NCBI GenBank assembly: GCA_947499635.1
Contig: CANMPD010000020.1
Coordinates: forward strand, 1 to 48,853
DNA length: 48,853 nt
Direction of reading: 5' to 3'
DNA from: an uncultured Paracoccaceae bacterium
GTDB lineage: Bacteria > Pseudomonadota > Alphaproteobacteria > Rhodobacterales > Rhodobacteraceae
Part shown: positions 1 through 48,853 of the stretch, piece after piece
How positions within the stretch are numbered: the stretch's first letter is position 1
How the letters are laid out: every line of letters starts with the position of its first letter
Translations under genes and position numbers: made by a program
The notes under the pieces: model-generated
What the model was told of the DNA's origin: nothing
What the model saw: the letters and a program-made list of their open reading frames with translations, nothing else
Database searches by the model: none

Positions 1-70
1 CGGGCGAGGCGATTCGAACGCCCGACCCTAACCTTGGCAAGGTTATGCTCTACCCCTGAGCTACGCCCGC
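1..70 (-). tRNA. tRNA-Gly (anticodon GCC), 3' end cut by the window edge
   Basis: Read on the minus strand, the gene starts at position 70 with acceptor strand GCGGGCG, a D-arm GCTC...GAGC, an anticodon arm TAACC-TTGCCAA-GGTTA and a T-arm with GTTCGAATC. The seven-base anticodon loop puts GCC at positions 34-36, which reads Gly codons GGC/GGT. The returning acceptor strand runs off position 1, so the last acceptor base, the discriminator and any CCA are outside the window. Its promoter should lie at about 71-150; I see no further gene there. Confidence 0.95.
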
Positions 71-281
71 GCTACCAATTCGGTGTGGGCGTATCTAGGC
101 AATCACCAACAGACCTGCAAGTGGAAAATGTAGTGAATGGTAAAAAATAAGAAAATTGCGGGACAAGTGATGTGTGACACACGTTGATCCCCAACCTGAG
201 TTGATCTGGAGGTGGCGTCGTGAAGTGGTTGTGGCTTGAGTTGTACCTATGTGGCAAAAACTGCGAATGACACATCTTGAT

Positions 282-314
282 AAAACAAGCTCCGGATATT
301 CCGAAGCTTGTTTT
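282..314 (-). terminator. Rho-independent terminator of pyc
   Basis: A 10-bp perfect stem (AAAACAAGCT at 282-291 with AGCTTGTTTT at 305-314) is extended by a second 4-bp stem (293-296 with 300-303). On the minus strand it starts a few bases after the pyruvate carboxylase stop codon, and the descending arm ends in TTTT followed by A. This is a standard intrinsic terminator for the minus-strand gene. Confidence 0.85.
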
Positions 315-319
315 GTTTG

Positions 320-3300
320 TTATTCTAGTTCGATCAGCAGATCTTTTGCGTCAATTTGGCCACCTGCATTAACATGGATAGCTTTGACGACAGACGAGCG
401 CTCTGCATGGATGCCAGTTTCCATTTTCATAGCTTCAATCGTTAGCAGCATGTCGCCTTTGTTAACCTTTTGGCCAACGCTCACTGCGATGCTGGTGACG
501 ACCCCTGGCATTGGTGCGCCAATTTGATTGGGGTTGCCAGCCTCTGCCTTTGGATTGGTCTTGCTGGCGGCAGCGGATTTTCGGTTGGGCACACGGATAA
601 CTCTGGGGTGGCCGTTGAGTTCAAAGAACACTTTGACCTCTCCCGCATCATCGGTTTCTCCCACGGCTTGCAAACGAATTTCCAATGTCTTTCCTGGATC
701 GATCTCGGCCGAAATTTGTTCGCCGGGTTCCATGCCGTAAAAGAACGTGTTGGTGGGCAAGGCACGCACGGGGCCATAAATACGATGGCGGCCCATATAG
801 TCTAAGAAGACTTTGGGGTACATCAGGTATCCATTTAGATCCTCGTCATCGACGTTGAATCCGTCAAGCTCTTGGCTGAGTTCCTGGCGTGTTGCTTCCA
901 TATCGACAGGTTCAAGATGGGCGCCGGGGCGCGTGGTGCTCGGCGTCTCAGTTTTGAGAACTTTGGACACAATATTATGAGGGAAGCCCCCCGGAGGTTG
1001 ACCGAGGTTGCCGCGCATCATGTCTACGACCGAGTCGGGAAAGGCTAGCTCGGTGTCGGCGCTTTCTACATCTTGCCGAGACAGGTTTTGGCTCACCATC
1101 ATCAAGGCCATATCGCCAACAACTTTAGAGGAGGGCGTGACTTTGACAATATCACCAAACATTTGGTTGACGTCAGCATAGGTCTGGGCAACTTCGTTCC
1201 AGCGGTCTTCTAGTCCTAAGCTGCGCGCTTGGGCTTTGAGGTTGGTGAACTGGCCGCCCGGCATTTCATGCAGATAAACCTCTGATGCAGGCGCTGCCAA
1301 ACCACTTTCAAAGGCCAAGTATTGACCGCGCACTTGTTCCCAATATGTGCTGATCTCGCGGACGTTTTCGATGTCCATTCCTGTGTCGCGGTCAGTATTG
1401 CGCAGGGCCTCGATGATCGAGCCAAGGCAGGGTTGGGATGTTCCGCCAGAAAATGCATCCATTGCCGCATCAACCGCATCAACACCCGCATCTGCCGCTG
1501 CAAGAATAGTCGCGCCCGCAATGCCTGAGGTGTCGTGTGTGTGGAAATGGATCGGCAGGCCGACCTCTTCCTTGAGTGTTTTGATCAAAACCCGTGCCGA
1601 GGCAGGCTTGAGCAGACCTGCCATGTCTTTCAGGCCGAGAACATGTGCGCCTGCTGCCTCAAGTTCTTTGGCCATTCCGACATAATATTTGATATCATAT
1701 TTGGCACGATTTGGGTCGAGGATATCGCCAGTGTAACAAATAGTGCCTTCGCAGATTTTGCCACTATCTATAACAGCATCCATAGCAACACGCATGTTTT
1801 CCACCCAGTTTAAACTGTCGAAAACACGGAAAACATCGATGCCTTTGGCGGCCTCAGATACAAAGCTTTGTACGACATTGTCTGGATAGTTTGTATAACC
1901 TACACCGTTTGAGGCCCGCAGCAACATTTGCGTCATCAGATTTGGCATAGCTTCGCGTAAATCACGCAGACGTTGCCATGGGCATTCCTGCAAAAAACGA
2001 TAAGCCACGTCAAAGGTCGCGCCACCCCAACATTCAACCGAGAACAATTGGTTTAGATTTTGTGCATAAGCCGGAGCAACCTTGATCATGTCGATCGAAC
2101 GCATACGTGTCGCCAACAACGATTGGTGGCCATCTCGCATCGTGGTGTCGGTTAGCAACAATTGGCGTTGCGCTTTCATCCAATCTGCGACAGCTTGAGC
2201 GCCTTTTTGCTCCAGTAAGTTGCGTGTGCCATAGGGAACGTTTTCAAGCACCGCCTTTGGGGGGCGAGGAGGCTTTAGATCAGCGGCAGGACGTGCGCGG
2301 CCTTCGGTTTCGGGGTGACCATTGACTGTGATGTCAGCGATATATGTCAGCACTTTGGTGCCACGGTCGCGTCGTTTTTTAAAGTCGAACAGGTCGGGTG
2401 TCTGATCGATGAATGTGGTGGTGTACTCATTCGACAAGAATGTTGGGTGTTTGAGCAGGTTTTCAACAAAGGCGATGTTGGTGCTTACACCACGAACTCG
2501 AAACTCGCGCAGTGCGCGATCCATGCGCGCAATTGCATTTTCTGGCGTTGGGGCCCAGGCTGTTACTTTGGTTAATAGGCTGTCATAGTATCGGGTGATG
2601 ACACCGCCAGCATAAGCGGTGCCGCCATCCAGACGAATGCCCATCCCAGTTGCAGAACGATAGGCTGTGATGCGGCCGTAATCGGGAATAAAGTTGTTGC
2701 GTGGATCCTCAGTGGTCACACGCGTTTGAAGGGCATGGCCATTGAGGCGGATCTCGCTTTGTGACGTCTTACCTGTAGCCTCTGCGAGGGTTTTGCCTTC
2801 GGCAATCAGAATTTGGGCCTGAACAATGTCGATGCCCGTGACCTCTTCGGTAACAGTATGTTCGACCTGCACACGCGGGTTGACCTCAATAAAGTAAAAT
2901 TTTCCTGTGTTCATATCCATCAGGAACTCAACTGTGCCGGCGCATTCGTAATTCACATGGGCGCAAATTTTGCGGCCAAGATCACACAGCTCTGTCCGTT
3001 GTTCATCGGATAAATAGGGGGCAGGGGCGCGTTCAACGACTTTTTGGTTCCGTCGTTGTACTGAGCAGTCGCGTTCCCATAAATGATAAATTTCACCGTG
3101 TTTATCACCCAGAATTTGAACCTCAACGTGGCGAGCGCGGGTGATCATCTTTTCCAGATAACCTTCGCCGTTGCCAAATGCAGCTTCGGCCTCGCGGCGG
3201 CCTTCGAGGACTTTTTCTTCGAGCTCGTCTTCGCTGTGAATAGGGCGCATGCCACGCCCGCCGCCACCCCAACTGGCTTTGAGCATCAGAGGATAGCCAA

Positions 3301-3760
3301 CTTCTGCGGCTTCTGCTTTGATGGCCGCCATATCGTTGCCCAGAACTTCTGTGGCGGGAATTACAGGGACGTCTGCCTCAATCGCGACGCGCCGCGCCGA
3401 AGCTTTGTCGCCTAAGGCGCGCATCGTTTCTGCTTTGGGGCCGATAAAGGTAATGCCATTGCGGGCGCAGGCGTCTACAAAGTCGGGGTTTTCAGAAAGC
3501 AGGCCATAACCGGGGTGAATAGCATCTGCGCCACATTCTTTTGCAACCCGAATGATTTCATCAATCGACAAATAGGCTGCAACCGGTCCTAGATCTTCGC
3601 CAATGCGATAGGCTTCGTCTGATTTAAACCGATGTAGCCCTAGTTTGTCTTCTTCAGCGTAGACTGCAACCGTGCGTTTACCCATTTCATTGGCTGCGCG
3701 CATAATTCGAATGGCAATTTCGCCACGATTGGCGATCAGAATTTTATTAAACTCAGTCAT
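320..3760 (-). CDS. pyc: Pyruvate carboxylase
   Basis: 1146 residues, the normal length for a single-chain biotin-dependent pyruvate carboxylase, which makes oxaloacetate from pyruvate, bicarbonate and ATP (anaplerosis). Order of domains: biotin carboxylase at the N-terminus (starts MTEFNKILIANRGEIAIRI; glycine-rich ATP loop SWGGGGRGM near 165-175; roughly residues 1-450), carboxyltransferase of the HMG-CoA lyase-like fold (TDTTMRDGHQSL near 540; about 530-800), the conserved carboxylase region, and a C-terminal biotinyl domain with EAMKMETG. The biotin-accepting lysine is about K1112. The start is supported by an excellent GGAGGAG ribosome binding site at 3764-3770. It appears to be transcribed alone, with a strong terminator directly downstream. 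Nothing looks truncated. The family assignment is certain; the regulatory mode is not visible. Confidence 0.97.
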   Translation of the reverse strand: MTEFNKILIANRGEIAIRIMRAANEMGKRTVAVYAEEDKLGLHRFKSDEAYRIGEDLGPVAAYLSIDEIIRVAKECGADAIHPGYGLLSENPDFVDACARNGITFIGPKAETMRALGDKASARRVAIEADVPVIPATEVLGNDMAAIKAEAAEVGYPLMLKASWGGGGRGMRPIHSEDELEEKVLEGRREAEAAFGNGEGYLEKMITRARHVEVQILGDKHGEIYHLWERDCSVQRRNQKVVERAPAPYLSDEQRTELCDLGRKICAHVNYECAGTVEFLMDMNTGKFYFIEVNPRVQVEHTVTEEVTGIDIVQAQILIAEGKTLAEATGKTSQSEIRLNGHALQTRVTTEDPRNNFIPDYGRITAYRSATGMGIRLDGGTAYAGGVITRYYDSLLTKVTAWAPTPENAIARMDRALREFRVRGVSTNIAFVENLLKHPTFLSNEYTTTFIDQTPDLFDFKKRRDRGTKVLTYIADITVNGHPETEGRARPAADLKPPRPPKAVLENVPYGTRNLLEQKGAQAVADWMKAQRQLLLTDTTMRDGHQSLLATRMRSIDMIKVAPAYAQNLNQLFSVECWGGATFDVAYRFLQECPWQRLRDLREAMPNLMTQMLLRASNGVGYTNYPDNVVQSFVSEAAKGIDVFRVFDSLNWVENMRVAMDAVIDSGKICEGTICYTGDILDPNRAKYDIKYYVGMAKELEAAGAHVLGLKDMAGLLKPASARVLIKTLKEEVGLPIHFHTHDTSGIAGATILAAADAGVDAVDAAMDAFSGGTSQPCLGSIIEALRNTDRDTGMDIENVREISTYWEQVRGQYLAFESGLAAPASEVYLHEMPGGQFTNLKAQARSLGLEDRWNEVAQTYADVNQMFGDIVKVTPSSKVVGDMALMMVSQNLSRQDVESADTELAFPDSVVDMMRGNLGQPPGGFPHNIVSKVLKTETPSTTRPGAHLEPVDMEATRQELSQELDGFNVDDEDLNGYLMYPKVFLDYMGRHRIYGPVRALPTNTFFYGMEPGEQISAEIDPGKTLEIRLQAVGETDDAGEVKVFFELNGHPRVIRVPNRKSAAASKTNPKAEAGNPNQIGAPMPGVVTSIAVSVGQKVNKGDMLLTIEAMKMETGIHAERSSVVKAIHVNAGGQIDAKDLLIELE

Positions 3761-4250
3761 AGACTCCTCCGAGATCTGAGTAATTTAAGAAGCTTCGGAT
3801 CGCGATATTCATGGTCGTGCATTTCCTATATGGGAACGTTCAGCTTATTCGCGACGTTAGGCATCGCGATATAATATTGTTAACCCTCTGCTTGAGCGGA
3901 GCAAGTGAGTATTACTACGTAGCTCAAATCTGCCAGGCGCGCGCAATTAGATGCTTCAGTGATAATTTAACACGGAAAAACTTATTTACAAAAATCTTTT
4001 TGCAACTGCAGAAACTGGGTTTTCAGCTTCTGTCGCGTGATTTCGTCGAAGCACTAAAGTGTAGTATTAACCACTCTTTTGGATAATGCTGTCTTTGAGA
4101 TAAATTTCTGATAAATTTGAATCAATTCGAAAAACACCTCTAAGCCTTGGGTTGAAATAGGGGTGTTTGCCGAAATCAGACTGTCTCTCCTAGGGCCTAT
4201 TCCAAAGCCTGAAGGCGTGGCGGAAATATATTTTGTAAAGGTATCGGTCT
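3761..4250. other. 490-bp intergenic region between divergent pyc and BLUF-like gene
   Basis: AT-rich spacer that must carry the promoters of both flanking genes. No convincing coding frame: the 91-codon plus-strand frame at 3811-4086 has no ribosome binding site and no protein-like composition. The only structured element noticed is the hairpin at 4132-4168. Confidence 0.5.
4132..4168 (-). terminator. Stem-loop, possible minus-strand terminator
   Basis: A 10-bp stem (AAACACCTCT at 4132-4141 with AGGGGTGTTT at 4159-4168, one G-T pair) with a 17-base loop. On the minus strand the descending arm ends in TTT and continues TT, so it could stop minus-strand transcription coming through the BLUF-like gene from the convergent diguanylate cyclase gene. 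The short T-run makes this tentative. Confidence 0.4.
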
Positions 4251-4685
4251 ATGCATCGGTTTATCTATACCAGTACCGCTTTAATTGAATTAACTGGCCA
4301 AACAGTTGCAAAAATTGCGGATGCGTGTCGCCGTAACAATCATCGTGCGGGTTTAAGCGGAATGCTGATTATTCATCAAGGCCGGTTTTTTCATATCCTT
4401 GAGGGTGAGCGAGATCGCATTCAGGCGATATGTGTTCAAATTCAGCAGGACACACGTCATAAGGATTACGAGGTTGTACAGGTCGGTCGCATTCGTGAGC
4501 GCGCGTTTCCCGGATTTGTTTGTTATCACGAAACCCCCGACAGTTTGCTGCCGAGTGTTGCGAAATATGTTCAGCCCCTCAATGCGCTCTTGCCGATGAA
4601 TAGCCCAAATCGCGGACGAGACATTGCGGTAAGGCATTGTGTCAGAGATTTTCTATCTAGTTTTGAAGTGTTGCTAGCTGCCTGA
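4251..4685 (+). CDS. BLUF-like domain protein with substituted flavin-pocket residues
   Basis: 144 residues, about one BLUF domain plus a short tail, as in short stand-alone BLUF photosensors that bind FAD. What is seen: N-terminal FIYTSTA with Tyr6 in the position of the photoactive tyrosine, RRNN with Asn30 in the flavin-binding asparagine position, GLSGMLI, then FFHILEG and D-x-RH, all in family order. In known BLUF proteins (for example PixD/Slr1694) the FLQVLEG glutamine is essential for the light switch. Here it is His48. The usual FxxW-x-M segment also reads FPGFVC, so Trp and Met are replaced. The fold call is good, but light sensing by the normal mechanism is doubtful. The gene converges on a diguanylate cyclase only 22 bp away, and BLUF proteins often act on c-di-GMP pathways, so a functional link is plausible. 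A weak AAAGG lies upstream of the ATG. Confidence 0.8.
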   Translation: MHRFIYTSTALIELTGQTVAKIADACRRNNHRAGLSGMLIIHQGRFFHILEGERDRIQAICVQIQQDTRHKDYEVVQVGRIRERAFPGFVCYHETPDSLLPSVAKYVQPLNALLPMNSPNRGRDIAVRHCVRDFLSSFEVLLAA

Positions 4686-4707
4686 TTTATCGATGTGGGG
4701 CGGGTGT

Positions 4708-6528
4708 TTATGCGACTTTATTTCCCTGTGTGTCATCGTCATCTTCGATGTCTGAGGCGTTAAGCACTTCGATGTTCTGCGTCGCGGCATCTTCATCTAA
4801 TTGTTTCGCCGAGAGCGCGGCATTGTCACAAATATAAACTTGATTTCGGCCACGTGCTTTTGCCTCATAGAGAGCGTCGTCTGCCGAAAGCAGTAGATCC
4901 TGGGTCATTCTACCATGCACTGGATACAGCGATACGCCGATCGAAACCGTAATGCGTGGAAGTGTTTTCTCACCATAGCGGACAGCAATTGCTTCCACGT
5001 CCTGGCGAATGGCTTCGGCGCGTGTCATCGCATCTTCGTGTGAGCAACTCGGTATGATTAAGGTGAACTCTTCCCCTCCTGGGCGGCAAGCCACCTCATC
5101 GCCGTCGACATGGTGTTGTAGAGTTGTTCCTACGGAACGCAGAACCATATCGCCGGCATCGTGCCCATGGTTGTCGTTAAACTTTTTAAAGTGATCAACA
5201 TCCAGCGCGAGAATGGCGAATGTGGTATTATTCCTCTCGCTCGCGTTGATTGTTTTGCGCATGGTTTCGGTTAGGTGGCGTCTGTTGAAGAGGCCAGTCA
5301 GTGGATCGCGAACGGATTGATCTTGCAACTGATCACGCATACGTACGTTTGCAATCGCCATTGAAATTTGTTCTGAACACATCTGAGCTAGTGCACGGTT
5401 GGCGTAGAAATTGGTTACGTGATCAGGACAGGATCGCAGATGTAAAAGGCCAACGGTTTCTCCATGTGCTAAGATTGGGAAGCAAAAATAAGGCCGCTTA
5501 TCTTCAGTGTCTGTATGTTCACATACAAACTCAATATCGCTTTTACCGAATTCATATGTACGTCCTCGACGTAGTCCCCAGCACGATTCGGGATGAATAT
5601 GATCTTTGTGATGCCCACCGTTCCAGCTCACACATCCATCAACAACATCGCGCGAGTTTGAGTAGACGTATAAGCTGCCTTCAGCATTGGGTAGGATATG
5701 GGTCATAAATTTTGCAACCATTGTGAACAGCTCATCCAGAGAGCGGCTTGATTGCAACCATTCATTGAGCTCGCCTAGTAATCGAACCTCTCGGGTTAGA
5801 CGAAGTTGTTCGTCTAACATGCCTTTTTCCATGTCGGTTTTGAGTTGAAGCGCATTATATTGAGATTTGTTCGCGCGATAGATCAGCATGGATAAACCCA
5901 TTGTCGCAACAATGCCGAGTGAGCAAATTGCCGCTAACAAGTACCGGATACGGGTAATGAAACGCGCACGTGTTTCGGTGATGTCGGTGTAAAATTCAAT
6001 GGCCCCGATGACCCGTCCATCTTCTACAATAGGTCGATAAATTTCGACAACTTCATGCAGTCTTGTGTTCGCACTTCCAGAATTTAGCTGTATTCCGTCG
6101 ATTTCTGAAATTGGAACTTGTTTGGTATAGATGTAATCTTCGGCGTAATTGATCACATCTTGAAAATAAGAATTGCCGTTTGTTGTCCCAATGTCGCTTT
6201 TACGGGTCGACCACTGAACTGTTCCGTCAGGAGAAAAAAGCTTAAATCTATAGACGTTTGAGGCTTGAGGAAGAAGCGACAGATACAAAACATCACTGTA
6301 AGAAACATACCCATGATCAAATGTTGCAGCCGGATCATCTAAGTGACTCATGACACGGCGTTGCCATAATTCAGCTTGCTTGCTGATATCGGTTTTAAGC
6401 ATTCGGTCTACAATTGGTGCGGGTGCTTGAAATATAATCCAAGCGGCTGCAGCGATTGTGCCAACAACAAGACCTAAAATAGAGCCCCATTTAAGTTTGT
6501 TCCGAAATTTATTTGCCGACTTTTCCAC
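4708..6528 (-). CDS. Membrane-bound GAF-GGDEF diguanylate cyclase
   Basis: 606 residues. Start is GTG at 6528, supported by GGGAG seven bases upstream. Membrane helix about 14-34, extracytoplasmic sensor region about 35-190, second helix about 194-215, a GAF-like segment about 250-395, and a GGDEF domain beginning with DPLTGLFNRRH near 411. The catalytic motif reads GGEEF at about 482-486, so it should make c-di-GMP from GTP. The inhibitory RxxD site that normally ends five residues before this motif reads DGDE, so product inhibition through the I-site is probably absent. The C-terminal tail is acidic. It converges with the BLUF-like gene and diverges from uvrD. What the periplasmic part senses cannot be told from sequence. 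Confidence 0.92.
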   Translation of the reverse strand: MEKSANKFRNKLKWGSILGLVVGTIAAAAWIIFQAPAPIVDRMLKTDISKQAELWQRRVMSHLDDPAATFDHGYVSYSDVLYLSLLPQASNVYRFKLFSPDGTVQWSTRKSDIGTTNGNSYFQDVINYAEDYIYTKQVPISEIDGIQLNSGSANTRLHEVVEIYRPIVEDGRVIGAIEFYTDITETRARFITRIRYLLAAICSLGIVATMGLSMLIYRANKSQYNALQLKTDMEKGMLDEQLRLTREVRLLGELNEWLQSSRSLDELFTMVAKFMTHILPNAEGSLYVYSNSRDVVDGCVSWNGGHHKDHIHPESCWGLRRGRTYEFGKSDIEFVCEHTDTEDKRPYFCFPILAHGETVGLLHLRSCPDHVTNFYANRALAQMCSEQISMAIANVRMRDQLQDQSVRDPLTGLFNRRHLTETMRKTINASERNNTTFAILALDVDHFKKFNDNHGHDAGDMVLRSVGTTLQHHVDGDEVACRPGGEEFTLIIPSCSHEDAMTRAEAIRQDVEAIAVRYGEKTLPRITVSIGVSLYPVHGRMTQDLLLSADDALYEAKARGRNQVYICDNAALSAKQLDEDAATQNIEVLNASDIEDDDDTQGNKVA

Positions 6529-6718
6529 ATTAGCACTCCCATAGAGCCGCGATAAACTATCGATGGGAAGGGTGAAGTAACTCCTAATTTATAGAGCTAT
6601 AATTGTGCCAAACTATATCAATTTGAGTGGAGTTTTGTGGGGTTGTGTGGCAAGAAGTTGAGTGAACATATTGTGAACGTCCTCTTTTCGAGCGGGCTGG
6701 CATAGGGTAGGTAACGGT

Positions 6719-9181
6719 ATGAGTAGCTTTGACGAAATGGACGCCTTTGATGGCGCATCCCTCTCAGCGCGCGCAATGGCTGCGCGCCCTATGCCTTATT
6801 TGGATGGATTAAACCCCGCCCAACGTGAAGCCGTTGAAACATTAGATGGGCCCGTTTTGATGTTGGCTGGGGCCGGGACGGGGAAAACCAAGGCTTTAAC
6901 AGCCCGGATTGTACATTTACTCTCGACAGGGCGTGCACGCACCAATGAGATTTTAGCGGTCACTTTCACCAATAAGGCCGCTCGCGAAATGAAAGAGCGG
7001 GTCGGGCATATGTTAGGGCAACCTGCTGAAGGAATGCCTTGGCTGGGTACATTTCATTCGATCTGTGTAAAGTTGTTGCGCCGTCATGCAGAATTGGTAG
7101 GGCTGAAATCTAATTTCACGATCCTTGATACGGATGACCAAATACGCCTGCTCAAGCAATTAACGCAGGCGAGCGGGATTGATGACAAGCGTTGGCCTGC
7201 ACGCATGTTGGCGAATATCATTGATGATTGGAAGAACCGCGCCTTAACTCCAGCCCGTGTGCCAACGGCGGATGCTGCAGCGTATAACTATCGCGGGGTT
7301 GAATTTTATACCCAGTATCAGGCGCGTCTGAAGGAATTGAATGCAGTCGACTTCGGTGACTTACTTCTGCATATGGTCGTCATTTTCCAGGATAACCCAG
7401 ATCTCTTAGCGCAGTATCACCGGTGGTTCCGCTATGTCTTGGTAGATGAGTATCAAGATACCAACGTTGCGCAATACCTGTGGCTTCGATTGCTGGCAGG
7501 AGGGCATAAAAATATATGCTGTGTTGGCGATGATGATCAGTCCATTTATGGTTGGCGTGGGGCTGAGGTTGGTAATATTTTGCGGTTTGAAAAGGATTTT
7601 CCAGGCGCAAAAGTGATACGTCTCGAGCAGAATTATCGCTCAACGGCGCATATTTTGTCTGCAGCATCGGGTGTTATTCGTGGAAACGAAGGGCGTCTGG
7701 GCAAGGAGCTTTGGACCGATGCCAGTGGCGGTGAAAAAGTACGGCTCATTGGTCATTGGGATGGCGAGGAAGAAGCGCGCTGGATCGGAGAGGAAATCGA
7801 GGCGATGCAGCGCGGCACCCGCGGCTTGCAGCCCATCAGTCTGAATAAGATGGCGATCTTGGTCCGTGCTTCACATCAGATGCGGGCCTTTGAGGACCGG
7901 TTTTTGACGATTGGCCTGCCATATCGTGTGATCGGAGGCCCTCGTTTTTATGAACGTTTAGAAATCCGCGATGCAATGGCCTATTTTCGGCAGGTGATTT
8001 CCCCAGACGATGATCTGGCTTTTGAGCGGATCGTCAATACGCCGAAGCGGGGGCTTGGAAATAAGGCGCAACAGACTATTCAGACGTTGGCGCGTGCCAA
8101 CGGTGTCTCTTTGGTCGAGGGTGCTAAAATTGCAGTTCAAGAGGGGCTGATCAAAGGTAAAGGCGGTGCTGCTTTGCGTCGTTTGGTCGAGGATCTGGCG
8201 CGCTGGCGTCAAATGCTGCCAAAACCTGTATCCGCGCAACCTTCTGTCGATGATGATGTCATTGATGATGGTACAGCCGAAACTGCGCAGTTTGAGCTGT
8301 CAGTATCAGATGTGACACACATGGAACTTGCTGAAGCTATCTTGGACGAGAGCGGTTACACGACCATGTGGCAAAACGACAAAAATCCGGACTCTCCAGG
8401 GCGGTTGGAAAACCTCAAAGAGCTGGTTAAGGCGCTCGAGAATTTTGAGAATTTGCAAGGTTTTCTTGAACACGTGAGCCTTGTTATGGACAACGATAAG
8501 CAAGACAGCGAAGAAAAAGTGTCGATTATGACGCTGCACGCGGCTAAGGGTTTGGAGTTTCCCGCCGTCTTTCTGCCCGGGTGGGAAGATGGGTTGTTTC
8601 CATCTCAACGAAGTATGGATGAAACGGGCCTCAAGGGGCTCGAGGAAGAGCGTCGGCTTGCTTATGTGGGGATAACGCGGGCTGAAGAGATCTGTACGAT
8701 TTCATTTGCTGGCAATCGCCGTGTTTTTGGTCAATGGCAATCACAGCTCCCGTCACGCTTTATTGATGAATTGCCCGAAGAGGATGTGGAGGTTCTGACA
8801 CCGCCAGGTCTTTATGGTGGCGGCTATGGTGCCGCAGCCCCCAGTCGAGGGGGGCGGGCTTCGGACGCCCCGATACGATCCTCAATTGAAGAGCGCATGT
8901 CTGAGGCGGATGGATATAATTCTCCAGGCTGGAAACGCATGCAAGCGCGCGCAGGGCGGGTGGATTCTGGAGCCAAATCGACAAAGCGTACCGGCGGGGT
9001 TGTGATTGATGTCACCGCGACGGCAACGTTTACGGTGGGGGATCGTGTATTCCACCAGAAGTTTGGCTATGGGGAAATTATCGCCATTGAAGGTGATAAA
9101 TTAGAGGTCGATTTTGAAAAATCGGGTCTGAAAAAAGTTGTTGCCCGTTTTGTGACCGCTGACACGGATATTCCATTTTGA
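6719..9181 (+). CDS. uvrD: DNA helicase II (UvrD/PcrA type, superfamily 1A)
   Basis: 820 residues, slightly longer than E. coli UvrD (720). Motif I AGAGTGKT at about 51-58, motif II VDEYQDTN near 242, motif III GDDDQSIYGWRG near 270, motif V LHAAKGLEF near 607 and motif VI EERRLAYVGITRA near 645 are all intact, so this should be an active 3'-5' DNA unwinding ATPase of mismatch and nucleotide-excision repair. The C-terminus (about 775-815, GDRVFHQKFGYGEII) is the Tudor-like domain by which UvrD/PcrA contacts RNA polymerase. An insert near residues 500-530 is acidic and variable. The ATG is preceded by AGGT. It is transcribed divergently from the diguanylate cyclase gene over a 190-bp spacer. 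Confidence 0.95.
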   Translation: MSSFDEMDAFDGASLSARAMAARPMPYLDGLNPAQREAVETLDGPVLMLAGAGTGKTKALTARIVHLLSTGRARTNEILAVTFTNKAAREMKERVGHMLGQPAEGMPWLGTFHSICVKLLRRHAELVGLKSNFTILDTDDQIRLLKQLTQASGIDDKRWPARMLANIIDDWKNRALTPARVPTADAAAYNYRGVEFYTQYQARLKELNAVDFGDLLLHMVVIFQDNPDLLAQYHRWFRYVLVDEYQDTNVAQYLWLRLLAGGHKNICCVGDDDQSIYGWRGAEVGNILRFEKDFPGAKVIRLEQNYRSTAHILSAASGVIRGNEGRLGKELWTDASGGEKVRLIGHWDGEEEARWIGEEIEAMQRGTRGLQPISLNKMAILVRASHQMRAFEDRFLTIGLPYRVIGGPRFYERLEIRDAMAYFRQVISPDDDLAFERIVNTPKRGLGNKAQQTIQTLARANGVSLVEGAKIAVQEGLIKGKGGAALRRLVEDLARWRQMLPKPVSAQPSVDDDVIDDGTAETAQFELSVSDVTHMELAEAILDESGYTTMWQNDKNPDSPGRLENLKELVKALENFENLQGFLEHVSLVMDNDKQDSEEKVSIMTLHAAKGLEFPAVFLPGWEDGLFPSQRSMDETGLKGLEEERRLAYVGITRAEEICTISFAGNRRVFGQWQSQLPSRFIDELPEEDVEVLTPPGLYGGGYGAAAPSRGGRASDAPIRSSIEERMSEADGYNSPGWKRMQARAGRVDSGAKSTKRTGGVVIDVTATATFTVGDRVFHQKFGYGEIIAIEGDKLEVDFEKSGLKKVVARFVTADTDIPF

Positions 9182-9222
9182 AGTAATGATATATCTGGGC
9201 TGAAACGCATGTCTCGAGGTTT

Positions 9223-9244
9223 CGGATCGCTGTGTGATCCGTTT
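9223..9244 (+). terminator. Weak hairpin downstream of uvrD
   Basis: CGGATC at 9223-9228 pairs with GATCCG at 9236-9241, seven-base loop, followed by TTT. It lies 42 bases after the uvrD stop codon. The stem is short, so this is only a candidate terminator. Confidence 0.4.
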
Positions 9245-9417
9245 GATGTGCTGTGGGTCGGCCCCAAACACCGTACGCCTGTAAAACTCATAGAATGTTG
9301 CGCGGCTCTGTGAAGATAATGCTTGAGAGGTCGCAGCAACAGATACGTTACGGCAAAGGTTCTTTGTCTTGAGGTTGGGCTACCTGCAAAGGCTTTTGAT
9401 ATCTGTGGAATTAATAA

Positions 9418-9454
9418 AACGGTGGTGCCAGGGAGGAGGAGAGGCACCACCGTT
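9418..9454 (-). ncRNA. CcsR-like stem-loop 4 with terminator
   Basis: Twelve-bp stem AACGGTGGTGCC/GGCACCACCGTT (9418-9429 with 9443-9454). The loop contains CCTCCTCCC. The minus-strand 3' flank TTTTATTAATT makes this stem double as the intrinsic terminator of the array. Confidence 0.82.
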
Positions 9455-9461
9455 CTGTTCT

Positions 9462-9491
9462 GCACCGGATTAAGGGAGGAGGACCCGGTGC
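9462..9491 (-). ncRNA. CcsR-like stem-loop 3
   Basis: Seven-bp stem GCACCGG/CCGGTGC (9462-9468 with 9485-9491). The minus-strand loop contains CCTCCTCCC. Confidence 0.78.
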
Positions 9492-9520
9492 GTTCTGTCC
9501 CGGCTTATGCCGGTATAAGT

Positions 9521-9554
9521 GTGGTGACATCTGGGAGGAAGATGATGTCACCAC
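9521..9554 (-). ncRNA. CcsR-like stem-loop 2, variant loop
   Basis: Eleven-bp stem GTGGTGACATC/GATGTCACCAC (9521-9531 with 9544-9554). The loop reads CTTCCTCCC, one base different from the consensus. A separate small hairpin, CCGGC-TTAT-GCCGG (9500-9513), without the motif lies between this and stem-loop 3. Confidence 0.75.
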
Positions 9555-9560
9555 TAAGAA

Positions 9561-9592
9561 CAGATTCCCAAGGGAGGAGGAGAGGGAATCTG
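9561..9592 (-). ncRNA. CcsR-like stem-loop 1 (first transcribed)
   Basis: Nine-bp stem CAGATTCCC/GGGAATCTG (9561-9569 with 9584-9592). The minus-strand loop contains CCTCCTCCC. Confidence 0.8.
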
Positions 9593-9940
9593 AACCCGAA
9601 ATATATTTTTGTAGCGACTTTAAAAGCCGGAGAATGCGAGCAAATATTTCTTTAAATTAGAAATTTAACCCGCGTAAAAATTCGCTTCTACACCTCTGAA
9701 AATAAAGCATTGCTGCATATGCACAATCTAGGTTTTGGTATTTCAGATATGCAGAAAACGCATATGTTAAGAGTGAATTTACCGGGTTTGTCTAAAAATT
9801 GGCGTATCTGCATCGTGATTTGATTAAAATAAGTGCATAAATTGAATCGTTTCTTGAGCTAGCGACAGAATCTCTACCAGAGACTCTTGGGGTGGCGCGC
9901 ATGACGGCCTATACGAGAGCAAATTGAGCAGGAGATCGTA
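9593..9940. other. AT-rich spacer, promoters of the small-RNA array and mrp
   Basis: No coding frame is supported. The minus strand must hold the promoter of the small-RNA array; a TATATT with a loosely CTTTT-like upstream box is visible, but a heat-shock-sigma promoter cannot be asserted. The plus strand must hold the mrp promoter, and a GGAG ribosome binding site precedes the mrp ATG at 9941. Confidence 0.5.
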
Positions 9941-11005
9941 ATGTCTATTACCGTTGAGCAGATTCGGCTTGAGCTGGAACAGATCGTGCTTCCTGATGGA
10001 GGGAACCTCGTCAGTCACGATTTGCTTCGAGCTGTGCGAGTTGACAATGGACATGTATCTTTTGTGATTGAGGTCCCCTCTGCGGAGATGGCTCAAAAAA
10101 TGGAGCCAATGCGTAAAGCGGCTGAGGCACTCGTGTCAGAACTGGAGGGTGTGACACGCGTCTCTGCTGCGCTCACAGCACATGGTCCAACCGCCAAGGC
10201 GCCGAGTTTAAAGATTGGGGGACACCCAAAGCCACAAGCGGAACCGATTAAGCCCGCTGGTGTCCAACGGATCTTGGCCGTGGGGTCTGGCAAAGGCGGC
10301 GTAGGTAAATCTACAGTGAGTTCTAACCTTGCTGTCGCTTTGGCAAAGCAAGGTCGCAAGGTTGGTTTACTGGATGCGGATATTTATGGACCCAGCCAAC
10401 CCCGTATGATGGGCGCAACAGGGCGTCCAGCCAGCCCCGACGGTAAAATCATTGAACCTTTGCATGCCCATGGTGTTACGCTGATGTCGATCGGCTTTAT
10501 GGTCGATGAAAAAAAAGCGGTTGTATGGCGCGGCCCAATGCTGATGGGGGCACTGCAGCAGATGCTTGGGCAGGTTAATTGGGGGGAATTGGATGTTCTG
10601 ATCGTTGACTTGCCTCCAGGTACCGGAGACATCCAATTAACGCTGTGTACCAAATCGAAGCTTTCAGGTGCAATTGTTGTGTCTACCCCGCAAGATGTGG
10701 CGCTATTGGATGCGCGTAAGGCATTAGACATGTTTGAGACATTAAAAACGCCCGTGCTTGGTTTGATCGAAAACATGTCATTTTTCACATGCCCTGATTG
10801 CGGGACAACACATCAGATCTTTGGTCATGGTGGCGTTGCCGAGGAAGCGCACAGATTGAATGTGCCTTTGTTGGGAACGTTGCCAATTGATTTACAAACC
10901 CGCCTGTCTGGGGATCAAGGTGTGCCGATTGCTGTCGGAAATGGTCCTATGGCGGAGGCCTATGAACGTATTGCCAAGGGTTTGATCGATGGAGGAATGG
11001 CCTAA
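9941..11005 (+). CDS. mrp: Mrp/ApbC family iron-sulfur cluster carrier ATPase
   Basis: 354 residues. An N-terminal MIP18-like domain (about 1-80) is followed by a linker rich in Pro and Lys, then a P-loop NTPase of the MinD/ParA type with the deviant Walker A GSGKGGVGKST (about 114-124). The Walker B-like region reads DVLIVDLPPGTGD, and a CxxC pair (CPDC, about 284-287) would bind a bridging 4Fe-4S cluster at the dimer interface. The family binds and transfers clusters to apo-proteins in the cytosol. Start is supported by GGAG upstream. It stands alone on the plus strand. No odd features. Confidence 0.95.
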   Translation: MSITVEQIRLELEQIVLPDGGNLVSHDLLRAVRVDNGHVSFVIEVPSAEMAQKMEPMRKAAEALVSELEGVTRVSAALTAHGPTAKAPSLKIGGHPKPQAEPIKPAGVQRILAVGSGKGGVGKSTVSSNLAVALAKQGRKVGLLDADIYGPSQPRMMGATGRPASPDGKIIEPLHAHGVTLMSIGFMVDEKKAVVWRGPMLMGALQQMLGQVNWGELDVLIVDLPPGTGDIQLTLCTKSKLSGAIVVSTPQDVALLDARKALDMFETLKTPVLGLIENMSFFTCPDCGTTHQIFGHGGVAEEAHRLNVPLLGTLPIDLQTRLSGDQGVPIAVGNGPMAEAYERIAKGLIDGGMA

Positions 11006-11199
11006 CCACTCCACGATATATTAAGTTTGTTCGTGGTTCCCTTCTATGAGAGAGCTGTGAGGGAATATACAATTCAAGGCTGTAAGCGGTGGTTGAGTGT
11101 GGCGACAGTAATGCCTATGCAATAATGAAAATCATGTTGTTTTCTGGAGTATTAACGGCACAACGTACTGGCTTTTCAATGCTTTAATATTATCGAAAC

Positions 11200-11253
11200 G
11201 GATCCTCTTTATACAGAACACAACCGATTACGTGTGTTATATAAAGAGGGTCC
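11200..11253 (+). promoter_or_regulatory. Long stem-loop enclosing the chemoreceptor ribosome binding site
   Basis: The 14-base arm at 11200-11213 (GGATCCTCTTTATA) is complementary to 11240-11253 (TATAAAGAGGGTCC), with one G-T pair. An inner 6-bp stem (AACACA at 11217-11222 with TGTGTT at 11233-11238) continues the fold. The descending arm contains AGAGGG, the Shine-Dalgarno sequence for the GTG at 11259, so in the folded leader the ribosome binding site is base-paired. No T-run follows, so it is not a classical terminator. A cis-acting translational switch, for example thermal or small-RNA controlled, is inferred; a DNA operator dyad is the alternative. Confidence 0.65.
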
Positions 11254-11258
11254 CTGCA

Positions 11259-13604
11259 GTGTTTAGATTACCAGATTGGAAGTTATCTAGAAAACTACCG
11301 CTGATCATTGCGATTCCAGCAGTTTTACTGGTCACCGCTTCAAGCGGATTTCAACTTCAGCAGGCGGCGACCGCGATGGAGAAAGATCATCTCGCTGCGT
11401 ATAAAAGCTATATCCATGAAAGACGTTACGCAATCGAAGAATGGCTTGCTGACGGCAGGACCGATGTTGCCGCTCTTGCAGCGAGTTACGGGATTAAAGC
11501 GGCTCTTCGAGATTTTTCGGGCGCTTGGGATACCTTTGACGGCGACGTAAGTGGCGAAATGCGTCGACTATATATTTCGGATAACCCCAATCCTCTGGGC
11601 CAGAAAGATGAATTGGTCGCCGCAGACGACGGTTCAAACTGGTCTGTTGCGCACGAGCAGCATCACGTCGGATTACGCTCTCACCAACGTGCACGAGGGT
11701 ACTATGATTTATTCTTGTTCGATATGGCAGGAGACCTTGTCTATTCAGTTTTCAAAGAAGACGACTTTGCGCTGAACTTCAATGATGGAACATATGCAGA
11801 AAGCGGCCTAGGTGAGGCGTTTCAAAGCGCGAGTATCCTTCAGGCCGAAGAATTCCACATGACGGATATTGCAGCTTATGCACCCAGTGCAGGCGCGCCG
11901 GCCATGTTTATATCCGCACCTGTATTTGAAAACGGTCAAGCAATCGGAGTTGTCGCGGTACAGCTGCCGTTGGACGATATGACACATATTCTATCTGATT
12001 CAGAAATTCTTGGTGAAACGGGTGAAGTTTATCTGGTTGATAACAACGGGGTAGCACTTAGTCCCTCACGGCACGAGGGCGGTCATACAGCCTTAGAAAC
12101 CTTGCCAAATCTTGAACAAATAGCATCGGCTCTAAGTGGCGTAGAGGGACATTTCGCATCTGTTATCGGTCTAAGTGGAAATATGGTTGTTTCAGAAACA
12201 TCTGATGTTGAAACACCTCGCGGTGACCATTGGGGACTGGTTCTAGAGATTGATCGCGCTGAATCAATGAAGTTCTTCAATCAATCTCTGATAACAAGCG
12301 TCATCGGTGTTACCTTGACTGGGGCTCTGTTGTGTTTATTGGTCTGGTTTGCGGTGCGTAGCGTGATCAAACGTATTGGGCAGCTTGCGTCTGAACTAGA
12401 AACGATGAGCGAACAAAATTATGACGACGAGATTGCAGGGCAGGAACGTAAAGATGAAATAGGCTTTATTTCTCAGACCCTTGCAAACCTCCAAGTTCGT
12501 TTGCGCGAAGGTGTTGAAGCGCAGGCTAGAGAGAAGACAGTGCAGGAGAATAATCAACGCGTCGTCGATTTACTTAGCACAGCACTCATGGATCTGGCCA
12601 AAGGTGATTTCCGTAATCAAATTTTGGAATTTTTCCCAGTTGAGCATAAGAAACTGCGCTATAGTATCAATGATGCGATGACGAGCCTGAGTGAAGTTAT
12701 TATCTCTGTGCGAGACACAGCACTTGGTATCAATGGAAGTGCTAAAGAAATTGCGAGTTCCGCTGATGAGTTGTCCCAAAGAACGGAAGCACAAGCTGCA
12801 ACGCTTGAACAAACGGCGGCTGCTTTAGAAGAAGTTACTGCGAGTGTACGCTCTGCTACTGAGCACGTGGATAATGTAGAAAAAACAGTCGATATCGCAC
12901 GTGATAAAGCTGAACAAGGTGGTGTCGTCGTCAATGATACGATTCAGGCTATCACTGAAGTAGAGCAATCATCTCATAAGATCAAACAGATCATTAGTGT
13001 TATCGACGATATTGCTTTCCAGACGAACTTATTGGCGCTCAATGCTGGTGTTGAAGCTGCTCGAGCGGGTGAGGCAGGGAGAGGGTTTGCTGTGGTCGCA
13101 TCCGAAGTCCGCGGACTTGCACAGAGATCTGCGGATGCCGCTACAGAAATTAAATCGTTGATTGAAACCAGTAGCCAGCAAGTCGGTAAAGGTGTTGAAA
13201 TGGTTGGCCGAACAGGAGATGCGTTAACTGTTATCGTAGATCAGGTTAAAGACATTTCGGGATTGGTCAAACAGATCGCGCAGTCCTCAAGAGAGCAATC
13301 AATAGCATTGTCAGAAATCAATACGGGCATGTCACAACTTGACCAAGCAACCCAAGGGAACGCTGCAATGGTTGAGGAGAACACTGCTGCTGCTCATATG
13401 TTACGTACCGATGCTAACAAGCTTATCATTCATGTTGAGCAGTTTAAAACGAGCGAGAGTGTAGACCCTATGCCAACTGAAAGCTCTTCGGCTGTCGATG
13501 CACCTCTGGAACACGAGCCAGACGATGTTTTAGAGATTGAAGCTGATCCTTCGCCACAGGTTGATAATGTTAAGGTTGCAAACGGGCAATGGACTGATTT
13601 TTAA
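11259..13604 (+). CDS. Methyl-accepting chemotaxis protein with C-terminal CheR-tether-like pentapeptide
   Basis: 781 residues from GTG at 11259, preferred because AGAGGG lies eight bases upstream. An in-frame GTG at 11232 would sit inside the leader hairpin and lacks a ribosome binding site. First membrane helix about 12-32, a long periplasmic sensor (about 33-345, probably Cache-like with the mid-segment VYLVDNNGVALSPS), second helix about 347-371, HAMP about 372-425, a second HAMP-like segment about 430-485, and the cytoplasmic signalling coiled coil with the hairpin tip AFQTNLLALNAGVEAARAGE near 585. The tip binds CheW and CheA. The protein ends in QWTDF, which fits the W-x-x-F pattern of the pentapeptide that tethers CheR/CheB in receptors such as Tsr and Tar. 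The ligand is unknown. Confidence 0.95.
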   Translation: MFRLPDWKLSRKLPLIIAIPAVLLVTASSGFQLQQAATAMEKDHLAAYKSYIHERRYAIEEWLADGRTDVAALAASYGIKAALRDFSGAWDTFDGDVSGEMRRLYISDNPNPLGQKDELVAADDGSNWSVAHEQHHVGLRSHQRARGYYDLFLFDMAGDLVYSVFKEDDFALNFNDGTYAESGLGEAFQSASILQAEEFHMTDIAAYAPSAGAPAMFISAPVFENGQAIGVVAVQLPLDDMTHILSDSEILGETGEVYLVDNNGVALSPSRHEGGHTALETLPNLEQIASALSGVEGHFASVIGLSGNMVVSETSDVETPRGDHWGLVLEIDRAESMKFFNQSLITSVIGVTLTGALLCLLVWFAVRSVIKRIGQLASELETMSEQNYDDEIAGQERKDEIGFISQTLANLQVRLREGVEAQAREKTVQENNQRVVDLLSTALMDLAKGDFRNQILEFFPVEHKKLRYSINDAMTSLSEVIISVRDTALGINGSAKEIASSADELSQRTEAQAATLEQTAAALEEVTASVRSATEHVDNVEKTVDIARDKAEQGGVVVNDTIQAITEVEQSSHKIKQIISVIDDIAFQTNLLALNAGVEAARAGEAGRGFAVVASEVRGLAQRSADAATEIKSLIETSSQQVGKGVEMVGRTGDALTVIVDQVKDISGLVKQIAQSSREQSIALSEINTGMSQLDQATQGNAAMVEENTAAAHMLRTDANKLIIHVEQFKTSESVDPMPTESSSAVDAPLEHEPDDVLEIEADPSPQVDNVKVANGQWTDF

Positions 13605-13646
13605 AGCTCAATGTAAATTACCATCCACTTTATGAACCCTATTTGT

Positions 13647-13707
13647 CGTGGGTAACTGGTCTCCTTTGATTGCGTTTATATGCGATAAAGGTAGATAGTT
13701 ACCCACG
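13647..13707. repeat. Large inverted repeat after the chemoreceptor gene
   Basis: An 11-bp perfect inverted repeat, CGTGGGTAACT at 13647-13657 and AGTTACCCACG at 13697-13707, with a second inner stem CCTTT/AAAGG (13663-13667 with 13687-13691). It lies 43 bases after the chemoreceptor stop codon. No T-run follows on either strand, so a simple intrinsic terminator is unlikely. It could aid 3'-end stability of the mRNA or be a leftover of the adjacent mobile-element debris. Confidence 0.6.
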
Positions 13708-13768
13708 GTAGATCCTTTGGAAAAGCAAACTGGGCCTGTCCCGTTTTAGTGCGGCTCCAATTACTCAC

Positions 13769-14211
13769 TTAAGCGGCCCTTTGCTCGAAGGCCAATGGGC
13801 TTTTCTAGCCGAGGGCTGAATGCCTGTGTCGTGGATTTTAGAATCCATTGATGTATTCGAAGATGGCATTTCGGCATCGCGACGCGTATGCTAGGAGCGT
13901 TGCCAACCCTCCTGTGTCCCGACATAGCTTATGTCGCCCGCCGATTTCTGGCTGGGGCGGTATGTATGGAAGTTCTTGTTCAGTAAGTTCGGCGCGATGT
14001 TGAAGCTATGGTTGCTATCCGTGGTCGCCTTGAACTTCTTGTTTCTCTTCACCGTAAGGCTGTTCTGTCACATCAAGCGGCCGATGGGGTGATGTCCTAT
14101 ATCAACACTAAGCTCCTTCAGCTCTTCGGTCATCCGGAGCCTGCTGTAGCTGCCAGAGACAGGTGGAACTGGGTGCGGATGTGGGCAAGCAGCGCGATGT
14201 TGTTCCGCCGC
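13769..14211 (-). pseudogene. Decayed IS3-family transposase (OrfB) with internal deletion
   Basis: Minus-strand conceptual translation gives recognisable OrfB pieces in order: an LLAHIR...HLSL helix (about 14211-14160, shifted frame), RMTEELKELSVDIGH (about 14140), KFKATTDSNHSFNIAPNLL, SQKSAGDISYVGTQEGW (about 13930, start of the DDE domain), then directly RNAIFEYINGF-stop-NPRHRHSALG-stop-KSPLAFE, ending at 13769. The central DDE region between GDISYVG..GW and the C-terminal YIN-GF-NPR block is missing. There are two in-frame stops in the last block and at least two frameshifts. It is inactive. Confidence 0.8.
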
Positions 14212-14226
14212 CGCTGTCTGGCAGGA

Positions 14227-14460
14227 CGGTAATCGCAGCCCAAGTATCTTTAGCAGCCTTCGGACTCCATTGGCAGTATTTATCGTTTTCTCGAGTAACG
14301 CTTTACGCGTACTTAACAGCGGTCTCAGCTTGTGAATCTCTTTGCTTTTCGCATGAACAGGGGCCAACCAATCAATTCGTAATATTTGGGCAATTGAGTG
14401 TGAATTGATTGCTGTGAAATGTGTCGATTCTGACTTAATCAAGGTTTTGCAAACTGTAGA
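14227..14460 (-). pseudogene. IS110-family transposase fragment
   Basis: The minus-strand frame shows SIAQILRIDWLAPVHAKS and then LRPLLSTRKALLEK...NGVRRLLKILGL. This is the pattern of IS110-family transposases between the N-terminal DEDD domain and the central helix region, where the usual form is IAQ-h-R-x-GW-h-x-PVH-h-KS followed by LRxLLxAR and an RGLLKxFGL-like helix. Only about 70 codons survive. At about 14220 the frame passes directly into the IS3 remnant, so one element was broken by or recombined with the other. Confidence 0.7.
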
Positions 14461-14740
14461 TCAGGCTTTGCCGAGGTGCTTATTCGTTTGTCTGCGACGT
14501 ATAAGGTACTAAAACTTGTCATATTTTAGAGATATTTAACTTAAACTCGAAATGAAAATTAATTTTTCACTACCATTCCCCTTATTTTAAGCCATTTTGG
14601 AACATGTCTGGCTGGGGGGTTAAGACATGTTAACTTTGACACAATCAATTCACGAATTCGTCCAATGTCGCTTAATCGAGGCCACATTACAGCCCAACGC
14701 CTGAACCAAATTGTTCACGTGGGAATTTGGAGTGTGGGAA
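14461..14740. other. Spacer between IS debris and protease gene
   Basis: AT-rich, no supported gene. It contains a 9-bp inverted repeat, AACATGTCT at 14601-14609 and AGACATGTT at 14623-14631 with a G-rich 13-base loop. This may be an operator or a structured leader for the protease gene. Confidence 0.5.
14601..14631. repeat. Inverted repeat upstream of the protease gene
   Basis: AACATGTCT (14601-14609) and AGACATGTT (14623-14631) are perfect inverted copies. It lies about 110 bases before the protease start codon, in the range of a promoter-proximal operator. Function is inferred only from position. Confidence 0.45.
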
Positions 14741-15448
14741 ATGAAACAAATGCTTGCGATTGTCGCGGCGTGCCTCTTTGTTTGCATGCCCGGCGGCGTT
14801 GCTGCTGGTGACAGCAGCGCGCGATCGTTACCAGGGTGGGAAGCAGTCGGTCGACTTAATATTTCGGGCAAGTATATGTGTACTGCCTCTCTTATTGCGC
14901 CTAATTTAGTTTTGACTGCAGCTCACTGTTTGTTTGACGCCCGTTCAGGACGTAGAATAAACGCCAGAGAGATAAAGTTTGAGGCGGGCCTGCATGGGCG
15001 CCGATCTAAAGCTGCTCGGGTTGTTAATAAATCTGTGGTGCACCCACAGTATGTGCATAACACTCGGGGTGCTGCACAGCTGGGGCATGATCTAGCTGTA
15101 TTGAGACTTGAGTCTCCGATAAGTGCAGAACAAATTCAGCCTTTTCGGATGAAAGCGCAAACCAGAAAAGGTGATGCTGTGGATGTCTTGTCCTATAGTT
15201 ATCATCATGCGAACCAAATGAACCGTGAGGAGGGATGTCACGTATTGCAACGTCAGACGCGTACTTTGGTGATGTCCTGTCGTGTAGATTTCGGCGCTTC
15301 TGGTGCACCGGTGCTCGAGGTTGCTCCAGGGCAGGCACCGCGCATTGTTTCGGTGATTTCGTCAAAGGCGGCAATGGGTCGCCGGCGTGTCTCTATTGGG
15401 ACAACATTTGATGCGACACTACAAAATATGATGCGCAGTGCGAGTTAA
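14741..15448 (+). CDS. Secreted trypsin-like serine protease (S1 family)
   Basis: 235 residues from the ATG at 14741, chosen because GGAG lies eight bases upstream and the protein then begins with a clean signal peptide (MKQMLAIVAACLFVCMPGG, cleavage near VAAG/D). An upstream TTG at 14711 would bury that signal. The S1 catalytic triad is present: His in LTAAHC, Asp in GHDLAVLRL, Ser in DFGASGAP. The extra Cys residues may form the usual disulfide next to the active site. It should act in the periplasm or outside the cell. Substrate unknown. The gene stands alone and is closed by a shared terminator facing the exporter operon. Confidence 0.88.
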   Translation: MKQMLAIVAACLFVCMPGGVAAGDSSARSLPGWEAVGRLNISGKYMCTASLIAPNLVLTAAHCLFDARSGRRINAREIKFEAGLHGRRSKAARVVNKSVVHPQYVHNTRGAAQLGHDLAVLRLESPISAEQIQPFRMKAQTRKGDAVDVLSYSYHHANQMNREEGCHVLQRQTRTLVMSCRVDFGASGAPVLEVAPGQAPRIVSVISSKAAMGRRRVSIGTTFDATLQNMMRSAS

Positions 15449-15509
15449 CATAGGCGAGCATCCGTTACTTTGATCACCGGATCGAATTTTGCTGCCACAT
15501 GTTCGATCT

Positions 15510-15544
15510 AAACACCCCTGCACTGTTTTGCAGGGGTGTTTTTT
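15510..15544 (+). terminator. Bidirectional terminator between protease and exporter operon
   Basis: A 13-bp perfect stem, AAACACCCCTGCA (15510-15522) with TGCAGGGGTGTTT (15529-15541), six-base loop, followed on the plus strand by more T residues. The minus-strand hlyD-like gene stops at 15543, so the same hairpin can also end the exporter operon, although its minus-strand T-run is only three bases. Confidence 0.9.
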
Positions 15545-16715
15545 ATGGCTCACGAAAAGCTTCGCGCGATTTATATAGAGGTTTTAGCAGATAGCTCAGG
15601 ATCGTTTTTGAACCGGTCTGCAACTCAGCTGTTGCCCGCATTCCAGGGCGAATTTCGATCTGACGTTGCCGTTCTGTCAGGCCTGCCCGATCGACGCGGA
15701 CAGTTACTTTGTAAAAGGGCGGAGCATTCGGGTCGCGGTCATCTTCAAAGGTATCTGCAGAGACAAAATCTACTTGGCCTTTGAGTGATCCGTAGATGGT
15801 GTAGTCATAAGATGAGAGTTTGATTGTTACACCTTGGCCTGGTTGCACATTGGCAATGTCCTCAGGTTTGACGCGTGCTTCGACAAACAGTTCTTCACCC
15901 AGTGGAATGATCTCTACGATTTCGTCACCTGGACGGATAACGCCACCGATTGTGGTCACAGCAAGGCTGTTCACGATCCCTGCCATAGGGGAAGTTATCA
16001 CAGTGCGATCTAACTGGTCGCGGGCGAGGCGTTGTTCTTGGTGTAAGGATGTCAATTGGCGCAGTGTTTCTGAGTATTCCTCGGCGAGCTGCAATTCTGC
16101 CTGCGTGCCGATTTCATCAAATTTGGCCTGCGCATCACTGACAGATTTTTGGGCTTCGTTCACTTCCAACAAAGCGACAATACGTTGTGCATGCAAGGAT
16201 TTGAGGTTGGCCAACTCGTTGTTAAGTTGACGCAGTATTTCCTGTGCAGACGACCGGCGAGAGTTGTAATCTGTTTGACGTGCCTTGAGAAGCGCGCGTT
16301 CAGAGGCCAAAATATTGGGTGAACGCAGGGCAAGAGCTTCTGGGACGAAAAAGTCGTATTCGCCCGCGATTTCGGCTTCTAAGCGATATTGCATAATCTC
16401 CAGCGCGTCGATCTGGTCTTGTAAGTCGTCAGATACCGCGCGGAACTTTGTGTCTTGCAGTTTGGCAAGTATTTGACCGGCTTGGACAACATCGCCTTGG
16501 CGTATGTTCAATTCGGCAAGAATGCCACCTTCAAGGTTTTGAACAATCTGTGAACGTGAGGAAGAGACAACTTGCCCGTCGCCGCGTACGATCTCATCAA
16601 CCGAGGCAAAACCGGCCCAAACAAGAAAAATGACAAGAACCATTGCAACAAGTTTGATCATCAAGCTGGAGCTTTTGGTTCCTTCAATGAAATTGACTTC
16701 TGCGGCAAGGCTCAT
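15543..16715 (-). CDS. Type I secretion periplasmic adaptor (HlyD/LapC family)
   Basis: 390 residues. Short cytosolic N-terminus, one membrane helix (about 19-40), then a lipoyl-type half domain (GDGQVV...NLEGGILAELNIRQGDVVQAGQ), a long coiled coil (about 100-240), the second lipoyl half (ITSPMAGIVNSLAV) and a C-terminal beta-barrel. This is the membrane fusion protein that joins the inner-membrane ABC transporter to the outer-membrane TolC-like channel. Its start codon overlaps the stop of the ABC gene by four bases (16712-16715), so the two are translationally coupled. It is the last gene of the operon. Confidence 0.94.
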   Translation of the reverse strand: MSLAAEVNFIEGTKSSSLMIKLVAMVLVIFLVWAGFASVDEIVRGDGQVVSSSRSQIVQNLEGGILAELNIRQGDVVQAGQILAKLQDTKFRAVSDDLQDQIDALEIMQYRLEAEIAGEYDFFVPEALALRSPNILASERALLKARQTDYNSRRSSAQEILRQLNNELANLKSLHAQRIVALLEVNEAQKSVSDAQAKFDEIGTQAELQLAEEYSETLRQLTSLHQEQRLARDQLDRTVITSPMAGIVNSLAVTTIGGVIRPGDEIVEIIPLGEELFVEARVKPEDIANVQPGQGVTIKLSSYDYTIYGSLKGQVDFVSADTFEDDRDPNAPPFYKVTVRVDRAGLTERQRQIEIRPGMRATAELQTGSKTILSYLLKPLYKSREAFREP

Positions 16716-19561
16716 GATTTATTCCCTGCGTTCAAGTGTGCCATGACTTCGTCTCGTGGTCCATCAACGACAAGGCGTCCGGATTGCAGGATCATGGTTC
16801 GGTTGGTCAGTGATAAAATAGGCAGGCGATGTGTCGCTATGATCGCAGTACGTGTTCCCAGCCAGTTCTCAAGACGACTGACTAGCGTGCGTTCTAGGGT
16901 CTGATCTAGCGCCGCGGTAGGTTCATCGAGCAACACAACTGTCGGATCTTGAAGCCACAAGCGTGCCCAGCCCAACGATTGGCGTTGACCTATCGACAAG
17001 CCGGCTCCGTTGTCACCGATGGTAAGATCCAATCCGCGCGGGTGGGCGCGAACGAATTGGCCTAACCCGGAGAATTCGAGTGCCTCCATCAGGCGCGTAT
17101 CGTCACGTTCCAACATTGTTAAATTCAGATTGTCTCGCAAGGTGCCAGCAAAGAGACGGACATCTTGACCGAGATAGCCAATGTGGCGGCGTAAATCACG
17201 TGGTTCGATTTGGGAAATATCTGTCCCATCCAGCATGATACGACCCTTGTCAGGGCTATAAAGGCCGGACAAAAGTTTAAGCAGTGTCGATTTGCCAGAA
17301 CCATTGATCCCCAAGACTGCGATACGTTGGCCGGGTTGGATGGCTGCTGCAGGCACATCAACGATGGGCGCGCCTTCGTCGTCGTAGCGGAACACGGCTT
17401 CATGTAGCTCGAAGTGGCCTTTGATTTTATCACGGCGCAGATAGGCACGGTTTGCCTCACGTTCCTGAGGTGCTTTGGCCAAAAGATCTAGGGCGTCCAA
17501 TGCTGCGCGAACATTGCTCCAGCGAGCAAGGGTGCCTGCAAACTGCGTGAGCGGAGCAAGGGTCCGCGAGGTCAGTATACCTGTTGCAATGATTGTTCCG
17601 ACTGTGAATTCACCCGCAAACACCATGTAGGTACCAAGGATGACCGCACAGATATAGGTGGCCTGCTGCACGGCTTGTGACCAATATGTCAGCGCGCTTG
17701 ACAGGCGGCGTTGGCCATTTGACGCTTGGGAGGAAAGCAGGTTCAGTTCATCCCAAAGACGCAAAATGCGATCTTCGCCACGTTGTGTTTTGATCGTTTC
17801 GAGCTCGCTTACCACTTCGTGCAACAAACGCGCGCTTTTGGTCGAGGCGCCTTGTGTTTGACGGGTCAGAGCGATCATGCGTTTTTGCAGGAAATATCCC
17901 GGCAACAACATCAAGATGCCACCGATAATAATGATCCAAACCACCGGCCCGCCGATAGAAGCGACCAGCAGTAAAAATACCGCAATAAAAGGGACATCCG
18001 CGAGTGTGGAGAGTGTCGAAGAGGTGAAAAACTCGCGCACGGATGAAAAATCACGCATGGCTGAGAATAACCCCGAAGGGGGGAGGGGGCGTTTGTCGAC
18101 ACGTAATCCGATCAGACGTTCCATAAGTTTGCGTTGAACAGCCATATCAACCTGGCGACCGGCAGCGTCCGTGATCTGCGCGCGTGCAATTTTTAATACA
18201 CCTTCGAGGCAAATCGCTATCAGCGCACCGATTGCTAAAACCCACAAGGTTGCTTGGGATTGGTGGGGTACAACGCGGTCGTATACTTGCAAAGAAAAGA
18301 GCGCAACAGAGACCGCCAACAGGTTTGCGACCAGCGAACCAAGCATGATTTCACCCAATTGGCGGCGATATTTTGGGAATTCCCCCCAGAACCAATGTGC
18401 ACGGTCGATTTGTGGCGTGTGTCGTTGAGCCAATTGGCTCAGAGAAGGACTCGCTGTTAAAACCTGTCCGGTAAAATAAGGCATAAAGTCGTCATGTGAA
18501 ACTTCGGCGCGGTTGTCCGGGCAGGTGGTATCAAACACAACCAGTCCAGCCTTGTTTTGCTCAAGTACCAAAACGGGTTGCCCACCTTGCATGATCGCGA
18601 TTGCAGGCCAACTGCGAGCCGTGGGTTTCGTGTTGTTGGTAAGCTGGGATCGCAGACCAGATGTCAGCAACACGTCGACCATAGTCTGGGTGTGCAGGGC
18701 ATCGCCCCCCGCAGCTTGCATTTGTTCCGCTATATCGGTGGCGGACAGGGGCGCGCCTTGCAACGAGGCAAGTGCTGCTAACATCTGCGCGCGTGCCTCG
18801 ACCCGTTTATATTCAGGATGGTCTTGGCGTTGTGGCTTGGGCTGCTCTGTTTTGGGGACAGGTGCCAGATGTTTTGCGCGCACAGTCTTCTTGCGTGGCA
18901 AAATGGATTTCACAAGTGAGACACGCGGTTTATCGTCATCTGCGCTGGAGGAGACGGTTTCGGCAGCAATGGTGTCTTTTTGAGCGGCGGCGTTTTCGTG
19001 ACCGGAATGATCCACCGATCCGACGTTTTCGCCTGTAGGCCCAGATGTTTCGTTTGATTTGGGTGCGATAAAATTTGAGGGATCGGCAGCCGGTTCGGTC
19101 GCGTCGACCGGTGTTCGGGTATCATTGTGTTCATCGGGAGACGGAGCCGTCGCAGTATTGGCCACTGTGACCGCATCGGCGTGTAATGTCTTGCCGTTTG
19201 ATTTTTTCGTCTTGCGTCGTACGGGGTTAACCGAGATGGCTGGGCCTGATTTTGTGTTAGGCAGTGTCTCTGTCGTGGCGGCGCTCTCTTGGGATGGCGC
19301 GATCTGTTCAAGCAGGTCATCTGTTTGAATATCATTCGCATAATCATCGTCAGATGCAGCCTCTAGCGTCAAAGACGGCGACGCGAGGGGGGCGTTGGAT
19401 GCCGCAAAAGCAACTGTGTCCTCAAAGCCATCTGATTTTCGGCGGCCCACTGCGGCACCAAAAAACAGCAAGCTTGACTTGGGTTTTTGCGGGATCTGAG
19501 GCCCAGATGCATCGTTTGTGATGTTGTTTGGCGTGCTGTCAGGTGAACGATCGTCGGTCAA
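16712..19561 (-). CDS. Type I secretion ABC exporter with degenerate C39-like domain and long disordered N-terminal extension
   Basis: 949 residues against about 700-720 for typical LapB/HlyB exporters. The surplus is a Ser/Thr/Pro/Asp-rich, low-complexity N-terminal extension of about 245 residues. Then come a C39-peptidase-like domain (about 250-375) without an obvious catalytic Cys-His pair (the non-cleaving adhesin-exporter type), six membrane helices (about 395-680) and the nucleotide-binding domain. Walker A GINGSGKST is near 754, signature LSIGQ near 859 (second residue Ile instead of Gly) and Walker B VVLLDEPTAALD near 877. It hydrolyses ATP to drive one-step export through both membranes. 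It overlaps tolC-like and hlyD-like neighbours by four bases on each side. The start is fixed by the overlap. Confidence 0.93.
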   Translation of the reverse strand: MTDDRSPDSTPNNITNDASGPQIPQKPKSSLLFFGAAVGRRKSDGFEDTVAFAASNAPLASPSLTLEAASDDDYANDIQTDDLLEQIAPSQESAATTETLPNTKSGPAISVNPVRRKTKKSNGKTLHADAVTVANTATAPSPDEHNDTRTPVDATEPAADPSNFIAPKSNETSGPTGENVGSVDHSGHENAAAQKDTIAAETVSSSADDDKPRVSLVKSILPRKKTVRAKHLAPVPKTEQPKPQRQDHPEYKRVEARAQMLAALASLQGAPLSATDIAEQMQAAGGDALHTQTMVDVLLTSGLRSQLTNNTKPTARSWPAIAIMQGGQPVLVLEQNKAGLVVFDTTCPDNRAEVSHDDFMPYFTGQVLTASPSLSQLAQRHTPQIDRAHWFWGEFPKYRRQLGEIMLGSLVANLLAVSVALFSLQVYDRVVPHQSQATLWVLAIGALIAICLEGVLKIARAQITDAAGRQVDMAVQRKLMERLIGLRVDKRPLPPSGLFSAMRDFSSVREFFTSSTLSTLADVPFIAVFLLLVASIGGPVVWIIIIGGILMLLPGYFLQKRMIALTRQTQGASTKSARLLHEVVSELETIKTQRGEDRILRLWDELNLLSSQASNGQRRLSSALTYWSQAVQQATYICAVILGTYMVFAGEFTVGTIIATGILTSRTLAPLTQFAGTLARWSNVRAALDALDLLAKAPQEREANRAYLRRDKIKGHFELHEAVFRYDDEGAPIVDVPAAAIQPGQRIAVLGINGSGKSTLLKLLSGLYSPDKGRIMLDGTDISQIEPRDLRRHIGYLGQDVRLFAGTLRDNLNLTMLERDDTRLMEALEFSGLGQFVRAHPRGLDLTIGDNGAGLSIGQRQSLGWARLWLQDPTVVLLDEPTAALDQTLERTLVSRLENWLGTRTAIIATHRLPILSLTNRTMILQSGRLVVDGPRDEVMAHLNAGNKS

Positions 19562-20850
19562 ATCTTATCTCCGTCTGCCAAAAGACCTAAAGATGCAGCA
19601 ACGGAAAGCTGGATCAGCATGACTTCGTATTTTGCGTCAATGTAGGCTTGTTCACGTTGTACCAGCTCTTCGTAGATTGGAATAACATCTGTGACAGGAC
19701 GTTGTCCCGCTTCGAATTGAGCTTTGAATAGATTGTAGGTTTCGCGGCTGTCTTGCGACAACTTCAGTGCTTCGCTTTCTTGACGGCGAAAGGAACTTAA
19801 GCGTTGAATTTGGCGACTATAATCGCGTCGCGCCTCTTCCTCGGCTTCTCCGACTTGACGTAAGGAAGCTTCTTTTTGCGCATCTATTGCACGCAGTGCT
19901 GCGGGGGTTCCAAAGCCAAGTGGCTCAGCTGCGTTTAACAATAGCCCACCGCCAGAATTACTCGTGGACAGAGTGCCACCTACGGCAAGCTGGGGGAGGG
20001 CACCGGCACGTTCCATTGTTGCCAGTTCAACAGAACGTTTCGCTTCGGATTGTGACCGAAGTACAGAGAGATATTCACGGCCACCATCAGCAGGCAGAGA
20101 CAGTTCTAGTCGTTGGGACGCCGCGGCAAAGTTATGGCCTGTCATGGCCAGCAATTCGGCACGTGCGGTTTGGGCCGCATCTTGAGCCGTTGCTTTTGTT
20201 GATTCCATGCCGCTGATTTTGCTTTTGACAATGTTTAGGTCAGAGCGATCCGAAACGCCGCCATTGACGCGGCCAACAACGACACGTTCAAAATCGGCCA
20301 TAGTGCGAATAGCGCGATGGGCGTAGGCGGCTTTTTCGTCACCACGCTGTGCGGATATATAAAGCCCGACGGCGCTTTCGACGCGGTCGTTCATATCTTC
20401 GGATAATGTAACCGCTGCAACTTCTACGTCCGCAGCGGCAAAGGCGCGCTCGGCCTTGCGTCGGCCATTATCAAATAGAACTTGTTCAATCAGCAAACTT
20501 GCGACCATGTCGCCGAGGTCATCTAAACCTATCGAAGGGCTGAGCGTCGGAAGCCAGTTTTTAGATTGTGCTTCAGCGCGCAGCTTGGCACTCGTCAAGG
20601 CGGCTTGGCTGGATCTTGCTTGACCTGTCAAAGCTGCATTCGCCACAGCAGCGTAAGGGCTGGCAGGGGTTAGCAGTGACTGGCGAGTCATCAATGTCTG
20701 GATGATTTCAGACTGCGGCGCATCTTGGGATTGGGCAAAGTTACTGCGTGGTTCGGCTGCGGTGCCCGCACCTTCTTCAGGCAGGCCCATAGAGCAGGCC
20801 GAAAGCCCGCAAAGCAGCGCTACTGCTGAAATCCCGCGAAAGCTGTCCAT
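19558..20850 (-). CDS. TolC-like outer-membrane efflux lipoprotein of the type I exporter
   Basis: 430 residues from the ATG at 20850. That start is preferred over an upstream in-frame ATG at 20898 because GGGGA lies six bases before it and the protein then begins with a lipoprotein signal (MDSFRGISAVALLCGLSACS, lipobox LSAC). Two halves of alternating long helices are typical of outer-membrane factor proteins. It forms the outer-membrane and periplasmic channel. It overlaps the ABC exporter gene by four bases and follows the adhesin gene by about 100 bases that contain a strong hairpin. Confidence 0.9.
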   Translation of the reverse strand: MDSFRGISAVALLCGLSACSMGLPEEGAGTAAEPRSNFAQSQDAPQSEIIQTLMTRQSLLTPASPYAAVANAALTGQARSSQAALTSAKLRAEAQSKNWLPTLSPSIGLDDLGDMVASLLIEQVLFDNGRRKAERAFAAADVEVAAVTLSEDMNDRVESAVGLYISAQRGDEKAAYAHRAIRTMADFERVVVGRVNGGVSDRSDLNIVKSKISGMESTKATAQDAAQTARAELLAMTGHNFAAASQRLELSLPADGGREYLSVLRSQSEAKRSVELATMERAGALPQLAVGGTLSTSNSGGGLLLNAAEPLGFGTPAALRAIDAQKEASLRQVGEAEEEARRDYSRQIQRLSSFRRQESEALKLSQDSRETYNLFKAQFEAGQRPVTDVIPIYEELVQREQAYIDAKYEVMLIQLSVAASLGLLADGDKI

Positions 20851-20906
20851 AATGTCCCCGATGCCATGTATCGAGCACGCGACCAAAGCGTGTCTCATAA
20901 AGACCA

Positions 20907-20934
20907 GACATCGGCACTCAAAAGTGCCGATGTC
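20907..20934 (-). promoter_or_regulatory. Strong hairpin between adhesin and exporter genes
   Basis: A 12-bp perfect stem, GACATCGGCACT (20907-20918) with AGTGCCGATGTC (20923-20934), four-base loop. On the minus strand it follows the adhesin stop codon by 14 bases. The 3' flank (TGGTCTTTATG) lacks a proper T-run, so it looks like a leaky attenuator or an mRNA-stabilising barrier that would give more adhesin than exporter. Confidence 0.75.
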
Positions 20935-20947
20935 CCTGTGTATTGGA

Positions 20948-23491
20948 TCAGATAACGACGTTTACGTCGTCTTCGACCAACAACGTGGTTCCGTCATCGC
21001 CAATCGTGTAGACATTGAATGTCTCACCATCCACGGTCTCGGTTCCGTCAGCTGTGGCACCGGTAAGCGTTACTTCGTTCTCGTTTGTACCACGGATCGT
21101 GAGTGTGTCAGACGTGTCGGAGAGTGCGTTGATTGCTTCCTCGGTCAGTTCCAGTGACGTGTTCTCTGTCAGGCCGAGTTCAAGCGTGTCGACATTGAAA
21201 TCGCTCAGGTCATCGGTGTCAAAGCTCAGAGCAGCGAGATCAGATGCAGTTCCAGAGCTGCCAGACGTAAATGTCAACGTCGAGCTGCTGTTTCCAGCGT
21301 CGTCTTCTGCGGTCACGATGAGATTGGTGGTGCTTGCGATTGGGGCGTCAAAACTGAACAGTTGGTTGTTACCCAAGTCAGTCAACGTCGAGGTTGGTGT
21401 GGCAATGTCGCCTGCGGCATCCAATGTATTGATGCTATAGCTTTCGCCATCATCAACGATCGTCAGGCCAAGCGTCTCGCCCTCTGTCGTTGCTGAGTCT
21501 GCAAAAACGTCTACGCTTGTGACTTCGGTGTCGACGCTAAAGTCTTGGGTTAAAACGGCCGCGTTACCAGCTGCGTCTGTTGCCGTGATCGTAGCGGAAG
21601 TATCATATGTTCCTTCGGCCAAGTCGCTTGCGTCAAACGTGACGCTCCAGTTGCCATCTTCGTCAACGGTTGCGTTGCGCGATACACCTTGAATTTCAAC
21701 CGCAACAGCCGACCCAGCCTCAACTGTACCTGTCAGCGTGAACCCGTCTGTCAATTCGTCTTGGTTCACGATATCGTCGCCAGCTTGCGTCGCATCACTG
21801 GTGAAATTTAGAACTTCGGTATCCAAGCCAACAGTATCACTGTCGGTTTCTGTATTGCCCACTTCGTCAGTGATTGTCGCAGTCACATCCAGAGTGTCTG
21901 TACCCTCTGGGATTTCATCGGCTTCAAAGTCGAAAGACCAATTCCCATCTGCATCGGCAACAACAGTGCCGCTTGCCGTGCCCAGTGTTACTGTAACTTC
22001 TTCGCCAGGTGTTGCAGTGCCGGTTATGGTGACACCGTCTTCACGCTCGGATGCATTAATGACATCGTCGCCTTCGATGGGATCCAATGACAAGGCAACG
22101 GTGCCTGCATCTGTATCAACGTCGATGGTTGATGTATCTGTTGCCGTATTGCCCGCCAGATCTGTCGACGTCACAGTAATGTCTGTGGTGTATTCGCCGT
22201 TGGGCAGGGTGCCGGCCTCGTAGGTAACACTCCAGACGCCATCACTGCCTGTTACAGCACTGCGTGTTACGCCTTCGATGGTTACGTCTACGGTTGAGCC
22301 CGCTTCGGCTGTCCCGGTGATCGCAACACCGGCCGCGGCTTCGGCTGCGTTAACAATATCGTCGCCACCGGACAAGCCGCTGTCGATTGAGACAGACGTC
22401 AGTGTGTCGACTTCAAGAACATCAGTTGTAACAGCCGAGTTCCCATGAGGATCTGTTGTCGTGATTGTGATGGGCGTTTCATATTCGCCTGTTGCGATTT
22501 CATCCGCTGTGAAGGTGACCGACCAAGTGCCATCCTCGGCAACCGTCGTGGTCTGTGTGCTTCCGTCAATCTCGAGAGAGACGGTTGCACCAGCTTCACC
22601 CGTGCCGGAAATTATGGTGCCAGTGCTTTGCTCGTCACCATTTACCAAGTCACCAACAGACTGGGTGCCTTCAGTGATTTCGACTTCTGGGGGCGTTGTA
22701 TCAATATCGACGGTTGGGCCATCGAGTTCAAATGTTGTATCATCTGGTGCAACGACATCGACCACGACATCATAGACACCATCATCAGGCAACTCATCGG
22801 TTGGGAAGTCGACAGACCATGTTCCGTCGTCGCCGACTGTTGTGGTACCAGTCGAGTCGCCAATGGTGACATCAACAGTAGAACCAGCTTCACCAGTTCC
22901 GGTTATGGTTACGCCGTCTTCGTCGCCCTCAGCTACGGTTAAGGTTCCGTCGGGGTCGTCAACAGTTGGAGTGATGCTACCATCGTCGCCATCGTCGTCA
23001 CCACTGCCACCTGCGAGAGCCGCAACACCTGCAGCCGCAGCACCTGCACCAAGAAGGCCAAGCCCTCCCAACGCTGGAGCGACCAAGGGCGCGATAACAG
23101 GTTCAACGCGATCTACGCCCAAGAACACCATGTCATCGTAAGCGCTCCATTTGCCACTTATGTCGAGCGGTTCGTAGTTTGCAAACAGCAAACCTTCTGC
23201 GCGATCCTCAAGAACAACCTCAATAAAGCTTCCGTCGTCGCTCAGGAAAAGATTCTTATCGCCTGTGAACGCGGCATCGTAAAAGCCTTGCACTTGCAAT
23301 TGAGTGCCATCCATCATGTTCACATGAAGGTCGTTCCCTACACGTGCATATGCTTCGACGTCTGAAGGAGATAAGTTAAGGGAAACATCACGCGCCGCTG
23401 TAACGTCTATAACTGAAGGTGTCCCTTCTGTAGACGTGCCGTGAAAGCTGGTTCCCGATGTGTCGCGAGATATATATGCAACTATGCTCAT
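20948..23491 (-). CDS. Type I-secreted adhesin with BapA-like prefix and Ig-like repeats
   Basis: 847 residues, very acidic. Residues about 1-135 resemble the prefix domain of BapA/LapF-type adhesins (AYARVGNDLHVNMMDG...VQGFY), followed by a Gly/Ala-rich segment (GAGAAAAGVAALAGG) and an Asp/Gly linker. From about 175 to 640 there are five bacterial Ig-like repeats of about 90-95 residues, each with [IV]TGT-x-EAG-x-V-x-V-x-I and WSVTF or WSFDF blocks. A unique region follows, ending in a DG-x-FNVYTIGDDGTTLLVEDDVNVVI-like tail, here interpreted as the C-terminal type I secretion signal. There are no RTX nonapeptides. It is the first gene of the operon with its dedicated exporter downstream. The likely role is cell-surface attachment or biofilm. 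The ribosome binding site is poor. Confidence 0.88.
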   Translation of the reverse strand: MSIVAYISRDTSGTSFHGTSTEGTPSVIDVTAARDVSLNLSPSDVEAYARVGNDLHVNMMDGTQLQVQGFYDAAFTGDKNLFLSDDGSFIEVVLEDRAEGLLFANYEPLDISGKWSAYDDMVFLGVDRVEPVIAPLVAPALGGLGLLGAGAAAAGVAALAGGSGDDDGDDGSITPTVDDPDGTLTVAEGDEDGVTITGTGEAGSTVDVTIGDSTGTTTVGDDGTWSVDFPTDELPDDGVYDVVVDVVAPDDTTFELDGPTVDIDTTPPEVEITEGTQSVGDLVNGDEQSTGTIISGTGEAGATVSLEIDGSTQTTTVAEDGTWSVTFTADEIATGEYETPITITTTDPHGNSAVTTDVLEVDTLTSVSIDSGLSGGDDIVNAAEAAAGVAITGTAEAGSTVDVTIEGVTRSAVTGSDGVWSVTYEAGTLPNGEYTTDITVTSTDLAGNTATDTSTIDVDTDAGTVALSLDPIEGDDVINASEREDGVTITGTATPGEEVTVTLGTASGTVVADADGNWSFDFEADEIPEGTDTLDVTATITDEVGNTETDSDTVGLDTEVLNFTSDATQAGDDIVNQDELTDGFTLTGTVEAGSAVAVEIQGVSRNATVDEDGNWSVTFDASDLAEGTYDTSATITATDAAGNAAVLTQDFSVDTEVTSVDVFADSATTEGETLGLTIVDDGESYSINTLDAAGDIATPTSTLTDLGNNQLFSFDAPIASTTNLIVTAEDDAGNSSSTLTFTSGSSGTASDLAALSFDTDDLSDFNVDTLELGLTENTSLELTEEAINALSDTSDTLTIRGTNENEVTLTGATADGTETVDGETFNVYTIGDDGTTLLVEDDVNVVI

Positions 23492-23898
23492 TTTAACTGC
23501 TCACTGTAACTGTCGCGACAGCGAAGTGCTCACTATCGCCGCGTTTAGTTTCTGAATGCCTGTATTCGTGCCTGATCGTGCTTTGCCATTTTTTGGCATA
23601 TTTGCGCCCAATATGTGGCGAATGCGTGTCGCTTGTCCAGACGATGTTAATGAAAATACACCGTTTTCATGGGGATGCGTTGTAGAAAAACCTCATTCTA
23701 TTGGCGCGCATCGGGGAATTTTTGTTAAGGTTCGTCAGGTTTGTTTTGGTTGGTGCGCGGACCAGAGCGGTGAATAACGATACTCGGAGTTAGAATTTTC
23801 TAGGCCGTTTCACTTCCGAGAGAACGCGTAGAAATAAATAAAATTAATTTGAAATTAACGAATTCTACACCAATATTGATTTTGATAAGGTCAATATG

Positions 23899-23977
23899 TA
23901 GGGTCCAACCCTAGAAAACCCCTAAAAGTTGATCGCTGCTTGGGAGTATGCCTTTCAAGTATGTGTCTAGGGTAGGG
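23899..23977. promoter_or_regulatory. Cluster of five TAGGG/CCCTA motifs
   Basis: TAGGGT at 23899-23904 and ACCCTA at 23908-23913 form a 6-3-6 inverted repeat. CCCCTA follows at 23919-23924, and TAGGGTAGGG at 23968-23977. Five copies of a pentamer within 80 bases in the middle of a divergent promoter region suggests binding sites for one regulator. Which regulator is unknown. Confidence 0.45.
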
Positions 23978-24128
23978 CGGTGACACCTTTCGTGCCGCTC
24001 GATATTTGATGACCTACGTCACATAATGGGCGCCTGCGGGGCTCTGAAATTTTTACATAATAAAGCGACACGCGAAGCTATTTCACGGTCTTTCTTCCTT
24101 TGCCGCGTGGCTTGAAAATTTCAGTGTG

Positions 24129-24148
24129 CTCGGTGCGCTTGCACCGGG
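24129..24148 (+). promoter_or_regulatory. Hairpin in the prkA leader
   Basis: CTCGGTGC (24129-24136) pairs with GCACCGGG (24141-24148), one G-T pair, GCTT loop, about 90 bases before the prkA start codon. It may be a leader structure; there is no T-run. Confidence 0.4.
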
Positions 24149-24238
24149 GGTGCTCTGTACGCAAACGCGTCACAAAAATACGGAACTTAGAACACTTTAG
24201 AGGAACTGCCCAAAGATTATTTCAGGAGACTACGCCCT

Positions 24239-26173
24239 ATGAATAAAGTTGCTGAACTTTTCGCCGAACAATACGGCCAGTCCCGCGAACATGAAATGCC
24301 CTTACAGGATTACCTACTGGCATGTCGGGATGACCCAAGCTTGTATGCAAATGTCGCAGAACGAATGCTCAAGGCAATCGGCGAAGAAGAGCTGGTAGAT
24401 ACGTCGAAAGACAGTCGCCTCGGGCCGATTTTTCAAAATCGAACGGTCAAACGGTATAGTGCTTTTAAGGAATTTTACGGGATGGAGGACACGGTCGAAC
24501 GGATCGTGGGGTATTTCCGTCATGCGGCGCAAGGGCTCGAGGAACGCAAGCAGATCCTGTATCTACTAGGGCCTGTCGGGGGTGGAAAGTCTTCTTTGGC
24601 AGAGCGCTTAAAGCGACTGGTCGAGGAACAGCCCATATATGTTTTGAAAGCGGGTGACCAAATTTCGCCCATTTTTGAAAGCCCTCTTGGATTATTTGAT
24701 CCAATCCGAATGGGGAAAGTGCTTGAGGAAGAATATGGTATTGCCACGCACCGTCTTCCGGGGCTGATGTCGCCCTGGGCCGTACAGCGCCTCGACGAGT
24801 TTGAAGGCGACTTGAATAAATTTTCTGTGGTGCGTGTCTATCCGTCGCGGTTGCGGCGTGTGTGCGTCGCCAAGGTTGAACCAGGTGATGAGAACAATCA
24901 GGATATTTCCACACTCGTAGGCAAGGTTGATATTCGTCAGCTAGAACATTTCAGTCAGGATAACCCAGACGCATATTCGTTTTCAGGTGGTCTAAACCGG
25001 GCCACACAGGGTGTTCTTGAATTCGTCGAGATGTTCAAAGCCCCGATTAAAATGTTGCACCCGCTTTTGACGGCAACACAGGAAGGCAATTATATGGGCA
25101 CCGAAAGCTTTGGTGCTATTCCATTTAACGGCCTGATCTTGGCTCATTCAAACGAAAGCGAGTGGCAGCAGTTTAAAAACAATAAAAGCAATGAGGCCTT
25201 TATTGACCGTGTTTCAATCGTCAAGGTCCCTTACTGTTTACGTGTCTCCGAGGAGGCGCGAATTTATGACAAGCTGCTACAAAATTCAGAGTTGCGAGCG
25301 GCCCCTTGTGCGCCAGAAACACTCAAAATTCTCAGCCGATTTTCGGTGCTGACACGGCTTAAACCGCATGAGAACTCTAATCTTTATAGTAAGATGCGAG
25401 TTTATGACGGGGAGAGCCTTAAAGATACCGACCCCAAGGCAAAAACCGTGCAAGAATATCAGGATCGTGCAGGGGTCGATGAAGGGATGAATGGGGTCTC
25501 AACCCGCTTTGCTTTCAAGGTTTTGTCATCGGTGTTTAATTTTGACACCGAAGAAGTGTCAGCTGACCCTGTGCACCTTATGTACGTGCTTGAGCAAACG
25601 ATTAAACGTGAGCAATTCTCTACGGAAACCGAAGCAAAATATCTTGAGTTCATCAAAACTGAGCTCGCGCCGCGCTACGAGGAATTCATTGGGAATGAGA
25701 TCCAGAAAGCCTATCTCGAAAGCTATACAGAATACGGACAAAATGTCTTTGACCGCTATATCTCATACGCGGATGCATGGATCGAAGAACAAGATTATAA
25801 AGATCCTGACACGGGTCAGCTTTATAATCGCGAGGTGCTGGATGCGGAGTTATCTAAGATTGAAAAGCCCGTTGGCATCGCAAACCCCAAAGATTTCCGC
25901 AACGAGGTGGTGAAATTCGCTTTGCGACACCGTGCCAATACGGGTGCTAACCCTGCATGGAATTCATATGAGAAATTACGCGATGTAATTGAAAAGCATA
26001 TGTTTAGTCAGGTTGAAGAATTGCTTCCGGTGATTTCATTCGGGTCAAAGAAAGATAGCCAAACCGAAGGCAAACATCACGAGTTCGTCGAGCGAATGCG
26101 TAGCCATGGGTACACTGATCGTCAGGTTCGACGTTTGGTTGAATGGTATATGAGAGTGAACAAAGCGGGCTAA
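24239..26173 (+). CDS. prkA: PrkA family serine protein kinase / AAA-type ATPase (YeaG)
   Basis: 644 residues, the usual length. An AAA-like P-loop domain fills the N-terminal half, with Walker A GPVGGGKSS at about 110-118. The C-terminal part is the PrkA domain with its kinase-like fold. In E. coli YeaG and in Bacillus PrkA are linked to starvation and sporulation-phase responses; the true activity (kinase or AAA protease) is debated. AGGAG precedes the ATG. It is followed 16 bases later by the yeaH homologue and then spoVR. This three-gene order is conserved across proteobacteria and indicates a common function. Confidence 0.94.
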   Translation: MNKVAELFAEQYGQSREHEMPLQDYLLACRDDPSLYANVAERMLKAIGEEELVDTSKDSRLGPIFQNRTVKRYSAFKEFYGMEDTVERIVGYFRHAAQGLEERKQILYLLGPVGGGKSSLAERLKRLVEEQPIYVLKAGDQISPIFESPLGLFDPIRMGKVLEEEYGIATHRLPGLMSPWAVQRLDEFEGDLNKFSVVRVYPSRLRRVCVAKVEPGDENNQDISTLVGKVDIRQLEHFSQDNPDAYSFSGGLNRATQGVLEFVEMFKAPIKMLHPLLTATQEGNYMGTESFGAIPFNGLILAHSNESEWQQFKNNKSNEAFIDRVSIVKVPYCLRVSEEARIYDKLLQNSELRAAPCAPETLKILSRFSVLTRLKPHENSNLYSKMRVYDGESLKDTDPKAKTVQEYQDRAGVDEGMNGVSTRFAFKVLSSVFNFDTEEVSADPVHLMYVLEQTIKREQFSTETEAKYLEFIKTELAPRYEEFIGNEIQKAYLESYTEYGQNVFDRYISYADAWIEEQDYKDPDTGQLYNREVLDAELSKIEKPVGIANPKDFRNEVVKFALRHRANTGANPAWNSYEKLRDVIEKHMFSQVEELLPVISFGSKKDSQTEGKHHEFVERMRSHGYTDRQVRRLVEWYMRVNKAG

Positions 26174-26189
26174 CAGACGGGGGTGTCAC

Positions 26190-27506
26190 ATGCACCATTT
26201 CATCGATAGGCGCGCAAATCCAAAAGGGAAAAGTCTCGGGAACCGGCAACGGTTCCTGCGCCGAGCGCGCGAAAATATTAAAGAACGTGTGGATAAATCC
26301 ATGCGCGATAAATCCATAGGTCAAGGGGAAGGCGTGGCAAAAGGAGGGGAGGAGGTTACCATTCCCTCTCGGGGCCTTAAGGAACCCAAACTGTATCATG
26401 GTCAAGGTGGTAACCGGCGGTATGTTTTGCCGGGCAACAAGGATTATGTGGTGGGTGATACCATTGATCGCCCTCAAAGTGACGCAGGAGAGGGAGGGCG
26501 TAAGGGGTCAGAGGATGGAGAAGGCGATGACGGGTTCTCCTTTACTCTTACGCAAGATGAATATCTCCAAATCCTTTTTGACGGTCTGGAACTTCCCGAT
26601 CTCGTGGAGAAGTCAACGGTTGAAACTGAAACCATCAGCATGCGCCGGGCAGGGTTAACCACAGCTGGGACGCCTAATAACCTAAATTTGGTGCGCACCA
26701 TGCGCAATTCACTTGGACGGCGTATTGCCTTGCAACGCCCCAGTGCCGCGGCACAACGGGCATTGCTCGTGCAAATTCAGGAATTGGAGGAGGTCACCTC
26801 ACGCAACCCAAGCCAAGAAGAGATGCTGGAGGAGTTAAAGACCAAACTAGAAGCCCTGCAACGTAAGCGTCGGGTCGTTGGTTACATTGATCCGCTCGAT
26901 TTGCGCTATGACAGTTTTGTTCCTGAGAAAATCCGCAATTCACGAGCTGTAGTGTTTTGTTTGATGGACGTGTCTGGTTCTATGCAGGAGCGGGAAAAAG
27001 ATCTGGCGAAACGGTTCTTTTTACTGCTGCATCTATTTCTGTCACGCGGTTATGAACATACCGAGATCGTCTTTATTCGTCACACACATTACGCCCAAGA
27101 AGTGGATGAAGAGACGTTTTTCTATGCACGTGAAACGGGTGGAACTATCGTCTCGACGGCCCTAGAAAAAATGCAAGAGATCATCGACATGCGATATCCG
27201 CCGGACGAGTGGAATATCTATGGTGCGCAGGCGTCGGATGGTGAAAATTTTGGCAATGATTCAGTCCGGTGCCGTCAGGTGTTGACAGAAAAATTGCTGC
27301 CTATGTGCCAGTATTTTGCCTATGTCGAAATCGTTGCCGAAGATGCGCAGCGCTTGTTACGCGACCCTACGGCGGGTGAAGATCTATGGCAAAATTACCG
27401 CCAGGTCAAAGCGCAAGTTAAACATTTCGAAATGCAGCGTGTTGCCGAACCAAGTCATATCTATCCGATCTTCCGAGAGTTTTTCCTGCCCAAAGTGAAA
27501 GGATAA
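26190..27506 (+). CDS. yeaH: YeaH/DUF444 family protein with VWA-like domain
   Basis: 438 residues. The N-terminal third is basic and Gly-rich, with HFIDRRANPKGKSLGNRQRF, the family hallmark. The C-terminal part is a von Willebrand A-like domain whose metal site reads DVSGSM (D260, S262, S264). Partner of PrkA in the conserved prkA-yeaH-spoVR operon; biochemical role unknown. GGGGG precedes the ATG. It ends three bases before spoVR. Confidence 0.94.
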   Translation: MHHFIDRRANPKGKSLGNRQRFLRRARENIKERVDKSMRDKSIGQGEGVAKGGEEVTIPSRGLKEPKLYHGQGGNRRYVLPGNKDYVVGDTIDRPQSDAGEGGRKGSEDGEGDDGFSFTLTQDEYLQILFDGLELPDLVEKSTVETETISMRRAGLTTAGTPNNLNLVRTMRNSLGRRIALQRPSAAAQRALLVQIQELEEVTSRNPSQEEMLEELKTKLEALQRKRRVVGYIDPLDLRYDSFVPEKIRNSRAVVFCLMDVSGSMQEREKDLAKRFFLLLHLFLSRGYEHTEIVFIRHTHYAQEVDEETFFYARETGGTIVSTALEKMQEIIDMRYPPDEWNIYGAQASDGENFGNDSVRCRQVLTEKLLPMCQYFAYVEIVAEDAQRLLRDPTAGEDLWQNYRQVKAQVKHFEMQRVAEPSHIYPIFREFFLPKVKG

Positions 27507-27509
27507 TGC

Positions 27510-29021
27510 ATGTACGCCGCATCTACCGATACAGGATTGTTATTTCAGGGCCCTGAATGGAGTTTTGAGCTGCTTGAGAAAACACGCGAAGCTATTCAGG
27601 ATATTGCGCTGAACGATTTAGGGTTGGATGTGTATCCGAACCAAATTGAAATCATCTCAGCGGAACAAATGCTTGATGCTTACTCTTGTGTTGGGTTGCC
27701 GCTGATGTATCAGCACTGGTCTTTTGGAAAACACTTTGCGCGCGATGAGGCTTTGTATCGTACGGGGCGACAAGGTTTAGCCTATGAGATCGTTATCAAT
27801 TCAAATCCGTGCATTAGCTATAACATGGAAGAAAATACCATGGCGATGCAGACTTTGGTCATGGCGCATGCGGCCTTTGGGCATAACCATTTCTTCAAAA
27901 ATAATTACCTGTTTCAGCAATGGACGGATGCCGAAGGTATTCACGACTATTTGGCATTTGCAAAAAACTATATTGCAGCCTGCGAGGAACGATATGGTTG
28001 GGAAGCCGTTGAAGAGGTCCTGGATGCGGCCCATGCGCTTCAGACACAAGGGGTTTTTCGTTACGGGCGTCCGCCTAAACCTTCGACGGAAGAACGTGTT
28101 GCGATGGCAAAAATGCGCGAAGCGTATGAAGCTGGGCAAAGCGCACTGGATATATGGACAGATGCAACACTTGGTTTGCGTCACGAGGAAAAAGATTTGC
28201 AACAAGGAGATCTGCAAAACCGTCGTGATAACCTGAATTTGCCGCAGGAAAATATCCTGTATTTCCTTGAGAAGCACAGCCCAATCTTAGAACCATGGCA
28301 ACGTGAAATTCTGCGTATTGTACGTATGTTGGCGCAATATTTATATCCGCAGAAGCAGACAAAGGTGATGAACGAAGGTTGTGCGACTTTTGTACATTAT
28401 TACATCATTAATGAGCTGTTTGAGCAGGGTAAAATCACGCAAGGTGCACTGATGGAGATGCTGCATAGCCATACTAATGTGGTGATGCAGCCAGAGTTTG
28501 ACGATCCACGATTTGGGGGAATTAACCCATATGCGCTGGGCTTTGCTATGATGCAGGATATTCGCCGGATCTGTGAGGAACCCAGTCAGGAAGATAAGGA
28601 GTGGTTTCCTGAATTCGCGGGGAACCCTGATTGGCGAGGTGTGATGCGTGGAGCATGGGCGAACTATCGCGATGAGAGTTTTATCCAACAATATCTATCG
28701 CCGCATTTGATGCGAAAATTCAAGTTATTCACTTTGACGGATAATGAAGACAGTTCAAAAATGGTGGTCACTCAGATCCACAATCGGGCTGGGTATAAAT
28801 CTATTCGCCGGGATTTAGCACGACAATATGACTTAGCTTATGCTGAACCTGATATTCAGGTCACGGATGCTGATCTGCGTGGGGATCGTGTTTTACGTTT
28901 GACGCATACCGTGCGCGATGGGGTTCATTTGGCTGAGAAGGATAAAACAGAGGTGCTTAAACATTTGCGTCGCTTATGGGGGTATGAGGTGACGCTTGCA
29001 GCTGTGGAATATTTCACATGA
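27510..29021 (+). CDS. spoVR: SpoVR family protein
   Basis: 503 residues, full length for the family (E. coli YcgB, Bacillus SpoVR). Conserved segments QHWSFGKHF, NPCISYNMEENTMAMQTLVMAHAAFGHNHFFKNNYLF, NEGCATFVHYYI and NPYALGF are all present. In Bacillus the protein affects spore cortex formation; in Gram-negative bacteria the role is open, probably in peptidoglycan or stress adaptation. AAAGGATA precedes the ATG. It is the third gene of the operon and converges on the alcohol dehydrogenase gene. Confidence 0.95.
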   Translation: MYAASTDTGLLFQGPEWSFELLEKTREAIQDIALNDLGLDVYPNQIEIISAEQMLDAYSCVGLPLMYQHWSFGKHFARDEALYRTGRQGLAYEIVINSNPCISYNMEENTMAMQTLVMAHAAFGHNHFFKNNYLFQQWTDAEGIHDYLAFAKNYIAACEERYGWEAVEEVLDAAHALQTQGVFRYGRPPKPSTEERVAMAKMREAYEAGQSALDIWTDATLGLRHEEKDLQQGDLQNRRDNLNLPQENILYFLEKHSPILEPWQREILRIVRMLAQYLYPQKQTKVMNEGCATFVHYYIINELFEQGKITQGALMEMLHSHTNVVMQPEFDDPRFGGINPYALGFAMMQDIRRICEEPSQEDKEWFPEFAGNPDWRGVMRGAWANYRDESFIQQYLSPHLMRKFKLFTLTDNEDSSKMVVTQIHNRAGYKSIRRDLARQYDLAYAEPDIQVTDADLRGDRVLRLTHTVRDGVHLAEKDKTEVLKHLRRLWGYEVTLAAVEYFT

Positions 29022-29023
29022 AA

Positions 29024-29043
29024 CGCGCGCCATTTGGCGCGCG
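29024..29043. terminator. GC-rich hairpin between convergent spoVR and formaldehyde dehydrogenase genes
   Basis: CGCGCGCC (29024-29031) and GGCGCGCG (29036-29043) form an 8-bp perfect stem with loop ATTT, centred in the 43-base gap between the two convergent genes. T-runs are poor (TTT on the minus strand only), so it is a probable but not textbook bidirectional terminator. Confidence 0.65.
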
Positions 29044-29064
29044 CCTCGGATGTATTCAAAGTGA

Positions 29065-30177
29065 TTAGAACTCTATGACTGCGCGGATGCTTTCACCTTT
29101 GTGCATGAGGTCAAAGCCTTCGTTGATTTGATCCAGTGACAGCTTGTGTGTGATCATCGGGTCGATCTCGATCTTACCGTCCATGTACCAATCTACGATT
29201 TTAGGCACATCTGTACGTCCTGATGCGCCACCAAAGGCTGTCCCGCGCCAGACGCGTCCTGTGACCAATTGGAACGGGCGTGTAGAGATTTCAGCACCAG
29301 CAGGGGCGACACCGATGATGACGCTTTCTCCCCAACCTTTGTGCGATGCTTCTAGTGCCGCGCGCATGACTGTGACATTGCCGGTCGCATCAAATGTGTA
29401 GTCCGCGCCACCGCCGGTGAGCTCGACAAGATGTGCAACCAGATCCCCTTCGACTTCTGAGGGGTTAACATAATCGGTCATCCCAAAACGCGTTGCCATC
29501 TCGACTTTGCTGGGGTTGAGATCAACGCCCACAATCTGATTTGCGCCGGCAAGACGTAGGCCTTGGATAACATTCAAGCCAATGCCGCCCAGACCAAACA
29601 CAATTGCGGAGGAGCCTATTTCGACCTTTGCTGTGTTGATCACTGCGCCGATGCCCGTGGTGACGCCGCAACCGATATAGCAGACTTTGTCAAACGGAGC
29701 ATCGTTGCGAATTTTGGCCAGTGCGATTTCAGGCACGACCGTGTGATTAGCAAAGGTGGAACAGCCCATGTAGTGGTGGATTGGGGTGCCATCCAGCATC
29801 GAGAACCGGGTGGTGCCATCCGGGAGCAAGCCTTGGCCTTGAGTGCTGCGAATTTTCTGGCACAGGTTGGTTTTTGGGTTTAGGCAGTATTCGCATTCGC
29901 GACATTCGGGTGTGTAAAGCGGGATAACGTGGTCGCCAACCTCAAGGCTTGTGACGCCTTCGCCGACTTCGATGACGACGCCAGCACCTTCGTGCCCTAA
30001 AATCGCTGGAAAAATACCTTCGGGGTCATCGCCGGAACGGGTGAATTCATCCGTATGGCACAGGCCGGTTGCTTTGACTTCGATCAGAACTTCACCTTTA
30101 CGAGGACCTTCGAGATTAACGTCCATCACTTCTAGGGGCTTGCCTGGAGCCATGGCGACTGCGGCACGGGTTCTCAT
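29065..30177 (-). CDS. adhC: S-(hydroxymethyl)glutathione dehydrogenase / class III alcohol dehydrogenase
   Basis: 370 residues from the ATG at 30177 (ATG at 30180 is equally possible). An in-frame start at 30225 would add 16 residues unlike the family, and AGGA lies just before the ATG pair. Zinc-containing medium-chain dehydrogenase: catalytic zinc ligands in GLCHTDEF and GHEGAG, structural zinc in the CRECEYC...C cluster, NAD-binding [12 protein letters not shown]. It oxidises S-hydroxymethylglutathione (formaldehyde plus glutathione) to S-formylglutathione with NAD, and also reduces S-nitrosoglutathione. The usual downstream S-formylglutathione hydrolase gene is not present in the window. 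It is transcribed divergently from the copper ATPase. Confidence 0.95.
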
Positions 30178-30449
30178 CATTTTGCTATCCTCATTTTGGC
30201 TGAAAGGCTGTTTGTGCGCCGCCACCCATACAGGTAAGGCGCTTTCATGCCTTATATGAATGATCCATAAAATCGTTGGAAGCTAAATCCGACGATAATC
30301 CATAAACTTGCGCCAGTGTTTGACTTAGAGATCGCGATAACGGCGCATCCGCGCGCAAGTGTCGCGCCTGTTGAACTGGTGCTTGACCTTGCCGCCTTGT
30401 CGGGCGCAAATCAGTGTAATCCTATTTAGAAGCCGTATCAAAGGTAAGT

Positions 30450-32744
30450 ATGATGACAGAGCTGGCAAGCCTCGACGCGACTCGAGAGGTCCACCTTTCT
30501 TTACGGGGGCTTAGCTGTGCGGGATGTGTCGGTCGTGCGGAACGTGCTTTGGCCGCCGTGCCGGGGGTGGGGACTGTTGTCGTCAATCTTGCCACAACAA
30601 AAGCACAAGTAACATATAAGCAAGGCGCGCCTGTTGATGCATTGACCGACGCGTTGGAAGTCGCAGGCTATCCTGCACAACAGGTCAAGGATGACGATTA
30701 TCGTTTGCCAAATGTCGAGACAGGGCAACGGTTGATGCCGGTTGTGTTCGCTGCCGTGTTGGCGTTGCCGTTGATCGTTATTGAAATGGGAGGGCATATC
30801 TACCCACCGTTTCATGACGGGCTTACTCAGGTGTTCGGGCATACTGCCTTGTTATGGTTGCAGTTTGTGCTGGCGACGGCGGTTTTACTAGGGCCTGGTC
30901 GGGTATTTTTTGCGACAGGCTTTCGGGCTTTGTTACGTGCAGCGCCTGATATGAATACGCTTGTTGCTGCGGGGACTGGTGCCGCGTGGAGCTATTCGGT
31001 TCTTGCGATTGTGGCCCCCAATATGTTTCCGCATGGCGCGGCCCAAGTGTATTTTGAAGCTATCGCCGTTGTGGTGACGCTTGTCCTGTTGGGGCGTTGG
31101 CTTGAGGCGCGCGCCAAGGGTCAAACCGGGGATGCCATCCGCGCGCTTTTGGATCTGCAGCCAAGCTTTGCCGAGTTGATTGATGAGGCGGGGGAAACCC
31201 GCAAAATCGCCTCTGACGAGGTCACCGTTGGTATGCGCTTACGTCTGCGCCCAGGGGCACGAGTTCCGGTCGACGGAATCGTGCTAAGTGGTGAGGGGGC
31301 CGTAGATGAAAGTCTGCTGACCGGGGAAGCTATGCCTGTTGAGAAATCCGTGGGTGCGTCTCTTGCTGCTGGATCGGTAAATGGGTCTTCGGTATTGGAT
31401 TTTGAGGCGACGCGCGTGGGGCAGGACAGCACTGTGGCGCGGATCGTCCGTATGGTGAACAATGCGCAGGGGAGCAAATTGCCAGTTCAGGCCTTGGTGG
31501 ATCAAGTCACACTATGGTTCGTACCTGTTATTATGGGGCTGGCCGTAATGGTTGCGCTGGCTTGGCTTGTTTTTGGTCCTGATCCTTCTTTGTCCTATGC
31601 ATTGGTGACAGGAGTCTGTGTCCTAATTATTGCATGCCCCTGCGCTATGGGGCTTGCGACACCGATATCGGTTATGGTGGCGTTAGGGCGTGCTGCGCAG
31701 TTTGGGGTGTTGTTTCGCAAGGGTGATGCATTGCAACGTTTGCGCAATGCGCGTGTTATGGTCTTTGACAAGACCGGTACGTTAACCAAAGGCAAGCCAG
31801 AACTGGTGCATGTTTCTGTGGCCCAGGGCGTCGATAAGGCCGAAGTTCTCTCCTTGGTCGCTGCGGTTGAGGCACAGTCAGAGCATCCTATTGCACATGC
31901 TTTTCTACGTGGTTTGTCTGAACGCACCGAAACGCCGCTTTTACAAGCGGATCATGTGCGAGCAATTCCAGGCCAGGGGGTTGAAGCTTTGGTCGAAGGG
32001 CAGGTCATTTCTGTTGGCTCGGCGCGTTTGATGGCTGCTCGTGGGTATTCTATCGAGGCGTTTGCATCGGATGTGAGCCAATGGCAGGCGGCAGGAGAAA
32101 CGATTCTTTATGCCGCACAGGCTGGGGTCGTCGTTGCAGCGTTATCGGTTGCTGATGTGGTCAAACCTGATGCGCGCGCGGCGTTGGCTGCACTAAAGCA
32201 AGCTGGGATTACACCTGTTATGCTGACGGGAGATACTGAGAAAACGGCTCAGGCGATTGCTGCACAACTTGGAATTTCACAAGTGTATGCAGATTGTTTG
32301 CCGGAAGATAAGCAAGAAACTCTCGCACAGCTGCAATCGGAATACGGAGTGGTGGGCTTTGTTGGAGATGGAATTAATGATGCTCCAGCATTGGCGCTTG
32401 CTGATGTGAGCCTCGCGATTAGAGGCGGGGCAGATGTTGCTGTCGAGACGGCAGATGTGATTCTATCTGGGCAAGACCATGGCGTGATTGGCGTCGTTCG
32501 TGCAGTCGAGATGAGCCGGGCAGCAATGGCGAATATTCGTCAAAACTTGTTTTGGGCCTTTGGGTATAATGTCGTATTGATCCCGGTTGCTGCTGGTGTA
32601 CTCGTCCCTTTTGGTGGTCCGCTTTTGTCGCCTGCGCTAGGGGGGGCTGCAATGGCATTGTCGAGTGTTTTCGTGGTCAGCAATGCCTTGCGTTTACATC
32701 GCTTTAATCCTGCTCCTTTGAGCGTAGACGACGCAACCGGCTAG
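30450..32744 (+). CDS. copA: Copper-type P1B heavy-metal ATPase
   Basis: 764 residues. One N-terminal heavy-metal-associated domain with CAGC (C23, C26), eight membrane helices, the actuator with LLTGEAMPVEK, the membrane metal motif CPC (396-398), phosphorylation motif DKTGTLT (D440), SEHPIA and GDGINDAPALA. CPC together with the C-terminal membrane NxxxY and MxxxS-like residues (GYNVVLIP, AMALSSVFVVSN) indicate P1B-1 type Cu(I) export. It uses ATP to move copper across the inner membrane. Two adjacent ATG codons (30450, 30453) can start it. A CueR-like operator was sought in the upstream 270 bp and not found. Confidence 0.93.
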   Translation: MMTELASLDATREVHLSLRGLSCAGCVGRAERALAAVPGVGTVVVNLATTKAQVTYKQGAPVDALTDALEVAGYPAQQVKDDDYRLPNVETGQRLMPVVFAAVLALPLIVIEMGGHIYPPFHDGLTQVFGHTALLWLQFVLATAVLLGPGRVFFATGFRALLRAAPDMNTLVAAGTGAAWSYSVLAIVAPNMFPHGAAQVYFEAIAVVVTLVLLGRWLEARAKGQTGDAIRALLDLQPSFAELIDEAGETRKIASDEVTVGMRLRLRPGARVPVDGIVLSGEGAVDESLLTGEAMPVEKSVGASLAAGSVNGSSVLDFEATRVGQDSTVARIVRMVNNAQGSKLPVQALVDQVTLWFVPVIMGLAVMVALAWLVFGPDPSLSYALVTGVCVLIIACPCAMGLATPISVMVALGRAAQFGVLFRKGDALQRLRNARVMVFDKTGTLTKGKPELVHVSVAQGVDKAEVLSLVAAVEAQSEHPIAHAFLRGLSERTETPLLQADHVRAIPGQGVEALVEGQVISVGSARLMAARGYSIEAFASDVSQWQAAGETILYAAQAGVVVAALSVADVVKPDARAALAALKQAGITPVMLTGDTEKTAQAIAAQLGISQVYADCLPEDKQETLAQLQSEYGVVGFVGDGINDAPALALADVSLAIRGGADVAVETADVILSGQDHGVIGVVRAVEMSRAAMANIRQNLFWAFGYNVVLIPVAAGVLVPFGGPLLSPALGGAAMALSSVFVVSNALRLHRFNPAPLSVDDATG

Positions 32745-33206
32745 AATTGACCTGATCAGCTTTCGCGTTTCGCGTGAACATGTGCGAACCAGCGAATCCC
32801 ACAGGCGGACGTCAGTCTCGGCTGCGCGTCAGCAGTTTACACGAATGCTACTTCATTTGACTGGAGAGGGCGCTCGTTGCTTTGGCATGGCTGTCTTACA
32901 CTGCATACGAGTGGGCGATGGTTCATCCAATATCGCTTGCGGTAACCGTCGTGTATTTTAAATGTTAAGTTTTAGATCCAATTTAACAGGAGCTATTTGA
33001 TTTTTTAAAGGTAGCTTGAATATAATAACAACCTATGGTTTATATATGTTGTGGTATTTTTTTGTGTATTTTATGGGGAGGATGTTGAGAAAGGGATTTG
33101 AAAAAGGGAAAAATATGTCTGTACCTTTGTAAGCCTAGTTTTGGTTGTTTTGAAAAATGACCTGAAATTAGGGTCGGTTGGTTTGTGATTCAAGGTGAGT
33201 ATTGAG
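32745..33206. other. Spacer between copA and the TPR regulator gene
   Basis: 462 bases, strongly AT-rich from about 32960 on, no supported gene and no convincing terminator. It must hold the regulator's promoter. AAGG at 33192-33195 is the likely ribosome binding site. Confidence 0.5.
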
Positions 33207-34874
33207 ATGGTTACAGTATTGAAAATAAAAAGATTTGGAGCTTTCGGTGTCTTTACCGCAGCTGGGGATGAATTGCTGTTAGGGGCAAAGCATCAGGCAT
33301 TGATGGCTTTACTTGTCACCGCGGAAAATGGAATTCGGACTCGTGCATTTCTTGAAAATACGCTTTGGAGTTTTGCGCAACCAGAGCAAGCGAAGGCAAG
33401 CCTTCGAACTGCTTTATCAACTTTGCGGAGACATATTGGATACGAGGCTTCACAGCTTTTGAGTGCAAACCGCGAGCGTGTTATTTTTAATTTGGATCAC
33501 GTTGAAATGATTGATGACCCATCTAAAGGTGCGTTTATGGAAGGGTTTGAGCTACCTCATGAAGCTGTCTTTGCAGACTGGATTACGGAGGTTCGAAAGA
33601 AGTACCGAGCGCTTGACGTACAGGGGCAGGCTTCCCGCGAGGCTACGTCCTATCAGCGAAAATACGTGACTTCGGATGCGCTTTTGCCATCGATTGCTGT
33701 ATTGCCATTTGCACATCGTACACCAGGTGAAGCCGAGACGTCCTTAGGGTCAATTGTTGCGGAAGAGTTGTCTCGCCAATTGTCGCGAAGCCAGGCCTTT
33801 TCGGTAATGTCTTTTCTTGCCTCGCAACATCTCACATCTGTTGATCTAAGAGCGACTGAAATTTCTCAATTTGCGCAGGTGAACTATCTTGTATCTGGCG
33901 GTGTATGCCTGCGCGGTGACAATTTAATTGTGCAGGTTGACTTGCATGATGCGCAAAGAGAAACGGTGATTTGGTCACGGGAATTTCAAGGCAGCTTGTC
34001 GAATGTCATGATGGGAAGTTCGACAGCTTTGCGTGATGTGACAGGGCAAATCGGCCAAACTGTTGTGGGCGAGGCTATTCGTCTCGTTGGATTTAAGCCA
34101 CTTTCGAACCTCGATAACCACACCTTGTTGATGGCTGCGATTGTCATGATGCAATCCACTGATCTGGAGCGTTTCAACAAGGCGCATGAGGTGCTTACGA
34201 CACTGATGGAACGTGAGGCACAGCATCCTGCTGTTTTAGCCTGGGCAGGTATCTGGCATGTAATTCGCGTGCAACGAGGTCTCTCGCAGGATCGCGGGCG
34301 AGACCGGTTGATGGCTGAAAATCTAGCAGAAACAGCTTTGGTTCAAGATCCAGCTTTTGCGCTGGCACATACGCTGCGGGGAATGATTTATAGTCATCTA
34401 ACCTTTGATTTCGCCAGCGCAGAGGCATCTTATGATTTGGCGCTACGAGATAATCCAAACGAAGCGTTGGCTCTGTTGATGAAAGGAGCGACGCGTGCAC
34501 TACAAGGAGAGACTGCCGAGGCCATTGCGTTGACGGAAAAGGCGCGTCGCCTTAGTCCGATCGGACCTCAGCGCTATTATTTCGATTCCTTCGCTGCATC
34601 CGTTAATTTAGCGGCGCGAGATTATGAACGCGCGATCGAGCTTGCAGATCGATCTCTCGAAGATAACGCGGTGTTTCCGTCAAGCCTAAGTACAAAGGCG
34701 ATAGCTTTGCAATTGTCAGGACGTACAAAGGAAGCGCGTGACGTCGTTGTATCTTTGTTGAGATCAACACCAAGCTTTTCGATCACTCAATATATGGAAG
34801 AGGCAGCCTGTGCCCGTTCCGCTTTAGTTGGTGATTGGGTTGGCGCATTGCGGGAAGCTGGTGTACCGGACTGA
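33207..34874 (+). CDS. Winged-helix regulator with TolB/FlgO-like and TPR regions
   Basis: 555 residues from the ATG at 33207, with AAGGTGAG upstream; a GTG at 33195 would add four residues and overlap that site. Residues about 1-95 resemble the OmpR/BTAD-type DNA-binding domain of SARP-like regulators (ALMALLVTAENGIRTRAFL...LWS...ASLRTALSTLRR). About 160-260 match the segment often called TolB-like or FlgO-like (SIAVLPFAH...EELSRQLSR...YLVSGGVCLRG...VQVDLHDAQRETVIWSREF). The rest is helical repeats of TPR type with two clear units near 385-450. No membrane segment, so a cytosolic regulator. Targets are unknown; neighbouring copA and the island are possibilities only by position. Confidence 0.85.
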   Translation: MVTVLKIKRFGAFGVFTAAGDELLLGAKHQALMALLVTAENGIRTRAFLENTLWSFAQPEQAKASLRTALSTLRRHIGYEASQLLSANRERVIFNLDHVEMIDDPSKGAFMEGFELPHEAVFADWITEVRKKYRALDVQGQASREATSYQRKYVTSDALLPSIAVLPFAHRTPGEAETSLGSIVAEELSRQLSRSQAFSVMSFLASQHLTSVDLRATEISQFAQVNYLVSGGVCLRGDNLIVQVDLHDAQRETVIWSREFQGSLSNVMMGSSTALRDVTGQIGQTVVGEAIRLVGFKPLSNLDNHTLLMAAIVMMQSTDLERFNKAHEVLTTLMEREAQHPAVLAWAGIWHVIRVQRGLSQDRGRDRLMAENLAETALVQDPAFALAHTLRGMIYSHLTFDFASAEASYDLALRDNPNEALALLMKGATRALQGETAEAIALTEKARRLSPIGPQRYYFDSFAASVNLAARDYERAIELADRSLEDNAVFPSSLSTKAIALQLSGRTKEARDVVVSLLRSTPSFSITQYMEEAACARSALVGDWVGALREAGVPD

Positions 34875-35066
34875 GGTTGGTGGAGGTAATGTTTCTTTAA
34901 TAAAACAACAGTTTCGGATCCTGTCGTTAGTTTCTTTCGTCATATTGGCGTTGAAAATACATATGTGTTTTGAGTTGAGTGGTTTCTGCAAAAAGAATGC
35001 AGTTTTTTTGCAAAAACCCTCTTGCGGCTCCGCTCAACACCGACTAGAAACCGCTTCACCAAATGC

Positions 35067-35141
35067 TGGGATGTAGCCAAGTGGTAAGGCAACTGTTTTT
35101 GGTACAGTGTACCGTAGGTTCGAATCCTACCATCCCAGCCA
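35067..35141 (+). tRNA. tRNA-Gln (anticodon TTG)
   Basis: 75 bases with the CCA end encoded. Acceptor stem TGGGATG/CATCCCA, D-arm GCC...GGC, anticodon arm ACTGT-TTTTGGT-ACAGT with anticodon TTG, variable loop, T-arm with GGTTCGAATCC, discriminator G. It reads CAA/CAG. A T-run (35142-35146) follows at once and may end transcription. The accessory-looking region that follows suggests that its 3' end served as an integration site, but no repeat of the 3' end was found in the window. Confidence 0.96.
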
Positions 35142-35386
35142 TTTTTACCCAATTTGTGCCGTCTAGCTTGGATTTAGATTTATCCAGCTTGAAAACGCAT
35201 TTTGTCCAGCCTAGACTTATACTTCGAGCGATGTAAGCACCTGAGCTGTCGAGCGTCTTCCATTGACGCGCGGCGCAAAAAAACCCTTTGAGACGTGAAA
35301 GTCATTGCGTTTCGGTTTTTCTGATCCCGGAATTGCCGCGCTTGAACGCTCCAGCTACTCTTCTCTCAAAATAGATGAGGAAGCCG

Positions 35387-35941
35387 ATGGCCCATTGGTA
35401 CACAGCAGATACGCATTTCGGCCACTCCCGGATCATCGAATTCTGCAAACGCTCCTATCGTTCAACCGAAGATATGAACGCAGCGCTGATCCGAAACCTC
35501 CAAAACTGCGTCGGGTTTGACGATGACCTCTGGATTCTCGGCGATTTCGCCTTTGGACAGTCGGCAGATGCGGCACGGTTCGAAAACTGGTTTCACCAAA
35601 TTCCCGGTCGCAAGCATCTGATTGTGGGCAATCACGACGATGAAGCAGTGGCCCTGCTGCCCTGGGACAGTATCGCAGACCTGAAGGAGATCAAAGATGG
35701 CGCGCAGTCACTGGTGCTGTGTCACTATCCGATGATCACCTGGAACGGCGCGCGCCGGGGCGCGTTGCAGCTTTTTGGCCATGTCCACGATCAATGGGCA
35801 GGCTCACGCAACAGCGTCAACGTTGGCGTCGACCAATGGGAATTTCGCCCAATTCAAATCAACGACATCCAGCGCCGCGCAAAGAAGCTGCCCGTGAACA
35901 AACATTGGTGCGACGTTGAGCACGGCAACGAACTAGATTGA
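35387..35941 (+). CDS. Small metallophosphoesterase
   Basis: 184 residues from the ATG at 35387, chosen because GAGGAA sits just upstream; an ATG at 35375 is possible. All calcineurin-like phosphoesterase motifs are present in order: YTADTHFGH (D-x-H), ILGDFAFG (GD), VGNHDD (GNHD), LCHYPM (H) and LFGHVHD (GHxH). It would bind two metal ions. The compact size and spacing match stand-alone metallophosphoesterases often found on phages and plasmids; the substrate is unknown. It is the first gene after tRNA-Gln and just upstream of an insertion sequence, so it probably belongs to the acquired segment. Confidence 0.88.
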   Translation: MAHWYTADTHFGHSRIIEFCKRSYRSTEDMNAALIRNLQNCVGFDDDLWILGDFAFGQSADAARFENWFHQIPGRKHLIVGNHDDEAVALLPWDSIADLKEIKDGAQSLVLCHYPMITWNGARRGALQLFGHVHDQWAGSRNSVNVGVDQWEFRPIQINDIQRRAKKLPVNKHWCDVEHGNELD

Positions 35942-36148
35942 GCGACCTTCCCGGGCGCGCCCCTCGTTCATCACTCCCCCCATGTCGATCAGGGAGATCT
36001 ATGCCCTCATAACCACCCCACAATTGCTCATTACGTCTGAGATGTGCGGCCACGCCTTGTTGGAGAGGGCGAATTCTGTTGAAAAACTCTTCCTTGATTG
36101 AGTCCCCATTCGCTGATTCAATTCCTTTATTGGTTGGAGGATTTGGCG

Positions 36149-37144
36149 ATGATGGGACCGAAGCAGGAAGCACAGGCGGCGCTATTTTATGAGTTTTCGC
36201 TGGAGGGTCATGTCCCGCAAGACCATCTGCTACGCTCGATTGATCGGTTCGTTGATCTGGACGATATCCGCCAATATCTGGCCGAATTTTACAGCCACAC
36301 AGGCCGTCCATCTATCGACCCGGAACTGCTGATCCGCATGTTGCTTGTAGGATATTGTTTCGGGATCAGGTCTGAACGCCGTCTGTGCGAAGAAGTACAT
36401 CTGAACTTGGGATACCGCTGGTTCTGTCGCCTCGATTTGTCTGATCCTGTGCCCAACCACTCCACCTTCTCCAAGAACCGGCACGGACGGTTCCGGCAAA
36501 GCAAGCTCCTGCGGCATTTGTTCGAGAAGACCGTCGCCCGGTGCATTGCGGATGGTTTGGTGAGTGGCCAACGTCTGGCTGCAGATGCCAGCTTGATCGA
36601 GGCTGATGCCAACAAGCAGAACTCCACCCCAAAGTACGATTGGGACCATAGCGCAATTGATCCACGCGATGCACTACGCGCCGTTCGCGAGTATCTCGAC
36701 GCCTTGAATGATGCTGCATTCGGGGCGGCATCGACCGTAGAGCCAAAGTTCACGTCACACTCTGACCCCAGCAGCCAATGGACCGCAGCCCGCAAAGGCC
36801 CCGCTTTCTTTAACTACTCCACCAATTATCTGATCGATACCGATCACAGCGTGATTGTTGATGTCGAGGGGACGAGATCAATTCGACAGGCCGAAGTCGG
36901 ATCAGTGCGCACCATGTTGGATCGCATCAAAGATCGGCACGATATTGACCCAGAACGTCTTATCGCGGATAGCGCCTATGGATCAGGCCCCACCCTCGGA
37001 TTTGATGCCGGTGCTGTCCACTGCCCGGCAGGGCATCACGAAGTGATGTCCCGAGAGGGGGGCAGAAGGTTCATCCGGCCGGTTCCACCGCGATACGGCA
37101 GACTGACATTCAGGGTCTTCTGGCGACGGCATAGCGTGCTGTAA
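36149..37144 (+). pseudogene. IS1182-type transposase, 3' truncated
   Basis: Starts at the ATG at 36149 with GGAGG upstream. The DUF772-like N-terminal part (DHLLRSIDRFVDLDDIR, GRPSIDPELLIRMLLVGYCFGIRSERRLCEEV) and the first catalytic regions (AADASLIEADANK, IADSAYGSG) are intact. After about position 37012 the family resemblance stops, and the open frame continues through unrelated sequence antisense to an IS5-type fragment until 37144. The glutamate-containing last third of the DDE domain is missing, so it should be inactive. The sequence between the metallophosphoesterase stop and 36149 probably holds its left end (around the TTCTGTTGAAAAACTC stretch near 36075). Confidence 0.85.
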
Positions 37145-37482
37145 TCCGGCACCGCCCACTCCAACCCAACCAGCCGCAACAGGCTCTGCACGAACCCGGT
37201 CGTTTGCCGGAGTGGCATCCCGAACAAAACCTTTAAAGTAAGGCAGGCTTGGATCGCAGCATCGCTGAAACGCTGTTGACGACCACGCTTGCCGCCCGGT
37301 GGTGGTACCCAGACCATCTCCGGATCAAATCAAAGCTCAAGCGATCCGCGTCGCTTCAGCGCGACATTGTAAGCCGACCAGTTCGTGGTCTTGTACTTCG
37401 TAGAGGCCCAACTGCTCATACCCTCCAGCTATCACGCCGGGTTCAAACAGGGAAACCCTCACCCATTGTGCAACAAAGCCCC
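37060..37482 (-). mobile_element. IS5-family element, 5' fragment with decayed transposase
   Basis: On the minus strand the element begins at about 37482 with GGGGCTTTGTTGCACAA, a terminal-repeat type often seen in IS5-family elements. The transposase N-terminus is read from about 37405: YKTTNWSAYN, LKRRGSL, a stop codon where FDPEM is normally preceded by a tryptophan, then WVPPPGGKRGRQQRFSDAAIQ, LTLKVLFGMPLRQTTGFVQSLL and PDYSTLCRRQKTLNV. Homology ends at about 37070, where it abuts the truncated IS1182-type gene. Only the first third of the gene remains. Which element was inserted into which cannot be decided here. Confidence 0.8.
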
Positions 37483-37489
37483 GTGAGTT

Positions 37490-37690
37490 CACAGCGTTGA
37501 TCAAAACGGCGGAGGGCGTGCTCCACCTCCTCTTGGTCATGGATCTGGCCCGATAGGTTACAGTCACCAACAGATGGAGAGGTCGGATCGCAAGACCGCA
37601 TGGACGTTGCTCGAACGTTGACTCGAGGCTGCTCCGTACAGCATCCACAATACTCTCCGCCTGTGCCAAAACCTTGGCTGCTGCGTACAT
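37490..37690 (-). pseudogene. Possible small gene remnant cut by the IS5 fragment
   Basis: The minus-strand frame from the ATG at 37690 starts with MYAAAKVLAQAESIVDAV and reads with protein-like composition for about 50 codons. The later half looks more protein-like in another frame (DQEEVEHALRRFDQRCELT). This suggests a frameshifted remnant of a small chromosomal or island gene truncated at the element's end. I do not recognise it. Confidence 0.25.
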
Positions 37691-37716
37691 GTTTTGCTTT
37701 GGCAACCTGTGCCTAT

Positions 37717-37746
37717 TGCATCAGTGCATCAGTGCATCAGTGCATC
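37717..37746 (+). repeat. 8-bp tandem repeat (TGCATCAG)
   Basis: Three exact copies of TGCATCAG (37717-37740) plus a partial fourth (TGCATC), about 100 bases upstream of the first gene of the five-gene locus. Short tandem repeats of this kind can change copy number by slippage; here they lie upstream of the likely promoter, not in a coding frame. Confidence 0.85.
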
Positions 37747-37787
37747 CGGCATAAGTCATGATTTAACGAACAAAAAACTCCCAAAAG

Positions 37788-37816
37788 TAGATTGAGAGAA
37801 TCATTAATTCAATCTA
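37788..37816. promoter_or_regulatory. Dyad-symmetric operator candidate before the five-gene locus
   Basis: TAGATTGA (37788-37795) and TCAATCTA (37809-37816) are perfect inverted copies; an inner GAAT/ATTC pair (37798-37801 with 37807-37810) extends the symmetry. It lies 32 bases before the first start codon, where a repressor or activator site would overlap the promoter or the leader. The regulator is unknown. Confidence 0.6.
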
Positions 37817-37847
37817 GAATAGAAAAATCACCTGTGGGAGGGAAATC

Positions 37848-38477
37848 ATGGCGAGCACATTCGAATTTCAAGACATCGGAATAATCGAAAAAATTAAGAG
37901 CCACTCGATCTTTGGGACAGTCGCAAAAACCGAAGGAACGCAGATTGGCGTTTCGCAAGCCTCTGCCAAAGCAACGATTGTCACTTTCGAAAACATCGAA
38001 ACGACTCCAACGGATGGTACGGTTAAGCCAGATGCCACGATGAGTGCGAAATTTCACTTCGGGGATGAACCTTTCGAAAGTTTCAAAGTTTATGTCACCA
38101 TCGCCGGCGCGCCCGACGGAACTGCCTTTTCGTTGAATTCTTCCGAACCAGGCACCACTCCGCCAATTGAAATCAACAAATCCACCATCTCGTCCGATCC
38201 CGTGAATCGCTTCATCACCGTTTCTGGAATGCCAGACGGGTATGAAACCGTTTTGTCGCTGCATTTTTGGTCCAACGGAAAGCGGCTGAAGGATTACGTG
38301 AAAATTTCCGTTGATATTGATCGCATTACTCAGGACGACGGGTCCCCGTTGCGTGACAGAGCCGAAAAAGGTGAGCGTCAAAGCGGGCCAGATGTCTATG
38401 GCATTGACCTGGGTATTCCTACGCCGGTCAGCCACCCGGTCGGGACATCCGAACTTACACTGGTTGCCAATTCGTAA
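37848..38477 (+). CDS. Beta-rich protein of unknown function, family member 1 of the five-gene locus
   Basis: 209 residues. Strong ribosome binding site (GGGAGGG) seven bases before the ATG. No signal peptide, no membrane segment, no cysteine visible. Beta-strand-rich composition with many Thr, Ser, Asp and Gly. Near the C-terminus it carries SNG-x6-VKISVD, which has the same spacing as motifs in the next three proteins. I recognise no named family. The weak similarity to gene 3 (a GxPxG...FW/YW block followed by the NG/DD signature) suggests common ancestry. It is probably the first gene of an operon that includes 38548, 39636 and 40196. Confidence 0.85.
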   Translation: MASTFEFQDIGIIEKIKSHSIFGTVAKTEGTQIGVSQASAKATIVTFENIETTPTDGTVKPDATMSAKFHFGDEPFESFKVYVTIAGAPDGTAFSLNSSEPGTTPPIEINKSTISSDPVNRFITVSGMPDGYETVLSLHFWSNGKRLKDYVKISVDIDRITQDDGSPLRDRAEKGERQSGPDVYGIDLGIPTPVSHPVGTSELTLVANS

Positions 38478-38547
38478 CCAGGCATTTGCGCAAAACCGCA
38501 ACCGGATTTGCGATCAAACCACAAAAATTCACTGGGGAGGTGTTGAA

Positions 38548-39621
38548 ATGAACAGCCAATTGGGATGCAATCTGCGCGGGGACGTCGCGCGACTTGGCGG
38601 CAACGGGATTTTCGAACGAAGTCAATTTGGCAGCTGTTCACCCGACATTGTTCCGTTGGGCGTCAGCGAACTTCCCGATCCTTCGGCGCGCCTTTTGGCA
38701 GAGTTTGACGCGGACCCCAGCCAGACAATTGTGCGTGGCGGTGTGAACCAGATTTTTCTGCGTGGCGTCTATTCTGATCGGCCAGATCAAAGTTACACCG
38801 CGCGCATGTACCATGGGGATGGCAGCCTGATCGTCTGGCCGGAAACCCTGCTGGACCGCGCATGTACGACAGGGGACGGCTTTACAGAAATCCCGCTAAA
38901 GCCAAATTACAAGGGCAGCAAATTCAGCCTGACACTCCCATTTCTTTACAATGCGCCCGTCAGAGAAGAGCCTGTCAGCTTTTTCACCGAGATCTACAAT
39001 CCCCAACCAATTGCCCAGCCCAGCCCAAGATGGCTGGATACGCGGTGCAGATCCCTTAGTGATCTGGCAAGCTACGCCCCGCTAAAACTGGTCAACTGGG
39101 CATCGCGCAATGTGGACACGGTGCCAACGGCCAGATCAGAACATTCTTTTGTTTCCTCTTTCTATTCAGGGTCATCGGATGAAAATCTGGTCTTCTCCAT
39201 TCGCTGCTTGAGTGTACCGGTTGGCTGGACGGTCAGCATGGACTTCAAGTCCGACAAAACCGGAGAAGTGGAATCCTGGATCCCGCCAACCAAAGTGGCG
39301 GACAGTCAATCCTTCGGTGTCTTTACCGAGAAATTTATCAAGGCTGAAACCGCCGGAGAGACCATCGTTCACTACGAGTCCAATGGGGTTCGGCCAATTC
39401 CGGGGTGGTCGATTACCGTTGACGTCATGCTCGTGGCCGATCCGACGTCAACGTCCGAGATCCAATCATTCAAAGCAGACCAACTGTTGGGCGATGCGTC
39501 ATCACTTGCGAACGCAGAGGTCACACGTGTCATTCCCATCGGTGGCGGCCGAATTGCGTCTCCCACACTGGCGGGTCTGCAACAGCCTTCGCTGGGGTAC
39601 GCCCAGCCCGTCATATATTGA
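38548..39621 (+). CDS. Unknown protein, family member 2 of the five-gene locus
   Basis: 357 residues from the ATG at 38548, fixed by GGGGAGG seven bases upstream; the open frame extends further upstream without a plausible start. No signal peptide. Residues 31-36 read SPDIVP and a later block reads SLIVWPET; the fourth protein of the locus has SPDIIP (30-35) and SYILWPHT at matching positions, so the two are clear paralogues. Its C-terminal part contains SNG-x6-W-x-ITVD, the locus signature, followed by a Ser/Gly-rich tail. Role unknown. It ends 14 bases before gene 3. Confidence 0.85.
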   Translation: MNSQLGCNLRGDVARLGGNGIFERSQFGSCSPDIVPLGVSELPDPSARLLAEFDADPSQTIVRGGVNQIFLRGVYSDRPDQSYTARMYHGDGSLIVWPETLLDRACTTGDGFTEIPLKPNYKGSKFSLTLPFLYNAPVREEPVSFFTEIYNPQPIAQPSPRWLDTRCRSLSDLASYAPLKLVNWASRNVDTVPTARSEHSFVSSFYSGSSDENLVFSIRCLSVPVGWTVSMDFKSDKTGEVESWIPPTKVADSQSFGVFTEKFIKAETAGETIVHYESNGVRPIPGWSITVDVMLVADPTSTSEIQSFKADQLLGDASSLANAEVTRVIPIGGGRIASPTLAGLQQPSLGYAQPVIY

Positions 39622-39635
39622 ATCAGGGGACCATC

Positions 39636-40178
39636 ATGACAGAAGAACTTAAATCAGAGCTGTGTTTTTCTTCGGCAACCTACAAGTCAAGCGCCACCGG
39701 AGAAGATGTTTTTGATCACACGACGCGGGTCCAATCTCGAAAGTTCACCTTTGAAAAGCGGGGATTGATAGACACCAGCGCGTTGGCATCTGGCGCACTA
39801 ACCGCCGACGATCCGGATCTGACTTTTGGATCGACATTGAACCTGGTCGGCGCTGACAAGCTGTCGACTGTAACCCTCATGATCAAAGGTCAAAGCCTAC
39901 CGATCGAAACGTCCGTTGGTCTTATGGGCCCCGATGGTGCGGTCATTATTCCAAGGACTGTTCTGACAACGTCGTCCGGTCTTTTCGGCGCAAAGAGCAT
40001 GCCGGCAAGCGCAGTCGTCTCGGACCAAGATTACACTGTCCAATACTGGCTCGACGACCAGATCATGCAAACCGGGGCGTCACTCACGCTTGAAGTCACC
40101 GGTGAGTCTCAGGGTGGCCAAAATGGATTGGTCGGCAAGTCTATCTGGATTCTGGCGATGCCAGATTCCAGCAACTGA
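39636..40178 (+). CDS. Unknown protein, family member 3 of the five-gene locus
   Basis: 180 residues from the ATG at 39636, with CAGGGGA upstream; a TTG at 39618 overlapping the previous stop is less likely. No signal peptide. Beta-rich. The signature is degenerate: DD-x6-A-x-LTLE instead of NG-x6-[WV]-x-I-[ST]-VD, but the spacing is unchanged and it follows a YTVQYW strand, as in gene 1. Likely a diverged paralogue of gene 1. Same operon, short gaps on both sides. Confidence 0.82.
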   Translation: MTEELKSELCFSSATYKSSATGEDVFDHTTRVQSRKFTFEKRGLIDTSALASGALTADDPDLTFGSTLNLVGADKLSTVTLMIKGQSLPIETSVGLMGPDGAVIIPRTVLTTSSGLFGAKSMPASAVVSDQDYTVQYWLDDQIMQTGASLTLEVTGESQGGQNGLVGKSIWILAMPDSSN

Positions 40179-40195
40179 TTTCGGGGAGAACACAA

Positions 40196-41179
40196 ATGAG
40201 CGATAATACTTGGACCGATTTCCTTATGCGCACCAACACTGGAGATGCCGGAACTGTCCCGGGTCCCGGGCCTGCATCTTCATCCCCGGATATCATTCCC
40301 TGGGGACCTACGCAGGTTGATGACCCGCAAACAACTTTTTCGGATAACTATGGCAGCAACCCTGGCAAATCCCTGATCACGAACACGATCAACACGCTTT
40401 ATGTGCGATCAAAGAACCTCTCGCCAGACGCCAACTCGGGAAAGGTCTCACTGTATTGGGCCAGCTCCAGTTACATTTTGTGGCCCCACACACAGGGTGA
40501 CGTCAAAGGGTGGAGCGAAAACATCATCCCGGCAGCGAATGGCAAGGATACAATCGAAATTTCGGCTGACCCCGATGCGGTTGCTGTGACACAGAACCCA
40601 TTTCTTTGGAACCCTTCGCCACCAGCGCCGGGTACGCACTATTGCCTGATTGCAGGTGTGGCGACCGATGAGCATCCTCAGATTGTTCCTGAAAACGATG
40701 AGGTTAACACGGGTGGTGAATGGGCGAATTGGGTGTTGAACCACCGCAATGTTGGTTGGCGTAATGTTGCTTTGTCCGACAGCGGAGCGGCAACCTCATC
40801 AAGGTTGGACAACTTCCAGAACGGAACGGACGAACAGACCTACATGATCAACATCAATTGCGAGAATTGTCCGATTGGCTGGGAGGTCGAGTTGAAATCC
40901 TACAACAACACGCCGCCGTTGCCCAATCCTGCGATCAACATCAACAGAACGCGTATTACGGATGACACCTTTTTTGGGACATTTGTGAAATCGACGGTTC
41001 CGGCCAACTATTTCTCGTTGCTGGCCATCAACATCTACAACAACGGCATTCAGCCGGACAAAAGGTGGGACATTTCCGTTGATGCAACCGTTGAAAAAGA
41101 AAACTCCAAAAGCGTCGCCGACATTCCAATCAAGGAAGTTGTCGTTGTCGGCGGTGTACAGGTGGCTATAGCGGACTGA
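40196..41179 (+). CDS. Unknown protein, family member 4 of the five-gene locus
   Basis: 327 residues. GGGGAGAA precedes the ATG. Paralogue of the protein at 38548: same order of SPDI-[VI]-P, an N-x-[IL]-[FY]-[LV]-R block, I-[VL]-WP-x-T, a central RNV segment, a [PV][IV]GW strand and the final NNG-x6-W-x-ISVD. Proline-rich loop near 21-28. No signal peptide or membrane helix. The gene is followed by a hairpin and a 172-bp gap before the giant gene, so it is probably the last gene of the first transcript. No known function. Confidence 0.85.
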   Translation: MSDNTWTDFLMRTNTGDAGTVPGPGPASSSPDIIPWGPTQVDDPQTTFSDNYGSNPGKSLITNTINTLYVRSKNLSPDANSGKVSLYWASSSYILWPHTQGDVKGWSENIIPAANGKDTIEISADPDAVAVTQNPFLWNPSPPAPGTHYCLIAGVATDEHPQIVPENDEVNTGGEWANWVLNHRNVGWRNVALSDSGAATSSRLDNFQNGTDEQTYMININCENCPIGWEVELKSYNNTPPLPNPAININRTRITDDTFFGTFVKSTVPANYFSLLAINIYNNGIQPDKRWDISVDATVEKENSKSVADIPIKEVVVVGGVQVAIAD

Positions 41180-41185
41180 TATCAG

Positions 41186-41218
41186 GCGAAACGGGTCTCA
41201 CGATGACGCCCGTTTCGC
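41186..41218 (+). terminator. Strong hairpin between gene 4 and the giant gene
   Basis: GCGAAACGGG (41186-41195) and CCCGTTTCGC (41209-41218) form a 10-bp perfect stem with a 13-base loop, six bases after the gene 4 stop codon. The 3' flank (ATCTTCC) has only a poor T-run, so it may attenuate rather than fully stop transcription into the giant gene. Confidence 0.7.
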
Positions 41219-41351
41219 ATCTTCCACGGCCCCACTTTCAAATCTAAAGCACCCTTGGGTCACTGCGCACCCAGGGACGATACTTTGCAGGTCATCGCCG
41301 CTGAACGGGCCGTGCTTGCATTGACGTAGTTCGAAAAAGAGGAATAGATTC

Positions 41352-44300
41352 ATGCAGTTGGTAACAATCACGAGTTCCGATCGATACCAGGATGCAAAGA
41401 CATGCACGTTTCAGGGAACGGTCTTTGCCTTTGCGCGGGACACTGAAATGGCGTTTGATGCTGGCGGCGACAACATTGTTTTTAACGTTCTGAATCTTCA
41501 GGCCCGGTCTCAATCAGACGCCATGGATTGGAGTGGGTTCATCCCCGTCACGTTCCCGCCCAGCTTGCGCCCTGCGGGTATCAGTCTGATCGAAGTCGAC
41601 GCAGCACCGCTGGCAGACGTGATCGCACCCGCGCAGCAGCCATTTCAGGTTATCAGCGACGACACATTCATCTATGTTTTCCGTCCCTCGACCGCCGGCA
41701 CGATCCTTGTGAACCGCATGCTTCCTTCGTCCGAGTTCGACAGCGCACTTGGTGAACAAAGGTTCAGCCTGTCTCCTGCTTGGGAAGTGCGTTTCAGGGA
41801 CAGCGGCAAGGTCGACATTCCGGCCAACGACAAAGACATCCTTTCATTCACCAACGCGGATGGCGAACCATTTCTGGAACCCACCGAAGAGCTGAATTTT
41901 GTATCAGGTGTATCTGATGGATGTTTCGGCGTGTCTTTGGTGCATGGCACCTCATCTGCGTACTGGCATGTTTTCACCACACGTAACGATCTGAAAGAAA
42001 TGCAACATTTTTCGATCCAGAAGGGTGACGGAAACACATTTGACCTGAGCGATCAGCTGGTGGGTAGCAATGGCATCATTGCGCCGACCAATAGGTTCAA
42101 ATTACAGACCGAGGTATCCGGCACGGCAACTGACCTTGAGATGTCATTCGCACCTGCAAGCGAACTATATACCGAGCGGGAACAAGTCCAAACCAGCGAG
42201 GGAGAGGCGATTGCAGCACAAAAGGCCGTCCGGCTGGCTTTGGCGCAAGTTGTGAGTATTGACGACAAAAATCAAGCAGCGTTCCTTGATATCGGCATCG
42301 GGTCCGATGGACAGATTAACAGCTTCCCCGATGCCTTTTTGCTCAAACCAATTTCGCCCGCAAACTACGCGTTGTCCTTTGACCCGTTCGCGCATCTAAC
42401 CTTGCCGAATACAAGCAACACTCTGGAACTTGCCAGCAGTTTCAAACTGAGCGTTTGGATCCGTCCCAGAACGCTTGAAATGGCGGAACAACAAATCGTC
42501 GGAGACAGCGGAAGCGCCGGCAAAGATCGATCTGTGTTTCTGTCGACCTTCGACACAGGACGCCTGGCGGTTGGCTTTGGCAACGGGGACGATGAAATTC
42601 GCACCACGTCAGTTGATCGACTCCTGACACCGGGAACGTGGTCGCTGGTTGAAGTGCATTTCGACGCATCCGATGGTGACCCGGACAACACGTTCACACT
42701 GACCGTGAATGGTGATGCTGTACCGCTGTCAAATGCAATTACAAAAACTGTCCCCAAGGGGGCCCCTGTAACCCGGGTGTCAGCCGCAAACGGTGGCTGT
42801 GTCGCCACGCTGGATTCTGTTCAAATCGAAAACGATGGCACAGCGGTTCTGGACTTACCGTTGAATGAAATTGATTTTCCGACCGACCCCTCCGATGCCG
42901 CAACAACCGAAGACACCTCGGCCGCGGGTAATATAGCCACTGTGATTGGGGGCGAGCTGGTGCCATCAAACGCACCGGTGCTGGCCAACGTTCAGGGGGA
43001 TTTGTACGTAGACCCATACAACGGGCTGCGCACGTATTATGGCAGCTTGCCTTTTGTAGATGCGTCCGCGTCCCCAACACTTTTGAATGGGTCGGAGGGC
43101 TTGCTGCACCTTTACTTCAAGGGGTCAGAAACAGCGACGTCCCCAGAAACCCCCAGCGGTTTTAATGTGACGCATCTGAACTTGAACACGCAGCGGGCCA
43201 TCTTTGTAACCGATTGGGAGGCAGGCTCGGGCGACGCAAAACAAACCGGCCAGTTTGAATTCCTTGCGCAGCGTGCCGGAACTGTGATGAACGATGCCAC
43301 GATCAAAATTACGCCTCGCGATGTTCTGACGGCCGGGCTGTGTGACACCACAATTAAAGTGGGCTCAGATTTCGAAGAGGCGTGGCGTGGCGTACCGGTT
43401 GAAGCATCCGCTTTCCAGGCCATTCTGTCCGGCCGGTTCTCTGCCAGCCCTCAGGACGCGCGGGTGTTGTCAGGTGAAACCGTTTTTTACGATGTTTTCG
43501 GCCACTATGAACAGGCGCGGGTCGCGCTCGATCTGGAAGAGAAGTTTGCCGTATTGAACTTCGTGACCCGTTTTGTGGATGAACTGTGCCTCAAGAACGT
43601 CAAGATCGAGAAGAGTGGCGAAAAGCGCAAGGCAACGCTGACCTTTGCGGTCAAAAAACCCGATTGGCCCAGCAGTGTTCTTTTTGTTGAAACCTGGGAC
43701 AATGTCCCTCTTGATGTTCGTGGGTTTGTAGACGCATTGAACGGCTTGCCCGGTGGTGCGTCAGCAACAACAAATTTGGAAACCGTGTTCTTGCCCGCCT
43801 TTAGCAACTCGGTAGGAAACACTGTCAGTTTCATACTGCAATCCAAGTTGACTGCTGTCCGTATGGAGGTGTCACACGGCAGTGGTTCAGAAACCTGTAA
43901 AGTGACGCTGAATGCGAAGGTTTCGGGCGAAAAAAAAGCCACGGTCCTGAACAATGTGCCGCGCGAAATCACCCAATTTGCTTCGGTCTTGGGCGGCAAT
44001 GACGAAGCCTATGACTACAGTGATCAAGCAAGTGGGGACTTTGCAGAAATACTGCCGCTCTGGTGTCCTTTGGCGGCGGGATCACAGGCCAGCATACAGG
44101 ATCGCAAAAATTCTGCTCTCAGCGCTGGCGGACTAGAACTGGCGTCCAGCCTTTTCGCGCTCTTTCAGTCCGGTGCATCTGCAGGGGCAACAGTCGTACC
44201 CGAGGATTTTGATGGCGCAGCGTCAAAACTGCAATCTGGTCTTGCAGGTGATACTACTGCCCTTGAACGAGGATCACAGATCTTCCAGGCTGTCCCCAAA

Positions 44301-47300
44301 AGCCGCCCAACAAATGGTTTTGTGGCATTGGTGCAACCGACCGGAGACTTCACTAACGGCACCGCAAATCTGGGGGTTTCCGGCGCAGACGGTGGCTGGA
44401 TCAATCAACCACCGCAAAAGGGGGTGAATTTCACCGGCCAGCAATACATCGATTTTTCCCAGCAAGCGCCAAGTTTTTCCGCGCTGACCTTCACCCAGGA
44501 TATGACTGCGGAAACATGGATCAAGCCTCTGGCGACGACCAACGCTGACTTGCTAACCAAGCCTCAGCGCATTTTGACAATGAATCACACGGGCGTTCCG
44601 GGCAACCCTGACGCTGTGTCCCAGTATTCCTTGGGAATGATGGGCGCATATAGCTTTGACATGGGCCCCAAAACCTTTGTGTCTGGTGCGTCTGCCATGG
44701 ACGGTTTTGATATCTCTTTGGAACTATGGATAAAATTGGGCCAGAATAAAGAAGGTGGCGATCTGGCCAGTGTTCAAACCATCGGCACGGGATCAAGCAT
44801 TCTAAGCGCGGCCCTGACTGATGCTGGCAAAATCAAGGTGTCCTTCGGAACTGGCAGCCTCGAAACAAGTCAAACACTCGCGGTGAACACATGGACTTAT
44901 GTTGTGATCACGCAAACCGACATGTCCAATGGGCCGGCAGGGAATGCGATGATCACCGTCTATGTGAATGGAGCCGAAGATTCGAGCCTGCCCATTGCCT
45001 ACGATTATTCGGTCAAACCTCAACCTGGCACTTTGATTGTGGGGGCTGCCGATTTTGGCAACGCCGTGCCACCTGATCTGAGCGTCAACGTCGCCTCCAT
45101 GTGGTCTCGGGTTTTGACGAATGGTGAAATCGAAAAGTCGGTTCATCGTCCCTTGTCAGACTGGTCGCCAGAACTTCACATTCGTTGGAAATTCGCTGAG
45201 GGTTCCGGTGAAACCATCCGAAACTACTCCCGTTACGGCTCTGAAGCCAATGGCGAGGTTCGGTCAGAAACCGGTTCCGGTTGGGTTGAGGGTGGGATCT
45301 ACACGAATTTCACCTTTTCCTACGGAAATGAAGCTGTGGCAGGTGTCGGCACCAATCTGACCAACCAATGGAGCCACCTTGCAGCAAGTGTGCGGCGCGG
45401 CACCAGTTTGCAATTCAGCAATGGTACATATGCCGCCACAGGACCAACAGATGTTCTGAATGCTGATAGCGCGGCGTCCATTGAATTTTGGGTGCGCCCG
45501 GACAGCACGGCAAGAACGCAAATGCTTGCAGAACGGACCGGCAGCTTTTCGGCTCAGATTCTTGCCGGTGGTCTTGTTAGTGTCACGTTCCAAACAAATC
45601 AGGGGCCTGTCCAAATTGTCAGCAATGACGCAGTCAATGCGTACGAAACGGCCTATTTCGCAGTTACCTTTAAATCTGAGATGGACAACCCGCCTCCCAG
45701 CCAACCCACCGACGACCCTGCCGCGGCCGCAGGATACACAGTTACGGTCAACATCTACAAAAACGGGGTTTTGCAAGGGTCGCCGTTGGTTCAAAAACAT
45801 TCCGACGCAGTGAGCCTGCAAAACCAGAAAGCTGGTTTGAACCTTGGTCGGGACGCGACTGGATCATCATCGTTTTCAGGTACCCTAGCGCAGTTTAGAT
45901 TTTGGAATAGGCAACTTGTTCAAGGCGACATAGCCGTTGCATATGCATCGCGGACGTCGCCCACTGATACTGATGGGCTCGTCGCCAGCTGGACGTTTGG
46001 CGAAATGCAGGGGCGGATTGCCAAAGATCAGGGTGGCTCCCTGCAACTTGTCTTAAGCGAAGACACAATGTGGGCCTATCTGGATGCGGTCTCTTCGATC
46101 CTGTTTATGATCAACGGCGATGGCGTGGCCCAGCTGGACCGGTTGGTTGCAAATGATTTGGGCGGTTATGGGGATCAGCAATTCCGTTTCGGAATGTCTG
46201 CAGGCACAACAGAAGTTGCCGGACTGAGCGCCGAAATAGATGACATTCGACTGTGGGACATCGCCCGCACGATCGAACAGATAACCGACGAACAGTTCCG
46301 GGCGCTGGACGGCAAGGAAACTGGCCTGGCGGGGTATTGGGCTTTCAATACCGGATCGGGCAGCGAAGTCGAAGATGCAACCGGGCGTGGCAACGACGGT
46401 GCCTTTGGGGTCGACCCGGCCAATCCGGTCTGGGGCGTTTCACAAGCGCCGATCAGCATTGAAACCGGAGCCGTCCATAACGTGCTGGGCGGCGTGCCGA
46501 CTGGCTACAACCAGGCGATTGCCGGAGCTCCTTCTGTTGTGGAATACGCCGACCTTCAAACCGATGCTTACGGCAACGTTTTTTCAGTGATGAAGCGCTG
46601 CTACGTGGCGCCACAGGAAGAAAACCTGATGTTGGTGACAGGGTATAAGGTCGGCGACCTTGATACAGTCTTTGTTGGTCAGGTCCAAACCGAACCAAAA
46701 ATCATCGGATACTTCGAAGGGGCGCCGCCCATTCCCAGCGAAAACCAAACCATGCCCACCTGGAACGGCGACATTACAGAGTATCACACCTACGCAGATG
46801 CAACGACTGTGAATGTCACCATCGAACAAGATGTCTCTCAGTCGGTCACCGGCTCTTACATCAGCGGCAGTTCAACGGCGCTGTCCGGTCAAGTCGGCTT
46901 ATATGCGGGCACATCCCTTGGCGCCAGCGCGGGGCTGGGTTGGGAGAACGATTGGGGGTTCTTTGAGGCGAACTTGAAACTGGGGTTTGCCTTTGATACC
47001 GAAAACGCCACCAATACATCCAAATCCGCGACACAGGGTTTCACGACAACCAAAACTCAAACCAGCTCGCTGACGCCGGGCGGATATTGGGAACCAGAGG
47101 ATCAAATTCTCAACCCAACGGTTGGCCGCCGTTACATTCCAGACAATCTCGGGACCGCAGTTGTGAAATCAAGGGTGGCAGACCTTTATGCCTCGCGGAT
47201 CAAATCCAGCGGGCAACTGGTGAAACTGTCGATCCTGCCCAACCCCGACATTCCCGAAGATGTGAACATGATCGATTTCCCAATCAATCCGGCTTACATC

Positions 47301-48452
47301 AAAAACGGGACATTGGACGGCCAGGTCGGCCTTGAAAAAGACCGCGAAACGGGTGTCAGTTACTTCCGGCCGCTTGAAGCCTACGCCATGAAGCGCAGCA
47401 TTGAGCGGGAAGAAAAACAGATCAACGCATACCTTGAACAAATCAACCTGTCATCGTTGGCAACAGAAGGAGGGTTCGACAATTTTGTTGACAACACGCT
47501 TCCCGAAAACCCTGCCTTTGACTGGTCCAAAAGGGTTTCAAAACGGGGCCTTGTGAACACCTACATCTGGACCGCCGGGGGCGGAACGCATTCAGATACT
47601 CTTGCCGTGGCAGACAGTTATAGCGAAGAATGGGGATCGGTTCGCTCGTCCTCCACCGGGCTGGGCTTGCATGCAGAGTTTTTGATCGCGGCGTTTGTCG
47701 GCGTCTACGGCGAACTCGACTTCATGAACAGCACGACATTGGAAACCACTGGCACAAGAACAAAGGAACAAAACAGCGCGGTGTCACTGGATGCCTCTGC
47801 TGCACCTGATTGGTTCCTTTCTGCCCCGATTGTGGATGGCGCCACCGTATCTTACACAGAAGCCCCCGCACCAGGGAAGGTCGAGGGTTATCGCTACAAC
47901 GCCTTCTACCTGCCCCCGAGCCAGTCAAATTTTGACTTCTTCGCACAACAGTCGGGGGGGGTGATTGACCCAGTCTGGTATCAGCAATCACAAAGCCCAA
48001 ATGCCGCTGCATTGCGTGAAGCGCGCGTGGCCGATAATGGCACTTGGCGTGTGCTTTACCGTGTTACCTATGTGGCGCGCATTCCCCCAAGTTTTCAACC
48101 TTCCCCGGATCTGGTCCAAACACCGGCCGTTCGCCCACCTGCCAACCTAGACCAAAATACAGTCCTCACACAGTTGGTTGACCAACAGCTCAACATGACG
48201 CTGGACCCAAGCCCAAGCGATGTAGGCAGCGCACTTCTTGATGTTTTGGGCGAAAACGCCGCAAGTGCGGGCATTCTTGGTGGCGCGCTCAGCTGGTGGA
48301 GTGCTTTTTTGACCCTTGGTGCGAACTACTCAAATCCGCAGTCCGTCACCGAAGCGGAATTGAGAGAAGACAGTCTGGGATATATGTTGAGCAACTACGA
48401 GACCCGTTCAATTTCTTCGCATCAGAACGTCAGAATGATTGCCAGCAGGTGA
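41352..48452 (+). CDS. Giant LamG-domain protein with possible membrane-inserting beta segments
   Basis: 2366 residues; GAGGAA lies nine bases before the ATG. No signal peptide or conventional membrane helix. Unfamiliar beta-rich region 1-335; LamG domain about 337-505; region 520-1020 with three copies of an x-VP-x5-F-x3-L-x-G motif (near 675, 780 and 863); then a LamG domain that seems split. Its opening strands (about 1025-1098), middle strands (about 1313-1350, QWSHLAASV) and closing part (about 1573-1686, DDIRLWD...GLAGYWAF) are separated by two complete LamG domains (about 1099-1312 and 1351-1572). The C-terminal third has two Ser/Thr/Gly-rich alternating stretches (about 1816-1907 and 2081-2150) separated by a conserved-looking block with PDNLGTAVVKS, NPDIP and GGGTH (His2080). 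LamG domains usually bind glycans or proteins. The overall function is unknown; a glycan-binding pore former is a hypothesis. Confidence 0.85.
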   Translation: MQLVTITSSDRYQDAKTCTFQGTVFAFARDTEMAFDAGGDNIVFNVLNLQARSQSDAMDWSGFIPVTFPPSLRPAGISLIEVDAAPLADVIAPAQQPFQVISDDTFIYVFRPSTAGTILVNRMLPSSEFDSALGEQRFSLSPAWEVRFRDSGKVDIPANDKDILSFTNADGEPFLEPTEELNFVSGVSDGCFGVSLVHGTSSAYWHVFTTRNDLKEMQHFSIQKGDGNTFDLSDQLVGSNGIIAPTNRFKLQTEVSGTATDLEMSFAPASELYTEREQVQTSEGEAIAAQKAVRLALAQVVSIDDKNQAAFLDIGIGSDGQINSFPDAFLLKPISPANYALSFDPFAHLTLPNTSNTLELASSFKLSVWIRPRTLEMAEQQIVGDSGSAGKDRSVFLSTFDTGRLAVGFGNGDDEIRTTSVDRLLTPGTWSLVEVHFDASDGDPDNTFTLTVNGDAVPLSNAITKTVPKGAPVTRVSAANGGCVATLDSVQIENDGTAVLDLPLNEIDFPTDPSDAATTEDTSAAGNIATVIGGELVPSNAPVLANVQGDLYVDPYNGLRTYYGSLPFVDASASPTLLNGSEGLLHLYFKGSETATSPETPSGFNVTHLNLNTQRAIFVTDWEAGSGDAKQTGQFEFLAQRAGTVMNDATIKITPRDVLTAGLCDTTIKVGSDFEEAWRGVPVEASAFQAILSGRFSASPQDARVLSGETVFYDVFGHYEQARVALDLEEKFAVLNFVTRFVDELCLKNVKIEKSGEKRKATLTFAVKKPDWPSSVLFVETWDNVPLDVRGFVDALNGLPGGASATTNLETVFLPAFSNSVGNTVSFILQSKLTAVRMEVSHGSGSETCKVTLNAKVSGEKKATVLNNVPREITQFASVLGGNDEAYDYSDQASGDFAEILPLWCPLAAGSQASIQDRKNSALSAGGLELASSLFALFQSGASAGATVVPEDFDGAASKLQSGLAGDTTALERGSQIFQAVPKSRPTNGFVALVQPTGDFTNGTANLGVSGADGGWINQPPQKGVNFTGQQYIDFSQQAPSFSALTFTQDMTAETWIKPLATTNADLLTKPQRILTMNHTGVPGNPDAVSQYSLGMMGAYSFDMGPKTFVSGASAMDGFDISLELWIKLGQNKEGGDLASVQTIGTGSSILSAALTDAGKIKVSFGTGSLETSQTLAVNTWTYVVITQTDMSNGPAGNAMITVYVNGAEDSSLPIAYDYSVKPQPGTLIVGAADFGNAVPPDLSVNVASMWSRVLTNGEIEKSVHRPLSDWSPELHIRWKFAEGSGETIRNYSRYGSEANGEVRSETGSGWVEGGIYTNFTFSYGNEAVAGVGTNLTNQWSHLAASVRRGTSLQFSNGTYAATGPTDVLNADSAASIEFWVRPDSTARTQMLAERTGSFSAQILAGGLVSVTFQTNQGPVQIVSNDAVNAYETAYFAVTFKSEMDNPPPSQPTDDPAAAAGYTVTVNIYKNGVLQGSPLVQKHSDAVSLQNQKAGLNLGRDATGSSSFSGTLAQFRFWNRQLVQGDIAVAYASRTSPTDTDGLVASWTFGEMQGRIAKDQGGSLQLVLSEDTMWAYLDAVSSILFMINGDGVAQLDRLVANDLGGYGDQQFRFGMSAGTTEVAGLSAEIDDIRLWDIARTIEQITDEQFRALDGKETGLAGYWAFNTGSGSEVEDATGRGNDGAFGVDPANPVWGVSQAPISIETGAVHNVLGGVPTGYNQAIAGAPSVVEYADLQTDAYGNVFSVMKRCYVAPQEENLMLVTGYKVGDLDTVFVGQVQTEPKIIGYFEGAPPIPSENQTMPTWNGDITEYHTYADATTVNVTIEQDVSQSVTGSYISGSSTALSGQVGLYAGTSLGASAGLGWENDWGFFEANLKLGFAFDTENATNTSKSATQGFTTTKTQTSSLTPGGYWEPEDQILNPTVGRRYIPDNLGTAVVKSRVADLYASRIKSSGQLVKLSILPNPDIPEDVNMIDFPINPAYIKNGTLDGQVGLEKDRETGVSYFRPLEAYAMKRSIEREEKQINAYLEQINLSSLATEGGFDNFVDNTLPENPAFDWSKRVSKRGLVNTYIWTAGGGTHSDTLAVADSYSEEWGSVRSSSTGLGLHAEFLIAAFVGVYGELDFMNSTTLETTGTRTKEQNSAVSLDASAAPDWFLSAPIVDGATVSYTEAPAPGKVEGYRYNAFYLPPSQSNFDFFAQQSGGVIDPVWYQQSQSPNAAALREARVADNGTWRVLYRVTYVARIPPSFQPSPDLVQTPAVRPPANLDQNTVLTQLVDQQLNMTLDPSPSDVGSALLDVLGENAASAGILGGALSWWSAFLTLGANYSNPQSVTEAELREDSLGYMLSNYETRSISSHQNVRMIASR

Positions 48453-48699
48453 ACAGAAGACTTTGGGCTAGGCAGTGGCGCAAACTGGCCAGCCCACCAC
48501 ATCGCAATATTGCCTGCGTTGTCCACATTTCAAACGACGCCGCATCCTCCGGTGCCGTCGTACATTTGGTAGCCTCGCCCGTGTGCATGCCCAACACCTT
48601 CTGTCTGCGTGGAATAATCCCCTGAAAGGGGTTCACCAACTGGGATAGTTTTGTCCCGCAAATTGGACAATCAGCGATGGCTGGTTTCTTGGATAACAA
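48430..48699 (-). CDS. Possible small zinc-ribbon-like protein, convergent with the giant gene
   Basis: 89 codons from a TTG at 48699 with GAGGG four bases upstream. The N-terminal part reads DCPICGTKL, a CxxCG knuckle, followed by a basic stretch. The end overlaps the last 23 bases of the giant gene on the opposite strand. No ATG start and no recognised family, so this is a weak call. Confidence 0.3.
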   Translation of the reverse strand: MLSKKPAIADCPICGTKLSQLVNPFQGIIPRRQKVLGMHTGEATKCTTAPEDAASFEMWTTQAILRCGGLASLRHCLAQSLLFTCWQSF

Positions 48700-48838
48700 T
48701 ATCCCTCAATTCTTCACAGTCCTGAAAATCGTAGCCCCGATAAATCGCTTCAACACTGTGGTGCGGTGATCGCAAATGAGGTGCCCCTAGATTTGTAGAC
48801 GCTTTGCTTGGTAATTTTGGAAGCAAAGGATGACGCAA
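48671..48838 (-). CDS. Possible short open frame at the window edge
   Basis: A 55-codon minus-strand frame, closed upstream by a stop at 48842-48844, encodes a C-terminal part with protein-like composition (SVEAIYRGYDFQDCEELRD). It has no good start codon and overlaps the preceding frame by 29 bases. It may be a remnant of a frameshifted gene together with the frame at 48430-48699. Not recognised. Confidence 0.2.
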   Translation of the reverse strand: MRHPLLPKLPSKASTNLGAPHLRSPHHSVEAIYRGYDFQDCEELRDIVIQETSHR

Positions 48839-48853
48839 ATGTCAGGGTAAATT

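Follow-up and report, generated by a model that had tools for sequence, protein, structure and literature searches.

Organization of the Locus

The window analyzed here is an entire contig (CANMPD010000020.1, 48,853 nucleotides) of an uncultured Paracoccaceae bacterium. Near its end, five open reading frames (ORFs) follow one another on the forward strand, to which all coordinates below refer. Four of them encode small proteins: g1 (37848-38477, 209 aa), g2 (38548-39621, 357 aa), g3 (39636-40178, 180 aa), and g4 (40196-41179, 327 aa). The fifth encodes a giant LamG protein of 2366 aa (41352-48452). The gaps between the five genes are 70, 14, 17, and 172 nt, and a Shine-Dalgarno-like stretch precedes every start. 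A strongly hydrophobic N-terminal segment is absent from all five proteins, as judged by hydropathy only and not by a signal-peptide predictor; 17-residue windows starting in residues 1-45 peak at 0.15-0.81. ORFs and hydropathy thus confirm the layout given by an earlier sequence-only reading, that is, four adjacent small genes with short gaps, ribosome binding sites, and no signal peptide, followed by a LamG giant. Promoter-like sites (8 versus 6.9 in shuffles) and terminator-like sites (12 versus 14.4) are no commoner than in shuffled sequence, so that they do not fix the limits of an operon. Since the contig ends 401 bases past the giant gene, any downstream partners are out of view.

A tRNA-Gln gene (35067-35141) lies upstream of the five genes, and two different transposase remnants, one of the DUF772 type and one of the DDE_Tnp_1_5 type, are located between it and g1 (36098-37317). 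The same reading took this setting as typical of an acquired trait. Rarity fits acquisition: among 295 genomes of the window's family, the giant was detected only in its own genome, in one copy, and B-type small genes (see below) in three. Base composition, however, gives the five genes no foreign mark (50-55% GC versus 51% for the window). Farther upstream, the window holds a PrkA kinase - DUF444 - SpoVR gene cluster (24239-29021).

Two Types of Small Proteins

The small genes were previously regarded as four equal paralogues. By sequence comparison, they are instead two alternating pairs: type A (g1 and g3), with one beta-sandwich, and type B (g2 and g4), with a CARDB-like domain followed by an A-like domain. 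In g4, these are a putative CARDB-like Ig domain at about residues 2-196 and an A-like beta-sandwich. The two B proteins match each other at E 4.4e-16 with 22% identity, g2 being a strongly diverged copy. The B profile also matches g1 (E 1.6e-11, positions 179-296), and hhalign gave 97% for g1-type against B C-terminal domains. The C-terminal signature claimed for all four proteins was recovered as a single gap-free stretch of 31 columns in their alignment. It is clear in g1 (FWSNGKRLKDYVKISVD), g2 (YESNGVRPIPGWSITVD), and g4 (IYNNGIQPDKRWDISVD; core NNGIQPDKRWDISVD, 41039-41083), although the copy in g3 is only a degenerate one (YWLDDQIMQTGASLTLE).

The assignment of g3 to type A is the weakest of the four. 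It scores 15.5 bits with the A-core HMM, in a comparison whose E-values rest on a handful of sequences, and an alignment that includes g3 (A8) reached 86% against B by hhalign. A small profile made of g3 and its counterpart in locus L018 showed no relation to the other small-protein profiles (8.2, 0.4, and 1.8%). When L018 was present in both profiles, hhalign gave 98.9%, a value inflated by this shared row; it was 84% without L018 and 96% when the tail of the L015 protein was added.

By the CARDB fold test, B is predicted to have an Ig-type, CARDB-like fold. At the level of family profiles, with E up to 1, none of g1-g4 matches the Pfam CARDB profile, and PDB sequences gave no match to the B profile at E up to 5. 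For g1, no Pfam, NCBIfam, or PHROG family was found at E up to 1, and these three libraries assign no enzymatic family to A or B. B differs from known CARDB/Ig domains (PF1109, transglutaminase Ig domains, RbmA) in that a second sandwich, common with type A, follows.

The Giant Protein and Its Family

The giant contains three Laminin_G_3 stretches by Pfam (124.3 bits against a cut-off of 27.6, E 5.8e-36), the best of which covers residues 1356-1528 (45417-45935). Beyond these, Pfam gave only a chance-level match to CatAgl_D1 at E up to 1. The giant also matches PHROG 21223, a family of unknown function (E 2.7e-15, best stretch residues 1629-1684). Apart from LamG and this PHROG, nothing of weight was found for the five proteins in Pfam, NCBIfam, PHROGs, and PADLOC, whose anti-phage defense models gave 0 families at E up to 0.1. 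Among PDB sequences, the best matches to the giant were antibody heavy chains (E 0.031), and the best match to its C-terminal profile was influenza hemagglutinin (E 0.22); both were taken as chance. Its N-terminal profile gave no PDB match at E up to 1.

With a profile built from its C-terminal block, 231 relatives were detected in the genome contig collection, and the best 80 of these were analyzed as loci. Their hosts are Cyanobacteria, Actinomycetota, Bacteroidota, Pseudomonadota, Thermodesulfobacteriota, Acidobacteriota, Chloroflexota, and one Methanosarcinales bin. On plasmids, 14 records match the giant by tblastn, one with at least 80% coverage, namely the relative on Salipiger abyssi plasmid pPABY4 (33% identity over 98%). 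Coverage is shorter on Calothrix, Streptomyces, Planktothrix, and Nostoc plasmids, and some further records match in LamG only. Across window, plasmid, and genome loci, 53 of 89 matching ORFs are 2,300-2,560 aa long, some ORFs being clipped by contig ends. The giants of L074 and L015 are split over several ORFs, whose pieces were used separately and unmended. Conservation extends to the N-terminal part, which could be aligned in 18 of 18 relatives tried, at 23-37% identity to the window protein. Where annotation was seen, relatives are usually just "LamG domain-containing" or "hypothetical." Judged from these sequences, the giant belongs to a large LamG family that has no name in the libraries searched.

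Linkage of the Small Genes to the Giant

A B gene adjoins the giant in 12 of the 80 loci (L015-L025 and L074), which is a lower bound because in 10 of the 80 the flank of the giant ORF is shorter than 1,500 bases on one side. The same was found on the Salipiger plasmid, where the order is giant-A-B. The other orders are A-B-giant (L018), the doubled A-B-A-B-giant of the window, and giant-B-A. The A profile found an A gene in six of the 12 loci (L020, L021, L022, L024, L025, and L074), and a single-sequence search added those of L023 and L016. For L018, L017, and L019, the A assignment goes by position and by a length of 175-180 aa only, the gene of L018 not being significant by profile. In L015 (Leekyejoonella), one 556-aa ORF (10848-12515) joins B to an extra domain of the A/B C-terminal type where A would be. 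The closest single matches of this domain are the C-terminal domain of the L016 B protein (E 7.4e-6) and then g1 (E 0.0021), with E-values again computed over a handful of sequences. In Pseudomonas lactucae (L074), a 218-aa ORF (13668-14321) comes after giant-A-B; it appears helix-rich by eye and has no Pfam match.

When 86 giant C-termini were placed in a tree, the 13 rows with B came out as one clade, with an SH-aLRT value of 99 and a single change on the tree (0 of 500 shuffles as low). This is a quick tree with SH-aLRT support only, and it leaves out L007 (same plasmid as L030), L022 (a near-copy of L006), and the shorter matching ORF of L074. Members of the clade come from Alpha- and Gammaproteobacteria, Desulfoluna, and an actinomycete, which belong to three phyla. 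Giant and B are also co-inherited: their distances are strongly correlated (Mantel r 0.947 for 13 loci and 0.944 for 11, the window being represented by g4 and L022 by L006), and 0 of 5000 permutations gave a value as high. Matched distances and one clade across phyla are what transfer as a unit would give, and the gene cluster has probably spread between species. Recurrent co-localization in unrelated genomes, which the sequence-only reading had named as support for one system, was thus observed in three phyla, in different gene orders, and with matched distances. The idea of one functional system is partly supported, but 68 of the 80 sampled giants have no detected B alongside.

B genes also occur away from the giant. 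In searches not centered on the giant, B-like genes were found in 3 of 295 genomes of the family, 1 of 385 of the class, and 3 of 398 of the phylum, the window's own being included each time. In the four other B-bearing genomes (L100-L103), no giant was seen in the fetched surroundings, and the C-terminal profile found it in 0 of 4 genome-wide, in a run that had no positive control and included one genome of 73% completeness; in the search of the family genomes, this profile did find the window's own giant. The B match of L103 is a fragment of 62 positions. Plasmid pRF23 of Burkholderia ubonensis (L010:10004-20666) carries a B-type gene followed immediately by Tc toxin genes of the VRP1 and TcA types. 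The outcome named beforehand as speaking against one system, small-protein homologues occurring mostly without the giant, was therefore seen in part, in these four genomes and in Burkholderia. In addition, the N-terminal part of B matches portions of a Paracoccus S8 peptidase and a Methanomethylovorans C13 peptidase, and the B tree does not cleanly separate giant-linked from giant-free genes. By these comparisons, B represents a module of wider distribution, and the genes linked to the giant are a subset of it.

Neighbors of Other Giants

In another clade, genes of the phage tail collar type (PF07484) lie directly upstream of the giant. This was found in 8 of the 80 loci (L026, L027, L028, L029, L031, L032, L033, and L068), seven from Bacteroidota and one from Breoghania, and collar matches on four of these genes have E-values from 3.7e-15 to 8.2e-40. 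A and B themselves have no collar match in Pfam at E up to 1. No phage tail genes were noticed beside the giants in the five of the eight loci that were read. All-against-all clustering of neighboring ORFs brought out no further recurrent partner that could be recognized among the 40 largest clusters; besides B, A, and the collar group, these are mainly ORFs overlapping the GC-rich giants.

Although one clade has collar-domain partners, a phage or tail-particle reading was dropped because no viral relative of the giant (13 pattern matches in viral contigs, 0 confirmed), no phage relative of the B-family protein L004, and no usable match in the BFVD structure search (best TM 0.18) were found. 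Of the former suggestion that the proteins are subunits of a complex or particle, a partner-subunit role is still plausible, but "particle" is unsupported.

Several single neighbors were recorded. In Pseudomonas entomophila COR5, a gene for a tripartite Tc toxin repeat protein (L025:19227-21575) follows the giant at a distance of about 7 kb, and on Streptomyces clavuligerus plasmid pSCL3 the next gene after the giant is annotated with a RICIN domain (L008:19683-20225). The ORF right after the giant looks Hint-like by eye in Pseudomonas orientalis (L038:11876-13312) and PI-PLC-like in Sphingobacterium (L027:11917-13218), neither having a Pfam match at 0.01.

The C-Terminal Module and Its Predicted Hairpins

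The C-terminal module of the giant, residues 1689-2366 (46416-48449), is conserved in an alignment of 40 sequences and was modeled with AlphaFold2 (pLDDT 80.7, pTM 0.63). Two long beta-hairpins are predicted in it, the first at residues 1818-1907 (46803-47072) with strands of 37 and 35 residues, and the second at residues 2086-2150 (47607-47801) with strands of 27 and 35 residues. Hydropathy alternates along these strands beyond shuffles (p<=0.05) in 18, 17, 15, and 11 of 40 sequences, respectively; for three control segments taken from this module, the counts are 0, 1, and 0 of 40. Their S+T+G+N content is 37-44% versus 28% overall. From the model and the alternation, the hairpins are predicted to be amphipathic and of membrane-spanning length.

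Foldseek placed proteins that form oligomeric beta-barrel pores in 49 of the best 50 of 425 matches to the model; secretins, the alpha-hemolysin type, CytK, and aerolysin are among these 50. The TM-scores are 0.17 or less and none is a fold-level match. The predicted hairpins are shared with these beta-barrel pores; unlike them, the giant has LamG domains and a 2,366-aa chain, and no sequence relation was found. The Secretin Pfam domain is absent from 40 members at E up to 0.1 and from the giant at E up to 1. A MACPF/CDC reading had been expected from the two hairpins and a motif reminiscent of MACPF; no such protein is among the Foldseek matches listed, and we do not claim this reading.

A Possible Pore-Forming Machine and Alternatives

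The explanation that we consider best, and hold with evenly balanced confidence, gives the giant, a protein of several domains, a pore-forming or membrane-translocating function and makes A and B its dedicated partner subunits. In this view, the jelly-roll domains of the LamG type would attach the giant to glycans of a target cell. Oligomers of the C-terminal module would form a beta-barrel in the membrane, to which each protomer would contribute its two long amphipathic hairpins. A and B would most likely serve in receptor binding or assembly, B bringing its CARDB-like Ig domain, and in the related clade the collar genes would occupy the partner position instead. The giant would leave the cell independently of a signal peptide, lysis being one conceivable route.

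If the hairpins were an artefact of the AlphaFold2 model, the proteins could instead act inside the cell, as a scaffold or an enzyme complex. The N-termini without signal peptide-like character suit such a complex, as does the conservation of the module in many Cyanobacteria and Actinomycetota, and the pore and export reading draws on inference from sequence and model. We regard this alternative as fairly improbable, since the alternation is present in the sequences themselves, and LamG domains are usually extracellular. The giant may also be a LamG-type surface or matrix adhesin that makes no pore, with A and B as matrix cross-linkers like the Vibrio biofilm scaffold RbmA. This is unlikely in our view. 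The five window proteins have no signal-peptide-like N-terminus, and among relatives only 2 of 69 ORFs of at least 2,300 aa reach an N-terminal mean hydropathy of 1.6, owing to a conserved VVVFGR strand. It would also leave the predicted hairpins unexplained.

Among known systems, Tc toxins resemble the locus in some respects. TcA is very large and has no signal peptide, and the giant, by hydropathy, combines the same features with linked accessory genes; the Burkholderia B-type gene adds a likeness of neighborhood. The Tc channel is alpha-helical, whereas the pore element predicted for the giant is beta. The TcA domains ABC_toxin_N, neuraminidase-like, and TcB-binding (PF20220, PF18413, and PF18276) are absent from the giant at E up to 1, in a test that works because the same domains were detected in the Burkholderia Tc gene. 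No TcB or TcC gene is among the window proteins scanned, on a contig that ends soon after the giant (401 bases).

The B gene beside Tc genes could also mean that the giant is a translocator and that A and B are its cargo, that is, effectors rather than targeting subunits. Small, linked, and diverging proteins (the end branch of g2 in the B tree is 4.63), doubled in the window, would suit this role. Yet A and B have no enzymatic family, the predicted Ig-type fold of B suggests binding, and B keeps pace with the giant rather than being swapped freely inside the clade. We thus consider cargo very improbable and retain partner subunits of a pore-forming or translocating giant.

No paper related to such a system was found among the PMC articles searched. 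The cluster may encode a toxin-like or delivery machine of a new kind. A broader proposal, tentative and on the doubtful side, is that the giants make up a widespread and new class of beta-barrel translocators or pore-formers, tethered by lectin domains and released without a signal peptide. A conserved pore engine would be combined with exchangeable partner cassettes for receptor binding, namely A/B sandwich proteins in one clade and phage-tail-collar tips in another. If the tail of the giant is a beta-barrel pore, a sizeable and so far unrecognized pore-forming or delivery family, with clade-specific partners, would exist in Cyanobacteria, Streptomyces, marine Rhodobacterales, Pseudomonas, and Bacteroidota.
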